A stretch of 64,000 nucleotides of DNA from Roseburia sp. (GTDB lineage: Bacteria; Bacillota; Clostridia; Oscillospirales; Ruminococcaceae). The notes below the pieces were generated by a model that saw only the letters and a list, made by a program, of their open reading frames with translations, was not told where the DNA came from and ran no database searches. The stretch lies in assembly GCA_023666265.1 (NCBI GenBank), contig JAMPCH010000006.1, positions 1 to 64,000 on the forward strand, given 5' to 3'. Made by a program: the position numbers and the translations under genes. Shown here one piece after another: positions 1-64,000 of the stretch. Each line of letters starts with the position of its first letter. The stretch's first letter is position 1.

Positions 1-2
1 TG

Positions 3-566
3 AAACAGGAAACGATTGATAAGTACCATTTGAGGATTTTGCAGGTGCATTTGTCTGAGTTCGCGGGACAAGAGGATTTCGTCCAAGCATTTAAAAGTCA
101 AGCGATGGAGATTTTAAGAGAGCATATAACGCAGGCGCAGATTGAGGAAGCGATACACAAACAAAAAAACTTCATCGAAGAGCATAGCCACAGAACCAAA
201 GAAGTTTGGAATCAGCGAGCCGAGGATGAATATATAGTCGGTTTGTGTTTTAGGTATTACGATATAGTGGATATCTATTACGAGGGCGGAGTTCGGGTTT
301 CACAGCCCTTTTTAAACGGTCCCTATTCATATACGGGTTCGACAACGTTGATGAGACTTCTCTATCGCTCTGATATGTCCTCTCAAATAAAACCGATTGT
401 GGTCGGTATTGTCGAAAATAACAACGATTATATCAGAGCCTTTGCTGTGGAAATCACACCCGAAGATATTGAGTATCAGAACTTCCGCAATGTCGATCAA
501 TATTACTTGATCGAGCCGTATGGGTTGAACCTTTGGTGGCTGAATCCATCGACGCCAGCACCGTAG
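3..566 (+). CDS. Hypothetical protein, 5' end cut by window edge
   Basis: The reading frame is open to the left edge of the window, so the start is missing; about 187 residues are visible. The protein is hydrophilic and rich in charged and aromatic residues, with a segment from about residue 75 containing YYDIVDIYYEGGVRVSQPF. No signal peptide, membrane segment or recognised motif is visible. It lies upstream of the antirepressor array on the same strand, within the phage-like element, and is followed by a non-coding gap holding two inverted repeats. I do not recognise the family. Confidence 0.6.
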   Translation, partial: KQETIDKYHLRILQVHLSEFAGQEDFVQAFKSQAMEILREHITQAQIEEAIHKQKNFIEEHSHRTKEVWNQRAEDEYIVGLCFRYYDIVDIYYEGGVRVSQPFLNGPYSYTGSTTLMRLLYRSDMSSQIKPIVVGIVENNNDYIRAFAVEITPEDIEYQNFRNVDQYYLIEPYGLNLWWLNPSTPAP

Positions 567-615
567 AAAGGAGGTTTTGACCGCTTCCGACGCTTTAATC
601 GAAGCATTATCCTAT

Positions 616-633
616 TTAGACGAGATCGTCTAA
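616..633. promoter_or_regulatory. Perfect inverted repeat, possible operator
   Basis: TTAGACGA and its exact complement TCGTCTAA are separated by 2 bases. The site lies in the leader of the first antirepressor gene, upstream of the 652-682 inverted repeat. It could be a dimeric regulator site or a small RNA hairpin; the 2-base centre favours a DNA operator. Confidence 0.4.
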
Positions 634-651
634 GACAAGAGCAAATAGAAG

Positions 652-715
652 ATGTGCGATAGTCAGATTGAGTGTCGCACATTTCTTACAAATATTCAAC
701 AAAAGATTTAGTCAA
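652..715 (+). promoter_or_regulatory. Leader of first antirepressor gene: inverted repeat, weak promoter, GATTTAGTCAA element
   Basis: ATGTGCGA (652-659) and TCGCACAT (675-682) form an inverted repeat that flanks a possible -35, TTGAGT (668-673). A weak -10, AATATT (691-696), follows at 17 bp. AGATTTAGTCAA occupies 704-715, the first of four copies of this motif in the element. The next gene starts at 737 after a strong AAAGGAGG site. The promoter match is poor; the inverted repeat and the motif are clear. Confidence 0.45.
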
Positions 716-736
716 TATTAAAAGGAGGAAATTTTT

Positions 737-1471
737 ATGAACGAAACAAGAACGATCCCTTTTGAGGGAGGGGAATTATTAGGCGTGAGAACCGAGGACG
801 GGAAGGTCTATTTAGCCGTCAAGAAAGCGTGCTTGGAAATTGGTTTAACCAAGAAACAAGCGTTTAACGAAATGAAGAAAATTCAAAACTCTTTGCTGTT
901 GTCTCAAGGAGCCTCAAATTTGAGGCTCCTTACAAACGGTGGCGAGCAAGTTGCTTTGTGCTTGAAAGAAGAGTTCGTTCCGATGTGGCTGGCGCAGATT
1001 CGATTAACGCCCGCTATGCAAAAGAATAATCCCCAAGCGGTAGAAAAGCTGCTTCGGTATCAGCTTAGGGCGACACAAGTGTTGCACGAAGCCTTTAACG
1101 GAACAGAGGAGAAGGCAGAATCGTTCTACAAAGATATGGGACTTAGCGGGAAGATCGAGAATATTTGTTCAGATATGTTGACGCTAACGGATCGTGTAGA
1201 CACACTTGCGGATCGGGTCGGAACTCTGATCGACACAGTCACGATCAACACACATCAACAACAGGAGCTGTCTAAACTGGCGCGGAGCAGAGTAAGCGCC
1301 TTGCTCGGAGGTACAGCCAGTCCCGAGTATAAGAAGATGGCGAAGACTTACTTCAAGCGCCTGTGGATCAGCGTGTGCGATGCGCTACACGTAAGTACAT
1401 ATAAGGACATCAATCCAAAACAGTTAGAGTCTGCGAAGCGTATGGTCTCTGCGTGGATGTATGAAGGATAA
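737..1471 (+). CDS. Phage antirepressor, P22_AR_N plus ORF6C-like C-terminus
   Basis: The 244-residue protein opens with a P22_AR_N-type module (about residues 5-115): IPFEGGELLGV, then VYLAVKKACLEIGL, and a run ending in MWLAQI. This is the N-terminal domain of P22-type antirepressors. A coiled-coil-like middle with heptad VDTLADRVGTL (about 150-170) follows, and the last 70 residues (LARSRVSALLGG..YKKMAKTYFKRLW) resemble ORF6C domains. Such proteins typically counteract a phage repressor and allow induction; that role is inferred. The ATG has an AAAGGAGG site 8 bases upstream. It is the first of five antirepressor-type genes in tandem. A 26-bp perfect palindrome lies inside it at 906-931. 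Confidence 0.8.
   Translation: MNETRTIPFEGGELLGVRTEDGKVYLAVKKACLEIGLTKKQAFNEMKKIQNSLLLSQGASNLRLLTNGGEQVALCLKEEFVPMWLAQIRLTPAMQKNNPQAVEKLLRYQLRATQVLHEAFNGTEEKAESFYKDMGLSGKIENICSDMLTLTDRVDTLADRVGTLIDTVTINTHQQQELSKLARSRVSALLGGTASPEYKKMAKTYFKRLWISVCDALHVSTYKDINPKQLESAKRMVSAWMYEG
906..931 (+). repeat. 26-bp perfect palindrome inside antirepressor gene
   Basis: AAGGAGCCTCAAA is followed directly by its exact reverse complement. The mRNA can fold an 11-bp stem with an AAUU loop. The codons across it read GASNLRLL. The symmetry is exact, which is unusual in coding sequence. Confidence 0.7.
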
Positions 1472-1488
1472 AATGACCGAACAAAGTC

Positions 1489-1517
1489 TTGCAATCGCGA
1501 GAAAAGTGTGGTATAAT
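1489..1517 (+). promoter_or_regulatory. Sigma-A promoter for gene at 1587
   Basis: TTGCAA (1489-1494), a 17-bp spacer and a perfect TATAAT (1512-1517). It begins just after the stop of the antirepressor gene. The transcript would start near 1524 and carry the hairpin TTCCGCC-AAC-GGCGGAA (1555-1571) directly before the ribosome site, which might modulate translation. Confidence 0.8.
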
Positions 1518-1586
1518 ATGTCACATACTAGGTCGATATTGTATCGTGAAACGGTTCCGCCAACGGCGGAAGAAAGCGAGGACAAA

Positions 1587-2162
1587 ATGCAGAAGCAAAA
1601 CATTCTCGGAACATATGAAGATTTCCGAATCGGGTCGCAGACTTTTATTGATCGTTGTACCCAAAAGATTACCGAGCATATGAGGAGCGTCAAGGGAAGC
1701 GAGCTGTTGTCGGTGTGTCTTGACGACGAGGCAGAGCGGGTCTGGATTGCGATCGACGAAGAACCGAATGTTGAGTTTGAGATGGATCCCGAAGATCAGT
1801 ATCTGGAAGACTTGCAGTCCATGGGCTATGATGTCAGTCACCTCACGGACGAAGATCTGTTTCGGGAAAGATGTCGAGGCTTGTTCCTCGAACTGAACGG
1901 GTATTTATATCTCCATCTGAGGAAGCCCGATCCGATCAGTTATAAGTACGTTTACCGTCTCGGCGATGAGAAGATCGATTATGGTAGTACGACCCTCTAT
2001 GATACATATGAGGAATGTTTGAATGCGATTCGGGAGGAATATAGTAGAGGAGAGTGCGAGGAATCGGATGTCAGAATCACCAAGGTAAAGAATGCGTTAA
2101 AGTACGCGTACTTCGAGTGCGAAACGTGGTGTTACGAGGATTATCAAGATCAATTGGGATAA
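1587..2162 (+). CDS. Hypothetical acidic protein
   Basis: A 191-residue acidic protein with no recognised domain. I chose the ATG at 1587 (MQKQNILGTYEDF) rather than 1461 because a strong promoter lies at 1489-1517, which would place earlier starts upstream of the transcript, and because AGCGAGG lies just before it. The N-terminal part (YEDFRIGSQTFIDRCTQKITEHM) is likely helical; the C-terminal half is rich in Tyr, Glu and Asp. It has its own promoter between the first and second antirepressor genes, so it may be controlled separately from them. Function unknown. Confidence 0.6.
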   Translation: MQKQNILGTYEDFRIGSQTFIDRCTQKITEHMRSVKGSELLSVCLDDEAERVWIAIDEEPNVEFEMDPEDQYLEDLQSMGYDVSHLTDEDLFRERCRGLFLELNGYLYLHLRKPDPISYKYVYRLGDEKIDYGSTTLYDTYEECLNAIREEYSRGECEESDVRITKVKNALKYAYFECETWCYEDYQDQLG

Positions 2163-2197
2163 TTTGACGAAAATCTATCCTTCTTTCTTTTTGAATT

Positions 2198-2275
2198 TTG
2201 TACAATATGCCGCTTGACGAAATTGAGTGGTGTATTGTACAATAATTATCGCATATCAAAGCAAGATTTAGTCAA
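2198..2275 (+). promoter_or_regulatory. Promoter with paired TTGTACAA operators and GATTTAGTCAA element
   Basis: TTGACG (2214-2219) and TACAAT (2238-2243), 18-bp spacer. The palindromic octamer TTGTACAA occurs at 2198-2205, upstream of -35, and again at 2235-2242 overlapping -10, with centres 37 bp apart. AGATTTAGTCAA lies at 2264-2275, 20 bases after the -10, so just inside the transcript. Nearly the same layout recurs at 9595-9669. A paired-operator repressor arrangement is the simplest reading. Confidence 0.7.
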
Positions 2276-2418
2276 AATGAAAGGGGTGGATGAGCGATGA
2301 TAGGTGAGTTTTTATAGCACAGCTTATATTTTTTTGCAACTTCAAGAAAAGAAATGGTCACAATGATATGCGTTGCCACATTCTGTAGGCGGCGTATCAC
2401 GACATCAAGGAAGAACAG
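2276..2418 (+). other. Long leader of second antirepressor gene
   Basis: The leader contains AAGGGGTGG before a 5-codon frame (ATG AGC GAT GAT AGG TGA) near 2292, then ATATTTTTTTGCAA and AAGAAAA. Similar ATATTTTTTTGC and AAGAAAA blocks occur in the 9670-9809 leader, so the two leaders share more than the promoter. No longer gene is visible here. Confidence 0.45.
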
Positions 2419-3201
2419 ATGACAAATCAATTACAGACATTCGTAAACGAAGAATTTGGCGAGATCAGAACAACAGACGTGGACGGGAAGCCGTATTTTT
2501 GCGCGAGTGACATTGCAAAAGCGCTGGGATATGCCCGTCCGAACGATGCTGTTACAGACCATTGTAGGGCTACGGTGAAACGCCGTACCCCTATTAGCGG
2601 AAAACTTCAGAACGTGAATTTCATTCCCGAAGGCGATGTTTATCGCTTAATCGTTAAGTCGAGATTGCCTTCGGCACAAAAGTTTGAACACTGGGTTTTC
2701 GACGAGATACTTCCGACAATCCGCAAGACAGGCGGCTACGTCAATAGCGTAGACCTAATGGTTGATACATATTTTGCCGGTCTCCCGAATGACCATAAGA
2801 ACTTGATCAGGGGATTGCTCAGTAATATTGAACAACAACAAAAGAAGATCACGACCCTCAACAGCGAAAACGATCTTCTGTCACAAAAGGTGCTTGAGTG
2901 GGCGGATCGCCCCCTCATCAACGCATTGGTTCGGTCGTATGCCGGGTCGATCGGAAACAATTTTGGGAAGGCGTGGAACACGTTCAAAAAAGAAATTCTC
3001 TACCGCCACAGTATCAATCTGAACGCTCGGATCACGAACTACTTGAATACGAGCGGAAAACATACAAAACCGAAGACGTTGGAGATGTTGGATGATAGTG
3101 AGCTTCCCAACGCGGTAAGTACGGCGGTGGCAATGTGTAGGGAGAATGATGTTGCGATCGATGAGATCTTGAACAATTACAGCCAGAAAGTCTCCGCTTA
3201 A
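2419..3201 (+). CDS. Bro-N domain antirepressor
   Basis: The 260-residue protein has an N-terminal Bro-N fold (about residues 1-110): FGEIRTTDVDGKPYFCASDIAKALGYARPNDAV, then the typical end SRLPSAQKFEHWVFDEILPTIRKTGGYV. A coiled coil (about 130-160, IEQQQKKITTLNSENDLL) follows, then an ORF6C-like C-terminus (GKAWNTFKKEILYRHSINLN). Bro-N proteins are phage and baculovirus DNA-binding regulators, often antirepressors. The first codons (MTNQLQ) are nearly identical at the DNA level to the next gene's. The stop codon lies in hairpin 3192-3209. Confidence 0.8.
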   Translation: MTNQLQTFVNEEFGEIRTTDVDGKPYFCASDIAKALGYARPNDAVTDHCRATVKRRTPISGKLQNVNFIPEGDVYRLIVKSRLPSAQKFEHWVFDEILPTIRKTGGYVNSVDLMVDTYFAGLPNDHKNLIRGLLSNIEQQQKKITTLNSENDLLSQKVLEWADRPLINALVRSYAGSIGNNFGKAWNTFKKEILYRHSINLNARITNYLNTSGKHTKPKTLEMLDDSELPNAVSTAVAMCRENDVAIDEILNNYSQKVSA

Positions 3202-3209
3202 AAGCGGAG
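3192..3209 (+). other. Intergenic hairpin between antirepressor genes
   Basis: CTCCGCTT and AAGCGGAG pair around a 2-base centre; the stem includes the stop codon of the Bro-N gene. No T run follows, so it is not a classic terminator. The shared leader of the next gene begins shortly after. Processing, attenuation or an antisense target are possible. Confidence 0.5.
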
Positions 3210-3214
3210 CGACG

Positions 3215-3244
3215 AAATACAATTTACAGAAAGGATATAAATAA
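3215..3244 (+). repeat. Shared antirepressor leader, copy 1
   Basis: The sequence around ACAGAAAGGATATAAA before the ATG at 3245 recurs before the genes at 4179 and 4855, where it reads AATTTAATGACAGAAAGGAT or close to it. Each copy carries the AGAAAGGA ribosome site. Conservation runs into the first codons (MTNQLQ, MNNQIQ, MENQVQ), whereas the proteins differ after that. Confidence 0.65.
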
Positions 3245-4087
3245 ATGACAAATCAATTACAAGTATTAGGAACACAGGATTTTATGGGCATTGAAATTCC
3301 GATCATCGAAGGTGGATTTGGAGAGAACCAAAGGGTAATTTTAGCGAAGACCATCGCTGAAATTCATGATGTACGGTTGAACGATGTTCAAGAGTTGATT
3401 AACCAAAATCTTCCCGAGTTTGAATACGGGATCGATATTCTCGACTTATGTGACGACAATCTCAAAACCGACGCTGTCGGTTTAGGATTAATTTCAAGTA
3501 ACCGCCAAAAACATTGCTATTTATTATCCGAACAAGGTTACATGGCTTTAGCACAGTTAATGAGAACGGAACGGGCGAAAGAAATTCGCAAACAGTTACG
3601 ACGAGAGTATTTCGCTATGCGAAAGGAGCTTAACGGGATCTCTCAAAAGAAGTCGTCCTTATTACTTTCCATTTACGACGGAGGAGTCAACGCAATTACT
3701 TCCGCGAGACAGTTAGTCGATATGGAAGTTGAGACTGCGACAACCCCGTTATTTGCGAAGATCGAGGAAGATAGACCGTATACGGAGTTCGCAAAGCACG
3801 TCACGGAATCCAGCGATACAGTTGATGTCGGGGAGTTTGCGAAGATCGTCAAGAATGAACATATCGACATCGGTCGTAATCGACTGTTCGCGTGGTTGCG
3901 AGAGAAGAAATATCTGATGGACAATAATACGCCGTATCAAAAATATCTCGATCAGAAGTATTTTGAGGTGATCGAGACGAAGAAGGAAACCGCATATGGC
4001 ACCAAGATCTTCACAAAGCTCCTCATCACGGGAAAAGGTCAAGTAGCTTTAGTGGAAAGACTTCGGAAAGAGCTGGTAGCGGCATAA
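3245..4087 (+). CDS. ORF6N/KilAC antirepressor
   Basis: The 280-residue protein begins with an ORF6N-type module (about residues 6-125): LQVLGTQDFMGIEIPII, NQRVILAKTIAEIHDVRLNDVQELIN and FEYGIDILDL, ending in YMALAQLMRTERAKEIRKQLRREYF. The last 110 residues resemble the KilAC/ANT domain of phage antirepressors (VDVGEFAKIV, GRNRLFAWLREKKYLMDNNTPYQKY, then a KLLITGKGQVALVERL end). The start has the shared AGAAAGGATATAA leader. Function as an antirepressor or early regulator is inferred from domains. Third of five in the array. Confidence 0.8.
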   Translation: MTNQLQVLGTQDFMGIEIPIIEGGFGENQRVILAKTIAEIHDVRLNDVQELINQNLPEFEYGIDILDLCDDNLKTDAVGLGLISSNRQKHCYLLSEQGYMALAQLMRTERAKEIRKQLRREYFAMRKELNGISQKKSSLLLSIYDGGVNAITSARQLVDMEVETATTPLFAKIEEDRPYTEFAKHVTESSDTVDVGEFAKIVKNEHIDIGRNRLFAWLREKKYLMDNNTPYQKYLDQKYFEVIETKKETAYGTKIFTKLLITGKGQVALVERLRKELVAA

Positions 4088-4137
4088 AGAAAGAGCGACA
4101 GCAAAAGTACATAGCGATGGGTACACATCTGACACCT

Positions 4138-4178
4138 CATCGAAATAAAAATTTAAATGACAGAAAGGACATAATCAA
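4138..4178 (+). repeat. Shared antirepressor leader, copy 2, with preceding imperfect hairpin
   Basis: AATTTAAATGACAGAAAGGA precedes the ATG at 4179 and matches the copies before 3245 and 4855. Just upstream (about 4112-4143), CGATGGGT can pair with ACCTCATCG with one bulge, so here too a hairpin precedes the shared leader. Confidence 0.6.
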
Positions 4179-4712
4179 ATGAACAATCAAATTCAAATGA
4201 AAGAGCAGAGCGAAACGACGGCGACGCTCGACACGAACCCGATCCACATTAACTACGAGGGAGAGTTTCCGACCGTCAGCGGGAGAGAGCTACACGCGGC
4301 GTTAGAGATTAAAACAGCGTATAAGGATTGGTTTCCCAGAATGTGTGAATATGGTTTCACAGAAGGCGCGGATTATAACCCGCTCATTTTTGAGCGGGTT
4401 GAACTGGAGGGGAAAAGGGAGGTCACAAGAACTATTACCGACCACTCGCTCACCATTCCGATGGCAAAGGAACTCTGTATGCTACAGCGAAACGAGAAAG
4501 GTAAGATGTTCCGGCGGTATTTTATCAAGGTAGAGGAATTTTGGAACAGTCCCGAAATGATCATGGGTCGAGCAATGGAGATCGCTCAGAGCCGGGTCAA
4601 CGAAATGAAGACAAATATCTTGAGCATAGAAGAACCGATAAAACGTGATGCTCTTTTTGCGTTATTTGCAATGAACGGAGAGAGCGCTAAAACGAAGCAC
4701 AATCTGTCTTGA
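4179..4712 (+). CDS. AntA/AntB family antirepressor
   Basis: The 177-residue protein contains an AntA/AntB domain (about residues 30-120): PTVSGRELHAALEIKTAYKD, WFPRMCEYGFTEGADY, then ITDHSLTIPMAKELCMLQRNEKGK and MFRRYFIKVEEFW. In phage P1-type systems this family antagonises the immunity repressor. The N-terminus (MNNQIQ) shares the tag of its neighbours and lies outside the domain. There is no separate C-terminal KilAC domain, so the protein is short and may be truncated. A perfect intragenic hairpin lies at 4377-4400. Confidence 0.8.
   Translation: MNNQIQMKEQSETTATLDTNPIHINYEGEFPTVSGRELHAALEIKTAYKDWFPRMCEYGFTEGADYNPLIFERVELEGKREVTRTITDHSLTIPMAKELCMLQRNEKGKMFRRYFIKVEEFWNSPEMIMGRAMEIAQSRVNEMKTNILSIEEPIKRDALFALFAMNGESAKTKHNLS
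4377..4400 (+). repeat. Perfect hairpin inside AntA/B gene
   Basis: AACCCGCTCA and TGAGCGGGTT form a 10-bp stem around a TTTT loop, within codons for PLIFERVE. Together with the palindrome at 906-931 this makes two exact hairpins inside antirepressor genes. Confidence 0.65.
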
Positions 4713-4765
4713 AACGGAACTCGCCTAGATACGGGAATGTTCCCGATGCCATTTCACGACATTGT

Positions 4766-4792
4766 AGGTATATCGTAAAACACGATATACCT
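4766..4792 (+). other. Intergenic hairpin, 11-bp perfect stem
   Basis: AGGTATATCGT and ACGATATACCT pair exactly around the 5-base loop AAAAC. No T run follows. It precedes the third copy of the shared leader. Text at 2371-2405 (TTCTGTAGGCGGCGTATCACGAC) looks like a degenerate relative upstream of the Bro-N gene. Confidence 0.6.
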
Positions 4793-4820
4793 CACCCGCA
4801 GTCGCCGAATAAGACACTTC

Positions 4821-4854
4821 AAAAGAAAAATTTAATGACAGAAAGGATATAAAA
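4821..4854 (+). repeat. Shared antirepressor leader, copy 3
   Basis: AATTTAATGACAGAAAGGAT followed by ATAAAA and ATG. It matches the leaders of the genes at 3245 and 4179 and supplies the ribosome site. Confidence 0.65.
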
Positions 4855-5658
4855 ATGGAAAATCAAGTTCAAGTATTTAATCATTCGGAGTTCGGAGAGA
4901 TTCGGACAGTCACAATCAACGACGAACCGTGGTTTGTTGCTAAGGACATCGTTGAGGTTTTAGGTTATGAAAACGGTAACAGAGATGTCAACCGACACGT
5001 TGATAGCGAGGACAGAAGATTGTTGACAAACCAAAACTACCAAAACGGTACTTTTGAAATTCCGAATCGCGGTTTGATGGTTATCAACGAAAGCGGCTTG
5101 TACGGTCTCATTCTTTCGAGTAAACTTCCATCAGCACAAAAATTCAAGCATTGGGTTACTTCCGAAGTCCTTCCCTCGATCCGCAAACACGGCATGTACG
5201 CCATCGACGATCTGATCGCGAACCCCGACCTCGGGATCGCCGCACTCATGGCGCTAAAAGAGGAACGTATGAAGGTCGCAAAGTTGGAAACAACGGTCGC
5301 GGTCAAGGAACAACAGATCACGGAGATGAAGCCAAAGGCGAGCTACTACGATGTGATCCTCAATTGTAAGGACTTGCTGTCGACGACGGAGATCGCGAAG
5401 GATTACGGAAGGTCGGCGCAATGGCTGAATGACTTCCTGCGGGATCATGAGGTTCAATTTAAACGGAACGGCGTGTGGCTATTGTATCAGAAGTACGCCG
5501 AGAAGGGCTATACGCAGACCAAGACGCATAGCCACCGTGCGGCGGACGGAAGCGCCCATTCCAAGGTTCATACATACTGGACGCAAAAGGGGCGACTGTT
5601 CTTATATGACTTGCTGAAGTCTCAAGGCGTTCTCCCCACGATTGAACAGGCGGCATAA
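4855..5658 (+). CDS. Bro-N plus KilAC antirepressor
   Basis: The 267-residue protein has a Bro-N domain (about residues 1-110: FGEIRTVTINDEPWFVAKDI, VEVLGYENGNRDVNRHV, SGLYGLILSSKLPSAQKFKH, WVTSEVLPSIRKHG). A short coiled coil (about 130-160) and a KilAC/ANT domain follow (LLSTTEIAKDYGRSAQWLND, FLRDHEVQFKRNGVWLLYQ, then THTYWTQKGRLFLYDLL-like text to the end). This is the commonest architecture of Firmicutes phage antirepressors. The start is set by leader copy 3. It is the last of the five; a zinc-ribbon gene and the tyrosine recombinase follow closely. Confidence 0.85.
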   Translation: MENQVQVFNHSEFGEIRTVTINDEPWFVAKDIVEVLGYENGNRDVNRHVDSEDRRLLTNQNYQNGTFEIPNRGLMVINESGLYGLILSSKLPSAQKFKHWVTSEVLPSIRKHGMYAIDDLIANPDLGIAALMALKEERMKVAKLETTVAVKEQQITEMKPKASYYDVILNCKDLLSTTEIAKDYGRSAQWLNDFLRDHEVQFKRNGVWLLYQKYAEKGYTQTKTHSHRAADGSAHSKVHTYWTQKGRLFLYDLLKSQGVLPTIEQAA

Positions 5659-5687
5659 CGCAATTTTTTCGGAAGGGAGTGGAAGAT

Positions 5688-5930
5688 ATGAAAACATTCA
5701 CCGCCGACGTTCGCCCCGAAAGGCACGGGGAGTGGACGAGAGGAACATACGCCACGGACGACAAAAATGTTGTGATATATGACCCCGTAAACGGAAGGTG
5801 TTCAGAGTGTGGCGGTTTTGCCGGCATACCGAAAACTTATCTCTACGATTGTGATCTACATCTTTTATTTTATCCATTTTGCCCGTGGTGCGGCGCTAAA
5901 ATGGACGGAGGGAAAGGAGCAGTTACATGA
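5688..5930 (+). CDS. Small zinc-ribbon protein
   Basis: An 80-residue protein with two CxxC knuckles: CSECGG near residue 37 and CPWCGA near residue 68. This spacing fits a zinc ribbon of the kind common in phage and mobile-element proteins. I chose ATG 5688 over GTG 5679 because AAGGGAG lies 8-9 bases before it. The stop overlaps the recombinase start (ATGA at 5927-5930), so the two are translationally coupled. Role unknown. Confidence 0.7.
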   Translation: MKTFTADVRPERHGEWTRGTYATDDKNVVIYDPVNGRCSECGGFAGIPKTYLYDCDLHLLFYPFCPWCGAKMDGGKGAVT

Positions 5931-6919
5931 CACATCCCGACATTAAAGTAGAAGTCGACCAAGTCGCCCTGCTCGAAGCCGAGATCAGGCGTCGGGAGTC
6001 GGAGATCCAAGCATTACAAGCGGAAAACCGAGCGCTATCCGCTTCGCTGAAATATGAAAAAAATCTCCGACTCTCTGTCGAGAAGAATTTAGCCGCCGTC
6101 GAAGAACAGCTTTACGGCGAACGTCAGCACAAGCGTAAAAGACGAACCAAGGTGGAGATGGAGGAATTTCGGAACAGTCGGGGCGAATATTCCGAGCAGA
6201 AAAGCAACGGCGTCAAGAAAGCTACCAAAGCCGAAACGATCCGCTCTTACACGGATTATCAAAAGATGTACGAAGCTCTTCGCGTAAAAAATCCGAGAGA
6301 CGCGCTGATGTGGACGTTCGGCGTTTGCTTCGGGATCCGCGTATCCGACATCTGTAATCTGAAATGGACGTACCTCTTGGACGATAGCTATCAATTTCGC
6401 GAACGCTTGAAGATCCGCGAACAAAAGACGAGTAAGATCCAAGACTGCCTGATCACGGAAGCAATACGAACGGAGACGACCAAGTATCTCAATTCGATCC
6501 AATGGAAGATCAACCTCCAAGATCCGATCTTCTTAAATCCCACGACTGGGAAGTCCGTTTCGGAGAAACAGTTCTACAAGATTATCGTCGACGCGAAAAA
6601 GCGTGCCGGGATCGACTACCACATCAGCACACACTCGATGCGGAACACTTTCGCGAATATCGTGTTGTGTGTGGATAAAAGCTCGATCAATATGAATGCA
6701 CTCACAAAGGTTCAGGCACTTCTCAATCATAGCGATGTTAAATGTACCATGCGTTATCTCGGCTCACTAAAAGATATGCTGGATAAGGCGCGGAACACCG
6801 TAAGCGATTTCGTCCTCGGGAAGACGGGTGTCGATGTCTTAACTGCGGGAACGAACGGTACGGAGGATGTCATGAGGAAGCTGGAAGAGCTTGAACAGAT
6901 GATGAAAGGCGGTGTGTAA
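5927..6919 (+). CDS. Tyrosine recombinase with N-terminal coiled coil
   Basis: A 330-residue phage-integrase-family protein. Residues 15-65 form a coiled coil (LLEAEIRRRESEIQALQAENRAL); a basic stretch KRKRR follows. The catalytic set is complete: Arg in GIRVSDICNLKW, Lys in EQKTSK, His and Arg in STHSMRNTF, His in LNHSD, and the nucleophile Tyr277 in MRYLG. It can therefore be active. The element also carries a large serine recombinase at its right end, so this enzyme may resolve or invert DNA, or act in regulation, as suggested for YopP of SPbeta; that role is inferred. The start overlaps the upstream zinc-ribbon gene. Confidence 0.88.
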   Translation: MTHPDIKVEVDQVALLEAEIRRRESEIQALQAENRALSASLKYEKNLRLSVEKNLAAVEEQLYGERQHKRKRRTKVEMEEFRNSRGEYSEQKSNGVKKATKAETIRSYTDYQKMYEALRVKNPRDALMWTFGVCFGIRVSDICNLKWTYLLDDSYQFRERLKIREQKTSKIQDCLITEAIRTETTKYLNSIQWKINLQDPIFLNPTTGKSVSEKQFYKIIVDAKKRAGIDYHISTHSMRNTFANIVLCVDKSSINMNALTKVQALLNHSDVKCTMRYLGSLKDMLDKARNTVSDFVLGKTGVDVLTAGTNGTEDVMRKLEELEQMMKGGV

Positions 6920-6931
6920 TGTGCAAATTTC

Positions 6932-7126
6932 TTACGACTCCTCATAAAGGTCGCCAATCTTACATTTCAACGCTTTCGCGATCAACTCCAACGTGTAGAG
7001 CGTAGGGGAGCTGAACGCGTTTTCAATATCGTTGATCTGCGACTTGCTTACGCCCGATAAGTCGGCGAGCGTCCGTAAGGACATTTCCCTGCGGGTGCGT
7101 ATTTCGTATACTTTGATGGTTGTCAT
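6932..7126 (-). CDS. XRE-family HTH regulator
   Basis: A 64-residue single-domain helix-turn-helix protein: VYEIRTRREMSLRTLADLSG, VSKSQINDIENAFSSP, TLYTLELIAKALKCKIGDLY. It is one of the few genes on the minus strand of the element and is divergent from the gene at 7240. AAGGAGA lies 4 bases before its ATG. The perfect palindrome at 7146-7161, 20 bp upstream of its start, is a natural candidate for its own operator. It sits tail to tail with the tyrosine recombinase. Likely a lysogeny regulator (Cro/CI type), inferred from context. Confidence 0.85.
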   Translation of the reverse strand: MTTIKVYEIRTRREMSLRTLADLSGVSKSQINDIENAFSSPTLYTLELIAKALKCKIGDLYEES

Positions 7127-7145
7127 AAAGTCTCCTTTTGCGATC

Positions 7146-7161
7146 GTCCGATATATCGGAC
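7146..7161. promoter_or_regulatory. 16-bp perfect palindrome, candidate XRE operator
   Basis: GTCCGATA followed by its exact complement TATCGGAC, between the divergent XRE gene and the promoter at 7178. A homodimer of the neighbouring XRE protein binding here could control both directions. Confidence 0.6.
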
Positions 7162-7177
7162 AAATCTGCGAGTCGCA

Positions 7178-7206
7178 TTGACAAAGAACGACAAAGAGGG
7201 TATGCT
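7178..7206 (+). promoter_or_regulatory. Sigma-A promoter for gene at 7240
   Basis: Consensus TTGACA (7178-7183), 17-bp spacer, TATGCT (7201-7206). The palindrome 7146-7161 lies 16 bp upstream of the -35. Confidence 0.85.
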
Positions 7207-7239
7207 AAAAACAGTTTTGAAAGGAAGGAATGTATCGTA

Positions 7240-7860
7240 ATGCACTATGAAAAAGAGCAAATTGAGAAATTTTTAGGAAGGTATAGCGTATATCGCATTC
7301 GCGCCGAGCCGCGAAACCTTATGCACGATCCGTATGAGATCCGGTGCAACGGAGGCTTTTTATGTTACGACCGGTATGTTTCGTTTCGGGTCACATTGTT
7401 ACAAACTCGGTGGATGCAATATATGCTCGAAGACATTATTGATGTTTCGGAAGCATATGGGACGCTCACATTACAAAACGGAGATTTTGATGTAACGATC
7501 TTCTGTTCCGGAGAGCCGCGCTCCGATCAACCTTCGAACGTTGAGAATATACAGACTGTGTGGGAGTTTGTCGAACCGACTTCCTTGGGTGGTCGAACCT
7601 ATTATATTTTGGATCTCAGTAGAGTAGACACGGAGAGCGTCAATCTGTTTTCACCGATCATATCCGGTCTGCGTATCCGGGCGAGAAACACAATGGGAAC
7701 TTCGGCTTACGCGCGATCCGATCTCACCGTTTATTATACGGGAGACACTACGACCATCAACAAGATCGGGCTGTGGGATCGTGACACGAGCCAACCGGTC
7801 GCGGAGACAACGGCGCTTTTTCAATACCCGTTGAGTAAATTATGCGTTGACAAATCATAA
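7240..7860 (+). CDS. Hypothetical protein in immunity-like region
   Basis: A 206-residue protein without a recognised domain. I start it at ATG 7240 (MHYEKEQIEKFLGRY) because the promoter's -10 ends at 7206 and AAGGAAGG lies at 7221-7228. The sequence alternates hydrophobic and polar residues (LDLSRVDTESVNLFSPII, RSDLTVYYTG), which suggests a beta-rich fold. The next gene's promoter overlaps its last codons. In SPbeta, small unknown genes occupy the same kind of position in the yopN-yopR cluster; homology is not established. Confidence 0.65.
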   Translation: MHYEKEQIEKFLGRYSVYRIRAEPRNLMHDPYEIRCNGGFLCYDRYVSFRVTLLQTRWMQYMLEDIIDVSEAYGTLTLQNGDFDVTIFCSGEPRSDQPSNVENIQTVWEFVEPTSLGGRTYYILDLSRVDTESVNLFSPIISGLRIRARNTMGTSAYARSDLTVYYTGDTTTINKIGLWDRDTSQPVAETTALFQYPLSKLCVDKS

Positions 7861-7875
7861 GTTTCGTGATATACT
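7847..7875 (+). promoter_or_regulatory. Sigma-A promoter for recombinase-like gene
   Basis: TTGACA (7847-7852), 17-bp spacer, TATACT (7870-7875), overlapping the stop of the upstream gene. The next ATG is 24 bases further on. A near-consensus promoter of this kind suits a constitutively made lysogeny protein. Confidence 0.85.
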
Positions 7876-7898
7876 AAAAAAGAGTAAGGGGTGATTTT

Positions 7899-8918
7899 AT
7901 GGAAAAGTATACAAAAGAACGTCTGACGGATTATCATATCGATCCGGTCGATAAGGACGCTCTCGTTCGGTACGAGAACGCGATCCTCGCGAGCGGTATC
8001 GATCGGAAACTGCAAAACGGCTATCGGAAGGTGTGCCTCAAGCTGGCGACATTTTTGGAGGATCATACAAACGTTCCGTTGCGAGATTGGGATCTTGAGA
8101 TTTTAGAGACCTTCCATCAAATGTACTACCCGCATACGACGCTGGACTACGCCTATGATACACTACCGATGGTCTTAAAAAGCGCCGGATCGAACCTAGA
8201 TACTCAGGAAATGAAATCACTCATGAAGCCTAAGTATAAGAGACGAAACGAAGTGGAGGTCGCTAAAGCGGGCGAGGGAAAGGAGGGCGCGACCGAATAT
8301 TTTTTGTCGTGGGGAGACCTCGACGCTACGATGTCACAGGCGCTCCTTCGTTGCTACCCGGAAGAAAATCCCGTGACGTACATCAGTAAACATTCGTCGG
8401 CGAAGGCGGTCTATTGTTTGGGGTGGCTTGGCTTTACCGTGTCGGACATCGACCGACTGGAGCGATCCGCTTATGATCCTCAAAATAAACGCTTTCTTTT
8501 TGATGGGAAGGAGTACTCTTTTTCGAGCTTTCCGACAATGGCGCGTTTCTTTGATGCCTATCAAAATGCGGATGGATTTCTTCGGATGAATGCTACCTCG
8601 GAATATTTTCAAACATTTAGCGATACGCCGTGGTTTATACGAAAAGCGCGACCGACCGGCGGATTCCAAGCTACCCGATATACAAAAAAGGCGGCTGACC
8701 TTTTCGGTTTTCCTTTTTTGGACGTGTTATGGTCGGGTCGACTCAATCGTCTTTACGGATACGAAAGCGCCAGCGGTGAATTGAGCCTCGCGAATTTGGA
8801 GGAAGCTGCGAATGATCTGAAAATCGATTTGGGCGATCGGTATCAAGGTACAAAATATCAGCGCTTGATGATGATCTACCAACGGTATAAACAGATGAAA
8901 CAGTTGAACGGAGGATAA
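7899..8918 (+). CDS. Degenerate tyrosine-recombinase-like protein, possible MrpR-type repressor
   Basis: A 339-residue protein. Residues 20-105 look like a SAM-like core-binding domain (YENAILASGIDRKLQNGYRK, VCLKLATFLEDH). From about 165 the text YCLGWLGFTVSDIDRLERSA parallels the box-I region of tyrosine recombinases (LG.R.SE...L.W.D), but the catalytic Arg position holds Thr. I see no HxxR motif and no credible C-terminal Tyr. The SPbeta master repressor MrpR (YopR) is a catalytically dead protein of this fold, and this gene sits near a tyrosine recombinase and an XRE gene as in SPbeta. A DNA-binding repressor role is inferred. It has its own consensus promoter. Confidence 0.55.
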   Translation: MEKYTKERLTDYHIDPVDKDALVRYENAILASGIDRKLQNGYRKVCLKLATFLEDHTNVPLRDWDLEILETFHQMYYPHTTLDYAYDTLPMVLKSAGSNLDTQEMKSLMKPKYKRRNEVEVAKAGEGKEGATEYFLSWGDLDATMSQALLRCYPEENPVTYISKHSSAKAVYCLGWLGFTVSDIDRLERSAYDPQNKRFLFDGKEYSFSSFPTMARFFDAYQNADGFLRMNATSEYFQTFSDTPWFIRKARPTGGFQATRYTKKAADLFGFPFLDVLWSGRLNRLYGYESASGELSLANLEEAANDLKIDLGDRYQGTKYQRLMMIYQRYKQMKQLNGG

Positions 8919-8920
8919 AG

Positions 8921-9562
8921 ATGACCGAGATTTTAAGCGTACAAGAGAGACATCGCTTGGCGGAACAGGAAAAAGAGCGGAGATCCAAGGATTGGACGAC
9001 ATGGAATGTGACGCGTGCGAGTCAACTTTGTCGTGACTATAGCGGCGTACTGACCCGTCAGATCGTTCGAACGAACCGTGCGTACTATACTTATCATTCT
9101 TCGATGGGGGAAGGTCGCTCTCGGTATCATAAGATCTTCGAGATCGCAACCTTGCCGGGTAGTCATCCGTTCGCGGAGACGATCCACGCCCATTGCGTCT
9201 TGATCGTTTATCACGAACTGGTATGGATCGAACCGACCGAAGGGTGGACGTCGATGTCTTTCGTTCACGAAGAGTTCGACGAAAACAACAACCCGAAAGT
9301 ATATGTGGGAATCCCGGACACACAATGCGAAGAGGTCGGCTCTAAAATTCACAAGGTATTTGAAAATACGGATTGGCTGAAATGTGATTGGGTACGAGGC
9401 TCTGAATTACCAAACCTCAGATTTCGAGATCGCAAGGAATTTGAGCCGTTCTCGACGGAGGCTTTATTTTCGCCCGACGAAACGAAAGTGTATTACGATC
9501 CGTATCCTCACCGTTTTGTTCAGCCGAGCGAAAACGATTTTATATTGCCTTGCGTGATATGA
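8921..9562 (+). CDS. Hypothetical protein downstream of recombinase-like gene
   Basis: A 213-residue protein without a recognised domain, 2 bases after the preceding stop and with GGAGGATAAAG before its ATG, so it is in one operon with the recombinase-like gene. The N-terminus is helical and charged (SVQERHRLAEQEKERRSKDW); the rest has many aromatic residues and an acidic C-terminal third. Function unknown. It ends just before the operator-bearing promoter at 9595. Confidence 0.65.
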   Translation: MTEILSVQERHRLAEQEKERRSKDWTTWNVTRASQLCRDYSGVLTRQIVRTNRAYYTYHSSMGEGRSRYHKIFEIATLPGSHPFAETIHAHCVLIVYHELVWIEPTEGWTSMSFVHEEFDENNNPKVYVGIPDTQCEEVGSKIHKVFENTDWLKCDWVRGSELPNLRFRDRKEFEPFSTEALFSPDETKVYYDPYPHRFVQPSENDFILPCVI

Positions 9563-9594
9563 CTAAAAATTTCTTTGACTGCGCCTTATATTTT

Positions 9595-9669
9595 ATACAA
9601 TATGACGATTGACTTTTTCGTTGAAATATTGTATATTATTTATAGGCTTTAAAGAAAAGATTTAGTCAA
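9595..9669 (+). promoter_or_regulatory. Second promoter with paired operators and GATTTAGTCAA element
   Basis: TTGACT (9609-9614), 17-bp spacer, TATATT (9632-9637). ATACAATAT (9595-9603) and its complement ATATTGTAT (9626-9634) flank the -35 and overlap the -10, matching the layout at 2198-2243, including the shared text TACAATATG just before the -35. AGATTTAGTCAA lies at 9658-9669, again 20 bases after the -10. This is the promoter of the recombination/replication operon. Confidence 0.75.
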
Positions 9670-9809
9670 AACCTGCGGTCGAAATCTCCGTTGCTCGAAC
9701 GATAAAATCTCTTTATTCAAGGATTATCACAAAATATTTTTTTGCGATAAAAGAAAATTTATGCTAATTCAATAAAATAAATAGTCAAATTTAAAAAGGA
9801 GGAAAACAT
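9670..9809 (+). other. Long leader of the replication operon
   Basis: 140 bases with no gene. TTATC-A-CAAAA and TTTTG-C-GATAA (around 9725-9752) can form a stem-loop. The blocks ATATTTTTTTGC and AAGAAAA also occur in the leader at 2276-2418. A copy-like AATAGTCAAATTT lies near 9778. Confidence 0.45.
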
Positions 9810-10214
9810 ATGACAAACATTAAAGAAGTGATCCGCAACATTGCCTCCGAAAAAGCGACGGCGGCGCGGAACACAGCGGACAAAGTGACCGTCAACAACG
9901 TAGTATTCGCAGAGGGAATCCAGCCCGGCGAAGTCCGATTGGAAAAGGGCATCGCGGATGTGGGTGACTTGATGGGAGAAAAAGTTCAGCTGGGATATAT
10001 TGTCCGGGAATCATACGGCTTGATTGTTCGGTGGTTTCGATCCTGTGGCGTGATGTTTTATGAAGAAGACTACGTCTCACTTGATCGGATCCCCGAAGAT
10101 GCGCCTCGTGTCGATGGGCGACAAAAGCTTTATCGGTCGGAACGCACAACCGAAAATTCCCAAAACAAAACACAACAAGTGAGCCTTGAAACAATCGAAG
10201 AAAGGAGCAACTAA
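9810..10214 (+). CDS. Hypothetical protein, first gene of replication operon
   Basis: A 134-residue protein with a strong AAAAAGGAGG site. The N-terminus is helical (IKEVIRNIASEKATAARNTA); the middle (LGYIVRESYGLIVRWFRSCG) is hydrophobic but not a convincing membrane span; the C-terminus is polar and probably disordered. The stop is adjacent to the Erf start. No family recognised. Confidence 0.65.
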   Translation: MTNIKEVIRNIASEKATAARNTADKVTVNNVVFAEGIQPGEVRLEKGIADVGDLMGEKVQLGYIVRESYGLIVRWFRSCGVMFYEEDYVSLDRIPEDAPRVDGRQKLYRSERTTENSQNKTQQVSLETIEERSN

Positions 10215-10955
10215 ATGAAGACTCAGTCTCAGACAGAACAAGCGGATTTAACCCCCGCCAACATCTACGAAAAGCTTTCCATGATCGCGGAAAACGTCAA
10301 AATTTTAAAGAAGAGTAAGAGCGGATACGGCTATACATATGTGCCGATCGAGGATATTCTTGCGGGGATTCAAGGGAAGATGAAGGAACTCGGCGTTATG
10401 CTGATCCCCGAGATCGGCGGATCGGACTGTGTATTCCCGGAACAGACGAAGGTCACTTACGATAAGGCGGGAAATCGTCAGGAAAAGCCCGTCAACGAGC
10501 TGGTCATCAGCGGGAAGATCACCTTTACTTGGGTGAATATCCATAACCCGGACGAACGGCTGTCGATCCCGTGGTATTATTACGGGAAACAGGAGGACGC
10601 GTCTCAGGCTTTCGGTTCGGCTCTGACCTACGCAACAAGATACTTCCTGTTATCCTTCTTCCAATGTGCGACGGCGGACGACCCGGACAGGATCGTTGCC
10701 AAGAAAAAAGAACTGGAAGCGCAGGAGAATAAGCGGATCATTTCCGACATCAGCGATCAGATCGATCAGATCGGAAAAGACTTTGTCGCGAAGTACCCCG
10801 ATAAGAGAGACGCGCTTTGGGATACGATCCGAAAGAATACGGTAGACGGAAACGGGAAAAAGCCTGAGAATTACCGCGAGCTTCAATCTCCCGCCGCCGC
10901 GTCCGCGTTATTAAAGGCGATCAACGAATTTGTAAACAGTACGGAGGCGAAGTAA
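10215..10955 (+). CDS. erf: Erf-family single-strand annealing protein
   Basis: The 246-residue protein matches the ERF family: NIYEKLSMIAENVKILKKSK, YGYTYVPIEDILAGIQGKMK, ELGVMLIPEI, and the signature-like segment QAFGSALTYATRYFLLSFFQ followed by DDPD. ERF proteins bind single-stranded DNA and anneal complementary strands for phage recombination and genome circularisation. The C-terminal third is charged and helical. The next two genes (SSB-like and nuclease) start immediately after, which forms a standard phage recombination module. Confidence 0.88.
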   Translation: MKTQSQTEQADLTPANIYEKLSMIAENVKILKKSKSGYGYTYVPIEDILAGIQGKMKELGVMLIPEIGGSDCVFPEQTKVTYDKAGNRQEKPVNELVISGKITFTWVNIHNPDERLSIPWYYYGKQEDASQAFGSALTYATRYFLLSFFQCATADDPDRIVAKKKELEAQENKRIISDISDQIDQIGKDFVAKYPDKRDALWDTIRKNTVDGNGKKPENYRELQSPAAASALLKAINEFVNSTEAK

Positions 10956-11348
10956 ATGGGATTTAGAAACGGAAGCTACGCAAAGGTGTGGGAAGTAGCT
11001 GTCGCGCCAAGCGGAAAAAGCACAAGGATCAAATTTTCGATCTCAAAAAAGGATCGGAGTACCGGGGAGTATTCGACCGAGTTTTCGGGGTTCGCGAGCC
11101 TTTTAGGGGAGGCGCACAAAAAGGCGGGTATTTTACAATCGGGCGATCGGATCAAGCTTGAGGAGTGCGACGTATCATCGCATTACGACAAAGAGAAAAA
11201 TCAGACATTCTATCAGTTCAAGGTTTGGAAATTCAGTAAAGCTGACGCGCCGCAACAGACGACCGCCGATTATCCCTTTGAGGGCGGGACAGAACCGATC
11301 CCGGAGAAAAGTGAAACATCGCAAACGCCGCAGTCCCTACCCTTCTGA
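10956..11348 (+). CDS. SSB-like OB-fold protein
   Basis: A 130-residue protein that begins directly after the Erf stop. The first 95 residues look OB-fold-like (IKFSISKKDRSTGEYSTEFS, SGDRIKLEECDVSSHY). The tail is Pro/Glu/Gln-rich and ends in QSLPF, which resembles the C-terminal tip (DDIPF) through which SSB recruits partner proteins, though it lacks the acidic residues directly before it. It likely coats single strands for Erf. Sequence identity to canonical SSB is low, so the fold is inferred from tail and context. The stop overlaps the nuclease start (TGATG). Confidence 0.65.
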   Translation: MGFRNGSYAKVWEVAVAPSGKSTRIKFSISKKDRSTGEYSTEFSGFASLLGEAHKKAGILQSGDRIKLEECDVSSHYDKEKNQTFYQFKVWKFSKADAPQQTTADYPFEGGTEPIPEKSETSQTPQSLPF

Positions 11349-12124
11349 TGAACGACTACTCTTTTTACATAGCCGGAATGACGTGGAGCTATTCGAGGCT
11401 GACGACGTTTGAGGATTGTCGATACCGCTTTTTGCTTCGGTATATTTTAAGGGAAGAAAAGTCCGACCAAAAATTCTTCGCTTCTTACGGAACATTGATC
11501 CACCGAATACTGGCGGAGACGGCGAAACAGCGGATCGGTCGGAGAGAGGCGCTCGCCTTATATCTTGGCGAGTTCGCCGATCTCCCGATCGACTTGGTTT
11601 CGCCCGACGTTCGAAAAAAGTATTACGAAGACGGGAAGGATTATTTGACTCGGTTAGAGCCTCCCGAAGAACCGATCTTGAGCGTCGAACAAAAGGTAAA
11701 GTTTCGGATCGGTCGGTATCCTTTCGTTGGATACATCGATCTGGTGACGGGAACAAATAAGGCGTACACGATCGTGGATCATAAAACTCGTATTTTAAGC
11801 AGTAAGCGCTCCAAGAAAGCAACAAGATCTTACGACGAATTTGTACGATATGCCCGACAATTATACCTCTATTCGATCGCGACGGAAGCCTTATATGGTG
11901 TTCCTCCCCAAAAGATCCGTTTTAATTGTTTTAGAAACGGAACAAGCGCGGAAGAACCCTTCATACGGGACAGACAACAAGAGGCGAAACGGTGGGCGGA
12001 ATCGCTGATCGAAGAGATCGTTGATTGTAGGGACTGGAAGCCGACGTTGGATTGGTTTCGCTGTCGAAACTTATGTGACTATTTTTCGTCCTGTGAATAC
12101 GCCCAGACGAATTTCGGTAATTGA
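11348..12124 (+). CDS. PD-(D/E)XK nuclease with Fe-S cysteines (Cas4/AddB-like)
   Basis: The 258-residue protein shows the RecB/Cas4 nuclease pattern: WSYSRLTTFEDCRYRFLLRY, GTLIHRIL (motif I His), FVGYIDLVT (Asp), TIVDHKT (D-x-K), and RQLYLYSIA (QxxxY). Four cysteines (one in FEDC near residue 24; three in RCRNLCDYFSSC near the end) match the 4Fe-4S clasp of AddB and Cas4. It presumably resects or trims double-strand ends to feed Erf. It is not next to CRISPR genes, so a Cas4 role in adaptation is not supported. Start overlaps the upstream stop. Confidence 0.85.
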   Translation: MNDYSFYIAGMTWSYSRLTTFEDCRYRFLLRYILREEKSDQKFFASYGTLIHRILAETAKQRIGRREALALYLGEFADLPIDLVSPDVRKKYYEDGKDYLTRLEPPEEPILSVEQKVKFRIGRYPFVGYIDLVTGTNKAYTIVDHKTRILSSKRSKKATRSYDEFVRYARQLYLYSIATEALYGVPPQKIRFNCFRNGTSAEEPFIRDRQQEAKRWAESLIEEIVDCRDWKPTLDWFRCRNLCDYFSSCEYAQTNFGN

Positions 12125-12153
12125 TCATTTATTTTTTTTGCCTTATCAACGAA

Positions 12154-12180
12154 GGATTTAGTCAATAACAAGCGAGGAGG
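12154..12180 (+). promoter_or_regulatory. Fourth GATTTAGTCAA element and strong ribosome site before helicase
   Basis: GGATTTAGTCAA (12154-12165) is followed by GAGGAGG (12174-12180), continuing into TGAT, which pairs with 10 bases of the 16S tail. The flanking bases TATCAACGAAGG resemble those of the other three copies. No clear -35/-10 is visible upstream, so here the element lies in an intercistronic leader. Confidence 0.55.
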
Positions 12181-12189
12181 TGATGAACG

Positions 12190-13524
12190 ATAAAAAATGC
12201 AAGTGAAATCCAAAATATCGAGAGCGAAGCGGGGATCATCGCGACGCTCATTAAACACCCGGAATTTTCTTTCTATTCCGAAAATTTACGGTATACGTAT
12301 TTTACCGATTCGATCAACGGCTATATCTATTGGGCGATCCAAAAGCTGGCGCAAAAAGACGTTCGACAAATCGACGCGTATAACATTAGTAATATTTTGT
12401 CTCAGAACAAATATACAGCGCAACAAGCGGAGACCAAGATCACGATAGATATTCTAAACGAGATCATATCGACCGCCGAATACATAGCTCGAGACACCGT
12501 GGAAGAATATCTGATTCTGACGGAATCGGTCGTAAATTGCGCTATGCGGCGCGAAACCTATCGGAAGCTTGTAGAGTGCGAGCGGCTATGCTTTAACGCT
12601 TCGGAAACCGATCTGGAACAAAAAATCTATACGACCCTTGATAATGTGATGATGGACTTCTCCACCTTAACAAAAATCCCGCCGTTTTCCGAAGAAGTAG
12701 ATCGCCTATGGGAGGAGATCACGCAACGCCAACAGGCGGGAATGACCGGGATCCCGTTTAAGTTCCCGTCTCTGAACGAATACGTGACGATCGAGCGCGG
12801 GGAGCTGGTCGTGTTCGGCGCGGAGCAAAAGCAAGGAAAGTCGATCTTATTGCTGAATCACGCGATCGATCTTCTCCGACAAGGATACGCGGTCTTGTAT
12901 ATCGACAGCGAGCTTAATTCCCGCATCTTCTTAATGCGAATGTTATCGCATCTGACCGGGATCGAGTTCAGCCGACTTCGTTCGGGAAGGTATACGCCGG
13001 AAGAAAACCGACGGATCGGACAGGCAAAGGAATGGATCAAAAAGAGAAGGATCACTCACGTCTATCTGCCGATGTTCGACGCACAAAGCATTTTTACAAT
13101 CACCAAAAAAGTGAAGCATACACAGGGTCTGGACGTGCTGATCGTGGATTATTTTAAGGGAAACACCGATGGTGACGCGTTCGCTTTATATGCCGAGCTG
13201 GGGAAGCTTGTGGATATGGTAAAGAACAAGATCGCGGGCGATATGGATATTGCCGCGATCGGAGCCGCTCAAGCGACCTCGACGGGGAAGCTGGCGGACA
13301 GCGCCAAGATCGCTCGAAACGCCTCTACGATCATTATGATCCAAGATAAGACCTTGGAGGAGATCGAGCGGGACGGTCAAAATTGCGGGAACAAAAAAAT
13401 GCGTGTCGTATTCAATCGCAATGGGGCGCAAATGATGCCGAACGAATACATCGATCTGAGATTTAACGGCAATCGGATCTTATACGAGGAAGCTGACCGA
13501 CACGCCGCGACCGAACCGTATTAA
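12190..13524 (+). CDS. DnaB-like replicative helicase, non-standard start
   Basis: About 444 residues. The C-terminal half is a DnaB/RecA-type ATPase: Walker A GAEQKQGKS, then YAVLYIDSELNSRIFLMRML, and Walker B-like LDVLIVDYF. The N-terminal domain (NIESEAGIIATLIKHPEFSF) is also in frame, beginning well before the first in-frame ATG at 12397. Between the stops at 12181-12186 and 12397 I see no usable ATG, GTG or TTG near the strong AGGAGG site; ATA 12190 lies 9 bases after it and ACG 12187 lies 6. An ATG at 12183 is out of frame, and loss of one A from the A6 run would join it. The boundaries of the start are therefore uncertain; the helicase call is not. Confidence 0.8.
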   Translation: MKNASEIQNIESEAGIIATLIKHPEFSFYSENLRYTYFTDSINGYIYWAIQKLAQKDVRQIDAYNISNILSQNKYTAQQAETKITIDILNEIISTAEYIARDTVEEYLILTESVVNCAMRRETYRKLVECERLCFNASETDLEQKIYTTLDNVMMDFSTLTKIPPFSEEVDRLWEEITQRQQAGMTGIPFKFPSLNEYVTIERGELVVFGAEQKQGKSILLLNHAIDLLRQGYAVLYIDSELNSRIFLMRMLSHLTGIEFSRLRSGRYTPEENRRIGQAKEWIKKRRITHVYLPMFDAQSIFTITKKVKHTQGLDVLIVDYFKGNTDGDAFALYAELGKLVDMVKNKIAGDMDIAAIGAAQATSTGKLADSAKIARNASTIIMIQDKTLEEIERDGQNCGNKKMRVVFNRNGAQMMPNEYIDLRFNGNRILYEEADRHAATEPY

Positions 13525-13537
13525 GGAGGTGAAAAAA

Positions 13538-14515
13538 ATGGAGGTGCGCGATCTGATCGATCGTATCGATATTGTAACATACATCGAGCAATTTTGCGAT
13601 ATAAAACAGCAAGGAGGCGAATATTGGGGACTGTCGCCTTTCAAGGAGGAAAAAACGCCGTCCTTCTCGGTCAATCCCGAGAAACAATGCTTTTACGATT
13701 TTTCAAGCGGGAAGGGCGGAAACATTCTCGACTTTGTTCGCGCCTATCATCATTGTTCCTTTGGAGACGCGGTAAAACACCTGAAGTCGTACCTCGGTAT
13801 CGAGGACGAACCGACCTCGTCCAGTCCGTCAGCGGTACGGATCGCGCGTCGATTTAAAAAGAAGGAAGATCACACAAAAGAATCGACGGAGACCATTCTT
13901 CCGGATACCTATATGGATCTGTATGAGATGCGACCGGATAAGCGGAAGGTCTGGGAAGACGAAGGGATCAGTTCCGCTGTAATGGATCGTTACCAAGTGC
14001 GGTATGACCCTTATTCGGATCGATTGGTTTACCCGATACGGAACACGAACGGAAAAATCGTAAACATCGGCGGACGAACGCTTGACCCGAGCTTTAAGGA
14101 AAAGCAACTTCGGAAATACACCTACTTTAAGAAGTGGGGAGGGGATATGCAGGTCTTGTTCGGTCTGTACGAGAACCAAGACGCGATCCGAAAGCGCGGG
14201 GAGATCATTCTTTTTGAGGGGATCAAGAGTGTTATGCTTGCCGAAACATGGGGAGTCATGAATTGCGGCGCCTTACTGACCTCGCACCTGAACGTTCATC
14301 AATTTCGATTTTTACTTTGTCTCGGCGTTCGGGTCGTGTTCGCGCTCGATAAGGATGTCAATGTCACCGAGGATCGGAACATTCAACGCTTGAAGCGTTA
14401 TCTCCCAGTATATGCCGTTTTGGATAAAGAAGGACTGCTCGAAGAAAAAATGTCTCCCGTTGATCGGGGACACGATGTATGGGCGTATTTATACGGAAAG
14501 AAGGTGAAGATCTGA
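13538..14515 (+). CDS. DnaG-type primase without zinc ligands
   Basis: A 325-residue primase. The N-terminus follows the CHC2 template (WGLSPFKEEKTPSFSVNPEK, then FYDFSSGKGGNILDFV), but Ser, Lys, Asp and Ser replace the four zinc ligands (C, H, C, C). A Toprim core follows: GEIILFEGIKSVMLAETWGV with the catalytic Glu, and VVFALDKDVN with the DxD. I chose ATG 13538 over GTG 13529 because AGGAGG lies 8 bases upstream. It is short compared with bacterial DnaG (about 600) and lacks the helicase-binding C-terminal domain. It lies between the DnaB-like helicase and DnaE, which supports a role in element replication. Confidence 0.82.
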   Translation: MEVRDLIDRIDIVTYIEQFCDIKQQGGEYWGLSPFKEEKTPSFSVNPEKQCFYDFSSGKGGNILDFVRAYHHCSFGDAVKHLKSYLGIEDEPTSSSPSAVRIARRFKKKEDHTKESTETILPDTYMDLYEMRPDKRKVWEDEGISSAVMDRYQVRYDPYSDRLVYPIRNTNGKIVNIGGRTLDPSFKEKQLRKYTYFKKWGGDMQVLFGLYENQDAIRKRGEIILFEGIKSVMLAETWGVMNCGALLTSHLNVHQFRFLLCLGVRVVFALDKDVNVTEDRNIQRLKRYLPVYAVLDKEGLLEEKMSPVDRGHDVWAYLYGKKVKI

Positions 14516-17500
14516 ATGTTTCAGCTACATACGCACAGTTATTTTTCATTGGGCGACAGCATCATTCGACCATCTGAATTGGTCGACCGCCTGAAAGAGA
14601 TCGGACAAACCGGCGCGGCGATCACCGATCACGGAAATCTTTACGCGGGCGTTTCGATCTATAAACTGTTCAAAAAGAACGGTTTGAAATATGTTCACGG
14701 GATCGAGTTCTATATTTGCGACGATTTGGCGGTAAAGGATAAAGACAATAAATACTACCATTTGATCGCGCTTGCGAAAAACGAACAAGGGCGGGTCAAT
14801 ATGAACCGACTTGTCAGTTTGTCGAACCTTCCCGAGAATAAATATCATAAACCTCGAATCGATTTCTCTCTACTGTCGCGCTTTGGCGATGGGCTGATCA
14901 TCTGCTCCGCTTGTATGGCGGGCGAGATCGCGAAGTTTATTTTGACGGATCACGAAGAGGCGAAACGACGCGCCTTACGGTACAAGACCCGTTTCGGAGA
15001 GGATTATTATATCGAGATCCAATCTCATAACGATCCCGAACAGATTCGGATCAACCAAGCGCTGATCCGCTTGGCGAAGGAGTGCGGCATTGAGGTGGTC
15101 GTGACCTGCGACGCGCATTATGTGAGAAACGAGGATCGCCCCTATCAAAATGTATATGCGTTTGGGGGCGCTTACGCGGAGAGCGGAGAATCTTATATAG
15201 ATTGTTTTGTTCAAAGCGAGGAAGAGGTAAGAGAACGTCTCTCATATTTGGATCGATCAGTCGTCGATCGTGCGATCGAAAATACCGATCGAATCGCCGA
15301 TCATTGTCAACTGGAAATGCCCTTGTCGGCTCCGATCATGCCGGACGTAAACCATATCCGACCGAAGGAATACATCGATAACGCGTCTTGGCTTCAAGCC
15401 TTGTGCGAGAACGGATGCTTACACAAGCTCGGTTTTGATATTCTGACGGGGGAGGAGGAGGCTCATTGTAAGGTTCGCGACCCTACCGAAAGAAGGGTCT
15501 ATCTGGATCGATTTTTGTACGAACTGGATAGCTTAAAACGAATGGGCTTCGTCGACTACATTCTCTTGGTCTATACGTATGCGAACGTCGGAAAAAGAAA
15601 AGGACCCGGAAGAGGCTCGGGCGGCGGAAGTCTTATCAATTATTTGACGGATATTACGGACATTGACCCGATCGAGCATAAACTGATGTTTGAACGATTT
15701 ATCGACGTCGGCGCGATCGCGCAGTTAGAGGCGGGAGAGATCACGGCGAAGGAGCTAAAAATTCCCGATATTGATTTGGACTTTTCCGGCGAAGATTGTG
15801 AAAGGGTCTTGAAATGGCTTCGGGATACTTACGGGGACGATAACGTCGCCTCGATCGGGAGGTTTGGGAATGTTTACACAAAATCCTTGGTTCGAGACAT
15901 CGGGAAGCTGATGGGCATGGAGCTTCAGATCACGGACGCGATCGCGAAATCCTTCTCGGGCTTTGAGATACAGGACATTGACCGTTCGATCGAATCGGGT
16001 ATCCGATTGTCGGAACAAATGCAAGCCGCCTATCAATTTACTTTACAATACCCCAAGCTATTTGAATATGTCCGAAAGCTTTACGGCTTGCCTAAGTCCT
16101 TTGGCAAGCACCCCTGCGGTAAGATCATCAGCACGCGACCGATCGACGAATTTTTACCGTCTTGCTACGATACGGACGGTATCCGCTTTTTACAGGGCGA
16201 CGAACACGACGTGGAAGATGTCGGCTTGGTGAAGGTCGACATACTGGGGCTTCGGACGCTGGATCAGGAATATGATACTTTACTCTTGTCGGGCGAAGAG
16301 CCAAGCTTTGTCGCGACCAAACAAAAGATGGATGATGAGCGGGTCTATCAGCTTTTTCGAAGCGGGGACACCGTCGGGATCTTTCAGTTCAGTTCCGAGG
16401 GGATGAAGAAAACACTTCGTAAAATGAACCCGACAACGATTGAGGATCTATCGGCGGCGAACGCGATGTTTCGTCCGGGTCCTATGGCGAATATTGACGA
16501 GTATTGCGAACGTAAGGCGGGAAAGAAGCCCGTGACATATCTTCACCCGGATCTTGAGCCGATCTTAAAAAATACCTGTGGTATTCTGGTATTTCAGGAG
16601 CAATTGATCGAGATCGGGAAAATGGCTGGAGTGGATAACCCGGATCGTATTCGGAAGGGTACGGCAAAAAAGAACAAGGCTTTGTTGGACGAGGTCGAGC
16701 CGGAATTAAAGGCGAAGCTGGAGAAGCGCGGATGGACAAAAGAGCAAACCGAAATTTTATGGGAAGAAATGAAAACCTTCGGTAGTTACGCCTTTAATAA
16801 AAGCCATTCGTCCGCGTATGCGATCCTTGCCTATATGACCGCGAAGCAGAAGGCGTATTATCCCGCAGAGTTTTTCGCGGGGCTGCTTAATTCTTATATC
16901 GGAGAAAGCAATTTCGTCAAGGATGTTTCCGAGGAAATTTTTGCGGACATCGCTTGCCACAAGATCACATATGAGACTTTGTCGTTTCGGAATGATCACC
17001 GTAAATGTTCCGTAAGGGAAGGGAAGCTGGTATACGCGATCCCGCTGATTAAGGAACTGAATACGGAGACCGCCGCGATCTTATGGTCGGAACACGACTA
17101 TAACGGGCGATACTTTTGGGAGCTTTTGTCTCATCTTTACCAAAAAGGACTACGAAAGTCGTCAATGGATATCTTGATCGGGCTGGATTTCTTTGCCGAG
17201 TTCGGGAACGCCGTCAAGCTCCGATACATCTTGAATGTACTTGAATTTTTCGACTTTGGAAGTAAGAAGCAGGTGAAAAAGTCGTCGGTCGACCGCCTTG
17301 CGGGGTTAAGCGATGTAGTCGCCATGTTCTCGACTGATCGACGAAAGGACGGTTCTGTCGGACAAAGCTATCGGGAAATCGATGTCGATCGTGTGTTAAA
17401 TACTTATGAGGGGCGGGTCAAAGAAAGCTCCATAGCGGACATCGATATTCGTGTTAAGATCGCGAACCAACAAGAAAGGCTCGGGATCGCTCCGTTCCCG

Positions 17501-17764
17501 ACAGGGAAACAAGAAGACCGACCGATCTTATTCGTGCGTAAGATTTTACCGCTATGCCGTAAAGCCGACGGGAAACAGTTCGGCTACTCGGTGTACACCT
17601 CCTCTTTGGGAAGTGGGATACAATCTCGGTTTTCGATCAAGGGGGCGGAGTATCGCGCCTTCCGCGAAAATCCGATCGCCGAAAAAGATGTGATCCGCTG
17701 TTTGGAGTGGAAGGACGAAGGAGGGTATCCCGTTTTAAAGCAATGGAAACAGATGTACGTTTGA
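14516..17764 (+). CDS. dnaE: DNA polymerase III alpha subunit (DnaE type)
   Basis: The 1082-residue protein is close to the usual DnaE length. It has an N-terminal PHP domain (FQLHTHSYFSLGDS, AAITDHGNLYAG, VVTCDAHYV), the palm with GPGRGSGGGSLINYLTDITD and catalytic PDIDLDF, a third acidic residue in LVKVDILGLRTLD, then KNKALLDEVEP and FNKSHSSAYAILAYMTAKQK, and C-terminal sequence in the region of the helix-hairpin-helix and OB folds. The element therefore encodes its own replicase, as large Firmicutes phages such as SPbeta do. It starts 1-4 bases from the primase stop. It may replicate element DNA with or without host clamp; a clamp-binding motif was not identified. Confidence 0.93.
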   Translation: MFQLHTHSYFSLGDSIIRPSELVDRLKEIGQTGAAITDHGNLYAGVSIYKLFKKNGLKYVHGIEFYICDDLAVKDKDNKYYHLIALAKNEQGRVNMNRLVSLSNLPENKYHKPRIDFSLLSRFGDGLIICSACMAGEIAKFILTDHEEAKRRALRYKTRFGEDYYIEIQSHNDPEQIRINQALIRLAKECGIEVVVTCDAHYVRNEDRPYQNVYAFGGAYAESGESYIDCFVQSEEEVRERLSYLDRSVVDRAIENTDRIADHCQLEMPLSAPIMPDVNHIRPKEYIDNASWLQALCENGCLHKLGFDILTGEEEAHCKVRDPTERRVYLDRFLYELDSLKRMGFVDYILLVYTYANVGKRKGPGRGSGGGSLINYLTDITDIDPIEHKLMFERFIDVGAIAQLEAGEITAKELKIPDIDLDFSGEDCERVLKWLRDTYGDDNVASIGRFGNVYTKSLVRDIGKLMGMELQITDAIAKSFSGFEIQDIDRSIESGIRLSEQMQAAYQFTLQYPKLFEYVRKLYGLPKSFGKHPCGKIISTRPIDEFLPSCYDTDGIRFLQGDEHDVEDVGLVKVDILGLRTLDQEYDTLLLSGEEPSFVATKQKMDDERVYQLFRSGDTVGIFQFSSEGMKKTLRKMNPTTIEDLSAANAMFRPGPMANIDEYCERKAGKKPVTYLHPDLEPILKNTCGILVFQEQLIEIGKMAGVDNPDRIRKGTAKKNKALLDEVEPELKAKLEKRGWTKEQTEILWEEMKTFGSYAFNKSHSSAYAILAYMTAKQKAYYPAEFFAGLLNSYIGESNFVKDVSEEIFADIACHKITYETLSFRNDHRKCSVREGKLVYAIPLIKELNTETAAILWSEHDYNGRYFWELLSHLYQKGLRKSSMDILIGLDFFAEFGNAVKLRYILNVLEFFDFGSKKQVKKSSVDRLAGLSDVVAMFSTDRRKDGSVGQSYREIDVDRVLNTYEGRVKESSIADIDIRVKIANQQERLGIAPFPTGKQEDRPILFVRKILPLCRKADGKQFGYSVYTSSLGSGIQSRFSIKGAEYRAFRENPIAEKDVIRCLEWKDEGGYPVLKQWKQMYV

Positions 17765-18165
17765 CCGAGGCGCTGACCGCCTTTACCGCGATACAAGGTA
17801 CGGATGAGTCGATCGTAAAAAAGGCGATATTGATGGCAAATCGCAACAACCTTTTGTTTCGCCGTTTGGTACTGGTCGCGGTCGGAAAGATCAAAACCGG
17901 TATGACTTCGGAAAAATTGGAGAAGTCGATCTTTTATCGAAAGAAACCGGATATTCCCGCCGACGTATCGACGATGATCCGATATTATCGCGCGAATCCG
18001 AAGGGAAAAGACGAGGACATCGCGGTGACACAGTTGTTTTTACAGCAATGCCCGAGGACATATCGAGAGTTTTTAAAAAGACTGTTTTGCGGTGAAATGT
18101 CGCTCGATATTTCGCCGTCAACGGTACAAAGAATATTTGGTAAAAAAGAAAGGAAGAAAGAATGA
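17743..18165 (+). CDS. Hypothetical protein overlapping dnaE end
   Basis: About 140 residues, helical and basic towards the C-terminus (VQRIFGKKERKKE). The start is uncertain: ATG 17743 lies within the end of dnaE and GTG 17707 is a longer alternative with GGAGTGG near it. Text such as AVTQLFLQQCPRTYREFLKR suggests a helical bundle, and the SPSTVQRIFGK end resembles a short HTH-like tail. No family recognised. It is coupled to dnaE by overlap. Confidence 0.55.
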   Translation: METDVRLTEALTAFTAIQGTDESIVKKAILMANRNNLLFRRLVLVAVGKIKTGMTSEKLEKSIFYRKKPDIPADVSTMIRYYRANPKGKDEDIAVTQLFLQQCPRTYREFLKRLFCGEMSLDISPSTVQRIFGKKERKKE

Positions 18166-18407
18166 AAGCACATATTTCGGATAAGGAACAGAAGTTGCGT
18201 CAAGCGATCTACGACGGATACGACAAGGTACGAATGGCGGCGATGGCTTCCGCCGCAAAAGCGGTCGCGGGCGTGGTCTTAAAAATGGCACAGGACGAAA
18301 CGCAAAGCGAATCGGAGCGGTTAAGGACGATCGTCGGCTTCTGTCAAAAGAGCTTGTCTCTCTCGCCTAAGACGAAAGCCGAGGATCAAACCGGTGAAGG
18401 GCGGTGA
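18162..18407 (+). CDS. Small hypothetical helical protein
   Basis: 81 residues, Ala- and Lys-rich and helical (AIYDGYDKVRMAAMASAAKA). The ATG overlaps the upstream stop and has AGAAAGGAAG before it. No motif recognised. Part of a run of small coupled genes after dnaE. Confidence 0.55.
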   Translation: MKAHISDKEQKLRQAIYDGYDKVRMAAMASAAKAVAGVVLKMAQDETQSESERLRTIVGFCQKSLSLSPKTKAEDQTGEGR

Positions 18408-18411
18408 TGAA

Positions 18412-18627
18412 ATGTATATTTACGAAAGTCACATTGACGGTAGCCTCTACGCGGTGGAACGAGAGCTGTCACATGACGAACTGTACTGTGATCAATGCGG
18501 CGACTCCGATTCGATGATCGGCTATGCCGATACGAAGGAAGAAGCGCGAGCGCTATTGTGCGGCAAATCGGGCACGGACGATAACGCGATCCGCGAATTT
18601 TTGGAGGAATGGGAGGATTTACGATGA
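18412..18627 (+). CDS. Small hypothetical protein
   Basis: 71 residues (MYIYESHIDGSLYAVEREL), with CDQCGD near residue 26 and a lone Cys near 51, so a single knuckle rather than a full zinc finger. I used ATG 18412 with GGGCGGTGATGA before it; a GTG at 18394 is possible. The stop overlaps the next start (ATGA). Acidic C-terminus. Confidence 0.55.
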   Translation: MYIYESHIDGSLYAVERELSHDELYCDQCGDSDSMIGYADTKEEARALLCGKSGTDDNAIREFLEEWEDLR

Positions 18628-18830
18628 TCTCGGCAACACAAGCCAAGCGAAAGAGCTACAAGCACGAGATGGAGGCGCTATTTCGGGAGGTGCGATGCGC
18701 GAATCGGGACGGAAAATATTGCATTGAAGTCCGAGAGTTAAGCGAGGAAGCCAATCAAACGTTAGAAGGGTTGGGCTATAAGGTTAAAGCCCTCGGATAC
18801 GGCTCGTCCTGTCATATTAAATGGGAGTAG
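18624..18830 (+). CDS. Small hypothetical protein
   Basis: 68 residues (MISATQAKRKSYKHEMEALF). The ATG overlaps the previous stop and has GGGAGG 8 bases before it. The pattern KYCIEVRELSEEANQTLEGLGYKVKAL suggests an alpha-beta fold. This type (N-terminal helix, then strand-helix-strand with LGYKV) is common among phage unknowns. Function unknown. Confidence 0.55.
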   Translation: MISATQAKRKSYKHEMEALFREVRCANRDGKYCIEVRELSEEANQTLEGLGYKVKALGYGSSCHIKWE

Positions 18831-18834
18831 AAAT

Positions 18835-19350
18835 ATGAAAGTTTACTTATCCGGAAAAATCACCGGAACAGACGATTATGTCGAACGCTTCGCCGAGGCG
18901 GAGCGTGAAATGCGGGAAGCGGGGTACGAAGTCCTAAATCCCGTTACGGAATGTGCGAAGCTCCCCGAAGAGACAACATGGAGCGAATATATGCGCGTTT
19001 GTATTGCGTTGCTGACACAGGCGGACGCGATATACCGCCTAAAAGACTGGCGCGAGTCCATAGGCGCATGGCTGGAGTTCGAGGTCGCTTCGGCGCTCGA
19101 ATTAAAAATAATGGATGAAAAAGGAGACGAAAGAGAAATGAAAATTTCAGAAACAAAATACACGGTCGTAAGATCAAAAAATCCGTTAAGCTTCTTAACG
19201 GTCGACGGAGAGTTCACGTCCGAAATTACCGAAGGCTGTCTTTTCTCCGAAGAAGACGCAAGGGATATTGCGGCGGAGATGTCGGACGAAAAGAACCGAC
19301 TGGAGGTTGTTTCGGTAAAGGCGGTGTATGATGTCCAGCTCGGCGAGTAA
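18835..19350 (+). CDS. DUF4406-like nucleoside deoxyribosyltransferase-fold protein with extra C-terminal domain
   Basis: 171 residues. Residues 1-95 match DUF4406: MKVYLSGKITGTDDYVERFAE, AEREMREAGYEVLNPV, TWSEYMRVCIALLTQADAIY, and GAWLEFEVASAL. The fold is that of nucleoside 2-deoxyribosyltransferases; phage members are usually of unknown activity. Residues 100-171 form a separate module (SETKYTVVRSKNPLSFLTVD, FSEEDARDIAAEMSDEKNRL). An internal ATG at 19138 with AAAAGGAG upstream could start the second module alone, so a two-start gene is possible. Confidence 0.7.
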   Translation: MKVYLSGKITGTDDYVERFAEAEREMREAGYEVLNPVTECAKLPEETTWSEYMRVCIALLTQADAIYRLKDWRESIGAWLEFEVASALELKIMDEKGDEREMKISETKYTVVRSKNPLSFLTVDGEFTSEITEGCLFSEEDARDIAAEMSDEKNRLEVVSVKAVYDVQLGE

Positions 19351-20035
19351 GTTTTGGAGAGTTGCGGTCGCGGGTTTCTTAATCGGTGCTGTAACATCGG
19401 GCGCTGTGGTACACGGAGTCACGTTGTCAGATCAAAAATCCGAGCCGATCGAATTTGATCGGGAAAGCAAACAAATTCAAGAAAGATACATAGAGCCGAC
19501 GATCGAAGTAGTTAATACTGTTGAGCCGATCGACTCTATGACGACGGAAGAAATCATCGTGGACGAGACGCTGTTGCTACCCGCCCTTCCCACAAATGTA
19601 AAATCCTTTACGGACTACCGAGTGTACAACCTTCTTGGTACGCCGCACTATCGGCTTCAAGCCCGTTGCGGAACGGACGAGTGGGGGCTGAGAAGATTTG
19701 GCGCGGACTATTGTGTAGCGGTAGGGAGCTTTTACAGTACCGACATCGGAGATAGGTTTGAGGTCACGTTAGATACGGGCAACGTCATTACGGTCATTGT
19801 CGCGGATACCAAGGCGGATCGCGATACCGATGAACAGCATATGTATTCGTCGTGTATGAATTACGACGGCGAAAACTCGGCAAATATTTTTGAATTTATA
19901 GTCGACTCCGATACGCTTCCGAAAACGGTCTACGCTTACGGTTCGGTAGACTGTATTTCGGGGTTGAACGGGAACATTCAAAAAATGACCTATCTCGGGA
20001 GAGATGGATCGGGGGATTGGACGAGCTATGAATAA
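19328..20035 (+). CDS. Membrane-anchored protein with possible double-psi-barrel-like domain
   Basis: 235 residues. Residues 9-30 (FWRVAVAGFLIGAVTSGAVV) form a membrane anchor or uncleaved signal. An acidic linker to about residue 95 follows. The outer domain contains GLRRFGADYCVAVGSFYSTD, IGDRFEVTLDTGNVITVIVA and DTKADRDTDEQHMY, reminiscent of 3D/RlpA-type barrels of cell-wall enzymes, but catalytic residues are not certain. Its start overlaps the preceding gene. An envelope role in the host cell is inferred from the anchor only. Confidence 0.6.
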   Translation: MMSSSASKFWRVAVAGFLIGAVTSGAVVHGVTLSDQKSEPIEFDRESKQIQERYIEPTIEVVNTVEPIDSMTTEEIIVDETLLLPALPTNVKSFTDYRVYNLLGTPHYRLQARCGTDEWGLRRFGADYCVAVGSFYSTDIGDRFEVTLDTGNVITVIVADTKADRDTDEQHMYSSCMNYDGENSANIFEFIVDSDTLPKTVYAYGSVDCISGLNGNIQKMTYLGRDGSGDWTSYE

Positions 20036-20282
20036 GCAATATATTTGTTTAAGTTGCGATAGCGGGTTTGGTAAGCTCGGGTTTGTTCGAGAACCCGACG
20101 GACTCGATACGCCGCCTTATCGTGTGTCGGAATGTTGCCCGTTTTGCGGAAGCGATGACATTGTGGAACATATCGGGAACTGTATGGACTGCGGTAAAGA
20201 AATACTTGACGGAGACTGCTATTATCGGATATACAGGAGCGGAGAGATCTTCTGCGAGGACTGCATAGAAAGGATCAACTAA
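20028..20282 (+). CDS. Small multi-cysteine zinc-binding protein
   Basis: 84 residues with four Cys pairs: CLSC, CCPFCG, CMDCG and CEDC. The arrangement suggests two zinc knuckles, the second half like a LIM or RING half-site (CMDCGKEILDGDCYYRI). The ATG overlaps the preceding stop and has GGGGGATTGG before it. Function unknown; such small zinc proteins are common in phage early regions. Confidence 0.65.
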   Translation: MNKQYICLSCDSGFGKLGFVREPDGLDTPPYRVSECCPFCGSDDIVEHIGNCMDCGKEILDGDCYYRIYRSGEIFCEDCIERIN

Positions 20283-20284
20283 AA

Positions 20285-20866
20285 ATGAAAATTTCCAATG
20301 TAAAAATCTACGATCTTGAGGAGAGTATCATCGCCTCGGGCTATCCGATGGAGACGGATACCGAGGCGGACAACGACGCGCTGACCGAGAAGGACATGGC
20401 GCGGGCGAAGCGCCTACGCGCGGCTTGCGACAAGGACAACCCCGCGCACGGACAATTCCTCACGGGGATACGGGTCAATTTTGACCTGACCTTTACGGTG
20501 AAGGCGTGGACGGAGGCGGAGCGATACAGATTTCTCGAATTTGTGTCGAGCCAGTCCACGATGCATCGTATCTCAAAATTCAATCTCGACGAACAGTATT
20601 GTGAGTATGTCGACCCACGTATGATCGAGATCATGAAGGAGCTAAAGGATCGCTATAACGAGACGAAAGCTCCCGAAGATTACCTTCACCTCTTGTACAG
20701 TAATCCCTGCGGATTTCAGCTGACCGCACGGCTTACGACGAACTATCGTTGTCTTGCCAACATTTACAAGCAACGGAAAAATCATCGTCTTCCCGAATGG
20801 CGCGAGTTCTGCGCGTGGATCGAGACGTTGCCGTATGCGAAAGAATTGATTTTAGGAGGAGAGTAA
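20285..20866 (+). CDS. ThyX-like phage protein, degenerate motif
   Basis: 193 residues. The segment ERYRFLEFVSSQSTMHR recalls the ThyX signature RHRxxSxNExSxRY, and LTTNYRCLANIYKQRKNHRL followed by PEWREFCAWIETLP recalls the ThyX end (NlRslxhFlxlRxxxxAQxEIR). This suggests the fold of flavin-dependent thymidylate synthase with altered active-site residues. Related phage proteins are usually listed as unknown. Neighbouring genes for a guanylate kinase-like enzyme, NrdD and dUTPase fit a nucleotide role. I infer the fold from pattern only; activity may be lost or changed. Confidence 0.5.
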   Translation: MKISNVKIYDLEESIIASGYPMETDTEADNDALTEKDMARAKRLRAACDKDNPAHGQFLTGIRVNFDLTFTVKAWTEAERYRFLEFVSSQSTMHRISKFNLDEQYCEYVDPRMIEIMKELKDRYNETKAPEDYLHLLYSNPCGFQLTARLTTNYRCLANIYKQRKNHRLPEWREFCAWIETLPYAKELILGGE

Positions 20867-20867
20867 G

Positions 20868-21077
20868 TTGTCTAAGTCGGAGTGTTCCGACATCTTAGGA
20901 AGGACAAAAACGAATACGCTCACAGAAAGAGAGTTAAGGCGGGTCTACCGTGACAGCTTTCTGTCACAAGACGACCCGCGTTACTTTCGACGAGCCCATA
21001 GGAGGAAGGATTATGACAGGCAAGATATTACTGGTCGCTGGGAAGTCCGGCACCGGGAAAACGACGATCGTCAATGA
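20868..21077 (+). CDS. Possible small basic protein with TTG start
   Basis: 69 residues (SKSECSDILGRTKTNTLTER) starting at TTG 20868, directly after GGAGGAGAG. It overlaps the next gene by 65 bases in another frame and becomes very Arg/Asp-rich there, so the true product, if any, may be shorter in function. The good ribosome site is the main support. Could be spurious. Confidence 0.35.
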   Translation: MSKSECSDILGRTKTNTLTERELRRVYRDSFLSQDDPRYFRRAHRRKDYDRQDITGRWEVRHRENDDRQ

Positions 21078-21558
21078 GTTGGAGAGATCATATGGATTGC
21101 GATCCGTGGTTTCTTATACGACCAGACCGCGAAGAAGCGAGGACGAACAGGGACACCTTTTTGTAACCGATCAGGAATTTGACCGCTTAAACTTGACGGC
21201 GTCCAGCGACTATGGCGGATACCGTTACGGCGCGACCGAGGAACAGATCGAAGAGAGCGATCTTTACATAGTCGACGTAAAAGGCATCGAATACTTGAAG
21301 GAGCATTATCGCGGTTCCAAAGAACCAGTCGTATTACGGATCGTAACAAGCGAAGACCCGTCCGAGGACTTCGCGACGCGATATGAGCGAATGGTGAAGC
21401 GCGGCGACGGATACGAAGCGGCTTCAAAGCGTGTTGCGCTCGACACGAGCGAGTTCCGTAAGCTGGAGAAATTAGCGGACTATACGATCGTCAATCGCGA
21501 AGGGAGAAATATTCAAGAGGTGTGCGAAGAAATTTGCGAAATCTGCGGTATTTTATGA
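21013..21558 (+). CDS. Guanylate kinase-like enzyme
   Basis: 181 residues with the guanylate kinase pattern: P-loop GKSGTGKTT, the GMP-binding segment SYTTRPRRSEDEQGHLFVTD, and YRYGATEEQIEESDLYIVDV. GMP kinases phosphorylate GMP/dGMP with ATP. ATG 21013 is chosen because AGGAGGAAGG lies just upstream and because the P-loop follows directly (TGKILLVAGKSG). It probably raises dGTP supply for phage replication; a role on modified nucleotides cannot be excluded. Confidence 0.82.
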   Translation: MTGKILLVAGKSGTGKTTIVNELERSYGLRSVVSYTTRPRRSEDEQGHLFVTDQEFDRLNLTASSDYGGYRYGATEEQIEESDLYIVDVKGIEYLKEHYRGSKEPVVLRIVTSEDPSEDFATRYERMVKRGDGYEAASKRVALDTSEFRKLEKLADYTIVNREGRNIQEVCEEICEICGIL

Positions 21559-21616
21559 TCGCAGAGAGGTACATAAAATAACTGTTTTATGTACCAAACA
21601 AAACGGAGGTTTTGAA

Positions 21617-22168
21617 ATGAAGAACATGAGTATCCCGATCTTAATTATGATGGTGGGATTACCGGGATCGGGAAAGACGTTGTTAGCGCACGATCTCGCT
21701 GATAAATTAAACGCGCAGGTCTTCAGCTCGGACGTAGTTCGTGCGGAAGTATGCGGCGAATCTTATTCGTCGCAAGACAATCAACGTGTGTTCCCGATTC
21801 TCCACGATCGTATCAAAGGCGCGTTACAGAAGCGACAGAACGTAATCTATGACGCGACGAATATTCGTGCGCGAGACCGTAAAACGTTCTTGAAGTATAT
21901 TCGAGGAGTTCCTTGCATGAAAGTCTGCGTGGAAATGTGTGTGCCGCTCGGCGCTTGTTTAATACGGAACTCCAGCCGAGATTTCCCGATACCGAGAGAA
22001 GCAATCCTCCGAATGGAGGCGCGACGAAGCTCACCACAGTATGACGAAGGATGGGATCATATCTGTGAAGTCTCTGTCGTGAGACGCAACTGTGGCGTAT
22101 GCGGTATTGCACGAGAGATTCAAGACGCATTCTACAGCTTTTTAATTGAGTCTTGGAAAAAGAAATGA
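21617..22168 (+). CDS. P-loop kinase, polynucleotide kinase/zeta-toxin-like
   Basis: 183 residues: Walker A GLPGSGKTLLA, then FSSDVVRAEVCGE and VIYDATNIRARDRKTF. This pattern is that of the AAA_33 group, which includes the kinase half of T4 polynucleotide kinase and small metabolite kinases. A phosphatase domain is absent. It may repair tRNA or DNA 5' ends, or act on a small substrate; the sequence does not decide. It has a separate GGAGG site. Confidence 0.75.
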   Translation: MKNMSIPILIMMVGLPGSGKTLLAHDLADKLNAQVFSSDVVRAEVCGESYSSQDNQRVFPILHDRIKGALQKRQNVIYDATNIRARDRKTFLKYIRGVPCMKVCVEMCVPLGACLIRNSSRDFPIPREAILRMEARRSSPQYDEGWDHICEVSVVRRNCGVCGIAREIQDAFYSFLIESWKKK

Positions 22169-22202
22169 CGTGAAACGAAACAGACGCTAAGGGGGAGATA
22201 AG

Positions 22203-22679
22203 ATGATATATGCAGAGGAGCGGAGAGATTTGTTTTCGCTCGGTAGCGAATATATATTGGTGCATTGTATCAGCGCCGACTTTGCTCTTGGGGCTGGCAT
22301 TGCCAAAGTGTTCCGAGATAAATACGGTGTAAGAGGTCAGTTGTTGAGAGACTATCGGGTAAATGTGTGGGACGGTAATGGCGAGTGTCTCTTTACAACA
22401 AACAATACGGCACAAGATGGGACGGGTTATCGTTTGGTTGCGAATCTGGTTACAAAAGAAAAATACTATCATAAACCCACATATGAGACCGTTAAACAAT
22501 CTCTGAAGAATATGAAAAAGATGCTACAGGGTAGCAATACTTTTTACAAACCACCACACAAAATCGGAATGCCGCTGATCGGCTGCGGGCTTGACGGTCT
22601 GCAATGGGAGAGAGTGTCCGCGATCGTCAAGGAAGTGTTCAATGATACTGACTTTGAAATACTTGTTTGTAGGATATGA
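22203..22679 (+). CDS. Macro-domain (ADP-ribose-binding) protein
   Basis: 158 residues matching the macro domain: YILVHCISADFALGAGIAKV (binding-loop region with the GAGIA turn), and PLIGCGLDGLQWERVSAIVK (second binding loop, GCGxxG). Such proteins hydrolyse ADP-ribose phosphate or remove ADP-ribose from DNA or protein. In a phage an anti-defence role against ADP-ribosylating toxins or NAD-based immunity is plausible; that is inference. It stands directly before a cysteine desulfurase. Confidence 0.85.
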   Translation: MIYAEERRDLFSLGSEYILVHCISADFALGAGIAKVFRDKYGVRGQLLRDYRVNVWDGNGECLFTTNNTAQDGTGYRLVANLVTKEKYYHKPTYETVKQSLKNMKKMLQGSNTFYKPPHKIGMPLIGCGLDGLQWERVSAIVKEVFNDTDFEILVCRI

Positions 22680-22704
22680 AGTGTCTGTATGAAAGGAGCG
22701 TAAG

Positions 22705-23814
22705 ATGATCTACCTAGATAACGCGGCAACCACAAAGCCAAAAAAAGAAGTAGTCGATGTAATCACTCGTTGCCTGCTTGAGGACTGGGGAAACCCTTCT
22801 TCCTCACACGCGCTTGGTCGAAGAGCAAAGAAGATTGTAGAAGAAAGCCGTAAGACCGTTGCGGACTTGATCGGAGCTGATCCTTCCGAAATAATCTTTA
22901 CTTCCGGCGCGTGTGAAGCCAACAGTTTAGCGGTATTCGGGTATCTGCAAAGCCGTCACTCCTGCTTTTACACAAGCGCTATTGAACATAAGTCGATCGT
23001 CAACATAAGCCAAAATAGCGATGCAATTGCAGACGATGTCATACTAGTCAACTCGTTCGGACAAGTTGATGTCTCGTCAATTAAAAAACTTATCGAAGAT
23101 GATCTATATCAACCATTAGTCAGTATTCAATATGCCAACAACGAAATCGGTACGATTCAAAACATTAAAAAGATTGCCGATATCGTTCACCAATGCGACG
23201 GTGTGATCCACACGGACGCGACGCAAATCATTCCAGACAGAAAAATCAACGTGAAAAAACTGGACGTTGATATGCTGTCGTTCAGCGGTCAAAAGCTCGG
23301 AGCACCCAAGGGGATCGGCGTGCTGTATGTGCGAAACGGGATCAAACTCGATTCAATCATTTACGGGACGCAAGAAAACGGCTTGCGCGGCGGAACGGAA
23401 AATGTTCCGTATATCGCTGGTCTAGCGGAAGCCATTCGTCAATTAAAGTTCCCGACAGGGAAAGAGAGAGATTACTTTGTAAACCGTGTCTTATCGGAGA
23501 TTGAGGATTGCTATCTAGTCGGCACACCGATCGGAAACAATCGACTTCGTAACAATGCCGCTATCTGTTTTAGGGGAGCGGAAAGCGAAGCGGTGCTTCT
23601 GATGTTGGATCAGAAAGGAATTTGTGTTTCTTCGGGTTCGGCGTGCAACAGTTTTTCCCTAGAGCCGTCCCACGTTTTAACGGCGATCAGATTACCAAAA
23701 GAAGATCAGTATAGTATGGTACGGTTTACGTTCGGAGAAAATACGATAGAGGAGGTTGATATTGTCGTTGAGGAATTAAAAAATATCGTCTCAATATTAA
23801 GGAATATGAAATGA
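22705..23814 (+). CDS. Cysteine desulfurase (NifS/IscS/DndA family)
   Basis: 369 residues, a full-length class-V aminotransferase-fold enzyme: IYLDNAATTKPKKEVVDV, WGNPSSSHALGR, FTSGACEANSLAV, YANNEIGTIQNI, HTDATQIIP, the PLP lysine in SFSGQKLGAPKGIGVLY (Gln where many have His), and the catalytic Cys in SGSACNS. It takes sulfur from cysteine to a persulfide. No IscU/SufU scaffold, ThiI/MnmA or Dnd partners are nearby. It may serve nucleic-acid thiolation, Fe-S repair of the element's nuclease, or sulfur supply to a host acceptor. Confidence 0.92.
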   Translation: MIYLDNAATTKPKKEVVDVITRCLLEDWGNPSSSHALGRRAKKIVEESRKTVADLIGADPSEIIFTSGACEANSLAVFGYLQSRHSCFYTSAIEHKSIVNISQNSDAIADDVILVNSFGQVDVSSIKKLIEDDLYQPLVSIQYANNEIGTIQNIKKIADIVHQCDGVIHTDATQIIPDRKINVKKLDVDMLSFSGQKLGAPKGIGVLYVRNGIKLDSIIYGTQENGLRGGTENVPYIAGLAEAIRQLKFPTGKERDYFVNRVLSEIEDCYLVGTPIGNNRLRNNAAICFRGAESEAVLLMLDQKGICVSSGSACNSFSLEPSHVLTAIRLPKEDQYSMVRFTFGENTIEEVDIVVEELKNIVSILRNMK

Positions 23815-23911
23815 TAAGCGCGTGATGGTTGCAAACATCATAGCGCGATAAAGAAAAGGAGGAAATGGGGTTTGGCTAGCCGATTAAACGCGCGTTTTCT
23901 TCTTAAAAATT

Positions 23912-24727
23912 ATGGAATACATTAAAAAGATCAAATGCGAACTGTATAGGGATTCTATGCAGAATTATAAAAAATACGGAATCAGACCGGCACAGTTAAT
24001 TATTGCCGATGTTCCTTACAACGTCGGGAATAATTTTTACGGAAGCAACCCCATGTGGTATAACGGAGGCGATCGTAAAAACGGAGAAAGTAAGCTAGCC
24101 GGTAAATCAGCCTTCCACTCCGACTCAAATTTTAACCTTTACGAGTATTTTCATTTTTGTTCAAAAATGTTAAAAAAGGACGACACTAAACCCGTTCCAA
24201 GGGGAAGGAGCAGTAATTCCCCATGTATGATCGTGTTTTGTTCCTTTGAACAGATTCAAACTCTCATTAACGCGGCTAAGAAACACGGATTTATACATAG
24301 TATCCCATTAGTGTTCATCAAGCATTACAGTCCGCAAGTTCTGAGAGCAAATATGCGGATAGTTGGAGCTACGGAATATGCGTTGCTTCTCTATCGTGAT
24401 AGATTGCCTAAGTTCAGAAACGGATTACAAATCGATGGAAACGGTAAGAATATCCCCGGCACAGGGCATATGATCTTTAACTGGTTTGAGTGGTCGAAGG
24501 ATGGAAAAGAAATACCGAAAATCCATCCGACGCAAAAGCCTGTTTCGGTTTTGAAAAGGTTAATTGAAATTTTTACCGACGAGGGAGACGTTGTGATCGA
24601 CCCGTGCGCCGGAAGCGGCTCAACCTTACGGGCGGCTTATGAGCTTGGCAGAAGCGCTTACGGCTTTGAAATTGATCGGACTTTCTACCAACGAGCGAAG
24701 GAGGAGATGTTAAATTTTGCGTCTTAG
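23912..24727 (+). CDS. DNA methyltransferase (N4/N6, DxPY-type)
   Basis: 271 residues. The catalytic motif IV reads ADVPYN (DPPY variant) near residue 34, and the SAM-binding motif DPCAGSGSTLRAAYELGRSA is near the C-terminus, so motif IV precedes motif I as in beta-class enzymes. HPTQKPVSVLKRLIEIFT, the typical stretch before motif I, is present. No restriction enzyme gene is nearby, so it is likely a solitary phage methylase protecting DNA. The ATG lacks a good ribosome site; a strong GGAGG at 23858-23865 precedes a 4-codon frame instead. Confidence 0.85.
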   Translation: MEYIKKIKCELYRDSMQNYKKYGIRPAQLIIADVPYNVGNNFYGSNPMWYNGGDRKNGESKLAGKSAFHSDSNFNLYEYFHFCSKMLKKDDTKPVPRGRSSNSPCMIVFCSFEQIQTLINAAKKHGFIHSIPLVFIKHYSPQVLRANMRIVGATEYALLLYRDRLPKFRNGLQIDGNGKNIPGTGHMIFNWFEWSKDGKEIPKIHPTQKPVSVLKRLIEIFTDEGDVVIDPCAGSGSTLRAAYELGRSAYGFEIDRTFYQRAKEEMLNFAS

Positions 24728-24781
24728 TTGTACGTTATACGTATCACATCAAATATTGGCTTTATTCAGAAAGGAGAGTCA

Positions 24782-25264
24782 ATGCAATATATCTATATCA
24801 TTCTGCTGACATTAATCATTCGTTCTGTAATATCTACGCTGGTTATTACATTTTGCGACGATGATCGTGTCGAAGTGGTATTTACATATGGCATAACGGG
24901 GTGCATAGTTGGCGTAATCGTCTATTTGATCAGAAAGTCGTATCAATTCTTTCGGTATCGTTTTCACAAGCGTTCTATTCTTGAAGAACCGACTACGGGT
25001 TCAAAATTTAAATGCAGAGTCAGCGCAACCGATGATCTTCTGTTCTGTACAAATTACCGTTTAATTGAAAGGTATGCGTCTCGTAACACATATAAAGACA
25101 TCCCGGATTTTGAGAAAGAATTCATACAAAAATCGAAACGGAATTGTATGCACTGCAAACACAGCAAAGAGAGTGAAAGCTGGGAAGATACGTATGCTTG
25201 TTTTAGAGGCACGCGCGTTTCTTCCGGAATGTTCATGGAATTTGATTGTTTTGAAAAAAAGTAA
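24782..25264 (+). CDS. Small membrane protein with Cys cluster
   Basis: 160 residues. Two membrane segments are visible: about residues 3-22 (YIYIILLTLIIRSVISTLVI) and 34-53 (FTYGITGCIVGVIVYLI), followed by a basic stretch. The cytosolic tail ends with Cys residues in CMHCKHSKESESW, YACFRG and DCFEKK, which could bind metal. ATG 24782 is chosen for AAGGAGAG upstream; a TTG at 24728 is the alternative. Function unknown; a phage superinfection or defence role is only speculation. Confidence 0.55.
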   Translation: MQYIYIILLTLIIRSVISTLVITFCDDDRVEVVFTYGITGCIVGVIVYLIRKSYQFFRYRFHKRSILEEPTTGSKFKCRVSATDDLLFCTNYRLIERYASRNTYKDIPDFEKEFIQKSKRNCMHCKHSKESESWEDTYACFRGTRVSSGMFMEFDCFEKK

Positions 25265-25306
25265 GTCATAGTTTACAACAACAAGCAGAAAGAAAGGACA
25301 TCATTT

Positions 25307-27619
25307 ATGCGATTTAAAAAAAGAGACGGACGCATAGTCGATTTTGATAAAAACAAGATCGCCTGTGCGGTAGAAAAGGCATATGAGGAAGTGTACGGCA
25401 AAAACAGCACACTTCACGGAGGAAGCGTAGAGTTCGGAACAAAAGTGGCGGATTTTATATGCAGTCGGCTCAACGGCGATGTAAGCGTTGTTGAGATCGA
25501 GGATGTACAGGATAAAGTCGAGATAGTGCTGATGGGGTTGGATCAAGCGATCGCTAAGTCGTATATACTGTATCGCGAAAAAAGAACCAAGATACGCGAT
25601 ATGAATACCTCGCTAATGAAAACGTATGCCGATTTGACGCGTAAGTCGTCTCAGGATATGGACTTGAAACGAGAAAATGCAAACATCGACGGAAATACCG
25701 CCATGGGTACGATGTTAAAGTACGGCTCGGAGGGCGCGAAGCAGTTTAACAGCTTATACGTGCTTTCGCCAAAGCACGCGGCGGCACACTCAAGCGGCGA
25801 CATTCATATCCACGATTTCGACTTCTATATGCTGACGACGACGTGCTGTCAGATCGACCTGACGAAGCTGTTTGAGAACGGCTTCTCGACCGGTCACGGA
25901 TTCTTGCGAAAGCCGAATGACATCAAGTCGTATGCGGCGCTCGCTTGTATCGCGATCCAGTCGAATCAGAACGATCAGCACGGCGGACAGTCGATCCCGA
26001 AGTTCGACTACGATATGGCTCCGGGCGTAAAATGCACCTTTATTAAAGAGCTGCTGAAAGCGCTGGAACTGAAGTGCGATTTCGCTTCCGAAGATCTTGT
26101 TGAAGTCAAGGAATGGCTCAATAAGAAGGCGGAGACGGATTCCCTGCTTTCCGAAAAAGGAAAGGCGGAGATCGCAGAATATCTGAGCAAAGGTTCTCCG
26201 TTTTGGATTCAGACCGAGAAAGGGGCAATCGAAGCAGTCATTTCGTATGCCGAAAAGTATACGGACAAAGCGACGCATCAGGCGATGGAAGCGCTCGTAC
26301 ACAACCTCAACACCATGAACAGCCGCGCGGGCGCACAGGTTCCGTTCTCGTCCATCAACTACGGGACGGATACTTCCGCAGAAGGTCGTATGATCATGCG
26401 GAACTTACTGCTCGCGACCGAAGAGGGACTGGGGAACGGCGAGACCGCTATTTTCCCCGTTCAGGTTTTCAAGGTAAAAGAAGGCGTCAATTACAATCCC
26501 GGCGATCCGAACTACGATCTGTTCAAGCTCGCTTGTCGTGTATCGGCGAGACGGCTCTTTCCGAACTTCTCTTTCATCGACGCGCCGTTTAACCTCCCTT
26601 ATTATAAGGAAGGCGATCCCAATACGGAGATCGCGTACATGGGCTGCCGCACGCGCGTGATCGGGAATGTTCACGACAAGGAACGGGAGATCGTGACCGG
26701 GCGCGGAAATCTGTCGTTTACGACGATCAATCTTCCTCGCCTCGGGATCCTCGCAAAGGGCGACCTTGTGGCTTTCTTCCGGATGCTCGATGAGCGCATG
26801 GATCTGGTGATCGAACAACTCTTAGAGCGGTTCAAGATCCAAACGCAGAAAAAAGTCAAGAACTACCCGTTCCTGATGGGACAGGGTGTTTGGATCGACT
26901 CGGATAAGCTGAAGGTGGACGATTGCGTCGGCGAGATTTTAAAACACGGCACGCTCTCTATGGGCTTTATCGGCTTGGCGGAATGTCTCGTTGCGCTGAT
27001 CGGTAAGCACCACGGCGTGGACGACGAGGCACAGAAGCTCGGTCTTGAAATCGTAGCGTATATGCGGAAACGTATGGATCGTGCGGCGGAAGAGACAAAA
27101 CTGAACTTCTCTCTCCTCGCCACGCCTGCGGAAGGTCTTTCCGGGCGGTTTGTTCGGATCGACAAGAAACGCTTTGGGACGATCCCGGGCGTGACGGATC
27201 GTGATTACTACACGAACTCGTTCCACGTACCGGTGTACCACAACATCTCCATCTTCGGAAAAATTCGTAAGGAGGCACCCTATCATGCGCTCACGAACGC
27301 GGGTCACATCAGCTATATCGAGCTTGACGGCGACCCTGCGAAGAACCCCGAGGCGTTCGAGCAGATCGTTCGCTGTATGAAGGAGGAAGGGATCGGCTAC
27401 GGCGCAATCAATCACCCCGTCGATCACGACCCCGTGTGCGGTTACACGGGTATCATAGACGATGTATGCCCGAATTGCGGAAGACGCGAGACGACGGCGG
27501 AGCCGTTCGATCGAATCCGTCGGATCACAGGCTATCTTGTGGGAACGCTCGATCGGTTTAATGACGCGAAACGAGCAGAGGAAAGAGACAGAGTGAAGCA
27601 CACTATGGCGGAGGTATAA
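25307..27619 (+). CDS. nrdD: Anaerobic ribonucleoside-triphosphate reductase
   Basis: 770 residues. It has an N-terminal ATP-cone (RFKKRDGRIVDFDKNKIACA), the substrate barrel (SGDIHIHDFDFYM, HNLNTMNSRAGAQVPFSSIN), the zinc site (DPVCGYTGI..VCPNCG), and the C-terminal glycyl radical motif RRITGYLVGTLDRFNDAKRA. It makes deoxynucleotides without oxygen. The activase NrdG is not encoded nearby, so the host enzyme would be required unless it lies outside the window. The gene is more GC-rich and more host-like in codon use than its neighbours, which suggests recent acquisition from a host. Confidence 0.95.
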   Translation: MRFKKRDGRIVDFDKNKIACAVEKAYEEVYGKNSTLHGGSVEFGTKVADFICSRLNGDVSVVEIEDVQDKVEIVLMGLDQAIAKSYILYREKRTKIRDMNTSLMKTYADLTRKSSQDMDLKRENANIDGNTAMGTMLKYGSEGAKQFNSLYVLSPKHAAAHSSGDIHIHDFDFYMLTTTCCQIDLTKLFENGFSTGHGFLRKPNDIKSYAALACIAIQSNQNDQHGGQSIPKFDYDMAPGVKCTFIKELLKALELKCDFASEDLVEVKEWLNKKAETDSLLSEKGKAEIAEYLSKGSPFWIQTEKGAIEAVISYAEKYTDKATHQAMEALVHNLNTMNSRAGAQVPFSSINYGTDTSAEGRMIMRNLLLATEEGLGNGETAIFPVQVFKVKEGVNYNPGDPNYDLFKLACRVSARRLFPNFSFIDAPFNLPYYKEGDPNTEIAYMGCRTRVIGNVHDKEREIVTGRGNLSFTTINLPRLGILAKGDLVAFFRMLDERMDLVIEQLLERFKIQTQKKVKNYPFLMGQGVWIDSDKLKVDDCVGEILKHGTLSMGFIGLAECLVALIGKHHGVDDEAQKLGLEIVAYMRKRMDRAAEETKLNFSLLATPAEGLSGRFVRIDKKRFGTIPGVTDRDYYTNSFHVPVYHNISIFGKIRKEAPYHALTNAGHISYIELDGDPAKNPEAFEQIVRCMKEEGIGYGAINHPVDHDPVCGYTGIIDDVCPNCGRRETTAEPFDRIRRITGYLVGTLDRFNDAKRAEERDRVKHTMAEV

Positions 27620-27621
27620 GC

Positions 27622-28182
27622 ATGAACAAAATCGCCACCTTTGAAAAAGTATCTTTCAACCAATTCTTGAAAGGCTGGAAAGACACCTTCCCCGAAAGTA
27701 CGGAAGATAAAATACGACGAATTTATGATTCCATTCGATTGCCTCAACGTGCTACAAAGGGTAGTGCAGGCTACGATTTCTTTGCTCCTTGTGACGTTGA
27801 GTTGGGAAATAGCATTGTTCGTTTAGTTAATTTCTTGCATTACGGAAGGAACAACATCAACGATTATATCATTACGATTCCTACGGGTATTCGTTGCGAG
27901 ATCGAAAATGGTTGGGTATTACAACTCTACCCCCGGAGCGGTCACGGATTTAAGTACGGCGTTCGCCTAGCTGACACAGTTGGTATCATTGATAGCGACT
28001 ACTACGATTCGGATAACGAAGGACATATTTTCGTCAAACTGGTGAATGACAGCGCAATCGAAAAGTATATGGTGATTAAGACAGGAGAAGCTTTCTGTCA
28101 AGGCGTGTTTGTGCCGTTCGGCGTTACAACGGACGATCATGTCGAAGGCATTAGGAACGGCGGCTTTGGAAGTACGGGATGA
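27622..28182 (+). CDS. dut: dUTPase (trimeric)
   Basis: 186 residues with all five dUTPase motifs: RATKGSAGYDFFAPC (1), YPRSGHGFKYG (2), GIIDSDYYDSDNEGHIFVKL (3), GEAFCQGVFVP (4) and GGFGSTG (5). It hydrolyses dUTP to dUMP and keeps uracil out of DNA. The N-terminal 40 residues before motif 1 are an extension. Inserted residues between motifs 1 and 2 make it slightly longer than usual. It follows NrdD by 2 bases in one operon. Confidence 0.9.
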   Translation: MNKIATFEKVSFNQFLKGWKDTFPESTEDKIRRIYDSIRLPQRATKGSAGYDFFAPCDVELGNSIVRLVNFLHYGRNNINDYIITIPTGIRCEIENGWVLQLYPRSGHGFKYGVRLADTVGIIDSDYYDSDNEGHIFVKLVNDSAIEKYMVIKTGEAFCQGVFVPFGVTTDDHVEGIRNGGFGSTG

Positions 28183-28242
28183 TCAAAGAATAAAGTAATG
28201 GGGTAATGCGTATAAATTATCAATAGGACGGGAGGTGTTAAT

Positions 28243-28341
28243 ATCGTTATCAATCACTACAAATCAGAAGATGAACAGGATAGAGCTAAAAAAATAAATG
28301 AGCTTTTGACCGAGTACATCAATCAAGAAGAAAACAAATAA
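28243..28341 (+). CDS. Possible 32-residue protein with non-standard start
   Basis: Frame reading VINHYKSEDEQDRAKKINEL to TAA 28341 after a strong GGGAGG (28230-28235). No ATG, GTG or TTG is in frame near that site; ATC 28243 lies 7 bases after it. A GTG at 28235 is in another frame and gives only 20 codons. The small charged helical sequence looks protein-like and stands directly before the serine recombinase, where recombination directionality factors are often found. Uncertain. Confidence 0.35.
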   Translation: MVINHYKSEDEQDRAKKINELLTEYINQEENK

Positions 28342-28344
28342 CGA

Positions 28345-28393
28345 TTGACAAATAGCCGCCCTTGTGTTACAATTATCTGCAAGGACGGCTATT
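28345..28393 (+). promoter_or_regulatory. Promoter of serine recombinase with embedded inverted repeat
   Basis: TTGACA (28345-28350), 17-bp spacer, TACAAT (28368-28373). AATAGCCGCCCTTG (28351-28364) in the spacer pairs, with one mismatch, with CAAGGACGGCTATT (28380-28393) at the transcript start. It could be an operator or a terminator hairpin for upstream transcription, since TTTTG follows. Confidence 0.8.
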
Positions 28394-28415
28394 TTGCTTA
28401 TAAGGAGGAAGCAAA

Positions 28416-30002
28416 ATGCCAGAACTACAAAAAGTAGCGATATATTGTCGCTTATCCGAGGAAGATCGAAACAAATTAAACCATAACGACGATAGCGAGA
28501 GTATCAAGAACCAAAAGATCATGCTCACGCAATACGCTAATAACCACGATTGGATGATTTATGACATCTATTCCGACGATGATTTTACAGGGTCGGACAG
28601 AAACCGCCCGGACTTCAATCGGCTACTACGCGACGCGGAAGCGGGACAATTCAATATTGTGCTATGTAAAACACAAAGCCGCTTTACCCGAGAATTAGAG
28701 ATGGTCGAAAAGTACATTCACTACCTGTTCCCTTTATGGGGCATTCGCTTTGTCAGCATTGTCGACAATGCTGATACTGATATAAAAGGGAATAAAAAAT
28801 CCCGCCAAATTAACGGACTGGTGAATGAATGGTATTTGGAGGATATGTCCGAAAACATTAAGGCGGTCTTAACAAATCGGCGAAAGAACGGGTTATTCAT
28901 AGGCGCGTTTGCTCCTTATGGATATAAAAAAGATCCGAACCGTAAAGGTCATCTTATCGTTGACGACGAAGCCGCTCAAATTGTAAGGCGTATTTTTCGG
29001 CTTTATACCTCCGGCATAGGTTGTTCATCGATCGCGAGAATTTTAAATAGTGAAGGGATCTTGACCCCCGCCGAGTACAAAAATCAAAACGGTTTGGAGT
29101 ATAAAAATCAGCACTACAAGAGCCAACCGATGTGGAGATACTACAGTATCAACCGTATTATCTCCGATGAAGTGTACATCGGAAATCTTGTTCAAAACAA
29201 AGCACACAGTATTTCCTATAAAACGAAGATCGTAAAGCCTACGGATAAGTCTGAATGGATTCGGGTAGAAAATATGCACGAACCGATCATAGATCTCAAT
29301 ACATGGAATACCGTGCGTAAACTTGTTGCGGATCGAGCCGTTCACAGCACAAGTCGTAAAAATGATGGAAGCTATCGTGACTGTAATGTGTTTAGCCGAA
29401 AATTGATATGTAGCCATTGCGGCGGACTGATGAAAATGACGAAAACTTCCACGGGCATCTATTATCGATGCGGTACACGGTTTTACGACAAGGAAAGATG
29501 CTCCGGTAGTTTTATCAGCTGTAAGCCATTGTACAAGTCGGTCTTGGCGGAGTTTCAAAACCATATATCCCAATATGCGTTAGTCGATGAAATTTCTTCG
29601 CAGATCCAAATTAAGAATCACTATGAGCAAGACTTAAACGCGCAAAAGTCGATCTTATCAAGGTTGAAGAAGAAGTATAGCGAAGCCATGAATGCCAACA
29701 AAAAGCTATATGTCGATAAGGTGAATGGGATCATTACGGACGAAATCTACATAGATATGTCGCAGTCGTTTCGATCCGACATAGAAAAATACGGAAAGGA
29801 AATCGAACGAACCCAAGCGACTATGTCACGGATTGAATCCGAAATGAGTGACATCAAGAGCAAGGTCGAGATCGCAAAAGAATATTTGGACTGTAAAGAA
29901 TTAACTTTTGCAATGGTGCAAATGTTTGTGGAAAAAATCATAGTCCACCCATCCGTTCCGTATAAGAGAGAAATCAATATCGAAATATTTTGGAATTTTT
30001 AA
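28416..30002 (+). CDS. Large serine recombinase (integrase)
   Basis: 528 residues. Catalytic domain with the nucleophile Ser in AIYCRLSEEDRN, followed by DDFTGSDRNRPDFNRLLRDA and the Arg-rich KTQSRFTREL; then a Recombinase domain (APYGYKKDPNRKGHLIVDDE, YYSINRIISDEVYIGNL), a zinc ribbon (CSHCGG with YYRCGTR and RCSG), and a coiled coil (about 390-480). Such enzymes integrate phages and ICEs at a single site. It is the last gene before the interrupted catalase gene, as expected for the integrase next to the attachment site. It has its own consensus promoter and a GGAGG start. Confidence 0.95.
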   Translation: MPELQKVAIYCRLSEEDRNKLNHNDDSESIKNQKIMLTQYANNHDWMIYDIYSDDDFTGSDRNRPDFNRLLRDAEAGQFNIVLCKTQSRFTRELEMVEKYIHYLFPLWGIRFVSIVDNADTDIKGNKKSRQINGLVNEWYLEDMSENIKAVLTNRRKNGLFIGAFAPYGYKKDPNRKGHLIVDDEAAQIVRRIFRLYTSGIGCSSIARILNSEGILTPAEYKNQNGLEYKNQHYKSQPMWRYYSINRIISDEVYIGNLVQNKAHSISYKTKIVKPTDKSEWIRVENMHEPIIDLNTWNTVRKLVADRAVHSTSRKNDGSYRDCNVFSRKLICSHCGGLMKMTKTSTGIYYRCGTRFYDKERCSGSFISCKPLYKSVLAEFQNHISQYALVDEISSQIQIKNHYEQDLNAQKSILSRLKKKYSEAMNANKKLYVDKVNGIITDEIYIDMSQSFRSDIEKYGKEIERTQATMSRIESEMSDIKSKVEIAKEYLDCKELTFAMVQMFVEKIIVHPSVPYKREINIEIFWNF

Positions 30003-30031
30003 ACGTATGTTTTTTAAAGCGGTATCCCGAA

Positions 30032-30068
30032 AAGATTATAACAACTTTTTATCTCTAATTATAATCTT
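30032..30068. terminator. AT-rich inverted repeat after recombinase
   Basis: AAGATTATAA (30032-30041) and TTATAATCTT (30059-30068), loop 17 bases. It may be a weak terminator or part of the attachment region; there is no strong T run. Confidence 0.4.
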
Positions 30069-30119
30069 GAAAAAAGGCTTTGTGAAGCGAAATGATTGAC
30101 TTCAAAAATTTATCAATTT

Positions 30120-30160
30120 ATGGGAGTATCGTTTTTCAAGTGGCACCAGAACAAAAAGCC
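30120..30160. other. Inferred right attachment site (attR region)
   Basis: Similarity to CotJC begins at about 30139 (VAPEQKARATYD). Upstream codons do not match the family and are AT-rich. The crossover therefore lies near here. The core cannot be defined without the left end, which is outside the window. Confidence 0.55.
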
Positions 30161-30301
30161 CGCGCGACCTATGACAATATCCTTAGGATCTCGGACGATC
30201 CCGACGTTAATAACGTGATCCGCTTTTTACGGGAGCGGGAGGTCGTACATTTTCAGCGGTTCGGCGAACTTCTCAATCACCTTCAATCTCAGATCAAATA
30301 A
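30139..30301 (+). pseudogene. cotJC: CotJC/manganese catalase, 3' fragment interrupted by the element
   Basis: About 53 residues equal the C-terminus of CotJC-type catalases: QKARATYDNILRISDDPDVN followed by RFLREREVVHFQRFGELLNH. B. subtilis CotJC has the near-identical stretch with RFLREREIIHSQRF. The rest of the roughly 190-residue protein, including the metal ligands, is absent here and should lie beyond the left end of the element. A fused frame starts at ATG 30092 but has no good ribosome site, so no product is expected. Base composition turns GC-rich from here. A strong terminator follows. Confidence 0.8.
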
Positions 30302-30306
30302 ACAGA

Positions 30307-30344
30307 CCGGCGCGGCTTCGAGTTTTCGAAGCCGCGCCGGTTTT
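30307..30344 (+). terminator. Strong terminator of catalase gene
   Basis: CCGGCGCGGCTTCGA and TCGAAGCCGCGCCGG form a 15-bp perfect stem around GTTT, followed by TTTTG. Also usable for the converging VapC gene. Confidence 0.9.
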
Positions 30345-30376
30345 GCTTTGTTTCAATTGCGAAAAAACAAGTCGTG

Positions 30377-30748
30377 TTATTTTGTCTCTAAAAATTTAGC
30401 GAGCTTTTTGTCAAACGTACATATTTCATAACCGTAAACCGAGTGATAACCGATGAGAAGGCAGTCGGCAAAATCGAGAAATTTTTCTCCGTATATTTTC
30501 AGAGCCGCTTTGAGGACTTCCGGCTCGTTCGGGCTGATATTCTCAATGTCAAGAATTTCCAAAACAGCTTCCGCAAGCTCTTTTCGGTCGATCTTATAGA
30601 CCTTATTTAAGACGTATACGACCTCCGCCGCGATCTCATTGAGAACTATGCATTTTTCCGAGCGAACCGCGGATTTGGCTCGTTCAAACAAAGCCTCATC
30701 GTCGCGAAGGATGATCCGCAAAATAATGTTCGCGTCAATAACTCTCAT
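30377..30748 (-). CDS. PIN-domain toxin (VapC-like)
   Basis: 123 residues with the PIN pattern: MRVIDANIILRIILRDDEA (first Asp), NEIAAEVVYVLNKVY (conserved Glu), KFLDFADCLLIGYH (Asp pair) and CTFDKKLAKF. These acidic residues bind Mg for RNase activity. It overlaps the 3' end of the upstream antitoxin gene by 14 bases, the usual antitoxin-toxin order. It is the first complete host-side gene after the element boundary. Confidence 0.88.
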   Translation of the reverse strand: MRVIDANIILRIILRDDEALFERAKSAVRSEKCIVLNEIAAEVVYVLNKVYKIDRKELAEAVLEILDIENISPNEPEVLKAALKIYGEKFLDFADCLLIGYHSVYGYEICTFDKKLAKFLETK

Positions 30749-30983
30749 TTCCCGACACGCTCCTCATTTCTTCCGTGTAATTTTCAACAGCCGCATTCGC
30801 CCAAGCATCTTTTTCAAGCGGGATAAGCTCGGGGTTTGCGTATTTATGCAACCTACCCGCTATATCGTCGACAGATGCCTTTTTGGGGTGTGGTTCGTCG
30901 CGTTTTAAAACGACGATCAAAGCCTCCATTTGCTCCTCCGTCATTTTGTCGATGATCAAATTCAGCCTTTCTCTAATGCTCAT
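30735..30983 (-). CDS. Antitoxin partner of the PIN toxin
   Basis: 82 residues (MSIRERLNLIIDKMTEEQME, then LVVLKRDEPHPKKASVDDIA-like text). The N-terminal half is a helical segment found in several PIN-associated antitoxins; the C-terminal part (HKYANPELIPLEKDAWANAA) probably wraps the toxin. It overlaps the toxin gene. Autoregulation is expected from type II systems, but no operator was identified. Confidence 0.75.
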   Translation of the reverse strand: MSIRERLNLIIDKMTEEQMEALIVVLKRDEPHPKKASVDDIAGRLHKYANPELIPLEKDAWANAAVENYTEEMRSVSGNESY

Positions 30984-31038
30984 ACGATCGACCTCTTTCG
31001 AGAAAATGTATTTGTATTATTTTGTCCCGTTCGTAAAA

Positions 31039-31251
31039 TTATACTCGCTTACGACCTCGTTTGGGAGAACCCTTCCGCTCGATCGTCACGGTCTCCGACT
31101 TCTCCGCCGCGATGGGGGACAATTTTTGAAGGATCGTTTCCTCAAATTCTTTCATAAGCCGCTCTGCCTTATCGTGATCCGGCTTATCGAACGGGTACTT
31201 TTTCGCCAGCTCGGCGAGTTGAGATAGGATCTCTGTTGTGTTGTGTTTCAA
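31039..31251 (-). CDS. Small basic hypothetical protein
   Basis: 70 residues ending in PKRGRKRV. A TTG start with AAGAAGG before it. The N-terminus is helical (TEILSQLAELAKKYPFDKPD). No family recognised. A promoter on the same strand lies at 31404-31432. Confidence 0.45.
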   Translation of the reverse strand: MKHNTTEILSQLAELAKKYPFDKPDHDKAERLMKEFEETILQKLSPIAAEKSETVTIERKGSPKRGRKRV

Positions 31252-31403
31252 TTGTTATGCCTTCTTCTTTATTGTATTTTCTTCCCGCAACGCGGGCAGA
31301 ATTTCTTTTTTCGTCGCTCGGCTCGTCAGTCCGATCGTCCCCGTCAATCCCGCCGAAATCGCGGATCGGGGAGCGGTCGGGTATAACGGATTTGCTTACT
31401 TGT

Positions 31404-31432
31404 ATTTTACCACATTTGTACAAAAAAGTCAA
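31404..31432 (-). promoter_or_regulatory. Minus-strand sigma-A promoter
   Basis: On the minus strand: TTGACT (31432-31427), 17-bp spacer, TAAAAT (31409-31404). It reads towards the small gene at 31251-31039. Between them a frame with FCPRCGKKIQ before a stop looks like the remnant of a zinc-ribbon tail but lacks a start. Confidence 0.6.
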
Positions 31433-31761
31433 GATTTTTGAAGGAAGTCTCACGGCAACACACATCAAAACAGTCGCTTTCCCGCGATGGATCTTGTCTG
31501 TTCTTTTGCTCCCAAAAATCGTGTAGCTTTATGTTGTACACCGACGTTACCGCCGCGCGGCGGATCGTACCGCTTTTGATTTAGAGAAGGCGTACTGCGC
31601 CGCGAGCGGGTCGTTGAGCGTCGAGGCGCGGCGGATCCTCGCGAGCTTTCGGCGGGGGTTTGAGCTGACCGAGGCGGAGGCGAAGCGTATTTTCGCCTCG
31701 GTCGGGAACGAGGGCGGGAGAGTGAGGTATATGGGGCGGCGAAAAAATACGACGGAAGCGG

Positions 31762-31789
31762 TTGACTTTTCGGGGAGTGGTGGTATAAT
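31762..31789 (+). promoter_or_regulatory. Sigma-A promoter before decayed toxin-like gene
   Basis: TTGACT (31762-31767), 16-bp spacer, TATAAT (31784-31789). The first ATG downstream is 31809. Confidence 0.6.
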
Positions 31790-31808
31790 AAAAGAAACGG
31801 ATAAATTT

Positions 31809-32106
31809 ATGATACTCGAATCCAAAATCATAGGCTATTTATTGAAACACGGAGCAAAACACACCGATGGATTTTTCAAGGTTGGGTATTCACAAAACGA
31901 TGGTGAGCGGATACCGGAAGATATTTATAAAAATTTTGACATAAAAATCGTTTGATGTAAGAAAAAACACAGAAGGGACAACTGATTTTAGCGTACATAT
32001 GACTTTGGGTATCCACCAAAAGAGGCGTTTTAAAATCGTATGGAAAAGACCACGAAAACAGCAAACCGAGATTGATAACCGCTTATAGGAGGATTGATGT
32101 TATGCT
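31809..32106 (+). pseudogene. Frameshifted toxin-like (DUF6883-like) gene
   Basis: Three adjacent frames give one continuous domain: ILESKIIGYLLKHGAKHTDG to about 31945, then SFDVRKNTEGTTDFSVHMTL and GIHQKRRFKIVWK, then DHENSKPRLITAYRRID. The PR-(L/F)-(I/V)-TAY end and the KI..YLL start are seen in C-terminal domains of polymorphic toxins such as DUF6883. Two frameshifts (one near 31945, one in the A run at about 32042-32048) break it. A related frame reaches further upstream to about 31536 and may be the degraded carrier. Family assignment is tentative. Confidence 0.5.
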
Positions 32107-32287
32107 TTCTTTGTTTGATAAAGTTTGCATAAAGTCTCTTGATTTAATCGGGACGATCGTTGATGTTTCTGAGGCAAACAAAAAGAATGTATACATTGTC
32201 GAAAGCGATACTCTCGATATTCGAGAGGGGTATGGCGGCAAATGGAAGCTGTTTGATTGTACAGAGGAGGAAATCGAGAAAATATGA
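32102..32287 (+). CDS. Small protein, possible immunity partner
   Basis: 61 residues (MLSLFDKVCIKSLDLIGTIV, VYIVESDTLDIREGYG). The pattern DxVxL....GTIVD....VE resembles DUF4926-type SH3-like small proteins that often lie next to toxins. GGAGGATTG precedes the ATG. It follows the decayed toxin-like gene, consistent with a toxin-immunity locus whose toxin has been lost. Confidence 0.5.
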   Translation: MLSLFDKVCIKSLDLIGTIVDVSEANKKNVYIVESDTLDIREGYGGKWKLFDCTEEEIEKI

Positions 32288-32333
32288 CCCAACAGGAACG
32301 GTAAAAACAACAATTTTATAAGGATGGTTCTTT

Positions 32334-32525
32334 ATGGTTAAACAGATTTCAAAGCAAGAATACGATTTACTTAATAAGGCCGTTTCGGAATTGATTCACA
32401 ACGGAAAAATAATTTCTGTATGTCCGCGCTGTGGGAAACCGCTGATTTATGAAAATAAAGGCTCTCTTGAAATTATTCGTTGCGAAAATCCGTCGTGTAT
32501 TAAGTCGATACGGCGGGGAATTTAG
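32334..32525 (+). CDS. Small zinc-ribbon protein
   Basis: 63 residues with CPRCGK near 30 and RCENPSC near 50, a complete zinc ribbon. The N-terminal half is helical (SKQEYDLLNKAVSELIHNGK). The ATG has AAGGATGG before it. Function unknown; probably part of the same variable locus. Confidence 0.55.
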   Translation: MVKQISKQEYDLLNKAVSELIHNGKIISVCPRCGKPLIYENKGSLEIIRCENPSCIKSIRRGI

Positions 32526-32691
32526 CCTTTAGGTAACACAAACCGCTTTGAGCGCCAAGGGAAAAAAGCTCTCGCTTTTTGGGAAGAGTCGCAAAGCGGC
32601 AGTCCTTCCATAAAAAATAAAACGAAGAAAGATCGAAAAATGAATAGACCGTAAAAAGGAATTTATCCTCGTTTGGGCGATCCCCTACCCC

Positions 32692-32720
32692 TTGACTCCC
32701 CGCCCCAAATATGTTATAAT
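32692..32720 (+). promoter_or_regulatory. Promoter at the start of the 159-bp repeat array
   Basis: TTGACT (32692-32697), 17-bp spacer, TATAAT (32715-32720). The -35 lies outside the repeat, so only the first unit has a full promoter; units 2 and 3 and the gene at 33283 have only the TATAAT. Confidence 0.7.
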
Positions 32721-33187
32721 AAAACCGGGCGGAAACCCGCATGCGGGTTTCTTGGCGGCTAACGCCGCCGCCGGCTGTACGCCGACCGCCCTTTTTATTG
32801 AAACATAAACCCCTTTTTGCTTCGCAAAAACGCCGCTGGCGCGGCTACGCGCCTACGACGCTCGGGTTTATGTTATAATAAAACCGGGCGGAAACCCGCA
32901 TGCGGGTTTCTTGGCGGCTAACGCCGCCGCCGGCTGTACGCCGACCGCCCTTTTTATTGAAACATAAACCTTTTTTTGCTTCGCAAAAACGCCGCTGACG
33001 CGGCTACGCGCCTACGGCGCTCGGGTTTATGTTATAATAAAACCGGGCGAAAACCCGCGCGCGGGTTTCTTGGCGGCTAACGCCGCCGCCGGCTGTACGC
33101 CGACCGCCCTTTTTATTGAAACATAAACCCCTTTTTGCTTCGCAAAAACGCCGCTGACGCGGCTACGCGCCTACGATGCTCGGGTTT
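32711..33187 (+). repeat. Three tandem 159-bp direct repeats with nested palindromes
   Basis: Units begin at 32711, 32870 and 33029, and a fourth start at 33188. Copies differ at only a few bases. Each holds two branched palindromes. The first (unit 1: 32727-32791) is closed by GGGCGG/CCGCCC and carries three hairpins. The second is closed by AACATAAACCC and GGGTTTATGTT and contains TTTTTGC-TTC-GCAAAAA and GCCGC-TGGC-GCGGC. TATAAT follows the second in every unit. No protein frame explains the conservation. Confidence 0.9.
32721..32797 (+). ncRNA. Predicted four-way-junction RNA, unit 1 (also 32880-32956 and 33039-33115)
   Basis: Closing stem 32727-32732 with 32786-32791; hairpin 1 AAACCCGC/GCGGGTTT (32733-32750); hairpin 2 GGCGGC-TAAC-GCCGCC (32754-32769); hairpin 3 CGGC-TGTAC-GCCG (32772-32784); then TTTTT. 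The overall shape recalls a small cloverleaf ending in a terminator. In unit 3 the hairpin-1 centre changes from AT to CG yet stays symmetric. Expression is not shown by sequence. Confidence 0.5.
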
Positions 33188-33282
33188 ATGTTATAATATC
33201 TATACCGACCCGATCACACACCCGGATCGGAAGGGTCGAATTTGCGGCGGTCAACGATCTGTTTGGATAGGAGGAACGGTTT

Positions 33283-34152
33283 ATGAAAGCAAAGGTTTAT
33301 TTTTCGCGGGAGATCACGCCCGAGAAGGTCGTCGAGCTTTACCGCCTATGCGGGAGGGGGCTCCCCGGTAAGGTCGCGGTCAAGGTCCATTCGGGGGAGG
33401 AGGGAAATCAAAATTTCCTTCGCCCCGATTTTTGGAAGCCCATGGTCGAGCGGGTACACGGGACGGTCGTGGAATGTAACACGGCTTACGACGGGGCGCG
33501 TAACGTAACGCCGAAGCACATCGAGCTTCTCCGAAAGCACGGCTGGAGCGCGTATTTCGACGTCGACCTGTTGGACGCGGAGGGACCCGATCTCGAGCTC
33601 GCGATCCCGAACGGTCATCGGATCAAGAAGAATTTCATCGGAAAAAACACGGCGAATTACGACTCCATGCTCGTCCTCTCTCATTTTAAGGGACACCCCA
33701 TGGGAGGCTTTGGCGGGGCGATCAAACAGCTCTCGATCGGGGTCGCCTCCTCCTACGGTAAAAAATATATCCACGGCGCGGGCAGTACGGATAACTACTT
33801 CGCGACGGAACAGGATAAGTTCCTCGAATCGATGGCGGACGCGGCGAGCTCGGTGGTGGACTATTTTAAGGGAAATACGGTCTTTATCAACGTGATGAAA
33901 AATCTCTCGGTCGACTGCGACTGTTGCGCGGTGGCTGAGGATCCGTGTATGAAGGATATCGGGATCTTGGCGTCGCTCGACCCGATCGCGATCGATCGGG
34001 CATGCCTCGACCTGATCTACGCCTCAAAGGATCGGGGGCGCGATCACTTTATCGAGCGCGTCGAGTCGCGTAACGGCGCGCATACCTTAGACGCCGCCGC
34101 CGAGCTGGGCTTTGGCGGTCTCGAGTACGAGCTGACGGAGGTCGGAGTATGA
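33283..34152 (+). CDS. DUF362 domain protein
   Basis: 289 residues: VAVKVHSGEEGNQNFLRPDF near the start, LLDAEGPDLELAIPNGHRIK, VLSHFKGHPMGGFGGAIKQL, SVDCDCCAVAEDPCMKDIGI and DPIAIDRACLDLIY. These features define DUF362, often a ferredoxin-linked protein of unknown reaction; the ferredoxin-type CxxCxxC cluster is absent here, but a CDCC..C group is present. GGAGGAA precedes the ATG. Its transcript leader is the end of the repeat array. It overlaps the following lipoprotein gene by 4 bases. Confidence 0.85.
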   Translation: MKAKVYFSREITPEKVVELYRLCGRGLPGKVAVKVHSGEEGNQNFLRPDFWKPMVERVHGTVVECNTAYDGARNVTPKHIELLRKHGWSAYFDVDLLDAEGPDLELAIPNGHRIKKNFIGKNTANYDSMLVLSHFKGHPMGGFGGAIKQLSIGVASSYGKKYIHGAGSTDNYFATEQDKFLESMADAASSVVDYFKGNTVFINVMKNLSVDCDCCAVAEDPCMKDIGILASLDPIAIDRACLDLIYASKDRGRDHFIERVESRNGAHTLDAAAELGFGGLEYELTEVGV

Positions 34153-34754
34153 CGAACGGACCGTCAAAAAAGATCATCGACATCATCTTGACCGCGATCG
34201 TCGTCATATTGAGCGGCTGTCAGGGTCGCTCCGACGAAGGCGACGCGCAAGGCGCGGCGTATATCACCACCGCGGAAAGCTTCGCGGAGTGGGTACAGAC
34301 GAACCTCGAGCCGCTCTCGGGGTCGGACGCGGATCGACCCGCACAGGCGGAAGCCGAGCCGATCGAGGATAAGGAGGACGAAGCGGTGAACACGAACGAA
34401 ATATCTATCGTGATCGGCGAAAACACGCTGACGGCGACCCTCGAGGACAACGAGTCCGCCGCCGCGCTGCGCGAGCTGTTGAGCGAGGGCGCTCTGACCC
34501 TGTCGGCGTCGAACTACGGCGGGTTTGAGAAGGTCTGCCCGCTCGGGACGTCGCTCCCGCGAAACGACCGCCAAACGACCACGCGGGCGGGCGACATCTG
34601 TCTCTATAACGGAAATCAGATCGTCCTCTTTTACGGCTCAAACGCGTGGAGCTATACGCCGCTCGGTAAGATCACGGGCGCGGACAGCGCCGAGCTCGAG
34701 CGGGTATTAAGCGGCGAGGAGACGGAGCTTACCCTCTCCCTCGGGGCGAGATAG
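34149..34754 (+). CDS. Lipoprotein with cyclophilin-like domain
   Basis: 201 residues. Lipobox LSGC at about residues 21-24 after a short hydrophobic stretch. The C-terminal 115 residues match the bacterial cyclophilin-like fold: ISIVIGENTLTATLEDNESA, ALRELLSEGALTLSASNYGG, GDICLYNGNQIVLFYGSNAW, SYTPLGKITG. This family is often linked to flavodoxin or NADPH reductases; its activity is not settled. An acidic linker separates anchor and domain. Overlap with the DUF362 gene implies a joint function. Confidence 0.8.
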   Translation: MTNGPSKKIIDIILTAIVVILSGCQGRSDEGDAQGAAYITTAESFAEWVQTNLEPLSGSDADRPAQAEAEPIEDKEDEAVNTNEISIVIGENTLTATLEDNESAAALRELLSEGALTLSASNYGGFEKVCPLGTSLPRNDRQTTTRAGDICLYNGNQIVLFYGSNAWSYTPLGKITGADSAELERVLSGEETELTLSLGAR

Positions 34755-34783
34755 CCGCGCCCTTCGCGTGTGGATCGTTTTTA

Positions 34784-34866
34784 TTTTTTGGGGAAGGCGT
34801 TCGCTTCGGCGGGCGCTTTTTTCGTTTGCGCGTTTTTGTTTTTTCCTTTTTTGGGAAGGCGTGCGC
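34784..34866. repeat. Two copies of the TTTTTTGGGAAGG intergenic motif
   Basis: TTTTTTGGGGAAGGCGT (34784-34800) and TTTTTTGGGAAGGCGTGCGC (34847-34866), same orientation. The gap to the next gene otherwise holds AT-rich sequence and the palindrome at 34964. Confidence 0.7.
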
Positions 34867-34963
34867 TTTTACACGTCCTTCGCCGCGCCCGAGACAGGGG
34901 TCGCCTCCCCGAGCGCGAAAAATTCAAAAAAATTCAAAAAAATTTTCTTTTTTCTATTGACAA

Positions 34964-34996
34964 ATGCTTATAATGCGTTAAACGCATTATAAGCAT
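34964..34996. promoter_or_regulatory. 33-bp palindrome upstream of orphan gene
   Basis: ATGCTTATAATGCGTT and its exact complement, separated by one A. It lies 19 bases before the extended -10 at 35015, so it spans the -66 to -34 region, a usual activator or repressor place. The arms contain TATAAT in both directions. Confidence 0.65.
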
Positions 34997-35014
34997 ACCA
35001 AATGCTTGTTTGTG

Positions 35015-35023
35015 TGATATAAT
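35015..35023 (+). promoter_or_regulatory. Extended -10 promoter
   Basis: TGATATAAT (35015-35023) fits the extended -10 class. There is no good -35, which suggests an activator at the palindrome 34964-34996. Confidence 0.6.
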
Positions 35024-35048
35024 GACGATACAGCCGGCTGAAATATAT

Positions 35049-35128
35049 ATTCTCATAGGATCGGTACGCGTTTTTACCGAAAGGTCCGTACTGTTCGTAA
35101 AAGTCCCGCGTACCGTCCTTATGAGAAT
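35049..35128 (+). ncRNA. Structured 5' leader, candidate cis-regulatory RNA
   Basis: The arms 35049-35070 and 35107-35128 pair over about 22 bp with two bulges (outer ATTCTCATA/TATGAGAAT, inner CGGTACGCG/CGCGTACCG). The 36-base interior holds ACC-GAAA-GGT with a GNRA loop and TTTTAC/GTAAAA. The ribosome site GGAGGAA lies 20 bases after the stem. It could be a riboswitch-like or protein-binding leader; it matches none I know. Confidence 0.55.
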
Positions 35129-35159
35129 AAATCAAACACAAACAGGAGGAACTTTAACA

Positions 35160-35873
35160 ATGGCTAGGATCAACGATAAGATCAACAATCTCACGGGGAA
35201 GGACGAGGCGGAGCGAAAGCTGAAGGAGCAGTTCAGCTTCCTCCAAAAAATGGCGAAGGCGAAGTGCGCCCAGTTTGAGGCGGAGCTAAGGGAGATGTTT
35301 TCCGAAAAGAAGACGTCGGAATGTGAGGTCGTGGGAAATCGCGCGATCACGTATTATGACGGTCAGCATGTCGACATCCATGCGGGCTGTGACAAGGCGA
35401 TCAAGCAGGCGATCGACTTGTTTTTTAAGGGCGGCTCGGACGTCAATCAGGGGTTTCAAAAGCTGATCACGACCGCCTTAGACACCCTGATCGGGGATAC
35501 GTCGATCGGCGAACAAGAGAAAAAGATGTTTTTTGTCTATCCCGAGAATTTCGCGATTGTCCGCGTCGACATAAAGTTTTATAAATACTGCTTCTCCTCG
35601 AGCGGCATCATCGCCCAAAGCGAGAACATTTTCTGTTACACGTTCTCAAAGTCCATCGTCGATCATAAAAAAATCGGCATCGACGAGCTGTTGTACATGG
35701 CGACGGAAATGATCGGCTCGGATAAGATCGAGGAGGTCGAGGCATTCGTTAAAAAGCTCAGGTCGGTCTGGAACACGCTCGAGGGGAAAGACCCGCTCGA
35801 CATCCTGAACCAAAGCATACAATATGAGAATGGGCTTAAAAACGAGATAGCGAGGCTGGGGATCATCGCTTAG
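35160..35873 (+). CDS. Orphan hypothetical protein with structured leader
   Basis: 237 residues. N-terminal coiled coil (KDEAERKLKEQFSFLQKMAK, AKCAQFEAELREMF); the middle (HVDIHAGCDKAIKQAIDLFF, QGFQKLITTALDTLIGDTS) and the later part (FAIVRVDIKFYKYCFSS) look globular; helical end. No signal or membrane segment. Start ATG 35160 has GGAGGAA 8 bases upstream. A terminator follows at 35926, so it is monocistronic. The family is unknown to me; it resembles the helical type of small self-regulated cytosolic proteins. Confidence 0.65.
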   Translation: MARINDKINNLTGKDEAERKLKEQFSFLQKMAKAKCAQFEAELREMFSEKKTSECEVVGNRAITYYDGQHVDIHAGCDKAIKQAIDLFFKGGSDVNQGFQKLITTALDTLIGDTSIGEQEKKMFFVYPENFAIVRVDIKFYKYCFSSSGIIAQSENIFCYTFSKSIVDHKKIGIDELLYMATEMIGSDKIEEVEAFVKKLRSVWNTLEGKDPLDILNQSIQYENGLKNEIARLGIIA

Positions 35874-35925
35874 CTGTCCGGGAAGAACGCCTTCCCCAAA
35901 AAATTTTACAGACTCAAGATCGGTC

Positions 35926-35957
35926 GGGCGCGGTATGTTTCATTGCCGCGCCCGCCC
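35926..35957 (+). terminator. Terminator of orphan gene
   Basis: GGGCGCGG (35926-35933) and CCGCGCCC (35946-35953), then GCCCTTTT. A motif copy CGCCTTCCCCAAAAAA (about 35889-35904) precedes it. Confidence 0.75.
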
Positions 35958-36026
35958 TTTTATGCCCAAAAACGCCGAATGCCACAGAAAGTAGCAAGAA
36001 ATTTCCAAAAAGTCACGCTTATTTTC

Positions 36027-36055
36027 TTGCAATCGGCGACCCGATTTGTTATAAT
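36027..36055 (+). promoter_or_regulatory. Sigma-A promoter of XRE-DUF4097 gene
   Basis: TTGCAA (36027-36032), 17-bp spacer, TATAAT (36050-36055). The TTTTTTGGGAAGG motif in reverse (about 36105-36121) lies in the leader. Confidence 0.8.
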
Positions 36056-36141
36056 AAAATCATCAAAAGCGGTCGAAGGACTTCGCTTCATGCGATCTCG
36101 CGGAGCGCGCCTTCCCAAAAAAGAAAGGAACGGTATTTGGT

Positions 36142-37020
36142 ATGACATTTGCGGAAAAGCTCAAAAATATCCGGAAACAGGCGGGTATGTCACAGGAACA
36201 GCTAGCGGAAAAGATCGGGGTATCGCGACAGGCGGTCACAAAGTGGGAGACGGGGACGGGGATCCCCGACATCGAGAATATCAAGTCGATCTCCGCGCTG
36301 TCCGGCGTTTCGATCGACGAGCTTCTCTCGGAGGAGGGGCTTAGGGCGGAGAAGGCGGATTTCCTTTATGAGAGCGTGACGGAGTATGACATCGACGGGC
36401 GTAAGGACTATGATATCAAGCTCGGCGGCGCGAGCCGTCTCGTGATCCGGGGCTATGACGGCGAAAAGCTCCGCGTCCGCCTCGCCTCGAATACCCTCGC
36501 GACGATCCAGAGCGACTTTAAGGTCAAGATCGACGACGTAAAAAATCGGATCGACGTCGACGTGACCCGTAAAAACGACATAACGGAGGCGACGGCGAAG
36601 GAGGCGCTCACGATCTTCCTCACCCTCCCGACCCCCTATCTCGGTAAGATCGAGGCGGCGATCAACGCCGAGGCGGTCGAGATCGCCTCGCTCGAGTGTG
36701 AGAGCGTCGAGCTCGACGCTAAGATCAGCCGTCTCACCTTAGACGGCGTAAAGGGGACGGTCGAGGTGAATTGTAACCTCGATATGACGATCGACTGTCT
36801 CACCCTGAACGGATCGGTCGAGATCAACCAGCTCTCGGCGACCTCGCGGATCAACGTCCCCAAGGACGCGGCGTTTACCGCCCGCGTAAAGGGCGTCGGG
36901 ACGACCGTTTCTTACGAAAAGGGCGGGAAACCCGCCGAACCCTTCGCTGCGGACGGCGCGGAGAACGTGATCGAGCTCAACGGGATGAAGAGCGAGCTGA
37001 TCGTCTGCGCCGCCGAATAA
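36142..37020 (+). CDS. XRE regulator fused to DUF4097 beta-solenoid-like domain
   Basis: 292 residues. HTH at 5-60: FAEKLKNIRKQAGMSQEQLA, EKIGVSRQAVTKWETGTGIP. The rest shows short repeats of strand character (IEIASLECESVEL-like, ISRLTLDGVKGTVEVNCNLD, MTIDCLTLNGSVEINQL), typical of DUF4097 adhesin-like or solenoid domains. Soluble HTH-DUF4097 proteins are seen next to transporters in Firmicutes; the sensor function is inferred. A terminator follows, then the MFS/ABC operon that it may control. Confidence 0.75.
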   Translation: MTFAEKLKNIRKQAGMSQEQLAEKIGVSRQAVTKWETGTGIPDIENIKSISALSGVSIDELLSEEGLRAEKADFLYESVTEYDIDGRKDYDIKLGGASRLVIRGYDGEKLRVRLASNTLATIQSDFKVKIDDVKNRIDVDVTRKNDITEATAKEALTIFLTLPTPYLGKIEAAINAEAVEIASLECESVELDAKISRLTLDGVKGTVEVNCNLDMTIDCLTLNGSVEINQLSATSRINVPKDAAFTARVKGVGTTVSYEKGGKPAEPFAADGAENVIELNGMKSELIVCAAE

Positions 37021-37035
37021 CATACCGCGATCCGG

Positions 37036-37088
37036 GCGAAGCCGATCAAGGGGCGGGAGATCCCGCCCCCGATCGGTTTCGCTTTGTT
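37036..37088 (+). terminator. Terminator of XRE-DUF4097 gene
   Basis: GCGAAGCCGATC (37036-37047) pairs with GATCGGTTTCGC (37071-37082); inside, GGGGCGGGA/TCCCGCCCC; then TTTGTTG. Confidence 0.8.
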
Positions 37089-37298
37089 GTGATATTTACA
37101 GCATTATATATTACATTTTTATAAGGAAGATTTCCCCAAAACCCGCCGTTTTCGCGTCCGCCACGCCGCGTTGCATGGCGTATGCCCCGAAAAGTATCAA
37201 AAATTTTCCGAAATGGAAAGCGAAGTTTCTTGCTTCGGTCGCCGAAACCCCGTAAAATAAACGTGTAAGAAAAAATTTTCACGAAGGGGTAAAGAGCA

Positions 37299-38567
37299 AT
37301 GAAAAAATTTATTCTGATCTGGATCGGGGAGCTGATCTCGAGTATCGGGAGCGGGATGACCGCCTTCGCGCTTTCCGTTTATATTTTCGCGGAGACGGGG
37401 AGCGTGACCTATGTCTCGCTGGTGACGCTTTTCTCCTACCTTCCGACGATCCTTTTAAGTCCGCTCGGCGGGGCGCTCGCCGATCGCTATGATCGGCGGA
37501 TTTTGATGGTGATCGGCGATCTTTTCTCCGGTTTGGGTCTCGTTTTTGTGTTGTGGGAGATCGACCGAGGGGACGGGAGCGTCCTCCCGATCCTCCTCGG
37601 GGTCGGCTTTAGCGCCGTATTCGTGGCGCTTTTAGAGCCTTCTTTTAAAGCGACGATCACCGACCTTTTGACCGAGGAGGAGTACGCGCGGGCGAGCGGT
37701 ATGGTACAAATGGCGGGAAACGCCCGCTATCTGATCTCGCCGGCGCTCGCGGGGATCTTACTCGCGGTCTCGGATATCCGGCTGATCCTCCTACTCGACA
37801 TCGCGACCTTTTTTGTGACGGTCACGACGGTTCTGATCGTCCGCCGCTCGATCCAAAAGCCGATCAAGAGAGAGCGCGAAAAGCTCGGTCACGCGCTCGC
37901 GGAAGCCTTCTCCGCGATGAAAAATACGCGCGGCGTCCTGTCGCTGGTGCTTTTAATGGCGGGCGTATGCTTTTTCGTCGGGTTTTTACAGACCCTGACC
38001 GAGCCGATGATCCTCTCCGTCAGCGACGCGAAAACGGCGGGGCTGATGGAGTCCTTCTGCGCCGTCGGTATGCTCGCGGGGAGCGTCGTGATCGGCGTTG
38101 TCGGGATCAAGCGGGATTATACGCGGGTACTCGGTCTCGCCGGCGTCCTCGGCGGGCTTTTTATGGCGCTCGCCGGGGTGAATAAGAGCTTGATCATAAC
38201 GGGCGCGGGGATCTTCCTCTTTTTCCTCTTCCTCCCCTTTATCAATACCTGCGCCGACGTATTGATCCGTTTAAGTATCCCGAACGAGCTCCAAGGGCGG
38301 GTATGGGGGCTGATCAGCCTTTTATCCCAGCTCGGGACGGTGATCGCCTACGCCTTTGGCGGCGTGGCGGCGGATCACCTGTTTGAGCCGCTGTTTCGCG
38401 AGGAGGGCGCGCTCGCGGACAGTCTCGGTCGCCTGATCGGGACGGGCGCGGGGCGCGGGATCGGCTTTATGCTGATCCTCTCGGGACTCGGAATGGCGGT
38501 ATCCGCCGCCCTCATCGGGCGGGATCGGAATATCCGCTCTATAGAAGAAAAGGAGATCCGCGAATGA
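37299..38567 (+). CDS. MFS transporter, macrolide-efflux-like
   Basis: 422 residues with about 12 membrane segments. The N-terminus MKKFILIWIGELISSIGSGM, the loop motif GGALADRYDRRILMVIGD, and PNELQGRVWGLISLLSQLGT match the MFS group that includes macrolide efflux proteins (Mef). The natural substrate cannot be told. It overlaps the ABC permease gene (ATGA at 38564-38567), so it forms an operon with it and the ATPase, an unusual pairing of an MFS pump with a MacB-like ABC system. Confidence 0.85.
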   Translation: MKKFILIWIGELISSIGSGMTAFALSVYIFAETGSVTYVSLVTLFSYLPTILLSPLGGALADRYDRRILMVIGDLFSGLGLVFVLWEIDRGDGSVLPILLGVGFSAVFVALLEPSFKATITDLLTEEEYARASGMVQMAGNARYLISPALAGILLAVSDIRLILLLDIATFFVTVTTVLIVRRSIQKPIKREREKLGHALAEAFSAMKNTRGVLSLVLLMAGVCFFVGFLQTLTEPMILSVSDAKTAGLMESFCAVGMLAGSVVIGVVGIKRDYTRVLGLAGVLGGLFMALAGVNKSLIITGAGIFLFFLFLPFINTCADVLIRLSIPNELQGRVWGLISLLSQLGTVIAYAFGGVAADHLFEPLFREEGALADSLGRLIGTGAGRGIGFMLILSGLGMAVSAALIGRDRNIRSIEEKEIRE

Positions 38568-40921
38568 ACGGAAAACACCTCATGACCGCGTTAAAAAAGG
38601 ATCGTTTAAGTAACCTGATCCTGTTTTTATTCATGACCGTCTCGGCGGCGATCGCCGTAACGGTCGCGCTCTCGCTGACGCGGCTTTTCGGCTCGATCAC
38701 GGCGATGTACGCGACGGCGAAGCCGCCCCACTTTCTCCAGATGCATAAAGGGGACTTGGATCAAGCGGCGATCGACGAATTTAACCGAGACTACGGCGCG
38801 GTCGTCTACGCACAGACCGTCCCCATGCTCAACGTCTACGGGAGCGACCTCACCGTCGTTAAGCCCTCGGGCGAGACCTTTTCTCTCGCCGATTGTCGGC
38901 TCGACATAAGCCTCGTGAAACAAAACGCCGAATACGACGTCCTCCTCGGCGCGGATCGCCAAAGGCTCGCCGCGCGGGACGGCGAGATCGGCGTCCCGGT
39001 GATCCTCCTCGATCAATACGATATATCCGTCGGTGATACGATCCTTTTGGATAGGGGTGACGGGCGGACGGCGTTTACCGTTTTTTCGACCGTCTGTGAC
39101 GGTCAGATGAATTCCACGCTCTGTTCCTCGACGCGGTTTTTGATCGGGGACGGGGATTTTGATCGGCTTTACGCCGAGGGCGGCGAGACGGAGTACCTGA
39201 TCGAGGCGTGGTTCGCGGACAGCGGCGAAGCCTCCGCCTATCAGACCGCCTATGAACAAAGCGCGCTCGACCTCCCCAAGAACGGTCAGGCGATCACCTA
39301 TTCCGTGATCTTCCTCCTGAGCGCGATGGCGGATCTCCTGATGGCGATCGTCTTTCTCCTCGCGGGGGTCTTATTGATCGCCGTCTCTATGGTGTGCCTT
39401 CGCTATGTGGTACTGGCGGAGCTGGAGGACGATATGCGCGAGATCGGGACGATGAAGGCGATCGGCGTTTCGTCGAAGGGGATACGCGGGCTTTATCTCG
39501 GGAAGCTGAGGCTATTGACGGCGGCGGGCTGTGTCGTGGGCTTTCCGCTCGCGATCCTCTTCTCCTCCCTCCTCGCCGAGCATATGAGCCGTACCTTTGG
39601 GTCGGAGGCGCTGTCGGCGGGCGGGCTTTTTCTCGGGGCGGCGGTGTGTCTGATCGTCTACGGGGCGATCCTTCTCTTTTCGCGGCGGCTCTTTCGGCGG
39701 CTCGACCGCGTGAGCGTGACCGAGCTGTTGGTGCGCGAGTCCGGTTTTGGGAAGCGGCGCTACGCGCGCGGCGGAACGGGGAAGCTCGCCTTCCTTCCCT
39801 TTGACCTACGCGTCGGGCTGTATGAGGCGAGACGGGGCTATGGGCTGATCTTTGGACTGCTCCTGACGGTGACGCTCTTGACGGCGATCCCCGCGCGGAT
39901 CGCCCAGACGCTTAAAAGCGGCGATTTCGCCGCCTATATGGGCTGTCCGCAATGCGACCTCCTTTTAGAGGTCGAACAGGGCGACGCGCTCGAGCCGCGC
40001 TATGACGCGGCGAAGGAGCTGATCTCGGCGGCGATCGCGGAGGGCGCGGTCGCGAACTGTGACATTTTAAGGCGGGTACGCTTACAGGCGCGGGGTGGCG
40101 GGGAGCTTATCGGGCTCCATATCGACAGCGGTGACCGCGCGGGGAGCGCCCTGAACTACATCGAGGGAAGGGAAGCGCGGACGGACGGCGAGATCGCCCT
40201 CTCCGCCCTGATCGCGGAGGAGCTCGGCGCGTCGGTCGGCGATCCGCTCCCGCTCGTCGTGAGCGGCGAGGAGCGGGGATTGACCGTCTGTGGGATCTAT
40301 CAGGACATTACGAGCGGCGGACGGACGGCGAAAACGACGGCGGATTTCTCGGGCGAAGCGGCGGAGAAATACACGTTTATGATCGATTTCGCCGAGGGCG
40401 TCGATGTCGCGGCGGAGACCGCGCGGCTTCGCGACGCGCTCGGGAGCGGATACAGCGTCGAGCGCATGGAGGAATTCGTCGGTCAGACGCTCGGCGGCGT
40501 AACGGCTCAGGTCGACCGCGCGACGGGCGCGATCTGTCCGATCGGGCTGTTTCTCGTGTTCCTGATCGCGCTGTTGTTTTTAAAGCTCCGCGTGGCGCGG
40601 AACGCGGGCGTTTTCGCGGCGAAGCGGGCGATCGGGATACCGTTTTCGTCGATCCGCCGTCAGGAGCTTATCCCGATCCTCGCCGCCGGGGGTCTCGGGG
40701 TCGCCGTCGGGATCGCTTTTACCGAGGGCTTCGGCGCGGGGCTGATCGGCGTGATTTTCGCCTTGATGAATGTCGGCGTGAGCCGGATCGTGTTCGCGGG
40801 AGATCCCTTTTTAAGGTATCTCGCGCTCCTCGCGGGGTTTTTGATCCTATTGACGGTCGCGGTCTTCGGCGTATGCCAAAAGCTTAAAAAAGGGCGCTTT
40901 ACCGAGGCGCTGAACGAGTAG
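38564..40921 (+). CDS. ABC permease, FtsX/MacB-like
   Basis: 785 residues with two FtsX-type halves. The first membrane segment is at 20-40; groups of three at about 245-360 and 645-775; two large extracellular domains between. SVTELLVRESGFGKRRYARG-like text separates the halves. The family acts with a cytosolic ATPase on lipids, peptides or antibiotics in the envelope. It partners the ATPase encoded 15 bases downstream. Confidence 0.85.
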   Translation: MNGKHLMTALKKDRLSNLILFLFMTVSAAIAVTVALSLTRLFGSITAMYATAKPPHFLQMHKGDLDQAAIDEFNRDYGAVVYAQTVPMLNVYGSDLTVVKPSGETFSLADCRLDISLVKQNAEYDVLLGADRQRLAARDGEIGVPVILLDQYDISVGDTILLDRGDGRTAFTVFSTVCDGQMNSTLCSSTRFLIGDGDFDRLYAEGGETEYLIEAWFADSGEASAYQTAYEQSALDLPKNGQAITYSVIFLLSAMADLLMAIVFLLAGVLLIAVSMVCLRYVVLAELEDDMREIGTMKAIGVSSKGIRGLYLGKLRLLTAAGCVVGFPLAILFSSLLAEHMSRTFGSEALSAGGLFLGAAVCLIVYGAILLFSRRLFRRLDRVSVTELLVRESGFGKRRYARGGTGKLAFLPFDLRVGLYEARRGYGLIFGLLLTVTLLTAIPARIAQTLKSGDFAAYMGCPQCDLLLEVEQGDALEPRYDAAKELISAAIAEGAVANCDILRRVRLQARGGGELIGLHIDSGDRAGSALNYIEGREARTDGEIALSALIAEELGASVGDPLPLVVSGEERGLTVCGIYQDITSGGRTAKTTADFSGEAAEKYTFMIDFAEGVDVAAETARLRDALGSGYSVERMEEFVGQTLGGVTAQVDRATGAICPIGLFLVFLIALLFLKLRVARNAGVFAAKRAIGIPFSSIRRQELIPILAAGGLGVAVGIAFTEGFGAGLIGVIFALMNVGVSRIVFAGDPFLRYLALLAGFLILLTVAVFGVCQKLKKGRFTEALNE

Positions 40922-40936
40922 AAACGAGGGGATCTT

Positions 40937-41680
40937 ATGACAACTTTAGAGATACGCGGGCTTTGTAAGGATTTTGACGGTAACCGCGTTTTACGGGACG
41001 TCGGGTTTCGGGTCGAGGCGGGGGATTTCGTCGCGGTCATGGGTCGGTCGGGGTGTGGGAAATCCACGCTCCTCTACTGTGTGAGCGGGATGGACGACCC
41101 GACGGCGGGGACGGTCGAGCTCGACGGGCGGGCGCTCTCCGCGCTCTCCGCGAAGGAGACCGAGCGCCTGCGCTTAACGCGTATGGGCTTTATCTTTCAA
41201 AAAGCGAATTTATTAAAAACGCTCACGATCGCGGAGAATATCACCTTCCCGGCGTTTCAGCTCGGGCGCGAGACGCGCGGGGCGATCCTCGCCCGCGCGG
41301 AGGAGCTGATGAAAAAGACGGATATCCTCTCCGTCGCGGACAGCGACATTCGCCGCGTCTCGGGCGGTCAGCTCCAGAGAGCGGCGATCTGTCGCGCGAT
41401 GATGAACCGCCCCGAGCTTTTATTCGGCGACGAGCCGACCGGGGCGCTCAACTCCTCCGCGACGAGAGAGGTCATGGATATCTTGACCGCGATCCACCGC
41501 GAGGGGACGACCGTCCTCCTCGTGACCCACGACGCTAAGGTCGCCGCGCGGGCGGATCGGGTGATCTATCTCGAGGACGGCGGGATCAAGGACGAGCTAA
41601 GGTCGGGAAGGTATTCGGAAAAGGATCTCCCGCGCCGCGAGGACGCGCTCAGGGAATGGCTCTCCGTCATAGGGTTTTAG
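40937..41680 (+). CDS. ABC transporter ATPase, LolD/MacB-like
   Basis: 247 residues with Walker A GRSGCGKSTLLYCVSGMDDP, signature RRVSGGQLQRAAICRAMMNR, and Walker B ELLFGDEPTGALNSSATREV followed by TTVLLVTHDAKVAARAD. It energises the upstream FtsX-type permease. Antibiotic-peptide exporters (BceAB-like) and MacB share this type. Last gene of the operon; a bidirectional terminator follows. Confidence 0.92.
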   Translation: MTTLEIRGLCKDFDGNRVLRDVGFRVEAGDFVAVMGRSGCGKSTLLYCVSGMDDPTAGTVELDGRALSALSAKETERLRLTRMGFIFQKANLLKTLTIAENITFPAFQLGRETRGAILARAEELMKKTDILSVADSDIRRVSGGQLQRAAICRAMMNRPELLFGDEPTGALNSSATREVMDILTAIHREGTTVLLVTHDAKVAARADRVIYLEDGGIKDELRSGRYSEKDLPRREDALREWLSVIGF

Positions 41681-41718
41681 GATACGAAAATACAAAAATA
41701 CGAACGAATATGGAAAAG

Positions 41719-41755
41719 CCCGCGCGGATCATTGAATGTCCGCGCGGGTCGTTTT
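41719..41755. terminator. Bidirectional terminator between ABC operon and fruK
   Basis: CCCGCGCGGA and TCCGCGCGGG around a 10-base loop, then TCGTTTTTG on the plus strand; A-rich flank for the opposite direction. Confidence 0.8.
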
Positions 41756-41763
41756 TGTTTTTT

Positions 41764-42669
41764 TTACGAAATCTGTTTTAAAAGTGCGTCGATCTCCGCT
41801 TTTTCCGCGAGACCGTCCGAAAAAGCCGTCGCGCCGCCCGCCGCCGTCCCGAGCCTTAGGGCGTGGTCATAGCCGCCCGTCTCGATCCCCGCGAGAAAGC
41901 CCGCGACCATCGAGTCGCCCGCCCCGACGGAATTTTTGACCGTCCCCCGACACGCGCGACAGGTACGCGTTTCCCCGTCCTCGTCGAGGAGAAAAGCGCC
42001 GTCCCCCGCCATCGAGACGAGGACGTTTCGCGCGCCCATTTCCTTTAGCCTCGCCGCGTATCCCGCGATCTCGTCGATCGTCCTCGGCGAAGCGCCGAAA
42101 AGCTCGCCCAGCTCGATCCGATTCGGCTTGATCAAAAACGGTCGGTATTTCAGCGTGTTTAAGAGGAGCGCCCCCGCCGCGTCGACGACGACGCGGAGCT
42201 TTTTCGCCTTTAGGCGCTCTAAAATTTTCTCATAAATATCGGGCGGGAGGCTTTTTGGGATGCTCCCCGCGAGGACGAGGGTGTCCCCGTCGGCGAGGCG
42301 GTCGAGCCTTTGATAGAGCGCCGTGAGCGCCTCCTCGCCGATCTCGGGACCCTGACCGTTCAGCTCGGTCTCCGCCCCCGCCTTGATCTTAACGTTGATC
42401 CGCGAGAAGCCGCGCTCTAAGCGGACGAAATCGGTCTCGATCCCCTTCGCGGCGATCCCGCGCTCGATCGCCTCGCCCGTAAAGCCCGCAATAAAGCCGA
42501 GCGCCCGCGACCTAACGCCGAGGGCGGCGAGGACGACCGAGACGTTGATCCCCTTCCCGCCGAAGTAAATTTGTTCGTCCGCCGCGCGGTTCACGCCGCC
42601 GACCGTCATTTCGCCGACGCGGACGACATAGTCGATCGCGGGATTAAACGTCACCGTATAGATCATCAT
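41764..42669 (-). CDS. fruK: 1-phosphofructokinase (PfkB family)
   Basis: 301 residues. YTVTFNPAIDYVVRV at the start, IYFGGKGINVSVVLAALGV, ETELNGQGPEI, GSIPKSLPPDIYEKIL, LIKPNRIELGELFG, and the catalytic motif NSVGAGDSMVAGFLAGIE. These are features of 1-phosphofructokinase and tagatose-6-phosphate kinase. GGGAGGAC lies before the ATG pair at 42669. There is no fruA/fruR neighbour, so the exact sugar is not proved by context. Confidence 0.88.
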   Translation of the reverse strand: MMIYTVTFNPAIDYVVRVGEMTVGGVNRAADEQIYFGGKGINVSVVLAALGVRSRALGFIAGFTGEAIERGIAAKGIETDFVRLERGFSRINVKIKAGAETELNGQGPEIGEEALTALYQRLDRLADGDTLVLAGSIPKSLPPDIYEKILERLKAKKLRVVVDAAGALLLNTLKYRPFLIKPNRIELGELFGASPRTIDEIAGYAARLKEMGARNVLVSMAGDGAFLLDEDGETRTCRACRGTVKNSVGAGDSMVAGFLAGIETGGYDHALRLGTAAGGATAFSDGLAEKAEIDALLKQIS

Positions 42670-42752
42670 AAGTCCTCCCGTTTGTTATATTTCTTAAAGT
42701 ATAACACCCGCGCGGCGAAAACGCAATCCCTTTGTAAAATTTTTTTCATTTA

Positions 42753-42804
42753 TTTTTTTGTGAAGGCGTGCCGCTCGGCACACCTTCGGCTTGGTGAAAA
42801 AAAG
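42753..42804. repeat. Fuller copy of the intergenic motif with inverted arms
   Basis: TTTTTTTGTGAAGGCGTGCC is followed by an inverted counterpart (CGGCACACCTTC, then GGTGAAAAAAA). The inner arms GTGCCG/CGGCAC pair. This shows the motif can be the end of a small symmetric unit. Confidence 0.6.
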
Positions 42805-42881
42805 CCAAACAGGCGGTCACGGCTCTGAAGAACGGTGTGAACGCGATGATTAAGGTTCTCTATGAGGACACGAAAGAGTGA
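42804..42881 (+). pseudogene. Possible gene remnant
   Basis: A 25-codon frame reading AKQAVTALKNGVNAMIKVLY, then EDTKE and stop. It has no start and the frame is closed upstream. It looks protein-like and may be the end of a lost gene. The rest of the 42670-42980 gap holds the motif above and AT-rich sequence. Confidence 0.3.
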
Positions 42882-42982
42882 CAGACAAAAAGCCGCCCGC
42901 GAGCGCAATACTCACGAGCGGTGTATTGAATCAGTTGTATACTCATAACTGTTGTATTACTTGCGATGTTTTTGATAATACC

Positions 42983-44851
42983 TTAAATTATCTTTTTCTC
43001 CCATTTCAGTAGCAGCGACGAATTGATCACAACAAGAACGGACCCCGCGTTGTGTACCAACGCGCCGACTATGGGATTTAAAATACCCGTGATCGCGAGT
43101 AGGATAGCGATAAAATTTAACGTCATCGAGAAGGTCAGATTTAATTTTATCGTCGTCATCATTCGCTTTGAAAGCGCAAACAAATGCGGCAGCTCCTCGA
43201 CCTTATCATCGACCAGAGCGATGTCCGCCGCGTCTACCGCGATGTCGCTCCCGACGCCGCCCATAGCGATCCCGACGTCGGCGCGTTTCAGCGCGGGCGC
43301 GTCGTTTATGCCGTCGCCGATCATACAAACGGCTTGCCCTTTTTCTTGACAATCGGTAATGTAATTCATTTTGTCCTCGGGCAGACAATGCGGACAAACC
43401 TCGCTTATTTGGAGTTTATCGGCGATCGCTTTCGCGGCGTTTTCGGAGTCGCCCGTAAGAAGTACCGATTGAACGCCGATCGAACGCAGTTTTTCAAGCA
43501 TATCGCCGCTCTGCGGTCTGAGTGTATCCGCCAGCGCGAGGAAACCCGCCGATCTCCCGTCAACGGCTATGTAGACGATTATCGCGCCGTCCGCGAGATA
43601 TTGCGCCGCCGCCTTTTCGTTGACGGAAATTCCGTTTTCAAGCATTAAGGCGGAATTTCCCGCGAGGATCTTTTTTCCGCCAACAATTGCGGCTACGCCC
43701 CTGCCGGGTGTCATCGTGAAATCCTCGGCGGCGGCGATCTCCCCGTTATATTTACCGCAATAATATCGTACAACGGATTTGCCGATCGGATGCTCGGACA
43801 GCTTTTCGACAGCGGAGGCTAACGCGCAAAGCTCCGTTTCGGGATAATTCTCCGCGTAAACAGCGACCACCTCGGGCTGTCCGTAGGTCAGCGTTCCCGT
43901 TTTATCAAAGGCGATCTTCCGAACCTTTGAAAGCCGTTCAAGCGCGTCGCCCTCGCGGACAAGAAAGCCGTGCTTTGTAACGTTGCCGATCGCCGCCATG
44001 ATCGCCGTTGGTGTGGCGAGTACGAGCGCACACGGACAGAATACAACGAGGATCGTCACCGCGCGGATAATTTCACCGCTGATAAGCCAAGTGAGCGCGG
44101 CGGCGGAAAGCGCGATAATGACAATCCAAGTCGCCCAGCGGTCGGCAAGACCGACGATCTTAGCCTTACCCGCGTCTGCGGACTGTACGAGCCGTATCAT
44201 TCGCTGAATTGAGCTGTCCTCGCCGACCTTTGTTGCCCTCATTTCAAACGCGCCGAATTGATTTACCGTTCCGCTTGAAACCTCGTCGCCGACCGTTTTG
44301 TCCACGGGGAGCGACTCGCCCGTCATTACAGCTTGATTTATCGAGGTTTGCCCCGATGTGATCATTCCGTCAACGGGAACGGTCTCGCCCGGTAAAACGC
44401 GAAGAATATCGCCCTCTTTGACCAGCGCCGACGGAACGATCTTCTCCGAGTCGTCGGAAATGAGCCGCGCCGTCTGCGGAGTGAGGTGAACGAGCTTTTC
44501 AATTCCCGCTCTCGCTTTTGCGACCGTTATATCCTCAAGCAGACCGCCGAACTGCATTATAAATGCGACCTCGCCCGCCGCGAAGTCCTCCCCGATACAA
44601 ACCGAAGCGATCAGCGCGATCGAAACGAGAACGTCCGCCTTGATGTCGAACGCCGTAACCAATCCGACAATTGCCTCGAGAATGATCGGAACGCCGCACA
44701 GCACGATAGCGATCCAAGCCGCGTTAAACGGCAACGGTACTCCGATAAGGCTTACTATCAGCGCCGCTCCCGATACGGTAAGCAGAATGATGTCCTTTTT
44801 TATGCCGCCAAGCTCCAACAAATGTTCCAATTTTTTCGTCAAGCTTTTCAT
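42983..44851 (-). CDS. Heavy-metal P1B-type ATPase, copper-type by context
   Basis: 622 residues. Metal-path motif CPC in ILVVFCPCALVLATPTAIMA, phosphorylation site FDKTGTLTYGQ, HP in VEKLSEHPIGKSVV, hinge MIGDGINDAPALKRADVGIA, and HN in GALVHNAGSVLVVINSS near the end. There is no N-terminal metal-binding domain. CPC is shared by copper and zinc/cadmium pumps; the HN-x-G end resembles CadA/ZntA-type pumps, while the upstream CsoR-type regulator and sites suggest copper. Metal identity is therefore open. Transcription from 44921 passes through two CsoR-like operators. Confidence 0.92.
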   Translation of the reverse strand: MKSLTKKLEHLLELGGIKKDIILLTVSGAALIVSLIGVPLPFNAAWIAIVLCGVPIILEAIVGLVTAFDIKADVLVSIALIASVCIGEDFAAGEVAFIMQFGGLLEDITVAKARAGIEKLVHLTPQTARLISDDSEKIVPSALVKEGDILRVLPGETVPVDGMITSGQTSINQAVMTGESLPVDKTVGDEVSSGTVNQFGAFEMRATKVGEDSSIQRMIRLVQSADAGKAKIVGLADRWATWIVIIALSAAALTWLISGEIIRAVTILVVFCPCALVLATPTAIMAAIGNVTKHGFLVREGDALERLSKVRKIAFDKTGTLTYGQPEVVAVYAENYPETELCALASAVEKLSEHPIGKSVVRYYCGKYNGEIAAAEDFTMTPGRGVAAIVGGKKILAGNSALMLENGISVNEKAAAQYLADGAIIVYIAVDGRSAGFLALADTLRPQSGDMLEKLRSIGVQSVLLTGDSENAAKAIADKLQISEVCPHCLPEDKMNYITDCQEKGQAVCMIGDGINDAPALKRADVGIAMGGVGSDIAVDAADIALVDDKVEELPHLFALSKRMMTTIKLNLTFSMTLNFIAILLAITGILNPIVGALVHNAGSVLVVINSSLLLKWEKKII

Positions 44852-44866
44852 TTAAGCACCTCCGTT

Positions 44867-44882
44867 ATACCCTATGGGGTAT
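44867..44882. promoter_or_regulatory. CsoR-like operator in ATPase leader
   Basis: ATACCCTATGGGGTAT, near-palindromic, in the transcribed leader just before the GGAGG of the ATPase gene. It resembles the TACCCC..GGGGTA class of CsoR sites. Confidence 0.75.
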
Positions 44883-44891
44883 CTGTATATC

Positions 44892-44921
44892 ATTATACCA
44901 TATGGGGTATAGGTATGTCAA
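44892..44921 (-). promoter_or_regulatory. ATPase promoter with operator in spacer
   Basis: Minus strand TTGACA (44921-44916), 18-bp spacer, TATAAT (44897-44892). The spacer contains a second operator, ATACCATATGGGGTAT (44895-44910), so repressor binding would block polymerase. Confidence 0.85.
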
Positions 44922-44933
44922 GCGATGATAAAG

Positions 44934-44959
44934 AAAAGTCGGCATAAAACCGACTTTTT
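44934..44959. terminator. Terminator after csoR-like gene
   Basis: AAAAGTCGG and CCGACTTTT around a 7-base loop, with A and T runs on the two sides. It separates the regulator from the ATPase promoter. Confidence 0.75.
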
Positions 44960-45009
44960 GAAATTTTGTGCAAAATACGAGGCATCTCATTGTAACAGCT
45001 TGATGATTT

Positions 45010-45285
45010 TTACGACATATTCGCAAATCTCTCAACCGCTTTCGTAAAATTCTCAATGGTTTGATCCGCGTCGCCGTGTTCGATACCGTCACGGACGCAA
45101 TGCTTGATGTGACCCTCCAAAACGACCTTTCCACAGCCGTGGAGCGCCGACTTTGCCGCGTTTATCTGCGCCAGAATATCCTCACACGGAACGTCCTCGT
45201 CGACCATTTTATCAATAGCCTGTACCTGTCCGATTATTTTCTTCAAGCGGCGGTGCAGATTTTCCGCGTCCATACATTGTCTCAT
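45010..45285 (-). CDS. csoR: CsoR/RcnR-family metal-sensing repressor
   Basis: 91 residues of the all-helical DUF156 fold: LHRRLKKIIGQVQAIDKMVD, VPCEDILAQINAAKSALHGC, GHIKHCVRDGIEHG. Cys34, His59 and Cys63 have the exact spacing of the Cu(I) site of CsoR, which favours copper over nickel or formaldehyde members. Metal binding releases the DNA. It has its own promoter (45322-45350) with a site just downstream, and probably controls itself and the ATPase gene. Confidence 0.88.
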   Translation of the reverse strand: MRQCMDAENLHRRLKKIIGQVQAIDKMVDEDVPCEDILAQINAAKSALHGCGKVVLEGHIKHCVRDGIEHGDADQTIENFTKAVERFANMS

Positions 45286-45299
45286 ATTCCATTCCTCCG

Positions 45300-45350
45300 A
45301 TACTTTTAGGGGTATATGTATATTATACGACCGTTTTAAACGAATGTCAA
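45300..45350 (-). promoter_or_regulatory. Promoter and operator of csoR-like gene
   Basis: Minus strand TTGACA (45350-45345), 17-bp spacer, TATAAT (45327-45322). Operator-like ATACTTTTAGGGGTAT at 45300-45315 lies at the transcript start, less symmetric than the ATPase sites. Confidence 0.75.
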
Positions 45351-45497
45351 GATAAAGACGGTAATTTTACGGCGTCTTTACTTATACGGCGTCCTGTCGC
45401 GCCCCGTATATTTTCGCGTCCCTCGGGGAAAATAGAGGGGAAAGCGGGTCTGACAAGACCCGCCGATCGGTATGACTGCCAAAAAATATTTAAGGAA

Positions 45498-45525
45498 GGA
45501 GAGCGTACCCGCGTGTTCGCTCTCC
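45498..45525 (+). other. Hairpin directly upstream of Hsp20 ribosome site
   Basis: GGAGAGCG (45498-45505) and CGCTCTCC (45518-45525), 12-base loop; GAAGGAAAGGAAGG follows. Another perfect hairpin GCGGGTCT-GACA-AGACCCGC lies at 45444-45463. The first could compete with the ribosome site for structure; no CIRCE or known thermometer consensus is present. Confidence 0.45.
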
Positions 45526-45546
45526 GAAGGAAAGGAAGGATCATTG

Positions 45547-45960
45547 ATGTTCGGTTTGACCCCTTATGAAAGAAACGCGGGGTTTTTTGACGCGTTCGGG
45601 AGCTTCGCGAACGACTTTTTCGCCGAGAGCCGCGCCTGTAAGACCGACGTGCGCGACGAGGGCGAGCGCTATGTTTTGGAGGCGGAGCTTCCCGGCTTTA
45701 AAAAGGACGACATTCGCCTCGACATTCGCGGCGATCGGCTTACATTATCCGCCGAGCGAAGCGAGGAGGACGAGCGTAAGGATCGCGAGGGACGCTATAT
45801 CCGCCGCGAGCGGAGCTTTGGCTCGTATACGCGGAGCTTTGATCTCTCGGGGATCGCCGCCGATCGGATCACCGCCGAGTATAAAAGCGGCGTCTTGACC
45901 CTCACGCTCCCCAAGACGGAGGAACAGCCCGTCCGCTCGCGACGGCTCGAAATTCGTTGA
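45547..45960 (+). CDS. Hsp20 small heat-shock protein
   Basis: 137 residues with the alpha-crystallin domain: CKTDVRDEGERYVLEAELPG, FKKDDIRLDIRGDRLTLSAE, RRERSFGSYTRSFDL, and AEYKSGVLTLTLPKTE (the A-x-x-x-n-GvL motif). It is an ATP-independent holdase that prevents aggregation. ATG 45547 chosen because AAGGAAGG lies just upstream. The C-terminal tail has no I-x-I motif beyond LEIR. A strong terminator follows. Confidence 0.93.
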   Translation: MFGLTPYERNAGFFDAFGSFANDFFAESRACKTDVRDEGERYVLEAELPGFKKDDIRLDIRGDRLTLSAERSEEDERKDREGRYIRRERSFGSYTRSFDLSGIAADRITAEYKSGVLTLTLPKTEEQPVRSRRLEIR

Positions 45961-45972
45961 GATTATTTCAAC

Positions 45973-46012
45973 AACGACCGAATGAAATCCCGGTTTCATT
46001 CGGTCGTTTTTT
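45973..46012 (+). terminator. Terminator of hsp20
   Basis: AACGACCGAATGAAA and its complement form a 15-bp perfect stem around TCCCGG, with a T run in the right arm and after. Confidence 0.92.
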
Positions 46013-46014
46013 CT

Positions 46015-46125
46015 GTTCCGAAACAGTCCTTCGAGCGGGAGAGGCGGCGGACGTGCTTCGACATTCCGAAACGGGAAAGCGATCCCGTTCCGAAAAAGTC
46101 CTCTGATCGGGGGAGCCGGCGAAAG
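46015..46125 (+). repeat. Imperfect 39-bp direct repeat pair
   Basis: GTTCCGAAACAGTCCTTCGA (46015) and GTTCCGAAAAAGTCCTCTGA (46087) begin two related 39-bp stretches 72 bases apart. They occupy the gap before the cellulase promoter, which also has a reverse copy of the GGGAAGG motif at 46157-46175. Function unknown. Confidence 0.5.
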
Positions 46126-46188
46126 CTCGAGCATTTCCGCTCGGGCGGCGGAGCGCCGCGCCTTCCCAAAAAAATAAATAAAAAAGTC

Positions 46189-46217
46189 TTGATTTTCTCG
46201 CCGAACCGTGTTATAAT
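46189..46217 (+). promoter_or_regulatory. Sigma-A promoter of GH5 gene
   Basis: TTGATT (46189-46194), 17-bp spacer, TATAAT (46212-46217). Confidence 0.8.
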
Positions 46218-46293
46218 GACAGTATCGGTATGAAAACGTTTACAGCTCGGGCGGCGTATCGCCCGAACGAACGACAACGGAAAGGAATCGATT

Positions 46294-48099
46294 ATGAAAA
46301 AAAGAACTTTAGCCGCCGCTTTAAGCCTCGCGCTCCTTTTGAGCGGCTGTGGGACGGCGGAGGCGGACGGCGGCGAGACGAGCGGCGCGGAGACGACCGC
46401 CCCGACCGAGACGACGACCGCCGCGCCCGAGACCCCGACCGAGGAAACGAACGACCTCACCTCGCTCGAGGTGATCCGCCTGATGGGAAACGGGACGAAC
46501 CTCGGGAACACCCTCGAGGCGTATAACCATTCGGGCTATGTCAACGGCGCGAACCCCGACGGGATGGAGACCGGCTGGGGACAGCCGTATACGACCCCCG
46601 AGATGTTTGAGGATATGAAATCGCTCGGCTTTGATACGGTACGTATCCCGATCGCTTGGACGAACGGGATCAACTATGAGAGCGGCGATTATACGATCGA
46701 CGAGCGGCTTATGAGCCGCGTCGAGACGGTCGTAAACTACGCGCTCGACGCCGACCTTTACGTGATCATCAACGACCACTGGGACGGGAGCTGGTGGGGG
46801 ATGTTCGGCGCGGCGGACGAGACCGTCCGCGAACAAGCGATGGAGCTTTATCGCTCGATGTGGACCCAGATCGGCGAACGCTTTAAGGATTATTCCTATA
46901 AGCTGATCTTTGAGGGGGCGAACGAGGAGCTCGGCGACCGCTTAAACGACGCGGACGTGACCGGGTCGAAGGGGAAGCTTACCCCGAACCAATGCTATGA
47001 AAAAACGAACGAGATCAACGCCGAATTTGTTAAGACGATCCGCGCGATCGGCGGTAAGAACGCCGACCGCTTCCTCCTCGTCGCGGGGTATAACACCGAC
47101 ATCGAAAAAACCTGTGACGACCGCTTTAAGATGCCCGAGGACAGCGCCGAGAATAAGCTCCTCCTCTCCGTCCATTATTATACGCCGTGGGATTACTGCG
47201 GGACGGACAGCGTGAATACGTGGGGTTCTCCGTCGGACTATGAGGAACAAAACCGTCTCTTTGAGATGATGAGTAAGTATTCGGAACAGGGCTATGGCGT
47301 CGTGATCGGCGAATACGCCGTTATGATGAAAAACGGCGGGATCAAGCCCGGGACGGATCGTTTTTACGATAACGTTTTGGATAACTGTGACCTTTACGAC
47401 TTTTGCCCCGTCCTGTGGGACTGCAGCAACTTCTATAAGCGGTCGAGTCGGACGACCTCGGACGATTCGTTAAAACAGCTCTTTGACGAGCGCCGCCGCG
47501 AGAACGAAGCCTCGCGCACGACCGAGGAGATCAAAGCCGCCGCGCGCGAAAAGCTCGATGAAACGTATAAAACCGCGCAGGATACCCAGATGGAGGGGAT
47601 CGAGCTTCCGCCCTCGGACGATATGGCGATCGCGTGGATCATGTACGCGAGCAGCGATTACGGGATCTCGTACAGCGTCGGCGACACCTATGACCCGACG
47701 AACTGCTCGACGGGGATCATCGCCAAGAACGCCGAGATCACGGGCGAGGGGACGTATACCGTGAGCCTCGACCTCTCGGGGAGCGGGACGGCGAAGGGTG
47801 TATCCTTCTCGGCGCTCGGGATCTCAAACGGCGAGAGCTTCTTCCCCGGTTATACGATCTCGATCGACGAGATCCTCATAAACGGCGAAGCCTTTACGCT
47901 CGAGGGGAAGGAATATACCTCGAGCGACGACGGGAAGTGTACCCGCGTCAACCTCTATAACTCGTATATCTCCGACCCGCCGCCCGAGGCGCGGACGCCC
48001 GACGGCGACCTGACCGGCTGTTCGCCTCAGATCATGCCGATCGGGAAGCGTAAGGTCGTCGAGACGATCGAGGTGACCTTTACGCTCCACGCGCCGTAA
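46294..48099 (+). CDS. GH5 cellulase/endoglucanase lipoprotein
   Basis: 601 residues. Lipobox LLSGC near residue 19, then a Thr/Glu/Pro-rich linker to about 52. The GH5 barrel covers about 60-375: GNGTNLGNTLEAYN, GFDTVRIPIAWTNGI, VIINDHWDGSWW, acid/base Glu in IFEGANEEL, SVHYYTPWDY, nucleophile Glu in YGVVIGEYAVMMKN, and CPVLWDCSNFY. The rest is a coil and a beta domain (about 450-600) that may bind carbohydrate. It would hydrolyse beta-glucan at the cell surface. Own promoter and terminator, so monocistronic. Confidence 0.9.
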   Translation: MKKRTLAAALSLALLLSGCGTAEADGGETSGAETTAPTETTTAAPETPTEETNDLTSLEVIRLMGNGTNLGNTLEAYNHSGYVNGANPDGMETGWGQPYTTPEMFEDMKSLGFDTVRIPIAWTNGINYESGDYTIDERLMSRVETVVNYALDADLYVIINDHWDGSWWGMFGAADETVREQAMELYRSMWTQIGERFKDYSYKLIFEGANEELGDRLNDADVTGSKGKLTPNQCYEKTNEINAEFVKTIRAIGGKNADRFLLVAGYNTDIEKTCDDRFKMPEDSAENKLLLSVHYYTPWDYCGTDSVNTWGSPSDYEEQNRLFEMMSKYSEQGYGVVIGEYAVMMKNGGIKPGTDRFYDNVLDNCDLYDFCPVLWDCSNFYKRSSRTTSDDSLKQLFDERRRENEASRTTEEIKAAAREKLDETYKTAQDTQMEGIELPPSDDMAIAWIMYASSDYGISYSVGDTYDPTNCSTGIIAKNAEITGEGTYTVSLDLSGSGTAKGVSFSALGISNGESFFPGYTISIDEILINGEAFTLEGKEYTSSDDGKCTRVNLYNSYISDPPPEARTPDGDLTGCSPQIMPIGKRKVVETIEVTFTLHAP

Positions 48100-48142
48100 T
48101 TAAGATTTTTGTCCCTTATTATTTAAGGCAGGAGATAAAAAT

Positions 48143-48178
48143 ACCGACCGTTTCCGATAGGGGGACGGTCGGTTTTTT
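48143..48178 (+). terminator. Terminator of GH5 gene
   Basis: ACCGACCGT and ACGGTCGGT around a 13-base loop, followed by TTTTTT. Confidence 0.9.
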
Positions 48179-48206
48179 GTCGGGCTCGGCTCGTGGACTT
48201 GGGCGA

Positions 48207-48458
48207 TTATTCCCGAAACTCGAGAAGCTTATACGGCTCTGTTCTGAGGGCGTTCGCGAGGTTAAAGAGGGCTTCGAGCGAGATGTTGCGGATAATGTTC
48301 GGCGCCTCGATCGCGCTTAAATGGGATCGACTGATCCCCGCGAGCTCGGCGAGCTCCTCTTGGGTATATCCCGCCAGCTTCCGATAATAGGCGATGTTGA
48401 GCCCGAGCTGGATATACTTAAACTCGTTGACCTTTGAGATCTTCGTGGATTTTGACAT
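48207..48458 (-). CDS. XRE-family HTH regulator
   Basis: 83 residues: FKYIQLGLNIAYYRKLAGYT, QEELAELAGISRSHLSAIEA, ISLEALFNLANALRTEPYKL. A single HTH domain without sensor. It is divergent from the secreted protein gene at 48595, whose AT-rich promoter region it might control. GGAGGGG precedes its ATG. Confidence 0.82.
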   Translation of the reverse strand: MSKSTKISKVNEFKYIQLGLNIAYYRKLAGYTQEELAELAGISRSHLSAIEAPNIIRNISLEALFNLANALRTEPYKLLEFRE

Positions 48459-48529
48459 AGTTTTACCCCTCCTCCCTGTTTAATATTACCAAGTTTTTCC
48501 TCAAAAATACACTTTCCGATAAAAAGCAC

Positions 48530-48558
48530 TTGCATTTTATCAAAAAGCAATATATAAT
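48530..48558 (+). promoter_or_regulatory. Promoter of secreted protein gene
   Basis: TTGCAT (48530-48535), 17-bp spacer, TATAAT (48553-48558), within a very AT-rich stretch in an otherwise GC-rich region. Confidence 0.7.
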
Positions 48559-48594
48559 ATTTATTAAAATATTGCTTAATAAAAGGGGATTGAG

Positions 48595-49422
48595 ATGATG
48601 AAATTCGGGAGGATCGCGGCGCTTTTGGCGGCGGGAGTTATGGCGGTCGCGGGAATGACGGTATGCGCGGGCGCGGAACGCGCCGGGGAAGCGCCGCCCG
48701 TGATCGCGAGCGGGGAGGAGATCGCGACATACTATCCGCAATTAAAAACTGTACAAAAAATCAAGCAAAAGCTAGGATATATGCGGTTTTGCGCGGATTT
48801 TTTGTCTACGGTTTTAATTGCGGATAGTATTATGCTCGCGAACCGCCGAACGGCGGAATATACCCTTCCCGTCGCGGAGGCGGGGGAGCTTAGGATCGAT
48901 CTGAACGCCGAGGCGGCGAGCGTCTATCTGACCGTATACGCGCCCGACGGCGAACCCCTCCCGCCCTCGGGGGAGGAGCGCTCGCTCGGGCGGACGACCG
49001 AGCGCCCCGACGGGGCGCTTTGGCTCGAGTGGGACGGGGACGCCGAACGCTTCGCGGGGTCGGTTGTCTATCCCGTCAAAAAGGGGACGTATCGGATCGT
49101 CCTTCGCCGCCCGTGGTACGGTCGGGGCGGCGGGTCGCTCTCCTTCACCGCGACCTATCCCGCCTCGCCCCCGCCGGGGACGGCGAGGCTCGATCACTTC
49201 ACGTTTATTTTCGAGCGGTGGACGCGCCTTCGCCTCGGCACGGTTTTGAGCGGCGAGAGCGGCGACCCCGCCGAAGAAGTCGTATGGACAAGCTCCGATC
49301 CCTCGGTCGTCTCCGTTTCACCGTCGGGGAAGCTCACCTGCAAAAAAAGGGGGACGGCGACCGTCACCGCGACCCTCGGGGACGGTAAGCTAAAGCTTAA
49401 GCTTAAGATCACGGTCAAGTAG
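48595..49422 (+). CDS. Secreted protein with C-terminal BIG2-like Ig domain
   Basis: 275 residues. Signal peptide about 1-27 (AALLAAGVMAVAGMTVCAGA). The middle contains a jelly-roll-like segment (LPVAEAGELRIDLNAEAASV, VYPVKKGTYRIVLRRPW), as in pre-peptidase C-type domains. The last 70 residues are a bacterial Ig-like group 2 domain: VVWTSSDPSVVSVSPSGKLT, KRGTATVTATLGDG. Probably surface or secreted, binding sugar or protein. No anchor is seen. Confidence 0.78.
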   Translation: MMKFGRIAALLAAGVMAVAGMTVCAGAERAGEAPPVIASGEEIATYYPQLKTVQKIKQKLGYMRFCADFLSTVLIADSIMLANRRTAEYTLPVAEAGELRIDLNAEAASVYLTVYAPDGEPLPPSGEERSLGRTTERPDGALWLEWDGDAERFAGSVVYPVKKGTYRIVLRRPWYGRGGGSLSFTATYPASPPPGTARLDHFTFIFERWTRLRLGTVLSGESGDPAEEVVWTSSDPSVVSVSPSGKLTCKKRGTATVTATLGDGKLKLKLKITVK

Positions 49423-49437
49423 CGGCGAAAATATTTC

Positions 49438-49471
49438 AGTCCGAAGGCGTTGACGCTTTCGGACTTTTTTC
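49438..49471 (+). terminator. Terminator of secreted protein gene
   Basis: AGTCCGAA and TTCGGACT with inner GCGT/ACGC pairing, then TTTTTT. Confidence 0.85.
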
Positions 49472-49483
49472 GTTCCCGAACGA

Positions 49484-49512
49484 TTGACAGATTTGTCATT
49501 TTGTAGTATAAT
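49484..49512 (+). promoter_or_regulatory. Sigma-A promoter of hybrid kinase
   Basis: Perfect TTGACA (49484-49489), 17-bp spacer, perfect TATAAT (49507-49512). Confidence 0.9.
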
Positions 49513-49570
49513 AATAAATAAATGTAAATTTTGGCGGATTTCCGCCCTATCCTATTATCGGAGGGACTTT

Positions 49571-52500
49571 ATGGATCGAGGTATCAAAAACGGCGTTTCG
49601 CCCGAGGCGGAGGAGCTGATCGAGCTAAAGGATCGCGAGGAGCGGTATGAAAAATGGGTTCGCGCGCTCGGCGAGATGTATCATATCCGCTGTTATATCG
49701 ACCTTATGACCGGGACGCACGAGACGATCAAGGAGAATGATCCCTCCGACGCGTCGATCCCGGAGGGCGGCGCGTTTATCGACGCGATCCGCGCCTATTG
49801 TAACGCGAACGTTTTTGTCGAGGATCGCGGCGAATACTTTAAAAAGCTCTCGCCCGAGTATATCGCCTCGCGCGTAAATCCCGAGTCGAAAAGCTATACC
49901 TTCGATTACCGCGAGCTCGTCGGCGAAGGCGCGCGCTGGGTACGCGGTATGGTGACGCTCGTCGATACGGGCGACGACGGCGAGCCGCGCCACGTCGTCT
50001 ATACCGCCCACTATATCGATCAGGAGAAGGAGGAAAAGATCCTCCTCGAGTCGTCGCTCGGGCTGATGCGCGATACCTATTATCGGATCGGCTGTATCGA
50101 CCTTAACCATAACTCCATGCGGACGATCTGTATCTCCGAGTCCGAGCGCGGTGAGAGCGGACTCTTCAGCGAAAATTTCCGCGCCGCGATCCGTGATTTC
50201 GCGAACGACTACGTCCTCCCCGAATACCGCGATCAATTCTTGAACGTGATGCTCCCCGAACAGATGCGGGCGATCTTTGACTCGGGCGCGGATTACTTCG
50301 ATATTACCTACCGCCGCTATGAGAGCGGGGTCGCGACTTGGGTAAGGACAGAGCTCGCGCCGCTCGAGGGCTATTCCCCCGAGAACCGCCGCGTGATGTG
50401 GTACGTTAAAAACATCTCGGAGGAAAAAGCGCTCGAGGAGCGCTTTAGCCAACAGCTCTTAAAAATGAACACCGACTCTAACCTCAGGATCAAGACCATC
50501 CTCGACGGGATCTCGGGCGGCTTTAAGATCAGTAACGACGACGAGCGCTATACCTTTTATTATATCGGCGACGCGGCGGCGCGGCTTTTTGGCTATTCCC
50601 TCGAGGAATTTACCGAAGTCACCCATAACAGCGCGATCGAGGTCATTTATCCCGCCGACCGCGAGGAGGCCGTAAACGGCGTAACGCGCGACCTCGCGGG
50701 GGGCGAGAGCTATTCCGTGAAGTACCGCGTCCAATGTAAGGACGGGAACTTAAAATGGATCGTCGACAGCGGGAAGCGCGTCGTCAGCGACGGCGGGAAG
50801 GTATTATTATACAGCTTTTATCACGACGTGACCGAGCTCGAGGAGCATAACGAGCGGCTAAAGGACGCGCTCATGATGATCAGCTATATGGTGCGCTCGC
50901 TCGGCTGTGGGATCTTCGCCTATGAATATTTCCCGGGCGAGCCGATCCGTAAGATTCTCGTGATGAACGACGAGGCGAAGCGGCTTTTTGGCTGTCTCGG
51001 ACAGGAAAATCTCGCCAAGATCGACATCGGGCGGATCATGCGCGAGAATATCTATCCCGAGGATCTCGCCGAGGTCGGGCGCGCGACGGCGACGATCCGC
51101 GAGCCGGGCGACAGCGTCTTTTACGAATTTCGGATCCACCACGCGGACGGGAAGCTCTACCGCGTTCAGGTGAAATCCGAGCTGCTCGAATTTGAGGGCG
51201 GGAAGCGCTTTATTTTAAGCTCGATGCTCGATATTACCGAGAAGAGCGAGCTTTATGACATTTTAAAGGAGGAGCGGGCGCGGTATCAGGAGGCGCTCCT
51301 CTCCGACTGTGAATACGCCTATTCCTTTGACCTCACGGCGGGGTTGATCGAGCGGGACATCATTACGAAGGAGGGCGTAAACCTCTTCCGCGAGCTCGGT
51401 CTGACGCTCCCCGTCTCCTTCGACGAAATGACGGAGAAATGGGTGGAGAGCTTCCGACCCGAGTTTCTGACCGAGGAGAGCGACCGCTGTCTGACCTGTG
51501 CGGCGCTCCGCGAGCGCTTTTTAAACGGGGAACAGGCGACCGAGCTCGAATACCGCACGCCCGCGACCGACCGCTATACCCGCGTGACCGCGCTTACTTC
51601 CCAAAGTGAGAGAAACGGGCATATCATGGCGATCGTATTCGCGACGGATACGACCGAGCGTAAGCGCATGGAAAATCAGACGCGTCAGGCGCTCCTCGAG
51701 GCGTATGAGGCGGCGAAGCGGGCGAATTCGGCGAAGTCCGACTTCCTCTCGCGTATGAGCCACGATATCCGTACCCCGCTCAACGCGATCATCGGTATGA
51801 CCGCGATCGCGGGGACTCACCTCGACGATACCGAGCGGATCAAGGATTGTCTCGGTAAGATCACGGTCTCGGCGGGTCACCTCCTCGGGCTGATCAACGA
51901 GGTCCTCGATATGTCTAAGATCGAGTCGGGTAAGATCGACCTTAACGAGGAGGAGTTTAACCTCTCCGACCTCGTCGACGCACTCATTCTGATGATCCGC
52001 CCCCAGATCAAGGCGAAGGGTCAGGAGCTCAACGTCAGCATCAAGGACGTCGCCCACGAGCGCGTCATCGGCGACCGCTCACGGATCCAACAGTCCTTCC
52101 TCAACTTTTTAAGTAACGCGATCAAATATACCCCCGACGGCGGGACGATCGGCTTTTATATCACCGAGAAGGGTTCTCGCCACGATCGGGTCGGCTGGTA
52201 CGAATTCGTCTTTGAGGATACCGGGATCGGTATGACCCCCGAGTTCGCGGCGCATATCTTTGAGCCGTTTACCCGCGCCAAGGATACCCGCGTCAACGAG
52301 ATCCAAGGGACGGGTCTCGGTATGGCGATCGCGGATAACCTCGTCCGTATGATGAACGGCTCGATCAAGGTCGAGAGCGAGCTTAATAAAGGCTCGCGGT
52401 TTATCGTGACGATGTCGCTTAAGCTCCAGGAGAGCGAGGACGCGTCTTATGACGACTTTATCGACCTCCCCGTCCTCGTGGCGGACGACGACCCCGTGAC

Positions 52501-53272
52501 GCGGGAGAACGCCTGTCGTATCCTCGACGAGATGGGGATGAAGAGCGAGGCGGTCAAGGACGGGCGAGAGGCGGTCGACCGCGCGATCGAGCGCCACGAG
52601 GCGGGCGACGACTTTTTCGCCGTGATCCTCGACTGGCGGATGCCGAATCTCGACGGGATCGGTGCGGCGCGGGAAATTCGTCGGGCGATCGGTCCCGACG
52701 TCCCGATCATTATTATCTCCGCCTATGACTGGTCGGATATCGAGCTCGAGGCGCGCGCCGCCGGCGCGGACGCCTTTATCGGGAAGCCGCTCTTTAAGTC
52801 GCGGTTCGCGCGGCTCTTCCGCGATATGCTGACGGGCGGCGAGGATCGCTACGCCGCCGACGACGTAAAAGACATTCTCCGCGAGGATTTCGCGGGCTGT
52901 CGCGCCCTCCTCGTCGAGGATAACGAGCTGAACGCCGAGATCGCGGGTGAGCTTCTCAATATGATGAACGTCGAGGTCGAGTACGCCGTCAACGGTCAGG
53001 AGGCGGTCGACCGCTTCGCCGCGTCCGAGCCGAATTATTTTAAGATCATCTTTATGGATATCCAGATGCCCGTTTTAAACGGGAACGAGGCGACCCGCGC
53101 GATCCGCGCTCTCTCGCGGCGGGACGCCAAGGGGATACCGATCATCGCGATGACGGCGAACGCCTTCTCCGACGATATAAAGGCGTCGATGGAGGCGGGG
53201 ATGAACGAGCATATCGCCAAGCCGCTCGATCTTAAACAGTTCGTCAAGGTCCTCCGCCGCTGGCTACGGTAA
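49571..53272 (+). CDS. Multi-PAS hybrid histidine kinase with two receiver domains
   Basis: 1233 residues, no membrane segment, so a cytosolic sensor. PAS-like domains occupy about 20-700; one clear unit is TILDGISGGFKISNDDERYT with TEVTHNSAIEVIYPADREEA. HisKA follows with His731 in SRMSHDIRTPLNAIIGMTAI, then HATPase_c (NFLSNAIKYTPDGGTIGFYI, FEDTGIGM, GTGLGMAIADNLVRMMNGSI). Receiver 1 has LVADDDPVTREN and VILDWRMPNLDGIG; receiver 2 has LLVEDNELNAEI and IIFMDIQMPVLNGNEATRAI. No HPt domain or output domain. ATG 49571 chosen for GGAGGGAC. Signal and target unknown; the next gene is a chemoreceptor. Confidence 0.93.
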   Translation: MDRGIKNGVSPEAEELIELKDREERYEKWVRALGEMYHIRCYIDLMTGTHETIKENDPSDASIPEGGAFIDAIRAYCNANVFVEDRGEYFKKLSPEYIASRVNPESKSYTFDYRELVGEGARWVRGMVTLVDTGDDGEPRHVVYTAHYIDQEKEEKILLESSLGLMRDTYYRIGCIDLNHNSMRTICISESERGESGLFSENFRAAIRDFANDYVLPEYRDQFLNVMLPEQMRAIFDSGADYFDITYRRYESGVATWVRTELAPLEGYSPENRRVMWYVKNISEEKALEERFSQQLLKMNTDSNLRIKTILDGISGGFKISNDDERYTFYYIGDAAARLFGYSLEEFTEVTHNSAIEVIYPADREEAVNGVTRDLAGGESYSVKYRVQCKDGNLKWIVDSGKRVVSDGGKVLLYSFYHDVTELEEHNERLKDALMMISYMVRSLGCGIFAYEYFPGEPIRKILVMNDEAKRLFGCLGQENLAKIDIGRIMRENIYPEDLAEVGRATATIREPGDSVFYEFRIHHADGKLYRVQVKSELLEFEGGKRFILSSMLDITEKSELYDILKEERARYQEALLSDCEYAYSFDLTAGLIERDIITKEGVNLFRELGLTLPVSFDEMTEKWVESFRPEFLTEESDRCLTCAALRERFLNGEQATELEYRTPATDRYTRVTALTSQSERNGHIMAIVFATDTTERKRMENQTRQALLEAYEAAKRANSAKSDFLSRMSHDIRTPLNAIIGMTAIAGTHLDDTERIKDCLGKITVSAGHLLGLINEVLDMSKIESGKIDLNEEEFNLSDLVDALILMIRPQIKAKGQELNVSIKDVAHERVIGDRSRIQQSFLNFLSNAIKYTPDGGTIGFYITEKGSRHDRVGWYEFVFEDTGIGMTPEFAAHIFEPFTRAKDTRVNEIQGTGLGMAIADNLVRMMNGSIKVESELNKGSRFIVTMSLKLQESEDASYDDFIDLPVLVADDDPVTRENACRILDEMGMKSEAVKDGREAVDRAIERHEAGDDFFAVILDWRMPNLDGIGAAREIRRAIGPDVPIIIISAYDWSDIELEARAAGADAFIGKPLFKSRFARLFRDMLTGGEDRYAADDVKDILREDFAGCRALLVEDNELNAEIAGELLNMMNVEVEYAVNGQEAVDRFAASEPNYFKIIFMDIQMPVLNGNEATRAIRALSRRDAKGIPIIAMTANAFSDDIKASMEAGMNEHIAKPLDLKQFVKVLRRWLR

Positions 53273-53371
53273 ATTTTGTCATTTTTATCGTTATTTTCGC
53301 CGCCGACCGCGCCGAAACGAAAAAAATTCGCGATTTTTTTGCAAAATTCGTTAAAAAATCCTAAATTTGTC

Positions 53372-53401
53372 TTGACAGCGGCGAATAAGATGTGTTATAA
53401 T
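53372..53401 (+). promoter_or_regulatory. Promoter of chemoreceptor gene
   Basis: TTGACA (53372-53377), 18-bp spacer, TATAAT (53396-53401). The transcript leader is about 400 bases. Confidence 0.8.
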
Positions 53402-53805
53402 AAAGCTTGATAAATGGGTTTTGTCGCTTTTTACGACAAAACAAAAGGGACGGCGGCTTTTCGCTTGCGCTCCTTCCCCAAAAAAAATTTTTAAAATCAT
53501 TTTTGGGAAGGCGGCGAAGCCGGCGGGTCTGTTTAAGGATATAAAACACGGGTCGCGGCGACGGGTCGTTCTTTCGCGCCGAGCGGACGGTTCGCGTTTT
53601 TATCATAAAACTTTTTTAAGGAAGCTCCGAAGTCGGAGGCGTTTCGTAACGACGGGTCATACGGATCATACGGGGAAAGGATTGAACCGTGGGTCGCGCC
53701 TTGATCCCGCTCGGGCGCTCGCCGCGCCGCGGATCGTCGGAGGATCGGTGCTTCTTTAAGCTTGTCAAATGCAGGATTTATTTGACTGAAAGGGGTTTCA
53801 AAACA
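53402..53805 (+). other. Long leader of chemoreceptor gene
   Basis: It contains hairpin GTTTTGTCG-CTTTTTA-CGACAAAAC (about 53417-53442) and two facing copies of the GGGAAGG motif (53468-53485 reverse, 53509-53525 forward), which can pair with each other. A long frame here joins the receptor but lacks similarity and a ribosome site, so I treat it as untranslated. Confidence 0.5.
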
Positions 53806-55491
53806 ATGAAAAACATTAAGGTTGCCGGGAAGCTGATCATTTCTTTCGGTGCGGTGTTGCTCGTTTTACTCGTGGTCATTATTTTCGCCGTGATGGCGAT
53901 GACCTCGATCAGAGGGACGTTCGACGAGTTTTATTTAAAACAGTATACGAACGTTAAGTATATCGACGACATCGAGCTGAACGTAAATGTCGCGACGAGA
54001 CATATCCTCGTCGCTATGAGTAGCAACGATACCGACACGATCACCGAGCGTCTCACCGAGGCGAACAACGCCCTCGGGACGGCGGACGAGATGATCGCGG
54101 CGCTCGAGGGGAATTATACCGGCGATATGTCGGATATCAACGCGGTCGACGCGGCGGTAGGTACCTTTGAGGAGGTTTTTGAGGAATTCGGCGCTTTTGC
54201 GATCGATAATCGGGACGAGGAAGCGCAGGCGCTCTATAACTCAAAGCTCCTCCCCGCTTTCGCGACGCTGAACGCGGCGGTCGAGACGGCGGCGACGCAT
54301 ATGGACGAAAGAGCTCAGGCGGCGCATGACAGCGGTATGAGCAACATCCAGTCGACGATCATCATTATGATCGTTTGCGGCGTACTCGCCTTCATTATCG
54401 GTATCTTCTTCGCGATGTATATCACGGTCTCCTTCACGAGAGTACTCAGAGAGGTCGAGACGAATTCGCTCAAGCTCGCGAGAGGCGACTTCCACGCGAC
54501 GATCACCTACGAGGGGAAGGACGAATTCGGCAGTCTCGCGAACGCTGTCCGTCAGATCGCGACCTGTCTGCGCGGCGTTATCGCGGATATCGATATGGTA
54601 CTTACCGAGGCGTCCAACGGGAACTTCCAGGTACATACGAGAGACGAGGCGCTTTACGTCGGCGAGCTCGGTCACATCCTTACCGCGATGAGAGCCTTTA
54701 TTTCTAAGATGAACGAGGCGATGTATAAGATCAATAACGCCTCCGAACAGGTAGCGGCGGGGTCGGATCAAGTCTCCTCCGGCGCACAGGCGCTGTCTCA
54801 GGGCGCGATGGAACAGGCTTCGTCCGTTGAGGAATTAGCGGCGACGATCACCGCGATCTCGAGTAAGATCACGGCGAACGCCGACGACGCGGCGCACGCG
54901 AGCGAACAGACGAATGTCGCCGGCTCCGAGATGCGTAACGCGGCGAATAAGATGAACCAGCTCGTTGCGGCGATGAATGAGATCCAGAACTCCTCGAGCG
55001 AGACCAAAAAGATCATCAAGACGATCGAAGATATCGCCTTCCAGACGAATATTCTCGCGCTGAACGCCGCGGTAGAGGCGGCGAGAGCGGGCGCCGCCGG
55101 TAAGGGCTTCGCGGTCGTAGCCGACGAAGTACGTAACCTCGCGGGTAAGAGCGCGGACGCGGCGAAGAATACGACCGACCTGATCGAGGGTACGGTCGCG
55201 GCGATCGATCGCGGAAATACCTTAGTGGAAGAAGTCGCGCAGGAGATCGGCGCGGTATCCAAGGCGACGGACGAGGTAGCGGTACTCAACGAGAAGATCT
55301 CGGGCGCGGCGAAGGAAGCCGCCGACTCGATCAATCAGGTCACCGTCGGGATCGATCAGATCTCGGGCGTTGTTCAGACGAACTCGGCGACCTCGGAGGA
55401 ATCCGCCGCCGCGTCGGAAGAGCTTTCCGGTCAGGCGCAGATGCTGAAGGATCTCGTAGCGGAATTCAAGCTGAAGGAAGCCGCAGAATAA
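53806..55491 (+). CDS. Methyl-accepting chemotaxis protein
   Basis: 561 residues. TM1 at about 9-30 ([20 protein letters not shown]), a four-helix-bundle sensor (about 31-180), TM2 at about 185-208 ([20 protein letters not shown]), HAMP to about 265, then a signalling coiled coil with the conserved tip [20 protein letters not shown] and [19 protein letters not shown]. It senses ligands outside the cell and controls CheA. ATG 53806 has AAAGGGG upstream and starts right before TM1. Followed by a strong terminator. Confidence 0.95.
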
Positions 55492-55511
55492 GGCAACACA
55501 TGATAAATACC

Positions 55512-55548
55512 ACCACGGGCTTGCGCTCTCGCGCAAGCCCGTGGTTTT
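55512..55548 (+). terminator. Terminator of chemoreceptor gene
   Basis: ACCACGGGCTTGCG and CGCAAGCCCGTGGT form a 14-bp perfect stem, then TTTTG. Confidence 0.92.
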
Positions 55549-55597
55549 GTGTTATGTGGGAACGAAAGAGAGATTTTTAAGAGATTTTTAAGAATGA

Positions 55598-56020
55598 AAA
55601 ATTTTAGCCGGGGCTTTGCCCCGAACCCCACTTCCTTTTGTGCCAAAAGGAAGCGAAAATCAATATCTATTTTTTCTAATAATCATTAAGCGACAAGCCT
55701 TGATGACATTTTCAAGTTTTGTATTAAACTCGTACAAGTTTGCTTATAATTATTACGACAACAAGTATTTTGTTGATGCCGCTATTTAATTAAATTTTCT
55801 TTCGGATATAAACTTTTCGAATAGCTGAAATTATAAAATCTACTGTTCGTTCGTCTAAAGATTACAAAAGTTTAGGTCAAGCCTTTTCAAAGGCTTGTAG
55901 GGTTCGGGGGTGCGACAGGATGTCGCATAGCAAGCGCCCCAAGCGCCGCACGGACGCGGCGCAAAACAAAGCGCTTGCAACGGAGCGCCCTCGCCGTAAC
56001 TTTTACTTCTTAATGCTTTC
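55598..56020. other. Gene-free island: AT-rich core flanked by palindrome clusters
   Basis: 55598-55660 holds GGGGC-TTT-GCCCC and TTCCTTTT-GTGCC-AAAAGGAA. 55670-55870 is very AT-rich with no frame. 55876-55985 holds CAAGCCTTT/AAAGGCTTG, TGCGACA-GGA-TGTCGCA, GCGCCGC-ACGGAC-GCGGCGC, closed by CAAGCGC/GCGCTTG. This layout suggests the remnant of a mobile or repeat element or a structured RNA. Confidence 0.5.
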
Positions 56021-56881
56021 TTAAATTTCTTCTCTATTCGCGATTTTTACCACCCCGCGAAAGGGTGCGGTGATCGGGAGGAGCGCGTTTCGCGCCGCCG
56101 TCTCGCTCTCAAAGATCCCAAAGACCGCGCTCCCGCTCCCGCTGAGGGCGGCGGCGAGCGCGCCGTTTTTTTTCAGCGCCGCGACGAGCGCGTCGATCCT
56201 TTCGTCGCGGTACAGCTTCTCAAAAACATTATAGACCCCGCCGCTCCAAGCCTTTACCCCGAGGGGGAGGGAGCGGACAAAGCCGTCGAAGTCCGCTCGC
56301 GCGGCGAGCGGCGCGTCGTCATAGGCGCGGTATGCCGCCGCCGTCGAACAGGAGAGATCGGGCTTCACCAGCCCGATCACGAAATCGTTTGGAAGCTCGA
56401 TCGGGGTGATCCTTTCCCCGATCCCGCCGCAGACCGCCGCGCCGCCGACCAGACAAAACGGTACGTCCGCGCCGAGCGACGCGCCCAGCTCGATCAGCCG
56501 CTCCCGAGGGAGCGGCTCGCCGAATAGGCGGTTGAGCGCTTTGAGGACTGTCGCGCCGTCGGTACTGCTCCCGCCGAGACCCGCCTCGGTCGGGATATTT
56601 TTGATAATTCGGATCGAGACCTTCGCCGAAAGTCCCGTCTCGGCGAAAAAGGTGTTCGCCGCCTTCATGGCGATATTCCGCTCGTCGGTCGGGATCGTCG
56701 GATCGCCGGAGAGATAAACTCCATGCTCCGACCCGATCGAGACGACCACCTCGTCATAGAGATCGATCGCGCACATCACGGTATCGAGCGTATGATAGCC
56801 GTTCGCGAGCCGCCCCGTAATGTCGAGATAAAGGTTGATCTTGGCGTAAGCCCGCTCTACGGTACGTTTAATTTCGTTCAT
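56021..56881 (-). CDS. ispE: 4-diphosphocytidyl-2-C-methyl-D-erythritol kinase
   Basis: 286 residues of the GHMP kinase fold: ERAYAKINLYLDITGRLANG, YHTLDTVMCAIDLYD, ATP loop IPTEAGLGGSSTDGATVLKA, LGADVPFCLVGGAAVCGGIG, and ALSGSGSAVFGIFE. It phosphorylates CDP-methylerythritol in the MEP isoprenoid pathway. Usual length. It overlaps the aminotransferase gene by 14 bases (56868-56881), so it is the last gene of the Lrp-aminotransferase-ispE operon. Confidence 0.95.
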   Translation of the reverse strand: MNEIKRTVERAYAKINLYLDITGRLANGYHTLDTVMCAIDLYDEVVVSIGSEHGVYLSGDPTIPTDERNIAMKAANTFFAETGLSAKVSIRIIKNIPTEAGLGGSSTDGATVLKALNRLFGEPLPRERLIELGASLGADVPFCLVGGAAVCGGIGERITPIELPNDFVIGLVKPDLSCSTAAAYRAYDDAPLAARADFDGFVRSLPLGVKAWSGGVYNVFEKLYRDERIDALVAALKKNGALAAALSGSGSAVFGIFESETAARNALLPITAPFRGVVKIANREEI

Positions 56882-58040
56882 GTAAAAACTCCTCGATCCG
56901 CTCGAGCGCGGTCGTGATGTGATGGATCGAATAAGCGTAGCTCACGCGGATATAGCCCTCGCCCGAGTCGCCGAAGGCGTCGCCCGGGACGACCGCGACC
57001 TTCTTTTGATAGATCAGCTCTTGGCTGAAATCCTGAGAGCTGAGCCCCGTCGATCGGATACAGGGGAATACGTAAAACGCGCCCTCCGGCTCAAAGCAAT
57101 GAAGTCCGAGGCGATTAAAGCCGTCCACGATCAGGCGGCGGCGAAGGTCGTATTGACCGACCATATACTCGACCTCCGCGCGACAATCGCGCATAGCGGT
57201 GATCGCGGCGTATTGGCTCGTCGTCGGGGCGCACATGATCGCGTACTGGTGGATTTTCCGAATTTGCTCGAGGATCGGCGCGGGTCCCGCCGCGTAGCCG
57301 AGCCGCCAACCCGTCATCGCGAACGCCTTTGAGAAGCCGTTGACGACGACCGTCCGTTCGCGCATCCCCTCCAGTTCGGCGATCGAGACGTGGCGCTCGT
57401 CGCCGTAGGTCAGCTCGGAGTAGATCTCGTCCGAGAGGACGAGGATCTCCCGATCGCGGAGGATCGCGGCGATTTTTTCGAGATCGCCGCGCCGCATGAC
57501 CGCGCCGGTCGGATTATTCGGATAGGGGAGGACGAGCGCCTTCGTCCGAGGTGTGAGCTTATCGAGTAACAGCTCGGGCGTAAGGCGAAAGAGATCCTCC
57601 TCCCTCGTCTCGATCGGGATGGGTACGCCCCCCGCGAGGCTCACGAGCGGACTGTAACAGACGAAGCTCGGCTCGGGGACGAGGACCTCGTCCCCCGGGG
57701 CGACGATCGCGCGGAAGACCGCGTCGATCGCCTCCGAGCCGCCGACGGTCACGAGGATCTCATGCTCGGGGTCATAGCGAAGGCGGATACGGTCGCTCAA
57801 ATAGTCCGAGATCGCGGCGCGAAGCTCGGAAAGTCCCGCGTTTGAGGTATACGCCGTCCGCCCCTTTTCGAGAGAGCGGATCGCGCTCTTACGGATCGGG
57901 AAGGGGGTCTGGAAATCCGGCTCGCCGACCGAGAGGCTGATGATATTGTCGACCGAGGCGGCGATGTCAAAAAACTTACGGATGCCCGAGAATTTGATCT
58001 CGCGAACCTTTTCCGAAAGAATGTTGTCGTAGTTTATCAC
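56868..58040 (-). CDS. Class I/II aminotransferase (PLP)
   Basis: 390 residues: ISLSVGEPDFQTPFPIRKSA, AYTSNAGLSELRAAISDYLS, VTVGGSEAIDAVFRAI, LPYPNNPTGAVM, LSDEIYSELTYG, PLP Lys in NGFSKAFAMTGWRLGYAAGP. This matches the aspartate/aromatic aminotransferase group I-gamma found beside Lrp-type genes (PatA/AraT-like). Substrate not decided. Its ATG overlaps the Lrp gene stop, so the regulator and enzyme are coupled. Confidence 0.92.
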   Translation of the reverse strand: MINYDNILSEKVREIKFSGIRKFFDIAASVDNIISLSVGEPDFQTPFPIRKSAIRSLEKGRTAYTSNAGLSELRAAISDYLSDRIRLRYDPEHEILVTVGGSEAIDAVFRAIVAPGDEVLVPEPSFVCYSPLVSLAGGVPIPIETREEDLFRLTPELLLDKLTPRTKALVLPYPNNPTGAVMRRGDLEKIAAILRDREILVLSDEIYSELTYGDERHVSIAELEGMRERTVVVNGFSKAFAMTGWRLGYAAGPAPILEQIRKIHQYAIMCAPTTSQYAAITAMRDCRAEVEYMVGQYDLRRRLIVDGFNRLGLHCFEPEGAFYVFPCIRSTGLSSQDFSQELIYQKKVAVVPGDAFGDSGEGYIRVSYAYSIHHITTALERIEEFLHERN

Positions 58041-58516
58041 GGGGAAACCAAGCTCCTTTCGTCGGTGAGACAGTTCGCGAAAAGCGAACCCTTCTCCTTA
58101 TAACGGCGGAGGATAAAGTGGGTCGTCGTCGAGAGGACGCCGTCGATCGGCGCGAGACGGTCGGAGACAAAAAGCGCCACCTCGCGTAGGCTCGACCCCC
58201 GGAGCGTCACCGAGAGGTCAAAAGACCCGCTCATCAGATAAACGCTCTCGACCTCGGGATAGCGCGCGATCTCCCGCGCGATCTCGTCATAGCCGCATTT
58301 CGCCTGGGGCGAGACCTTTAACTCGATAAAGGCGGAGACGCAGTTTTTATCGAACTCCTCCTCGTTGATGATCGCGGAATAGCCGATGATCGTCCCGTCC
58401 TCCTCGAGCTTTTTGAGGCGCTTCGCGACCTCCTCGGCGGAGATCCCGAGCATAACGGCGAGCTGTTCCTCACTGAGCCGCGCGTTCTCGCGCAGCAGGT
58501 CTACCAGTTGCTTCAT
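58037..58516 (-). CDS. Lrp/AsnC-family regulator
   Basis: 159 residues. N-terminal HTH (LVDLLRENARLSEEQLAVML, GISAEEVAKRLKKLEEDGTI) and C-terminal RAM domain (VSAFIELKVSPQAKCGYDEI, YPEVESVYLMSGSFDLSVTL). It likely senses an amino acid and controls the coupled aminotransferase operon. The HTH is slightly short at the N-terminus compared with Lrp. Confidence 0.9.
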   Translation of the reverse strand: MKQLVDLLRENARLSEEQLAVMLGISAEEVAKRLKKLEEDGTIIGYSAIINEEEFDKNCVSAFIELKVSPQAKCGYDEIAREIARYPEVESVYLMSGSFDLSVTLRGSSLREVALFVSDRLAPIDGVLSTTTHFILRRYKEKGSLFANCLTDERSLVSP

Positions 58517-58593
58517 AAAGTTCCTTCCTTTCTCGGCTTATATAGATACTGTTTTTATTTTTTATGGCAGGAGTGCCGTTCGGCGAGTCTCCT

Positions 58594-59406
58594 TTAAATC
58601 GCGATAAATTCCGCTCTCCGCCCCTTAAAGATCGCGATCCGCTCAAACCCCGCCGCCTTCGCGAGTGTGATCCCGTCGGGGATATTTTTCCCGAGGTCGG
58701 CGACGTTGTGCGCGTCCGAGCCGATCGTTAAAATCTCCCCGCCGAGCGCGCGATACCTTTTTATATAGGGGAGGTCGGGGAGGGCTTTCCCGATCTTCTG
58801 GCGATAGCCCGAGGTATTGATCTCGATCCCCTTTCCCCGACGGATCAGCGTTCGGAATATTTCGTCGATCGCGGCTTCGTATTGCTTCATATCGACCGCG
58901 AACCCGTGATCGCCCGCGATATAGCGGAGCGGATAGGTGAGATGTCCCAACACGTCGAAGTCCGCTGTTTCCGCCATTTCGAGGACTTCCTCAAAATAAA
59001 GCGGGAGGAGCTTTTCGGGCGGGTCTTTCCGGTAATCGAGGAAGTAAAAATCCTCATACCCGCGAAGCATATGACAAGAGCCGATCACAAAGTCATAGGG
59101 CGCGGCGGCGAGAATTTTTTCGGCGAGGGCGAGGTCATGGTGGGGCTGTCCAAGCTCGACCCCATAGAGGAAGGCGAGCTTCCCCGCGTATTTCTCCTTT
59201 AGGGGCGGGAGCGCCGTCGCCGCCTCCGCCGCGCTTTTTTCTATTTCATATTCCGGGTCAAAAAATTGATTGACCTCGATATGGTCGGTGAGGGCGTAAT
59301 AGTTTAGCCCGAGCGCGGCGGCGCGGTTGATCATCTCCTCCGCCCCGTCCTCTCCGTCGAAGGAATAGCGGGAGTGGGTATGGAGATCAAAGGGGATCTT
59401 ATTCAT
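58594..59406 (-). CDS. PHP-domain phosphatase (HisK-like)
   Basis: 270 residues with PHP metal motifs: FDLHTHSRYSFDGED, YYALTDHIEVNQFF, YGVELGQPHHD, FVIGSCHML, DFDVLGHLTYPLRY, and EINTSGYRQ..LTIGSDAH. Such enzymes are histidinol phosphatases or general phosphoesterases. No other his genes are nearby. It is separate from the Lrp operon by a gap with a weak motif copy. Confidence 0.88.
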   Translation of the reverse strand: MNKIPFDLHTHSRYSFDGEDGAEEMINRAAALGLNYYALTDHIEVNQFFDPEYEIEKSAAEAATALPPLKEKYAGKLAFLYGVELGQPHHDLALAEKILAAAPYDFVIGSCHMLRGYEDFYFLDYRKDPPEKLLPLYFEEVLEMAETADFDVLGHLTYPLRYIAGDHGFAVDMKQYEAAIDEIFRTLIRRGKGIEINTSGYRQKIGKALPDLPYIKRYRALGGEILTIGSDAHNVADLGKNIPDGITLAKAAGFERIAIFKGRRAEFIAI

Positions 59407-59458
59407 AAAAACCGTCCTTTCCGCGCCTTCCCAAAAAAACTTAATACTGTTTCACTCC

Positions 59459-59528
59459 GAATGTGTAGACAAAAATTCGGCGCAAAATCCATATATCCAA
59501 GCTTTTGCTTGAATTTTTGTACACATTC
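59459..59528. repeat. Large imperfect inverted repeat, second dispersed element
   Basis: GAATGTGTAGACAAAAATTC (59459-59478) pairs with GAATTTTTGTACACATTC (59511-59528) apart from two extra bases. The interior has CGGCGCAAAATCC and AAGC-TTTT-GCTT. A related GTAGACAAAAAATCGGCGC lies at 63974-63992, at the right window edge. Confidence 0.65.
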
Positions 59529-59588
59529 ATGTCGTGAAAAAGTATAAATCCATTATAGCATATTTTTTAATTTTTGTCTATGAAAATG

Positions 59589-59617
59589 TTTACTTTTCTT
59601 GAAAAATATAGTATAAT
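59589..59617 (+). promoter_or_regulatory. Promoter of ACT-UPF0210 operon
   Basis: TTTACT (59589-59594), 17-bp spacer, TATAAT (59612-59617). Confidence 0.65.
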
Positions 59618-59671
59618 AAAGGTTGTGTGATAAAATCAGCCCGAAACGGGACAAGGAAAGGAACGGTTTTT

Positions 59672-59941
59672 ATGAGAGCGGTAGTAGCGGTGATCGGAAA
59701 GGACACGGTCGGGATCTTAGCGCGGGTGAGCGCGATCTGCGCCGAATATAACGCGAACATCATGGACGTGACCCAAACGATCATGCAGGATCTTTTCGCC
59801 ATGACGATGCTGATCGATATTTCAAAGTGCAGTGAGCGGTACGGCGTACTCGCCGATCGGCTCAAAAAATGCGGCGAGGAGATGAACCTCCAGATCCACG
59901 TCATGCACGAGGACATTTTTAATTCCATGCACAAGATCTGA
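59672..59941 (+). CDS. ACT-domain protein, UPF0237 type
   Basis: 89 residues, a single ACT domain: [60 protein letters not shown]. It probably binds an amino acid or related ligand. It is followed by the UPF0210 gene, a pairing conserved across many bacteria, which implies a joint but undefined role. ATG 59672 with AAGGAACGG upstream. Confidence 0.92.
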
Positions 59942-59977
59942 CCGCCTTTGGGGAAGGTGTGCGCCTCGGCGCGCCCC
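59941..59977. repeat. Copy of the GGGAAGG motif between ACT and UPF0210 genes
   Basis: TTTGGGGAAGGTGTGCGCCT followed by CGGCGCGCC; inner GGCGCGCC-type pairing possible. It is one of the copies inside an operon rather than after one. Confidence 0.55.
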
Positions 59978-60015
59978 GGGGAACGGTCAACGGCAGAAAG
60001 GAACGGCGTAAACAT

Positions 60016-61371
60016 ATGCTGAACACAAACGACATTCTTGAAACGATCAAGATGATCCAAGAAGAAAATCTCGACATTCGTACCATTACGATGGGGATCT
60101 CGCTCCTCGACTGTATCGACGGCGACATTGACCGCGCGTGTACGAAGGTCTATGATAAAATGATGCGGCTCGCGGCGAACCACGTCAAGGTCGGCGAGGA
60201 GATCGAGGCGCGGTATGGGATACCGATCATCAATAAGCGGCTCTCGGTCACGCCGATCGCCATGCTCGCGGCGGCGGCGAAGGGTAGCCCCGTTAAATTC
60301 GCCGAAACGCTCGAAAAAGTCGCCGAGGGGACGGGCGTCAACTATGTCGGCGGCTATTCCGCGCTCGTCCATAAGGGCTTCTCGGCGGGGGATCGCGAGC
60401 TGATCGAGTCGATCCCCGAGGCGCTGAGCGCGACGAATAAGGTATGTTCCTCGGTCAATATCGGCTCGACCCGCGCGGGGATCAATATGGACGCGGTCGC
60501 GCTCATGGGGCGGATCATCCGTGACGCGAGCGAAAGGACCGCCGATAACCATTGCTTTGGCGCGGCGAAGATCGTCGTCTTTTGTAACGCCGTCGAGGAT
60601 AACCCCTTTATGGCGGGGGCTTTTCACGGGACGGGCGAGCCGGACTGTGTCATCAACGTCGGGGTGAGCGGACCGGGCGTGGTACGCGCGGCGCTCGCGA
60701 AAATGCCAGACGCGTCGATCGACGAGGTCGCCGACGTGATCAAAAAGACCGCCTTTAAGGTCACGCGTATGGGTCAGCTCGTCGGGACGGAGGCGGGGAA
60801 GGCGCTCGGCGTACCCTTTGGGATCGTCGATCTCTCGCTCGCGCCGACCCCCGCCGTCGGCGACAGCGTCGCCCATATCCTCGAGGAGATCGGCTTAGAG
60901 CGTTGCGGCGCTTACGGGACGACGGCGGCGCTCGCGCTCTTAAACGACGCGGTCAAAAAGGGCGGCGTGATGGCTTCGTCGCGGGTCGGCGGGCTATCGG
61001 GCGCGTTTATCCCCGTCTCCGAGGACGCGGGGATGATCGACGCGGTGAACTGTGGGGCGCTAAAGCTCGAGAAGCTCGAGGCGATGACGGCGGTCTGCTC
61101 GGTCGGGCTGGATATGTTCGTCGTCCCCGGCGATACCCCGGCGGAGATCCTCTCGGCGATCATCGCCGACGAGGCGGCGATCGGTATGGTCAACGGTAAG
61201 ACCACGGCGGTACGCGTGATCCCCGCGATCGGGAAGAAGGAGGGCGAGACGCTCGAATTCGGCGGCTTATTCGGGAGCGGTCCTGTTATGGCGGTGAATC
61301 GCTTTTCGCCCGCGCGGTTCATCTCGCGCGGCGGTCATATCCCCGCCCCGCTCCAGAGCCTTAAAAACTGA
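60016..61371 (+). CDS. UPF0210 (PFL) family protein
   Basis: 451 residues: [93 protein letters not shown]-like text near 140, [16 protein letters not shown] at the end. These define UPF0210, related in fold to glycyl-radical enzymes but without a confirmed reaction. Usual length. Follows the ACT-domain gene in the usual order. AAAGGAACGG precedes ATG 60016. Confidence 0.93.
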
Positions 61372-61395
61372 TCCGCCTTTCTTTTTGATCCTATC

Positions 61396-61480
61396 TTTTT
61401 GGGAAGGAGATCGCCTCGGACGTTCCGCGTAGGTCGGGGGAGAAGGAGCGCGTAAAAGCGCACGCCTTCACCAAAAAAAC
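61396..61480. repeat. Pair of facing motif copies between UPF0210 and recD2 region
   Basis: TTTTTGGGAAGGAG (from 61396) and GCGCACGCCTTCACCAAAAAAA (61459-61479) face each other as ends of an 85-bp unit. This looks like terminal inverted repeats of a very small element, or a terminator pair. Confidence 0.55.
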
Positions 61481-61516
61481 CTCTTTTTCATATAGTGAAA
61501 TAAGGGGGGAGCGGGT

Positions 61517-61648
61517 ATGCAGGCGGTATGGATCTTTTTGGCGGTATTTTGCGGGATCTTCGGCGCGGCGGAGCTTTTACGCCGCGCGTATCGGGCGGTG
61601 ATCGGATATTTTCAACGGAAAGGGGGAGGGCGCGATCGAAACGCGTGA
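61517..61648 (+). CDS. Small single-span membrane protein
   Basis: 43 residues: MQAVWIFLAVFCGIFGAAEL followed by LRRAYRAVIGYFQRKGGGRD and RNA. One membrane helix at about 4-20, then a basic cytosolic tail. GGGGGGAGCGGG precedes the ATG. The stop lies 13 bases before the TTG of recD2 and the basic tail overlaps possible earlier recD2 starts, so they are probably coupled. Function unknown. Confidence 0.6.
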   Translation: MQAVWIFLAVFCGIFGAAELLRRAYRAVIGYFQRKGGGRDRNA

Positions 61649-61661
61649 CGCAATCGAGACC

Positions 61662-63863
61662 TTGAGCGGGACGGTCGAGGACGTGATCTATAAAAACGCC
61701 GAGAACGGCTATATCATCTTAACGCTCGACGTCGACGGCGCGCCCGAGACCGTCGTCGGGACGCTCGGCGAGATCGTCGAGGGCGAGACGCTAAAGCTCC
61801 GCGGGAGCTATGTCACCAACGCGAAGTACGGGAAGCAGTTTAAAGCCGTGACCTGTGAGCGGGCGCTCCCCGAGACGGCGGGCGAGATACGGAAGTATCT
61901 CGGGAGCGGGATCATTAAGGGGGTCGGTCCCTCGCTCGCGAAAAAGATCACCGACGCTTTTGGGACGGATTCGCTCGCGGTCATCGAGGACGACCCCATG
62001 CGGCTCGCGGAGCTGAACGGGATCACGGTCGATAAGGCGCTCTATATCTCCCACGAGTTTCGGCGGCTCAACGGGATCAAGAGCGTGATCGAGTTCTTAC
62101 AGCGGTACGAGATCAGCCCCGTGACCGCCGCCGCCGTCTGGAAGGCGTATGAGGGCGAGAGCGTCTCGGCGATCAAGGAGAACCCGTACCTACTCTGTGA
62201 CCCCGGGATCGAGGTCGATTTTACGACGGCGGATCGGATCGCGCGGGATCTCGAGCTCGACCCTTGGAGCGTCGATCGGATCAAGGCGGGGACGGTCTAT
62301 GTCCTCCGTGAGAACAGCTTCGCGGGGCATACCTGTCTCCCGCGCGAACGGCTCGCGGAGCGCGTCTGCGCGACCCTCGGGGTAAGGGAGGACGTATTCG
62401 AGGACGCGCTTTACGCGGGGATCCGCGAAAAGACCTTCGCCGAGCTCGAGACGGACAAGCGGGTCTATATTTATCTTTATGAATACTACGCCGCCGAGGA
62501 GTATATCGCCGCGAAGCTCGCGATGATGTTAAAGCTCTCCGCCCCGCTTGAGAAGGACTTCTCCGAGGAGATCGCGGGCGTCGAATGGAGCGAGGGGATC
62601 GAGTATCAGGAGCTTCAAAAGGCGGCGATCGCCGCCGCGCTCGGGAATAATCTCTTTATCCTCACGGGCGGACCCGGGACGGGGAAGACGACGACCCTAA
62701 ACGCCGTGATCCGCCTCTGTCGCGAAAAGCGAAAGCGCCTCAGCCTCGCCGCGCCGACGGGTCGGGCGGCGAAGCGGATGTCCGACCTCACGGGTCAGCC
62801 CGCTAAGACGATCCACCGCCTCCTCGAGGTCGATTTCACGAAGGAGGATAAGCTTAAATTTAAGCATAACGAGCTGAATCCCCTAAAGGCGGACGTCGTC
62901 ATCATCGACGAGATGTCGATGGTCGATACCCTCCTCTTTGAGGCGCTTTTACGCGCGGTAAGACCCGAGAGTAAGCTGATCATGGTCGGCGACTCAAACC
63001 AGCTCCCGAGCGTCGGCGCGGGGAACGTCTTACGCGACCTTATGGCGACGCGCCTGATCCCGACGGTCGAGCTAAAGGAGATCTTTCGTCAGGCGGCGGA
63101 GAGCCTCATCGTCACGAACGCTCATAAGATCGTCTCGGGCGAGTTTCCCGAGCTCGACGAGCGAAAGCGCGATTTTTTCTTTATGCCGCGCGAGAGCGAC
63201 GCCGAGACGGCTCAGCTCACGGTCGACCTCGCCAAAACGCGCCTACCCAAAAGCTACGGCTATTCGCCGATCGACGATATCCAGATCCTCTCGCCGACAA
63301 AAATGGGCGCGGCGGGGACAAAGGAGCTGAACCGCGCGCTCCAGACCGCCCTTAACCCGCCCGCGCGGGATAAGCGCGAGCTTCGCTTTTTTGATACCGT
63401 CTTTCGCGCGGGGGATAAGGTCATGCAGGTCCGTAACGACTATGACGTGGCGTGGAAAAAGGACGGCGAGAGCGGTCTCGGGATCTTTAACGGCGACATC
63501 GGGATCATCACCGACGCCGACCCCGCGAACGGTCACCTGACGATCGACTTCGACGGGCGGATCGCGGTCTATACGACCGAGATGTTGAATAAGCTCGAGC
63601 TCGCCTACGCCGTCACGATCCATAAAAGTCAGGGGAGCGAGTACCGCGCGGTCATTATGCCGCTCTCGGGGGTCTCGTCGAACCTCCTCTATCGAAACCT
63701 CCTCTATACCGGGATCACCCGCGCGAGGGAAAACATTATCCTCGTCGGGAGCCGCGCGGTCGTCGCCCAAATGGTCGCGAACGACCGTCGGACGCTCCGC
63801 TATTCCTGTATCCGCTGGCTCTTACAGGATAAGGTGAGCGAGGACGAGGAGACCGCTTTTTGA
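61662..63863 (+). CDS. recD2: RecD2-type DNA helicase
   Basis: 733 residues. N-terminal domain LSGTVEDVIYKNAENGYIIL and helix-hairpin-helix region (YLGSGIIKGVGPSLAKKITD); Walker A LTGGPGTGKTTTLNAVIRLC; APTGRAAKRM; Walker B VVIIDEMSMVDTLLF; VGDSNQLPSVGAGNVLRDL; C-terminal helicase 2B with YAVTIHKSQGSEYRAVIMPL and YTGITRARENIILVG. It unwinds DNA 5' to 3' in repair. The start is uncertain: TTG 61662 lacks a good site; in-frame codons extend upstream to about 61620 without ATG/GTG, with GGGAGGG at 61624-61630 before ATC 61635. Confidence 0.93.
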   Translation: MSGTVEDVIYKNAENGYIILTLDVDGAPETVVGTLGEIVEGETLKLRGSYVTNAKYGKQFKAVTCERALPETAGEIRKYLGSGIIKGVGPSLAKKITDAFGTDSLAVIEDDPMRLAELNGITVDKALYISHEFRRLNGIKSVIEFLQRYEISPVTAAAVWKAYEGESVSAIKENPYLLCDPGIEVDFTTADRIARDLELDPWSVDRIKAGTVYVLRENSFAGHTCLPRERLAERVCATLGVREDVFEDALYAGIREKTFAELETDKRVYIYLYEYYAAEEYIAAKLAMMLKLSAPLEKDFSEEIAGVEWSEGIEYQELQKAAIAAALGNNLFILTGGPGTGKTTTLNAVIRLCREKRKRLSLAAPTGRAAKRMSDLTGQPAKTIHRLLEVDFTKEDKLKFKHNELNPLKADVVIIDEMSMVDTLLFEALLRAVRPESKLIMVGDSNQLPSVGAGNVLRDLMATRLIPTVELKEIFRQAAESLIVTNAHKIVSGEFPELDERKRDFFFMPRESDAETAQLTVDLAKTRLPKSYGYSPIDDIQILSPTKMGAAGTKELNRALQTALNPPARDKRELRFFDTVFRAGDKVMQVRNDYDVAWKKDGESGLGIFNGDIGIITDADPANGHLTIDFDGRIAVYTTEMLNKLELAYAVTIHKSQGSEYRAVIMPLSGVSSNLLYRNLLYTGITRARENIILVGSRAVVAQMVANDRRTLRYSCIRWLLQDKVSEDEETAF

Positions 63864-64000
63864 TTTTTTGGGAAGGAGTACGGGTCGGCGATGATCCGCG
63901 CCTTTTAAAGACCGCGCGGCGGCGGGTCTTATGCGGACGCGATAAACAATTGTACTGATCTGCAATGAAAACCGTAGACAAAAAATCGGCGCAAAACCGC
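63864..64000. other. Gene-free right edge with both dispersed motifs
   Basis: TTTTTTGGGAAGGAG begins near 63865, and GTAGACAAAAAATCGGCGC lies at 63974-63992. No frame of note; the next gene would lie outside the window. Confidence 0.5.

Follow-up and report, generated by a model that had tools for sequence, protein, structure and literature searches.

What is the function of an 11-nucleotide word, GATTTAGTCAA, that stands in exact copy before four early gene units of a prophage, and is it read as DNA or as RNA? The prophage region, truncated at base 1 where the contig starts, extends to a serine integrase gene (28416-30002), while the window denotes the whole stretch of 64 kb that was analysed. 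An earlier note had described four exact copies in untranslated DNA before early genes, and these were recovered at the same coordinates (705-715, 2265-2275, 9659-9669 and 12155-12165), all on the plus strand and all in noncoding DNA between genes. No further copy with up to one mismatch was found in the whole window, nor any outside the four sites in the whole assembly (2,809,675 bases, 98 contigs), so that coding and host sequence hold none and the four intergenic copies are the genome total. Enrichment, proposed earlier as a check, was assessed against simulated sequence, in which at least four copies are rare: out of 500 first-order simulations of 18 kb, a single one contained an 11-mer with four copies, and in simulated intergenic DNA of the element an 11-mer with at least four copies arose in 6 of 2000 runs. 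Since only 1332 bases (about 7%) of positions 1-18000 are noncoding, a four-fold occurrence exceeds what chance would give, and GATTTAGTCAA is the top-ranked intergenic 11-mer of the element by copy number. A position-matrix scan added two weak plus-strand copies, GAAATGGTCAC at 2351-2361 (score 15.9) and TAAATAGTCAA at 9778-9788 (score 20.0), downstream of the 2265 and 9659 copies, respectively. All exact copies lie within the first 12.2 kb of the approximately 30 kb of element in hand, with none between 12.2 and 30 kb, and the term element-wide, used earlier for the motif, is thus too strong.

At two of the sites the motif lies just inside the transcript expected from a sigma-70-like promoter. 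The promoter scan placed these plus-strand promoters at 2214-2243 (TTGACG-18-TACAAT) and 9609-9637 (TTGACT-17-TATATT), and the motif follows the -10 element at an equal distance in both; the equality had been recognised before, with a length of 20 bases, whereas 21 are counted from the ends of the -10 elements at 2243 and 9637. Each promoter is flanked by operator-like sequences without assigned strand, namely the pair TTGTACAATA / TATTGTACAA (2198-2244) and the inverted repeat TATATTTTATACAATAT / ATATTGTATATTATTTA (9587-9642), and on sequence grounds this TTGTACAATA-type inverted repeat appears the more conventional operator candidate. A weaker likeness to it may be present at 1509-1543, by a promoter at 1489. 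The two leaders align over about 220 nt with a score of 83, compared to a maximum of 41 in 200 shuffles, and share 67% identity outside the motif (123 of 184 columns), which clearly marks them as diverged duplicates. Their longest identical block is AAGATTTAGTCAAAA (15 nt), which contains the motif, followed by the 12-nt block ATATTTTTTTGC, found on the plus strand at 2326-2337 and 9734-9745; an alignment of three leaders gained nothing over the pairwise one. The first real genes begin some 150 nt downstream of the motif (first large gene at 2419, first gene at 9810, respectively). An ATG does occur at +32 of the 2265 copy but opens a frame of only six codons, and a TTG behind the 9659 copy one of only four. 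Given this distance, a purely translational role is unlikely for these two copies.

The other two leaders are built differently. The 705 copy is immediately preceded by a plus-strand, intrinsic-terminator-like hairpin with a TTTCTT tail (652-687; fold of 600-745, z -3.47) and is followed by the Shine-Dalgarno sequence AAAAGGAGGAAA and the ATG at 737, 32 nt from the motif start. The 12155 copy is preceded by a plus-strand T8GC tract (12132-12141) and lies 35 nt upstream of the probable ATA start of dnaB (12190), in an unusually long gap between the exonuclease gene and dnaB. No promoter was found before either copy in the threshold promoter scan. The flank TCAACRAAG, ascribed earlier to all copies, holds for 12155 and nearly for 705, and is not seen at the remaining ones. 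With the motif masked, no leader pair other than 2265/9659 displayed significant similarity, and in the case of 705 and 12155 this implies that the word was kept by selection or acquired separately. That the word stays exact while its flanks are diverged or unrelated points to a function, although the contexts that are independent of each other number only three. Two further regularities concern the surroundings of the motif. On the plus strand of the element, tracts of at least seven T are confined to 2329, 9737 and 12132; each is followed by GC, and they lie 22-41 nt upstream of the copies at 2351, 9778 and 12155. Likewise, the 32 nt from motif start to ATG at 705 recur between the weak copy at 9778 and the ATG at 9810. 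Taken together, the four-fold 11-mer is a real repeat with a probable regulatory role, and its location, strand and conservation fit a control site that recurs in early leaders, a proposal which is thereby supported in part.

The genes behind the sites belong to several functional groups. The copy at 705 precedes a P22_AR/ORF6C antirepressor gene (737), while antirepressor genes of the Bro-N, ORF6N/ANT and AntA types line up behind the 2265 copy, from 2419 onwards. The 9659 copy leads into an operon (9810-12124) with genes for an ERF annealing protein and a PD-(D/E)XK nuclease, and the 12155 copy into dnaB, primase and DNA polymerase genes from 12190. For dnaB, no in-frame ATG, GTG or TTG is present before 12397, while the N-terminal domain begins at about 12200; comparison with relatives places the start at the ATA at 12190 (ATG in L251 and L254, ATA or CTG in L256, TTG in L255). 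Judged from these sequences, the gene probably uses this rare start codon, the alternative being a single-base shift within the A6 run (12192-12197). Within the same region, a further type of leader, seen around AAAATTTAATGACAGAAAGGATATAAAAATG, is repeated before three antirepressor genes at 3245, 4179 and 4855 (windows 3200-3245, 4140-4179 and 4815-4855).

Relatives of the polymerase and of DnaB were found in IMG/VR and in one MAG. No repeated motif was present in the polymerase relatives (L155-L157, L175-L247) or in the DnaB and methylase relatives (L251-L336), in which single matches looked chance-like. Similarly, GATTTAGTCAAWA gave scattered matches in 396 family genomes, with at most two per genome except in G000, and DNA-pattern scans of IMG/VR returned single matches, mostly inside coding sequence. 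Nearer relatives of the prophage were not found among 396 family and 394 order genomes. Conservation in related elements, which the earlier note had proposed to look for, was thus not seen in a set that held no closely related element, and the motif is so far specific to the present lineage. Two apparent counterparts were discarded, as the GACTTTAGTC repeats of L177 look like the ends of an IS605/TnpB-like insertion and those of L156 (3750-4070; phage contig, same as L175) resemble a CRISPR-like array with a period of about 66 nt. At the exonuclease-dnaB junction, the relatives in which it was readable (L155, L178, L254 and L256) exhibit an overlap or a gap of few bases, compared to about 65 nt here, which contain the T8 tract, the motif and a Shine-Dalgarno sequence. 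Two side observations were made in these comparisons. In L155 (6999-8669 and 11257-13578), dnaB and the DNA polymerase gene are interrupted by insertions of intron-like appearance. For the DNA methylase gene of the element (23912-24727), viral contigs contain over 300 relatives, of which the best is 91% identical; this is far closer than for the replication genes, which suggests recent exchange.

The reading that we favour, tentatively and at somewhat less than an even chance, is that of an asymmetric, sense-oriented DNA site, placed where early transcription units begin, whose mode of action would resemble that of Cluster A mycobacteriophage stoperators. A regulator encoded by the element would read the 11-mer in one orientation. 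At 2265 and 9659 the site would lie just inside the transcripts of the two duplicated promoters, each of which has, apart from the motif, an operator-like inverted repeat. The scan gave no promoter for the 705 copy, which follows a terminator, or for the 12155 copy, which precedes the long dnaB operon; a protein bound there would therefore act on polymerase that is already elongating, and the occupied site would block read-through in the lysogen. Both the binding of a protein to the DNA site and the block to transcription are steps that we infer, as is everything said here on function beyond the facts of sequence. In favour of a DNA site are the four exact, sense, intergenic copies absent elsewhere in the genome, their survival in diverged leaders, the lack of a conserved fold with the motif, and the dnaB gap as opposed to tight junctions in relatives. 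Against it stand the small number of strong copies (four versus 20-30), the lack of a relative with the motif and the presence of another operator-like repeat at both promoters. Furthermore, constant sense orientation and closeness to a Shine-Dalgarno sequence at 705 and 12155 equally fit an RNA signal. Scans with Pfam, PHROGs and NCBIfam recognised no candidate binder, and the only helix-turn-helix protein in the examined part of the element is a 64-aa XRE protein beside a different site. The latter is the perfect palindrome GTCCGATATATCGGAC (7146-7161), situated between the XRE gene on the minus strand and a divergent promoter.

A signal in the RNA is a close rival, possible even if we lean against it. 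Here, a phage protein would bind GAUUUAGUCAA as single-stranded RNA of the 5' leader, possibly along with the U7GC tract, and would thereby cause antitermination or control the processing or translation of early mRNAs. Such a role would account for a motif that is invariably sense and in a leader, that begins 21 nt past the -10 element at both promoters, that precedes a start codon by 32-35 nt at 705, 12155 and the weak copy 9778, and that accompanies the element's only plus-strand T7+ runs. However, folding of the leaders gave no conserved fold that includes the motif, and neither folding nor Rfam detected a structured element such as a boxB hairpin or put. The 705 copy lies downstream of the very terminator that would need to be bypassed, and the copies at 2265 and 9659 are too distant from the first gene to control its translation directly. 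A complementary small RNA was considered as partner and rejected, since the genome holds no perfect (11/11) complement except at the motif sites themselves. No 16S rRNA with which the motif might pair was found in the assembly.

Hitch-hiking is unlikely: leader cassettes would have been copied within the element, leaving the 11-mer as a functionless remnant. Copying as such is evident from the 2265 and 9659 leaders with their alignment score far above the shuffle maximum, and the second repeated leader type before the antirepressor genes at 3245, 4179 and 4855 speaks for it as well. Yet the motif is conserved at 11 of 11 positions while its flanks have diverged to 67% identity or beyond detection, and it is present before unrelated genes. 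Still less probable is that the motif serves a phage-encoded transcription factor as a promoter or activator box, in which case 2265 and 9659 would each combine an early with a middle promoter in tandem, and 705 and 12155 would have a middle promoter only. This would explain why genes follow the latter two copies without a recognisable promoter and why the motif is close to start codons, but inspection by eye revealed nothing resembling a -10 element at a constant distance from the motif, the element proteins searched yielded neither a sigma factor nor an RNA polymerase, and YonO of SPbeta has no match in the genome. The analogy drawn earlier to the SPBRE sites of Bacillus phage SPbeta, which are bound by MrpR (PMC10516654), now fails, and an SPBRE-type operator read by the tyrosine-recombinase-like protein at 5927-6919 is hardly credible: that protein retains its catalytic residues and SPbeta (134 kb) has a single exact copy of the 11-mer.

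Which of the two leading readings applies determines what the site would mean. If it stops elongation, it would show that control of lysogeny by one-way roadblocks has arisen in phages other than the Cluster A mycobacteriophages, and if it acts as RNA, it would point to an undescribed early-gene regulator. Under both, it marks the units that the prophage may control together, namely two antirepressor leaders and the operons for recombination and for replication. A more far-reaching version of the DNA-site reading, in which stoperator-like one-way stop sites exist outside mycobacteriophages, in a large Clostridia prophage, with an unrelated reader and the conserved T7GC tract as partner block, is considered rather unlikely.

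Three known systems can be compared with the motif. The likeness to SPBRE consists in a repeated intergenic word in a prophage that, as SPbeta, carries a serine integrase and an additional tyrosine-recombinase-like protein. The two systems differ in that most catalytic residues are lost in MrpR (PMC10516654), while the protein encoded here keeps R138, H236, R239, H268 and Y277 (alignment with XerA, H236xxR239) behind an N-terminal coiled-coil-like stretch. Similarity of this protein to MrpR was not detectable. Antitermination leaders of the lambda nut or put type carry a short element early in the transcript. The present motif resembles them in its early position and its equal distance from two promoters, but the leaders are without a conserved hairpin, a boxA-like sequence (by eye) or an Rfam match. 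Cluster A stoperators, known from L5 and its relatives, are asymmetric sites of 13-14 bp that occur 20-30 times per genome in intergenic gaps, oriented with transcription, and are phage-specific; a repressor with a helix-turn-helix and a stoperator domain binds them as a monomer and blocks elongation depending on their orientation (PMC9283540, PMC6550527). The motif shares with them the short asymmetric site, the placement in intergenic gaps and near promoters, the orientation with transcription (4/4 sense and noncoding) and the phage specificity, whereas its sequence and host phylum are different and four exact plus two weak copies, in an element cut by the contig end, compare with 20-30. Owing to this far lower copy number, and as no candidate reader was recognised, the motif is filed as a site that may work like stoperators rather than as a member of that class.

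Follow-up and report, generated by a model that had tools for sequence, protein, structure and literature searches.

Three tandem units of 159 bp in the window, by which we mean the whole stretch of 64,000 nucleotides analysed here, are quite probably copies of a non-autonomous mobile element that is recognised by its structure, targets the -10 boxes of promoters and regenerates such a box when it inserts. On this reading, the element would consist of two branched palindromes joined by ATTG(A), with a 3' end that is itself an extended -10 box.

Results

Tandem Repeats Finder and a repeat search placed three tandem copies with a period of 159 bp at 32710-33198, the second and third being 98 and 97% identical to the first, which bears out the near-identical units reported in a first-pass annotation of this DNA. 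The unit boundary is best drawn directly after TATAAT, and three units then fill 32721-33197. The features of the array are the following:

32692-32720, + strand: target promoter from the promoter scan, with -35 TTGACT (32692-32697), a 17-bp spacer containing TGT and -10 TATAAT (32715-32720)
32721-32879, + strand: element copy 1, 159 bp, beginning at the base that follows the host TATAAT and closing with the TATAAT of its right end
32727-32791, + strand: module 1 of copy 1, a predicted four-way junction with closing stem GGGCGG/CCGCCC and three hairpins
32792-32796, + strand: T run of copy 1, after module 1
32797-32801, + strand: central linker ATTGA of copy 1, in which ATTG is predicted to pair with the ATAAT region of the right end
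32802-32874, + strand: module 2 of copy 1, a branched palindrome closed by AACATAAACCC/GGGTTTATGTT in the predicted fold
32867-32879, + strand: right end of copy 1, TTTATGTTATAAT, the element-borne extended -10, from the aligned right ends
32880-33038, + strand: element copy 2, with module 1 at 32886-32950, T run at 32951-32955 and module 2 at 32961-33033
33039-33197, + strand: element copy 3, with module 1 at 33045-33109 and module 2 at 33120-33192
33192-33197, + strand: right-end TATAAT of copy 3, the final -10 ahead of the gene
33283-34152, + strand: gene for a DUF362 protein (PF04015, E 1e-45), a bystander 3' of the array

The earlier description of the units as non-coding, each with a closing stem, three hairpins and TTTTT followed by a second branched palindrome, agrees with our analysis: only short ORFs cross the three units, and a single unit folds at -78.4 kcal/mol, compared with -53.2 +/- 3.9 kcal/mol for dinucleotide shuffles (z = -6.45). 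In the predicted fold, the closing stem and three hairpins of module 1 precede TTTTT, and in module 2 the AACATAAACCC/GGGTTTATGTT stem closes off two or three hairpins ahead of ATAAT. The claim of a single full promoter, situated ahead of unit 1, is borne out by the -35/-10 scan, in which the extended -10 of the element lacks a good -35, but it passes over the fact that every unit in the window terminates in an extended -10, TATGTTATAAT. Searched against Rfam, the element matched no family at the gathering score. Elsewhere in the window, a large serine recombinase gene (PF00239, PF07508) occupies 28416-30002, and 400 bp beyond it a PIN-domain gene with a small upstream partner (30377-30983) probably constitutes a toxin-antitoxin pair.

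The source genome (2.8 Mb in 98 contigs, 99.8% complete) contains about 14 copies of the element on 9 contigs. The full-length ones are 90-98% identical, those at C47b, C55 and C41 are deleted or diverged, and a tandem pair is present on contig C10 in addition to the window array. The units of one array resemble one another most, which counts against serial insertion as the sole origin of arrays, and local duplication therefore looks like a contributor. The 79 relatives searched, of which 47 belong to the same genus, yielded no copy, an absence that rests on different species and not on same-species empty alleles. Plasmid and phage collections gave no match to the element, scans of viral contigs returned chance-type matches or nothing, and the exact motif was present in 0 of 390 other genomes sampled from the class. 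The genes downstream of the copies are unrelated (DUF362 and, as named by reading, aspartate carbamoyltransferase-like, Fic-like and TauE-like), and there is therefore no functional theme among them; the link to a DUF362 operon drawn in the first-pass annotation found no backing, as nothing specific to DUF362 emerged. A second intergenic repeat was seen in passing: CATTCCGNAAGTTCCCGAGGAGGTCTA and its relatives stand ahead of several genes of the source genome (L010, L157, L161, L163), and the stretch upstream of pyrB (query positions 1313-1400) recurs with 75-90% identity in many genomes of the same genus.

Analogous families were sought in the genome collection with the pattern AACATAAA-N45-75-TTTATGTTATAAT. 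The first scan mostly returned AT-rich hits that were attributable to chance and were discarded on the basis of fold and context; a minority were rich in GC, were folded and had a second folded module and TATAAT ahead of them, and these came from uncultured Ruminococcus, Oscillospiraceae and other Clostridia, in whose genomes further copies were recovered by similarity, independently of the scan pattern. Two loci that fit the pattern (L017 and L086) were set aside because apparent transposase genes, judged by reading, follow them. A common plan, TATAAT - module 1 - ATTG - module 2 - TATAAT, is found at promoters in at least eight other Clostridia, with sequences that differ: ATTG is kept in most families and reads ATTT in two, module 1 varies by family (AACCTC.../GAGAACATT, AAACG.../CGTTTATTG or GTTTTCACG.../CGTGAAACCATTGA), the hairpins of module 2 vary as well, and the T run is absent from most. 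Such motifs were rare in the genomes sampled: besides the 0 of 390 for the exact motif of the source genome, the AACCTC motif occurred in 1 of 398 genomes from the phylum. That genome (G070), a member of the same order, has 57 matches, and its arrays comprise six to seven units with a length of 90 or about 124 bp. Many internal right ends in this genome have drifted from TATAAT (to TTGAAT or AATAAT), and regeneration of the -10 is therefore not universal; a seven-unit array of about 124-bp units (L362, C22:36728-37520) has internal right ends TATGATTGAAT and not TATGTTATAAT. In a further genome (G467), neighbouring units differ in the type of module 1, which points to serial insertion or exchange in its arrays. 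Another (G465; L282, L283) has single module-1-like palindromes, perhaps half-elements, in inverted orientation right after the TATAAT of -35/-10 promoters and with no second -10.

The folded structure of the element appears to be under selection. The first-pass annotation had rightly noticed a base change that keeps a hairpin symmetric, and among 12 copies of the source genome three base pairs carry changes on both sides. Between families, the module 2 stem near the right -10 covaries (AACA/TGTT, ATCA/TGAT, ACCA/TGGT), with three further paired changes in L262 and two in the C55 copy, and module 1 of G070 alternates between AAAATC/GATTTT and GGAAGC/GCTTCC. Members found by the pattern were pre-selected to pair at AACATAAA/TTTATGTT, and only other members count there. 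Ten modules from other families gave fold z values of -2.8 to -7.2. Many hairpins have loops of three bases, in module 1 often GAA or AAA on the top strand and in module 2 often TTC (GAA on the bottom strand), an uncounted impression, as though each module worked on a different strand.

Such a structure could also belong to a conserved regulatory RNA or to serial terminators, the units being 5'-UTR attenuators that meter the gene and have been multiplied for dosage. The strength of the predicted fold, the compensatory changes that keep its stems and the T run behind the module 1 stem in all aligned copies of the source genome are what such an RNA would show. However, several observations argue against it: (i) the downstream genes are unrelated; (ii) pyrB and the C47b gene have orthologues in the genus, taken from other species in a comparison that is not allelic, whose promoters are plain TATAAT ones, most of them with TGn, and free of the element; (iii) the T run is missing from most analogous families, so that neither termination nor a small RNA can account for the design in general; and (iv) no Rfam family reached the gathering score. 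We therefore regard this explanation as improbable and a terminator or sRNA role as secondary at most. Among the roles offered by the first-pass annotation (small RNA gene, serial terminators or palindromic mobile repeat), it is the third that accords with dispersal to different promoters and absence from relatives.

The target of the proposed mobile element is the extended -10. At all 10 aligned sites in the source genome the left boundary falls at TATAAT, and TGn stands ahead of it at 9; by comparison, 205 kb of the same genome contain 148 other TATAAT sites, of which only 32 have TGn. The typical left flank has a -35-like hexamer, 16-18 bp and TGnTATAAT, and the element starts at the next base; its right end is GGGTTTATGTTATAAT or a close variant, after which the 5' region of an unrelated gene continues in the same orientation. 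Across these sites the right ends are constant (TATGTTATAAT or one change) against unrelated flanks. A -35 with at least 4 of 6 matches is present at 8 of the 10 sites (p 3e-6 versus other positions in the same flanks) and one with at least 5 of 6 at 7 (p 1e-10); since 11 of the 32 background TGn-TATAAT sites also reach 5 of 6 or better, the -35 excess partly follows from TGn alone. TGn was found at 31 of 37 sites pooled from several genomes and at 19 of 26 sites in G070, where -35 enrichment is weak.

One copy gives a close view of the state before insertion. On C38, the element splits an operator that reads TTTCTGCATAT-ATTGTGATATAAT-element-ATATGCAGAAA, and an intact twin just upstream reads TTTCTGCATAT-AATTCTAAGAAAA-ATATGCAGAAA, likewise with a 13-nt centre, so that the expected operator is recovered exactly once the element is cut out after TATAAT. 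The bases before the left TATAAT differ among C38, C88, C47a and C7, those before the right one are constant, and the hexamers themselves can differ, as at L216 (host TATAAC, right end TATAAT as in the element consensus) and L270 (left TATAAC). Judged from these flanks, the right -10 belongs to the element, and joining takes place within or just after the hexamer. The target duplications that the first-pass annotation had associated with transposon ends are not visible, since left and right hexamers can differ.

These junctions also bear on whether the units are integron-like cassettes, in which attC-type folded sites would be recombined at -10 boxes by a tyrosine recombinase. A folded palindrome with conserved ends and a variable interior, head-to-tail arrays without duplication and 12 tyrosine recombinase (PF00589) matches in the source genome would all suit such cassettes. 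On the other hand, the right end GTTATAA departs from RYYYAAC/GTTRRRY, the left TATAAT is preceded by variable bases (TGA, TGG, TAG) against a constant right end, which places the crossover elsewhere than at G/TT, and the recombinases beside copies (C38, C10) resemble by appearance ordinary ICE/phage integrases; we consider this reading unlikely. A MITE derived from a cut-and-paste (DDE) transposon, its 6-bp target duplication being TATAAT by chance, is less likely still, for although TATAAT flanks most copies on both sides, the ends are not inverted repeats of each other, the hexamers at L216 and L270 depart from a duplication and the site is nearly always one hexamer beside TGn.

Discussion

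The structure-recognised mobile element that we favour can be pictured as follows. HUH single-strand transposases and tyrosine recombinases acting on folded sites yield a single orientation, a short fixed target, no duplication, folded ends, a target-like right end and arrays. We infer an enzyme of similar action, like the HUH (IS200/IS605-like) transposases or folded-site tyrosine recombinases, which would recognise the folded single-stranded ends and join them on the 3' side of the -10 hexamer, perhaps by exploiting the -10 region that is single-stranded in the open promoter complex. Insertion would be site-specific, in one orientation and directly 3' of the -10 hexamer of TGnTATAAT, and would leave the host -10 adjoining module 1 and the -10 of the element adjoining the gene. 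Since the element supplies a -10, the box would be retained and a new target created, which would explain the head-to-tail arrays. RNA from the host -10 would start at the foot of module 1 and, in the source genome, end at the T run, the gene then being expressed from the extended -10 of the element. If transposition proceeds through a circle, the expected junction is TATGTTATAAT-AAAACCGGGCGG.

It counts against a mobile element that neither a mobilising enzyme nor an autonomous copy was found in the source genome and the analogue genomes, the partial matches examined there all being truncations or tandem parts. The Y1 transposase domain (PF01797) has no match in the source genome and has matches in 4 of 7 analogue genomes. 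Y1 proteins of G467 and G468 were rejected as partners, being weak, RAYT-like matches amid other palindromes; those at L291 (G467) and L290 (G468) have about 165 aa and lie among GTAGGG-type repeats, a different family.

It is conceivable, and we put it forward tentatively, that these elements form an undescribed class of single-strand elements, in which, within open complexes, the enzyme attaches the folded element to the 3' side of the -10 hexamer on the non-template strand and the element brings its own extended -10. A literature search found mobile promoters and REP/RAYT families and no element of such a plan, which, given its incomplete coverage, gives weak grounds for calling it new. A promoter hit by mobile DNA usually suffers damage; the elements proposed here would aim at the most conserved promoter hexamer and supply a replacement, and could thereby rearrange transcription starts throughout Clostridia and yet escape selection. 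If the open-complex reading is true, they could spread through promoters and burden the host little. Given the strict target (TGnTATAAT), the fold in two modules and the arrays, a question arises that can be tested directly: which enzyme recognises a folded strand together with a -10 box, and is RNA polymerase needed?

Among known systems, IS200/IS605 elements, their palindromic derivatives and REP/RAYT sequences are likewise small, non-coding, hairpin-ended and often arrayed, and insert 3' of a short fixed sequence without target duplication, a feature found here too. They are recognised through their end hairpins; for the present element, with its folded modules and compensatory changes, such recognition is predicted. 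The present case differs from them in that the source genome lacks Y1, insertion is at a -10 hexamer with a further -10 forming the right end, each module is branched and the pairing partner of the right end sits between the modules. Mobile promoters were reportedly defined by Matus-Garcia, Nijveen and van Passel in 2012, and by van Passel et al. in 2014, through similarity of upstream regions. They too are repeated promoter sequences ahead of unrelated genes, whereas here a defined structured element would enter the -10 of an existing promoter and bring a replacement. This work on mobile promoters is cited in PMC8049555 and PMC9208149. Integron attC cassettes, including those inserted at attG sites, share a folded single-stranded site, conserved ends, a variable interior and head-to-tail arrays, but the core-site consensus and crossover position do not fit, and no integron integrase was identified among the PF00589 matches examined. 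BOX, RUP and Correia-type elements are short structured intergenic repeats, some with promoter parts, and we know of no strict -10 target of this kind among them; from their descriptions, the present element is set apart by its lack of terminal inverted repeats.
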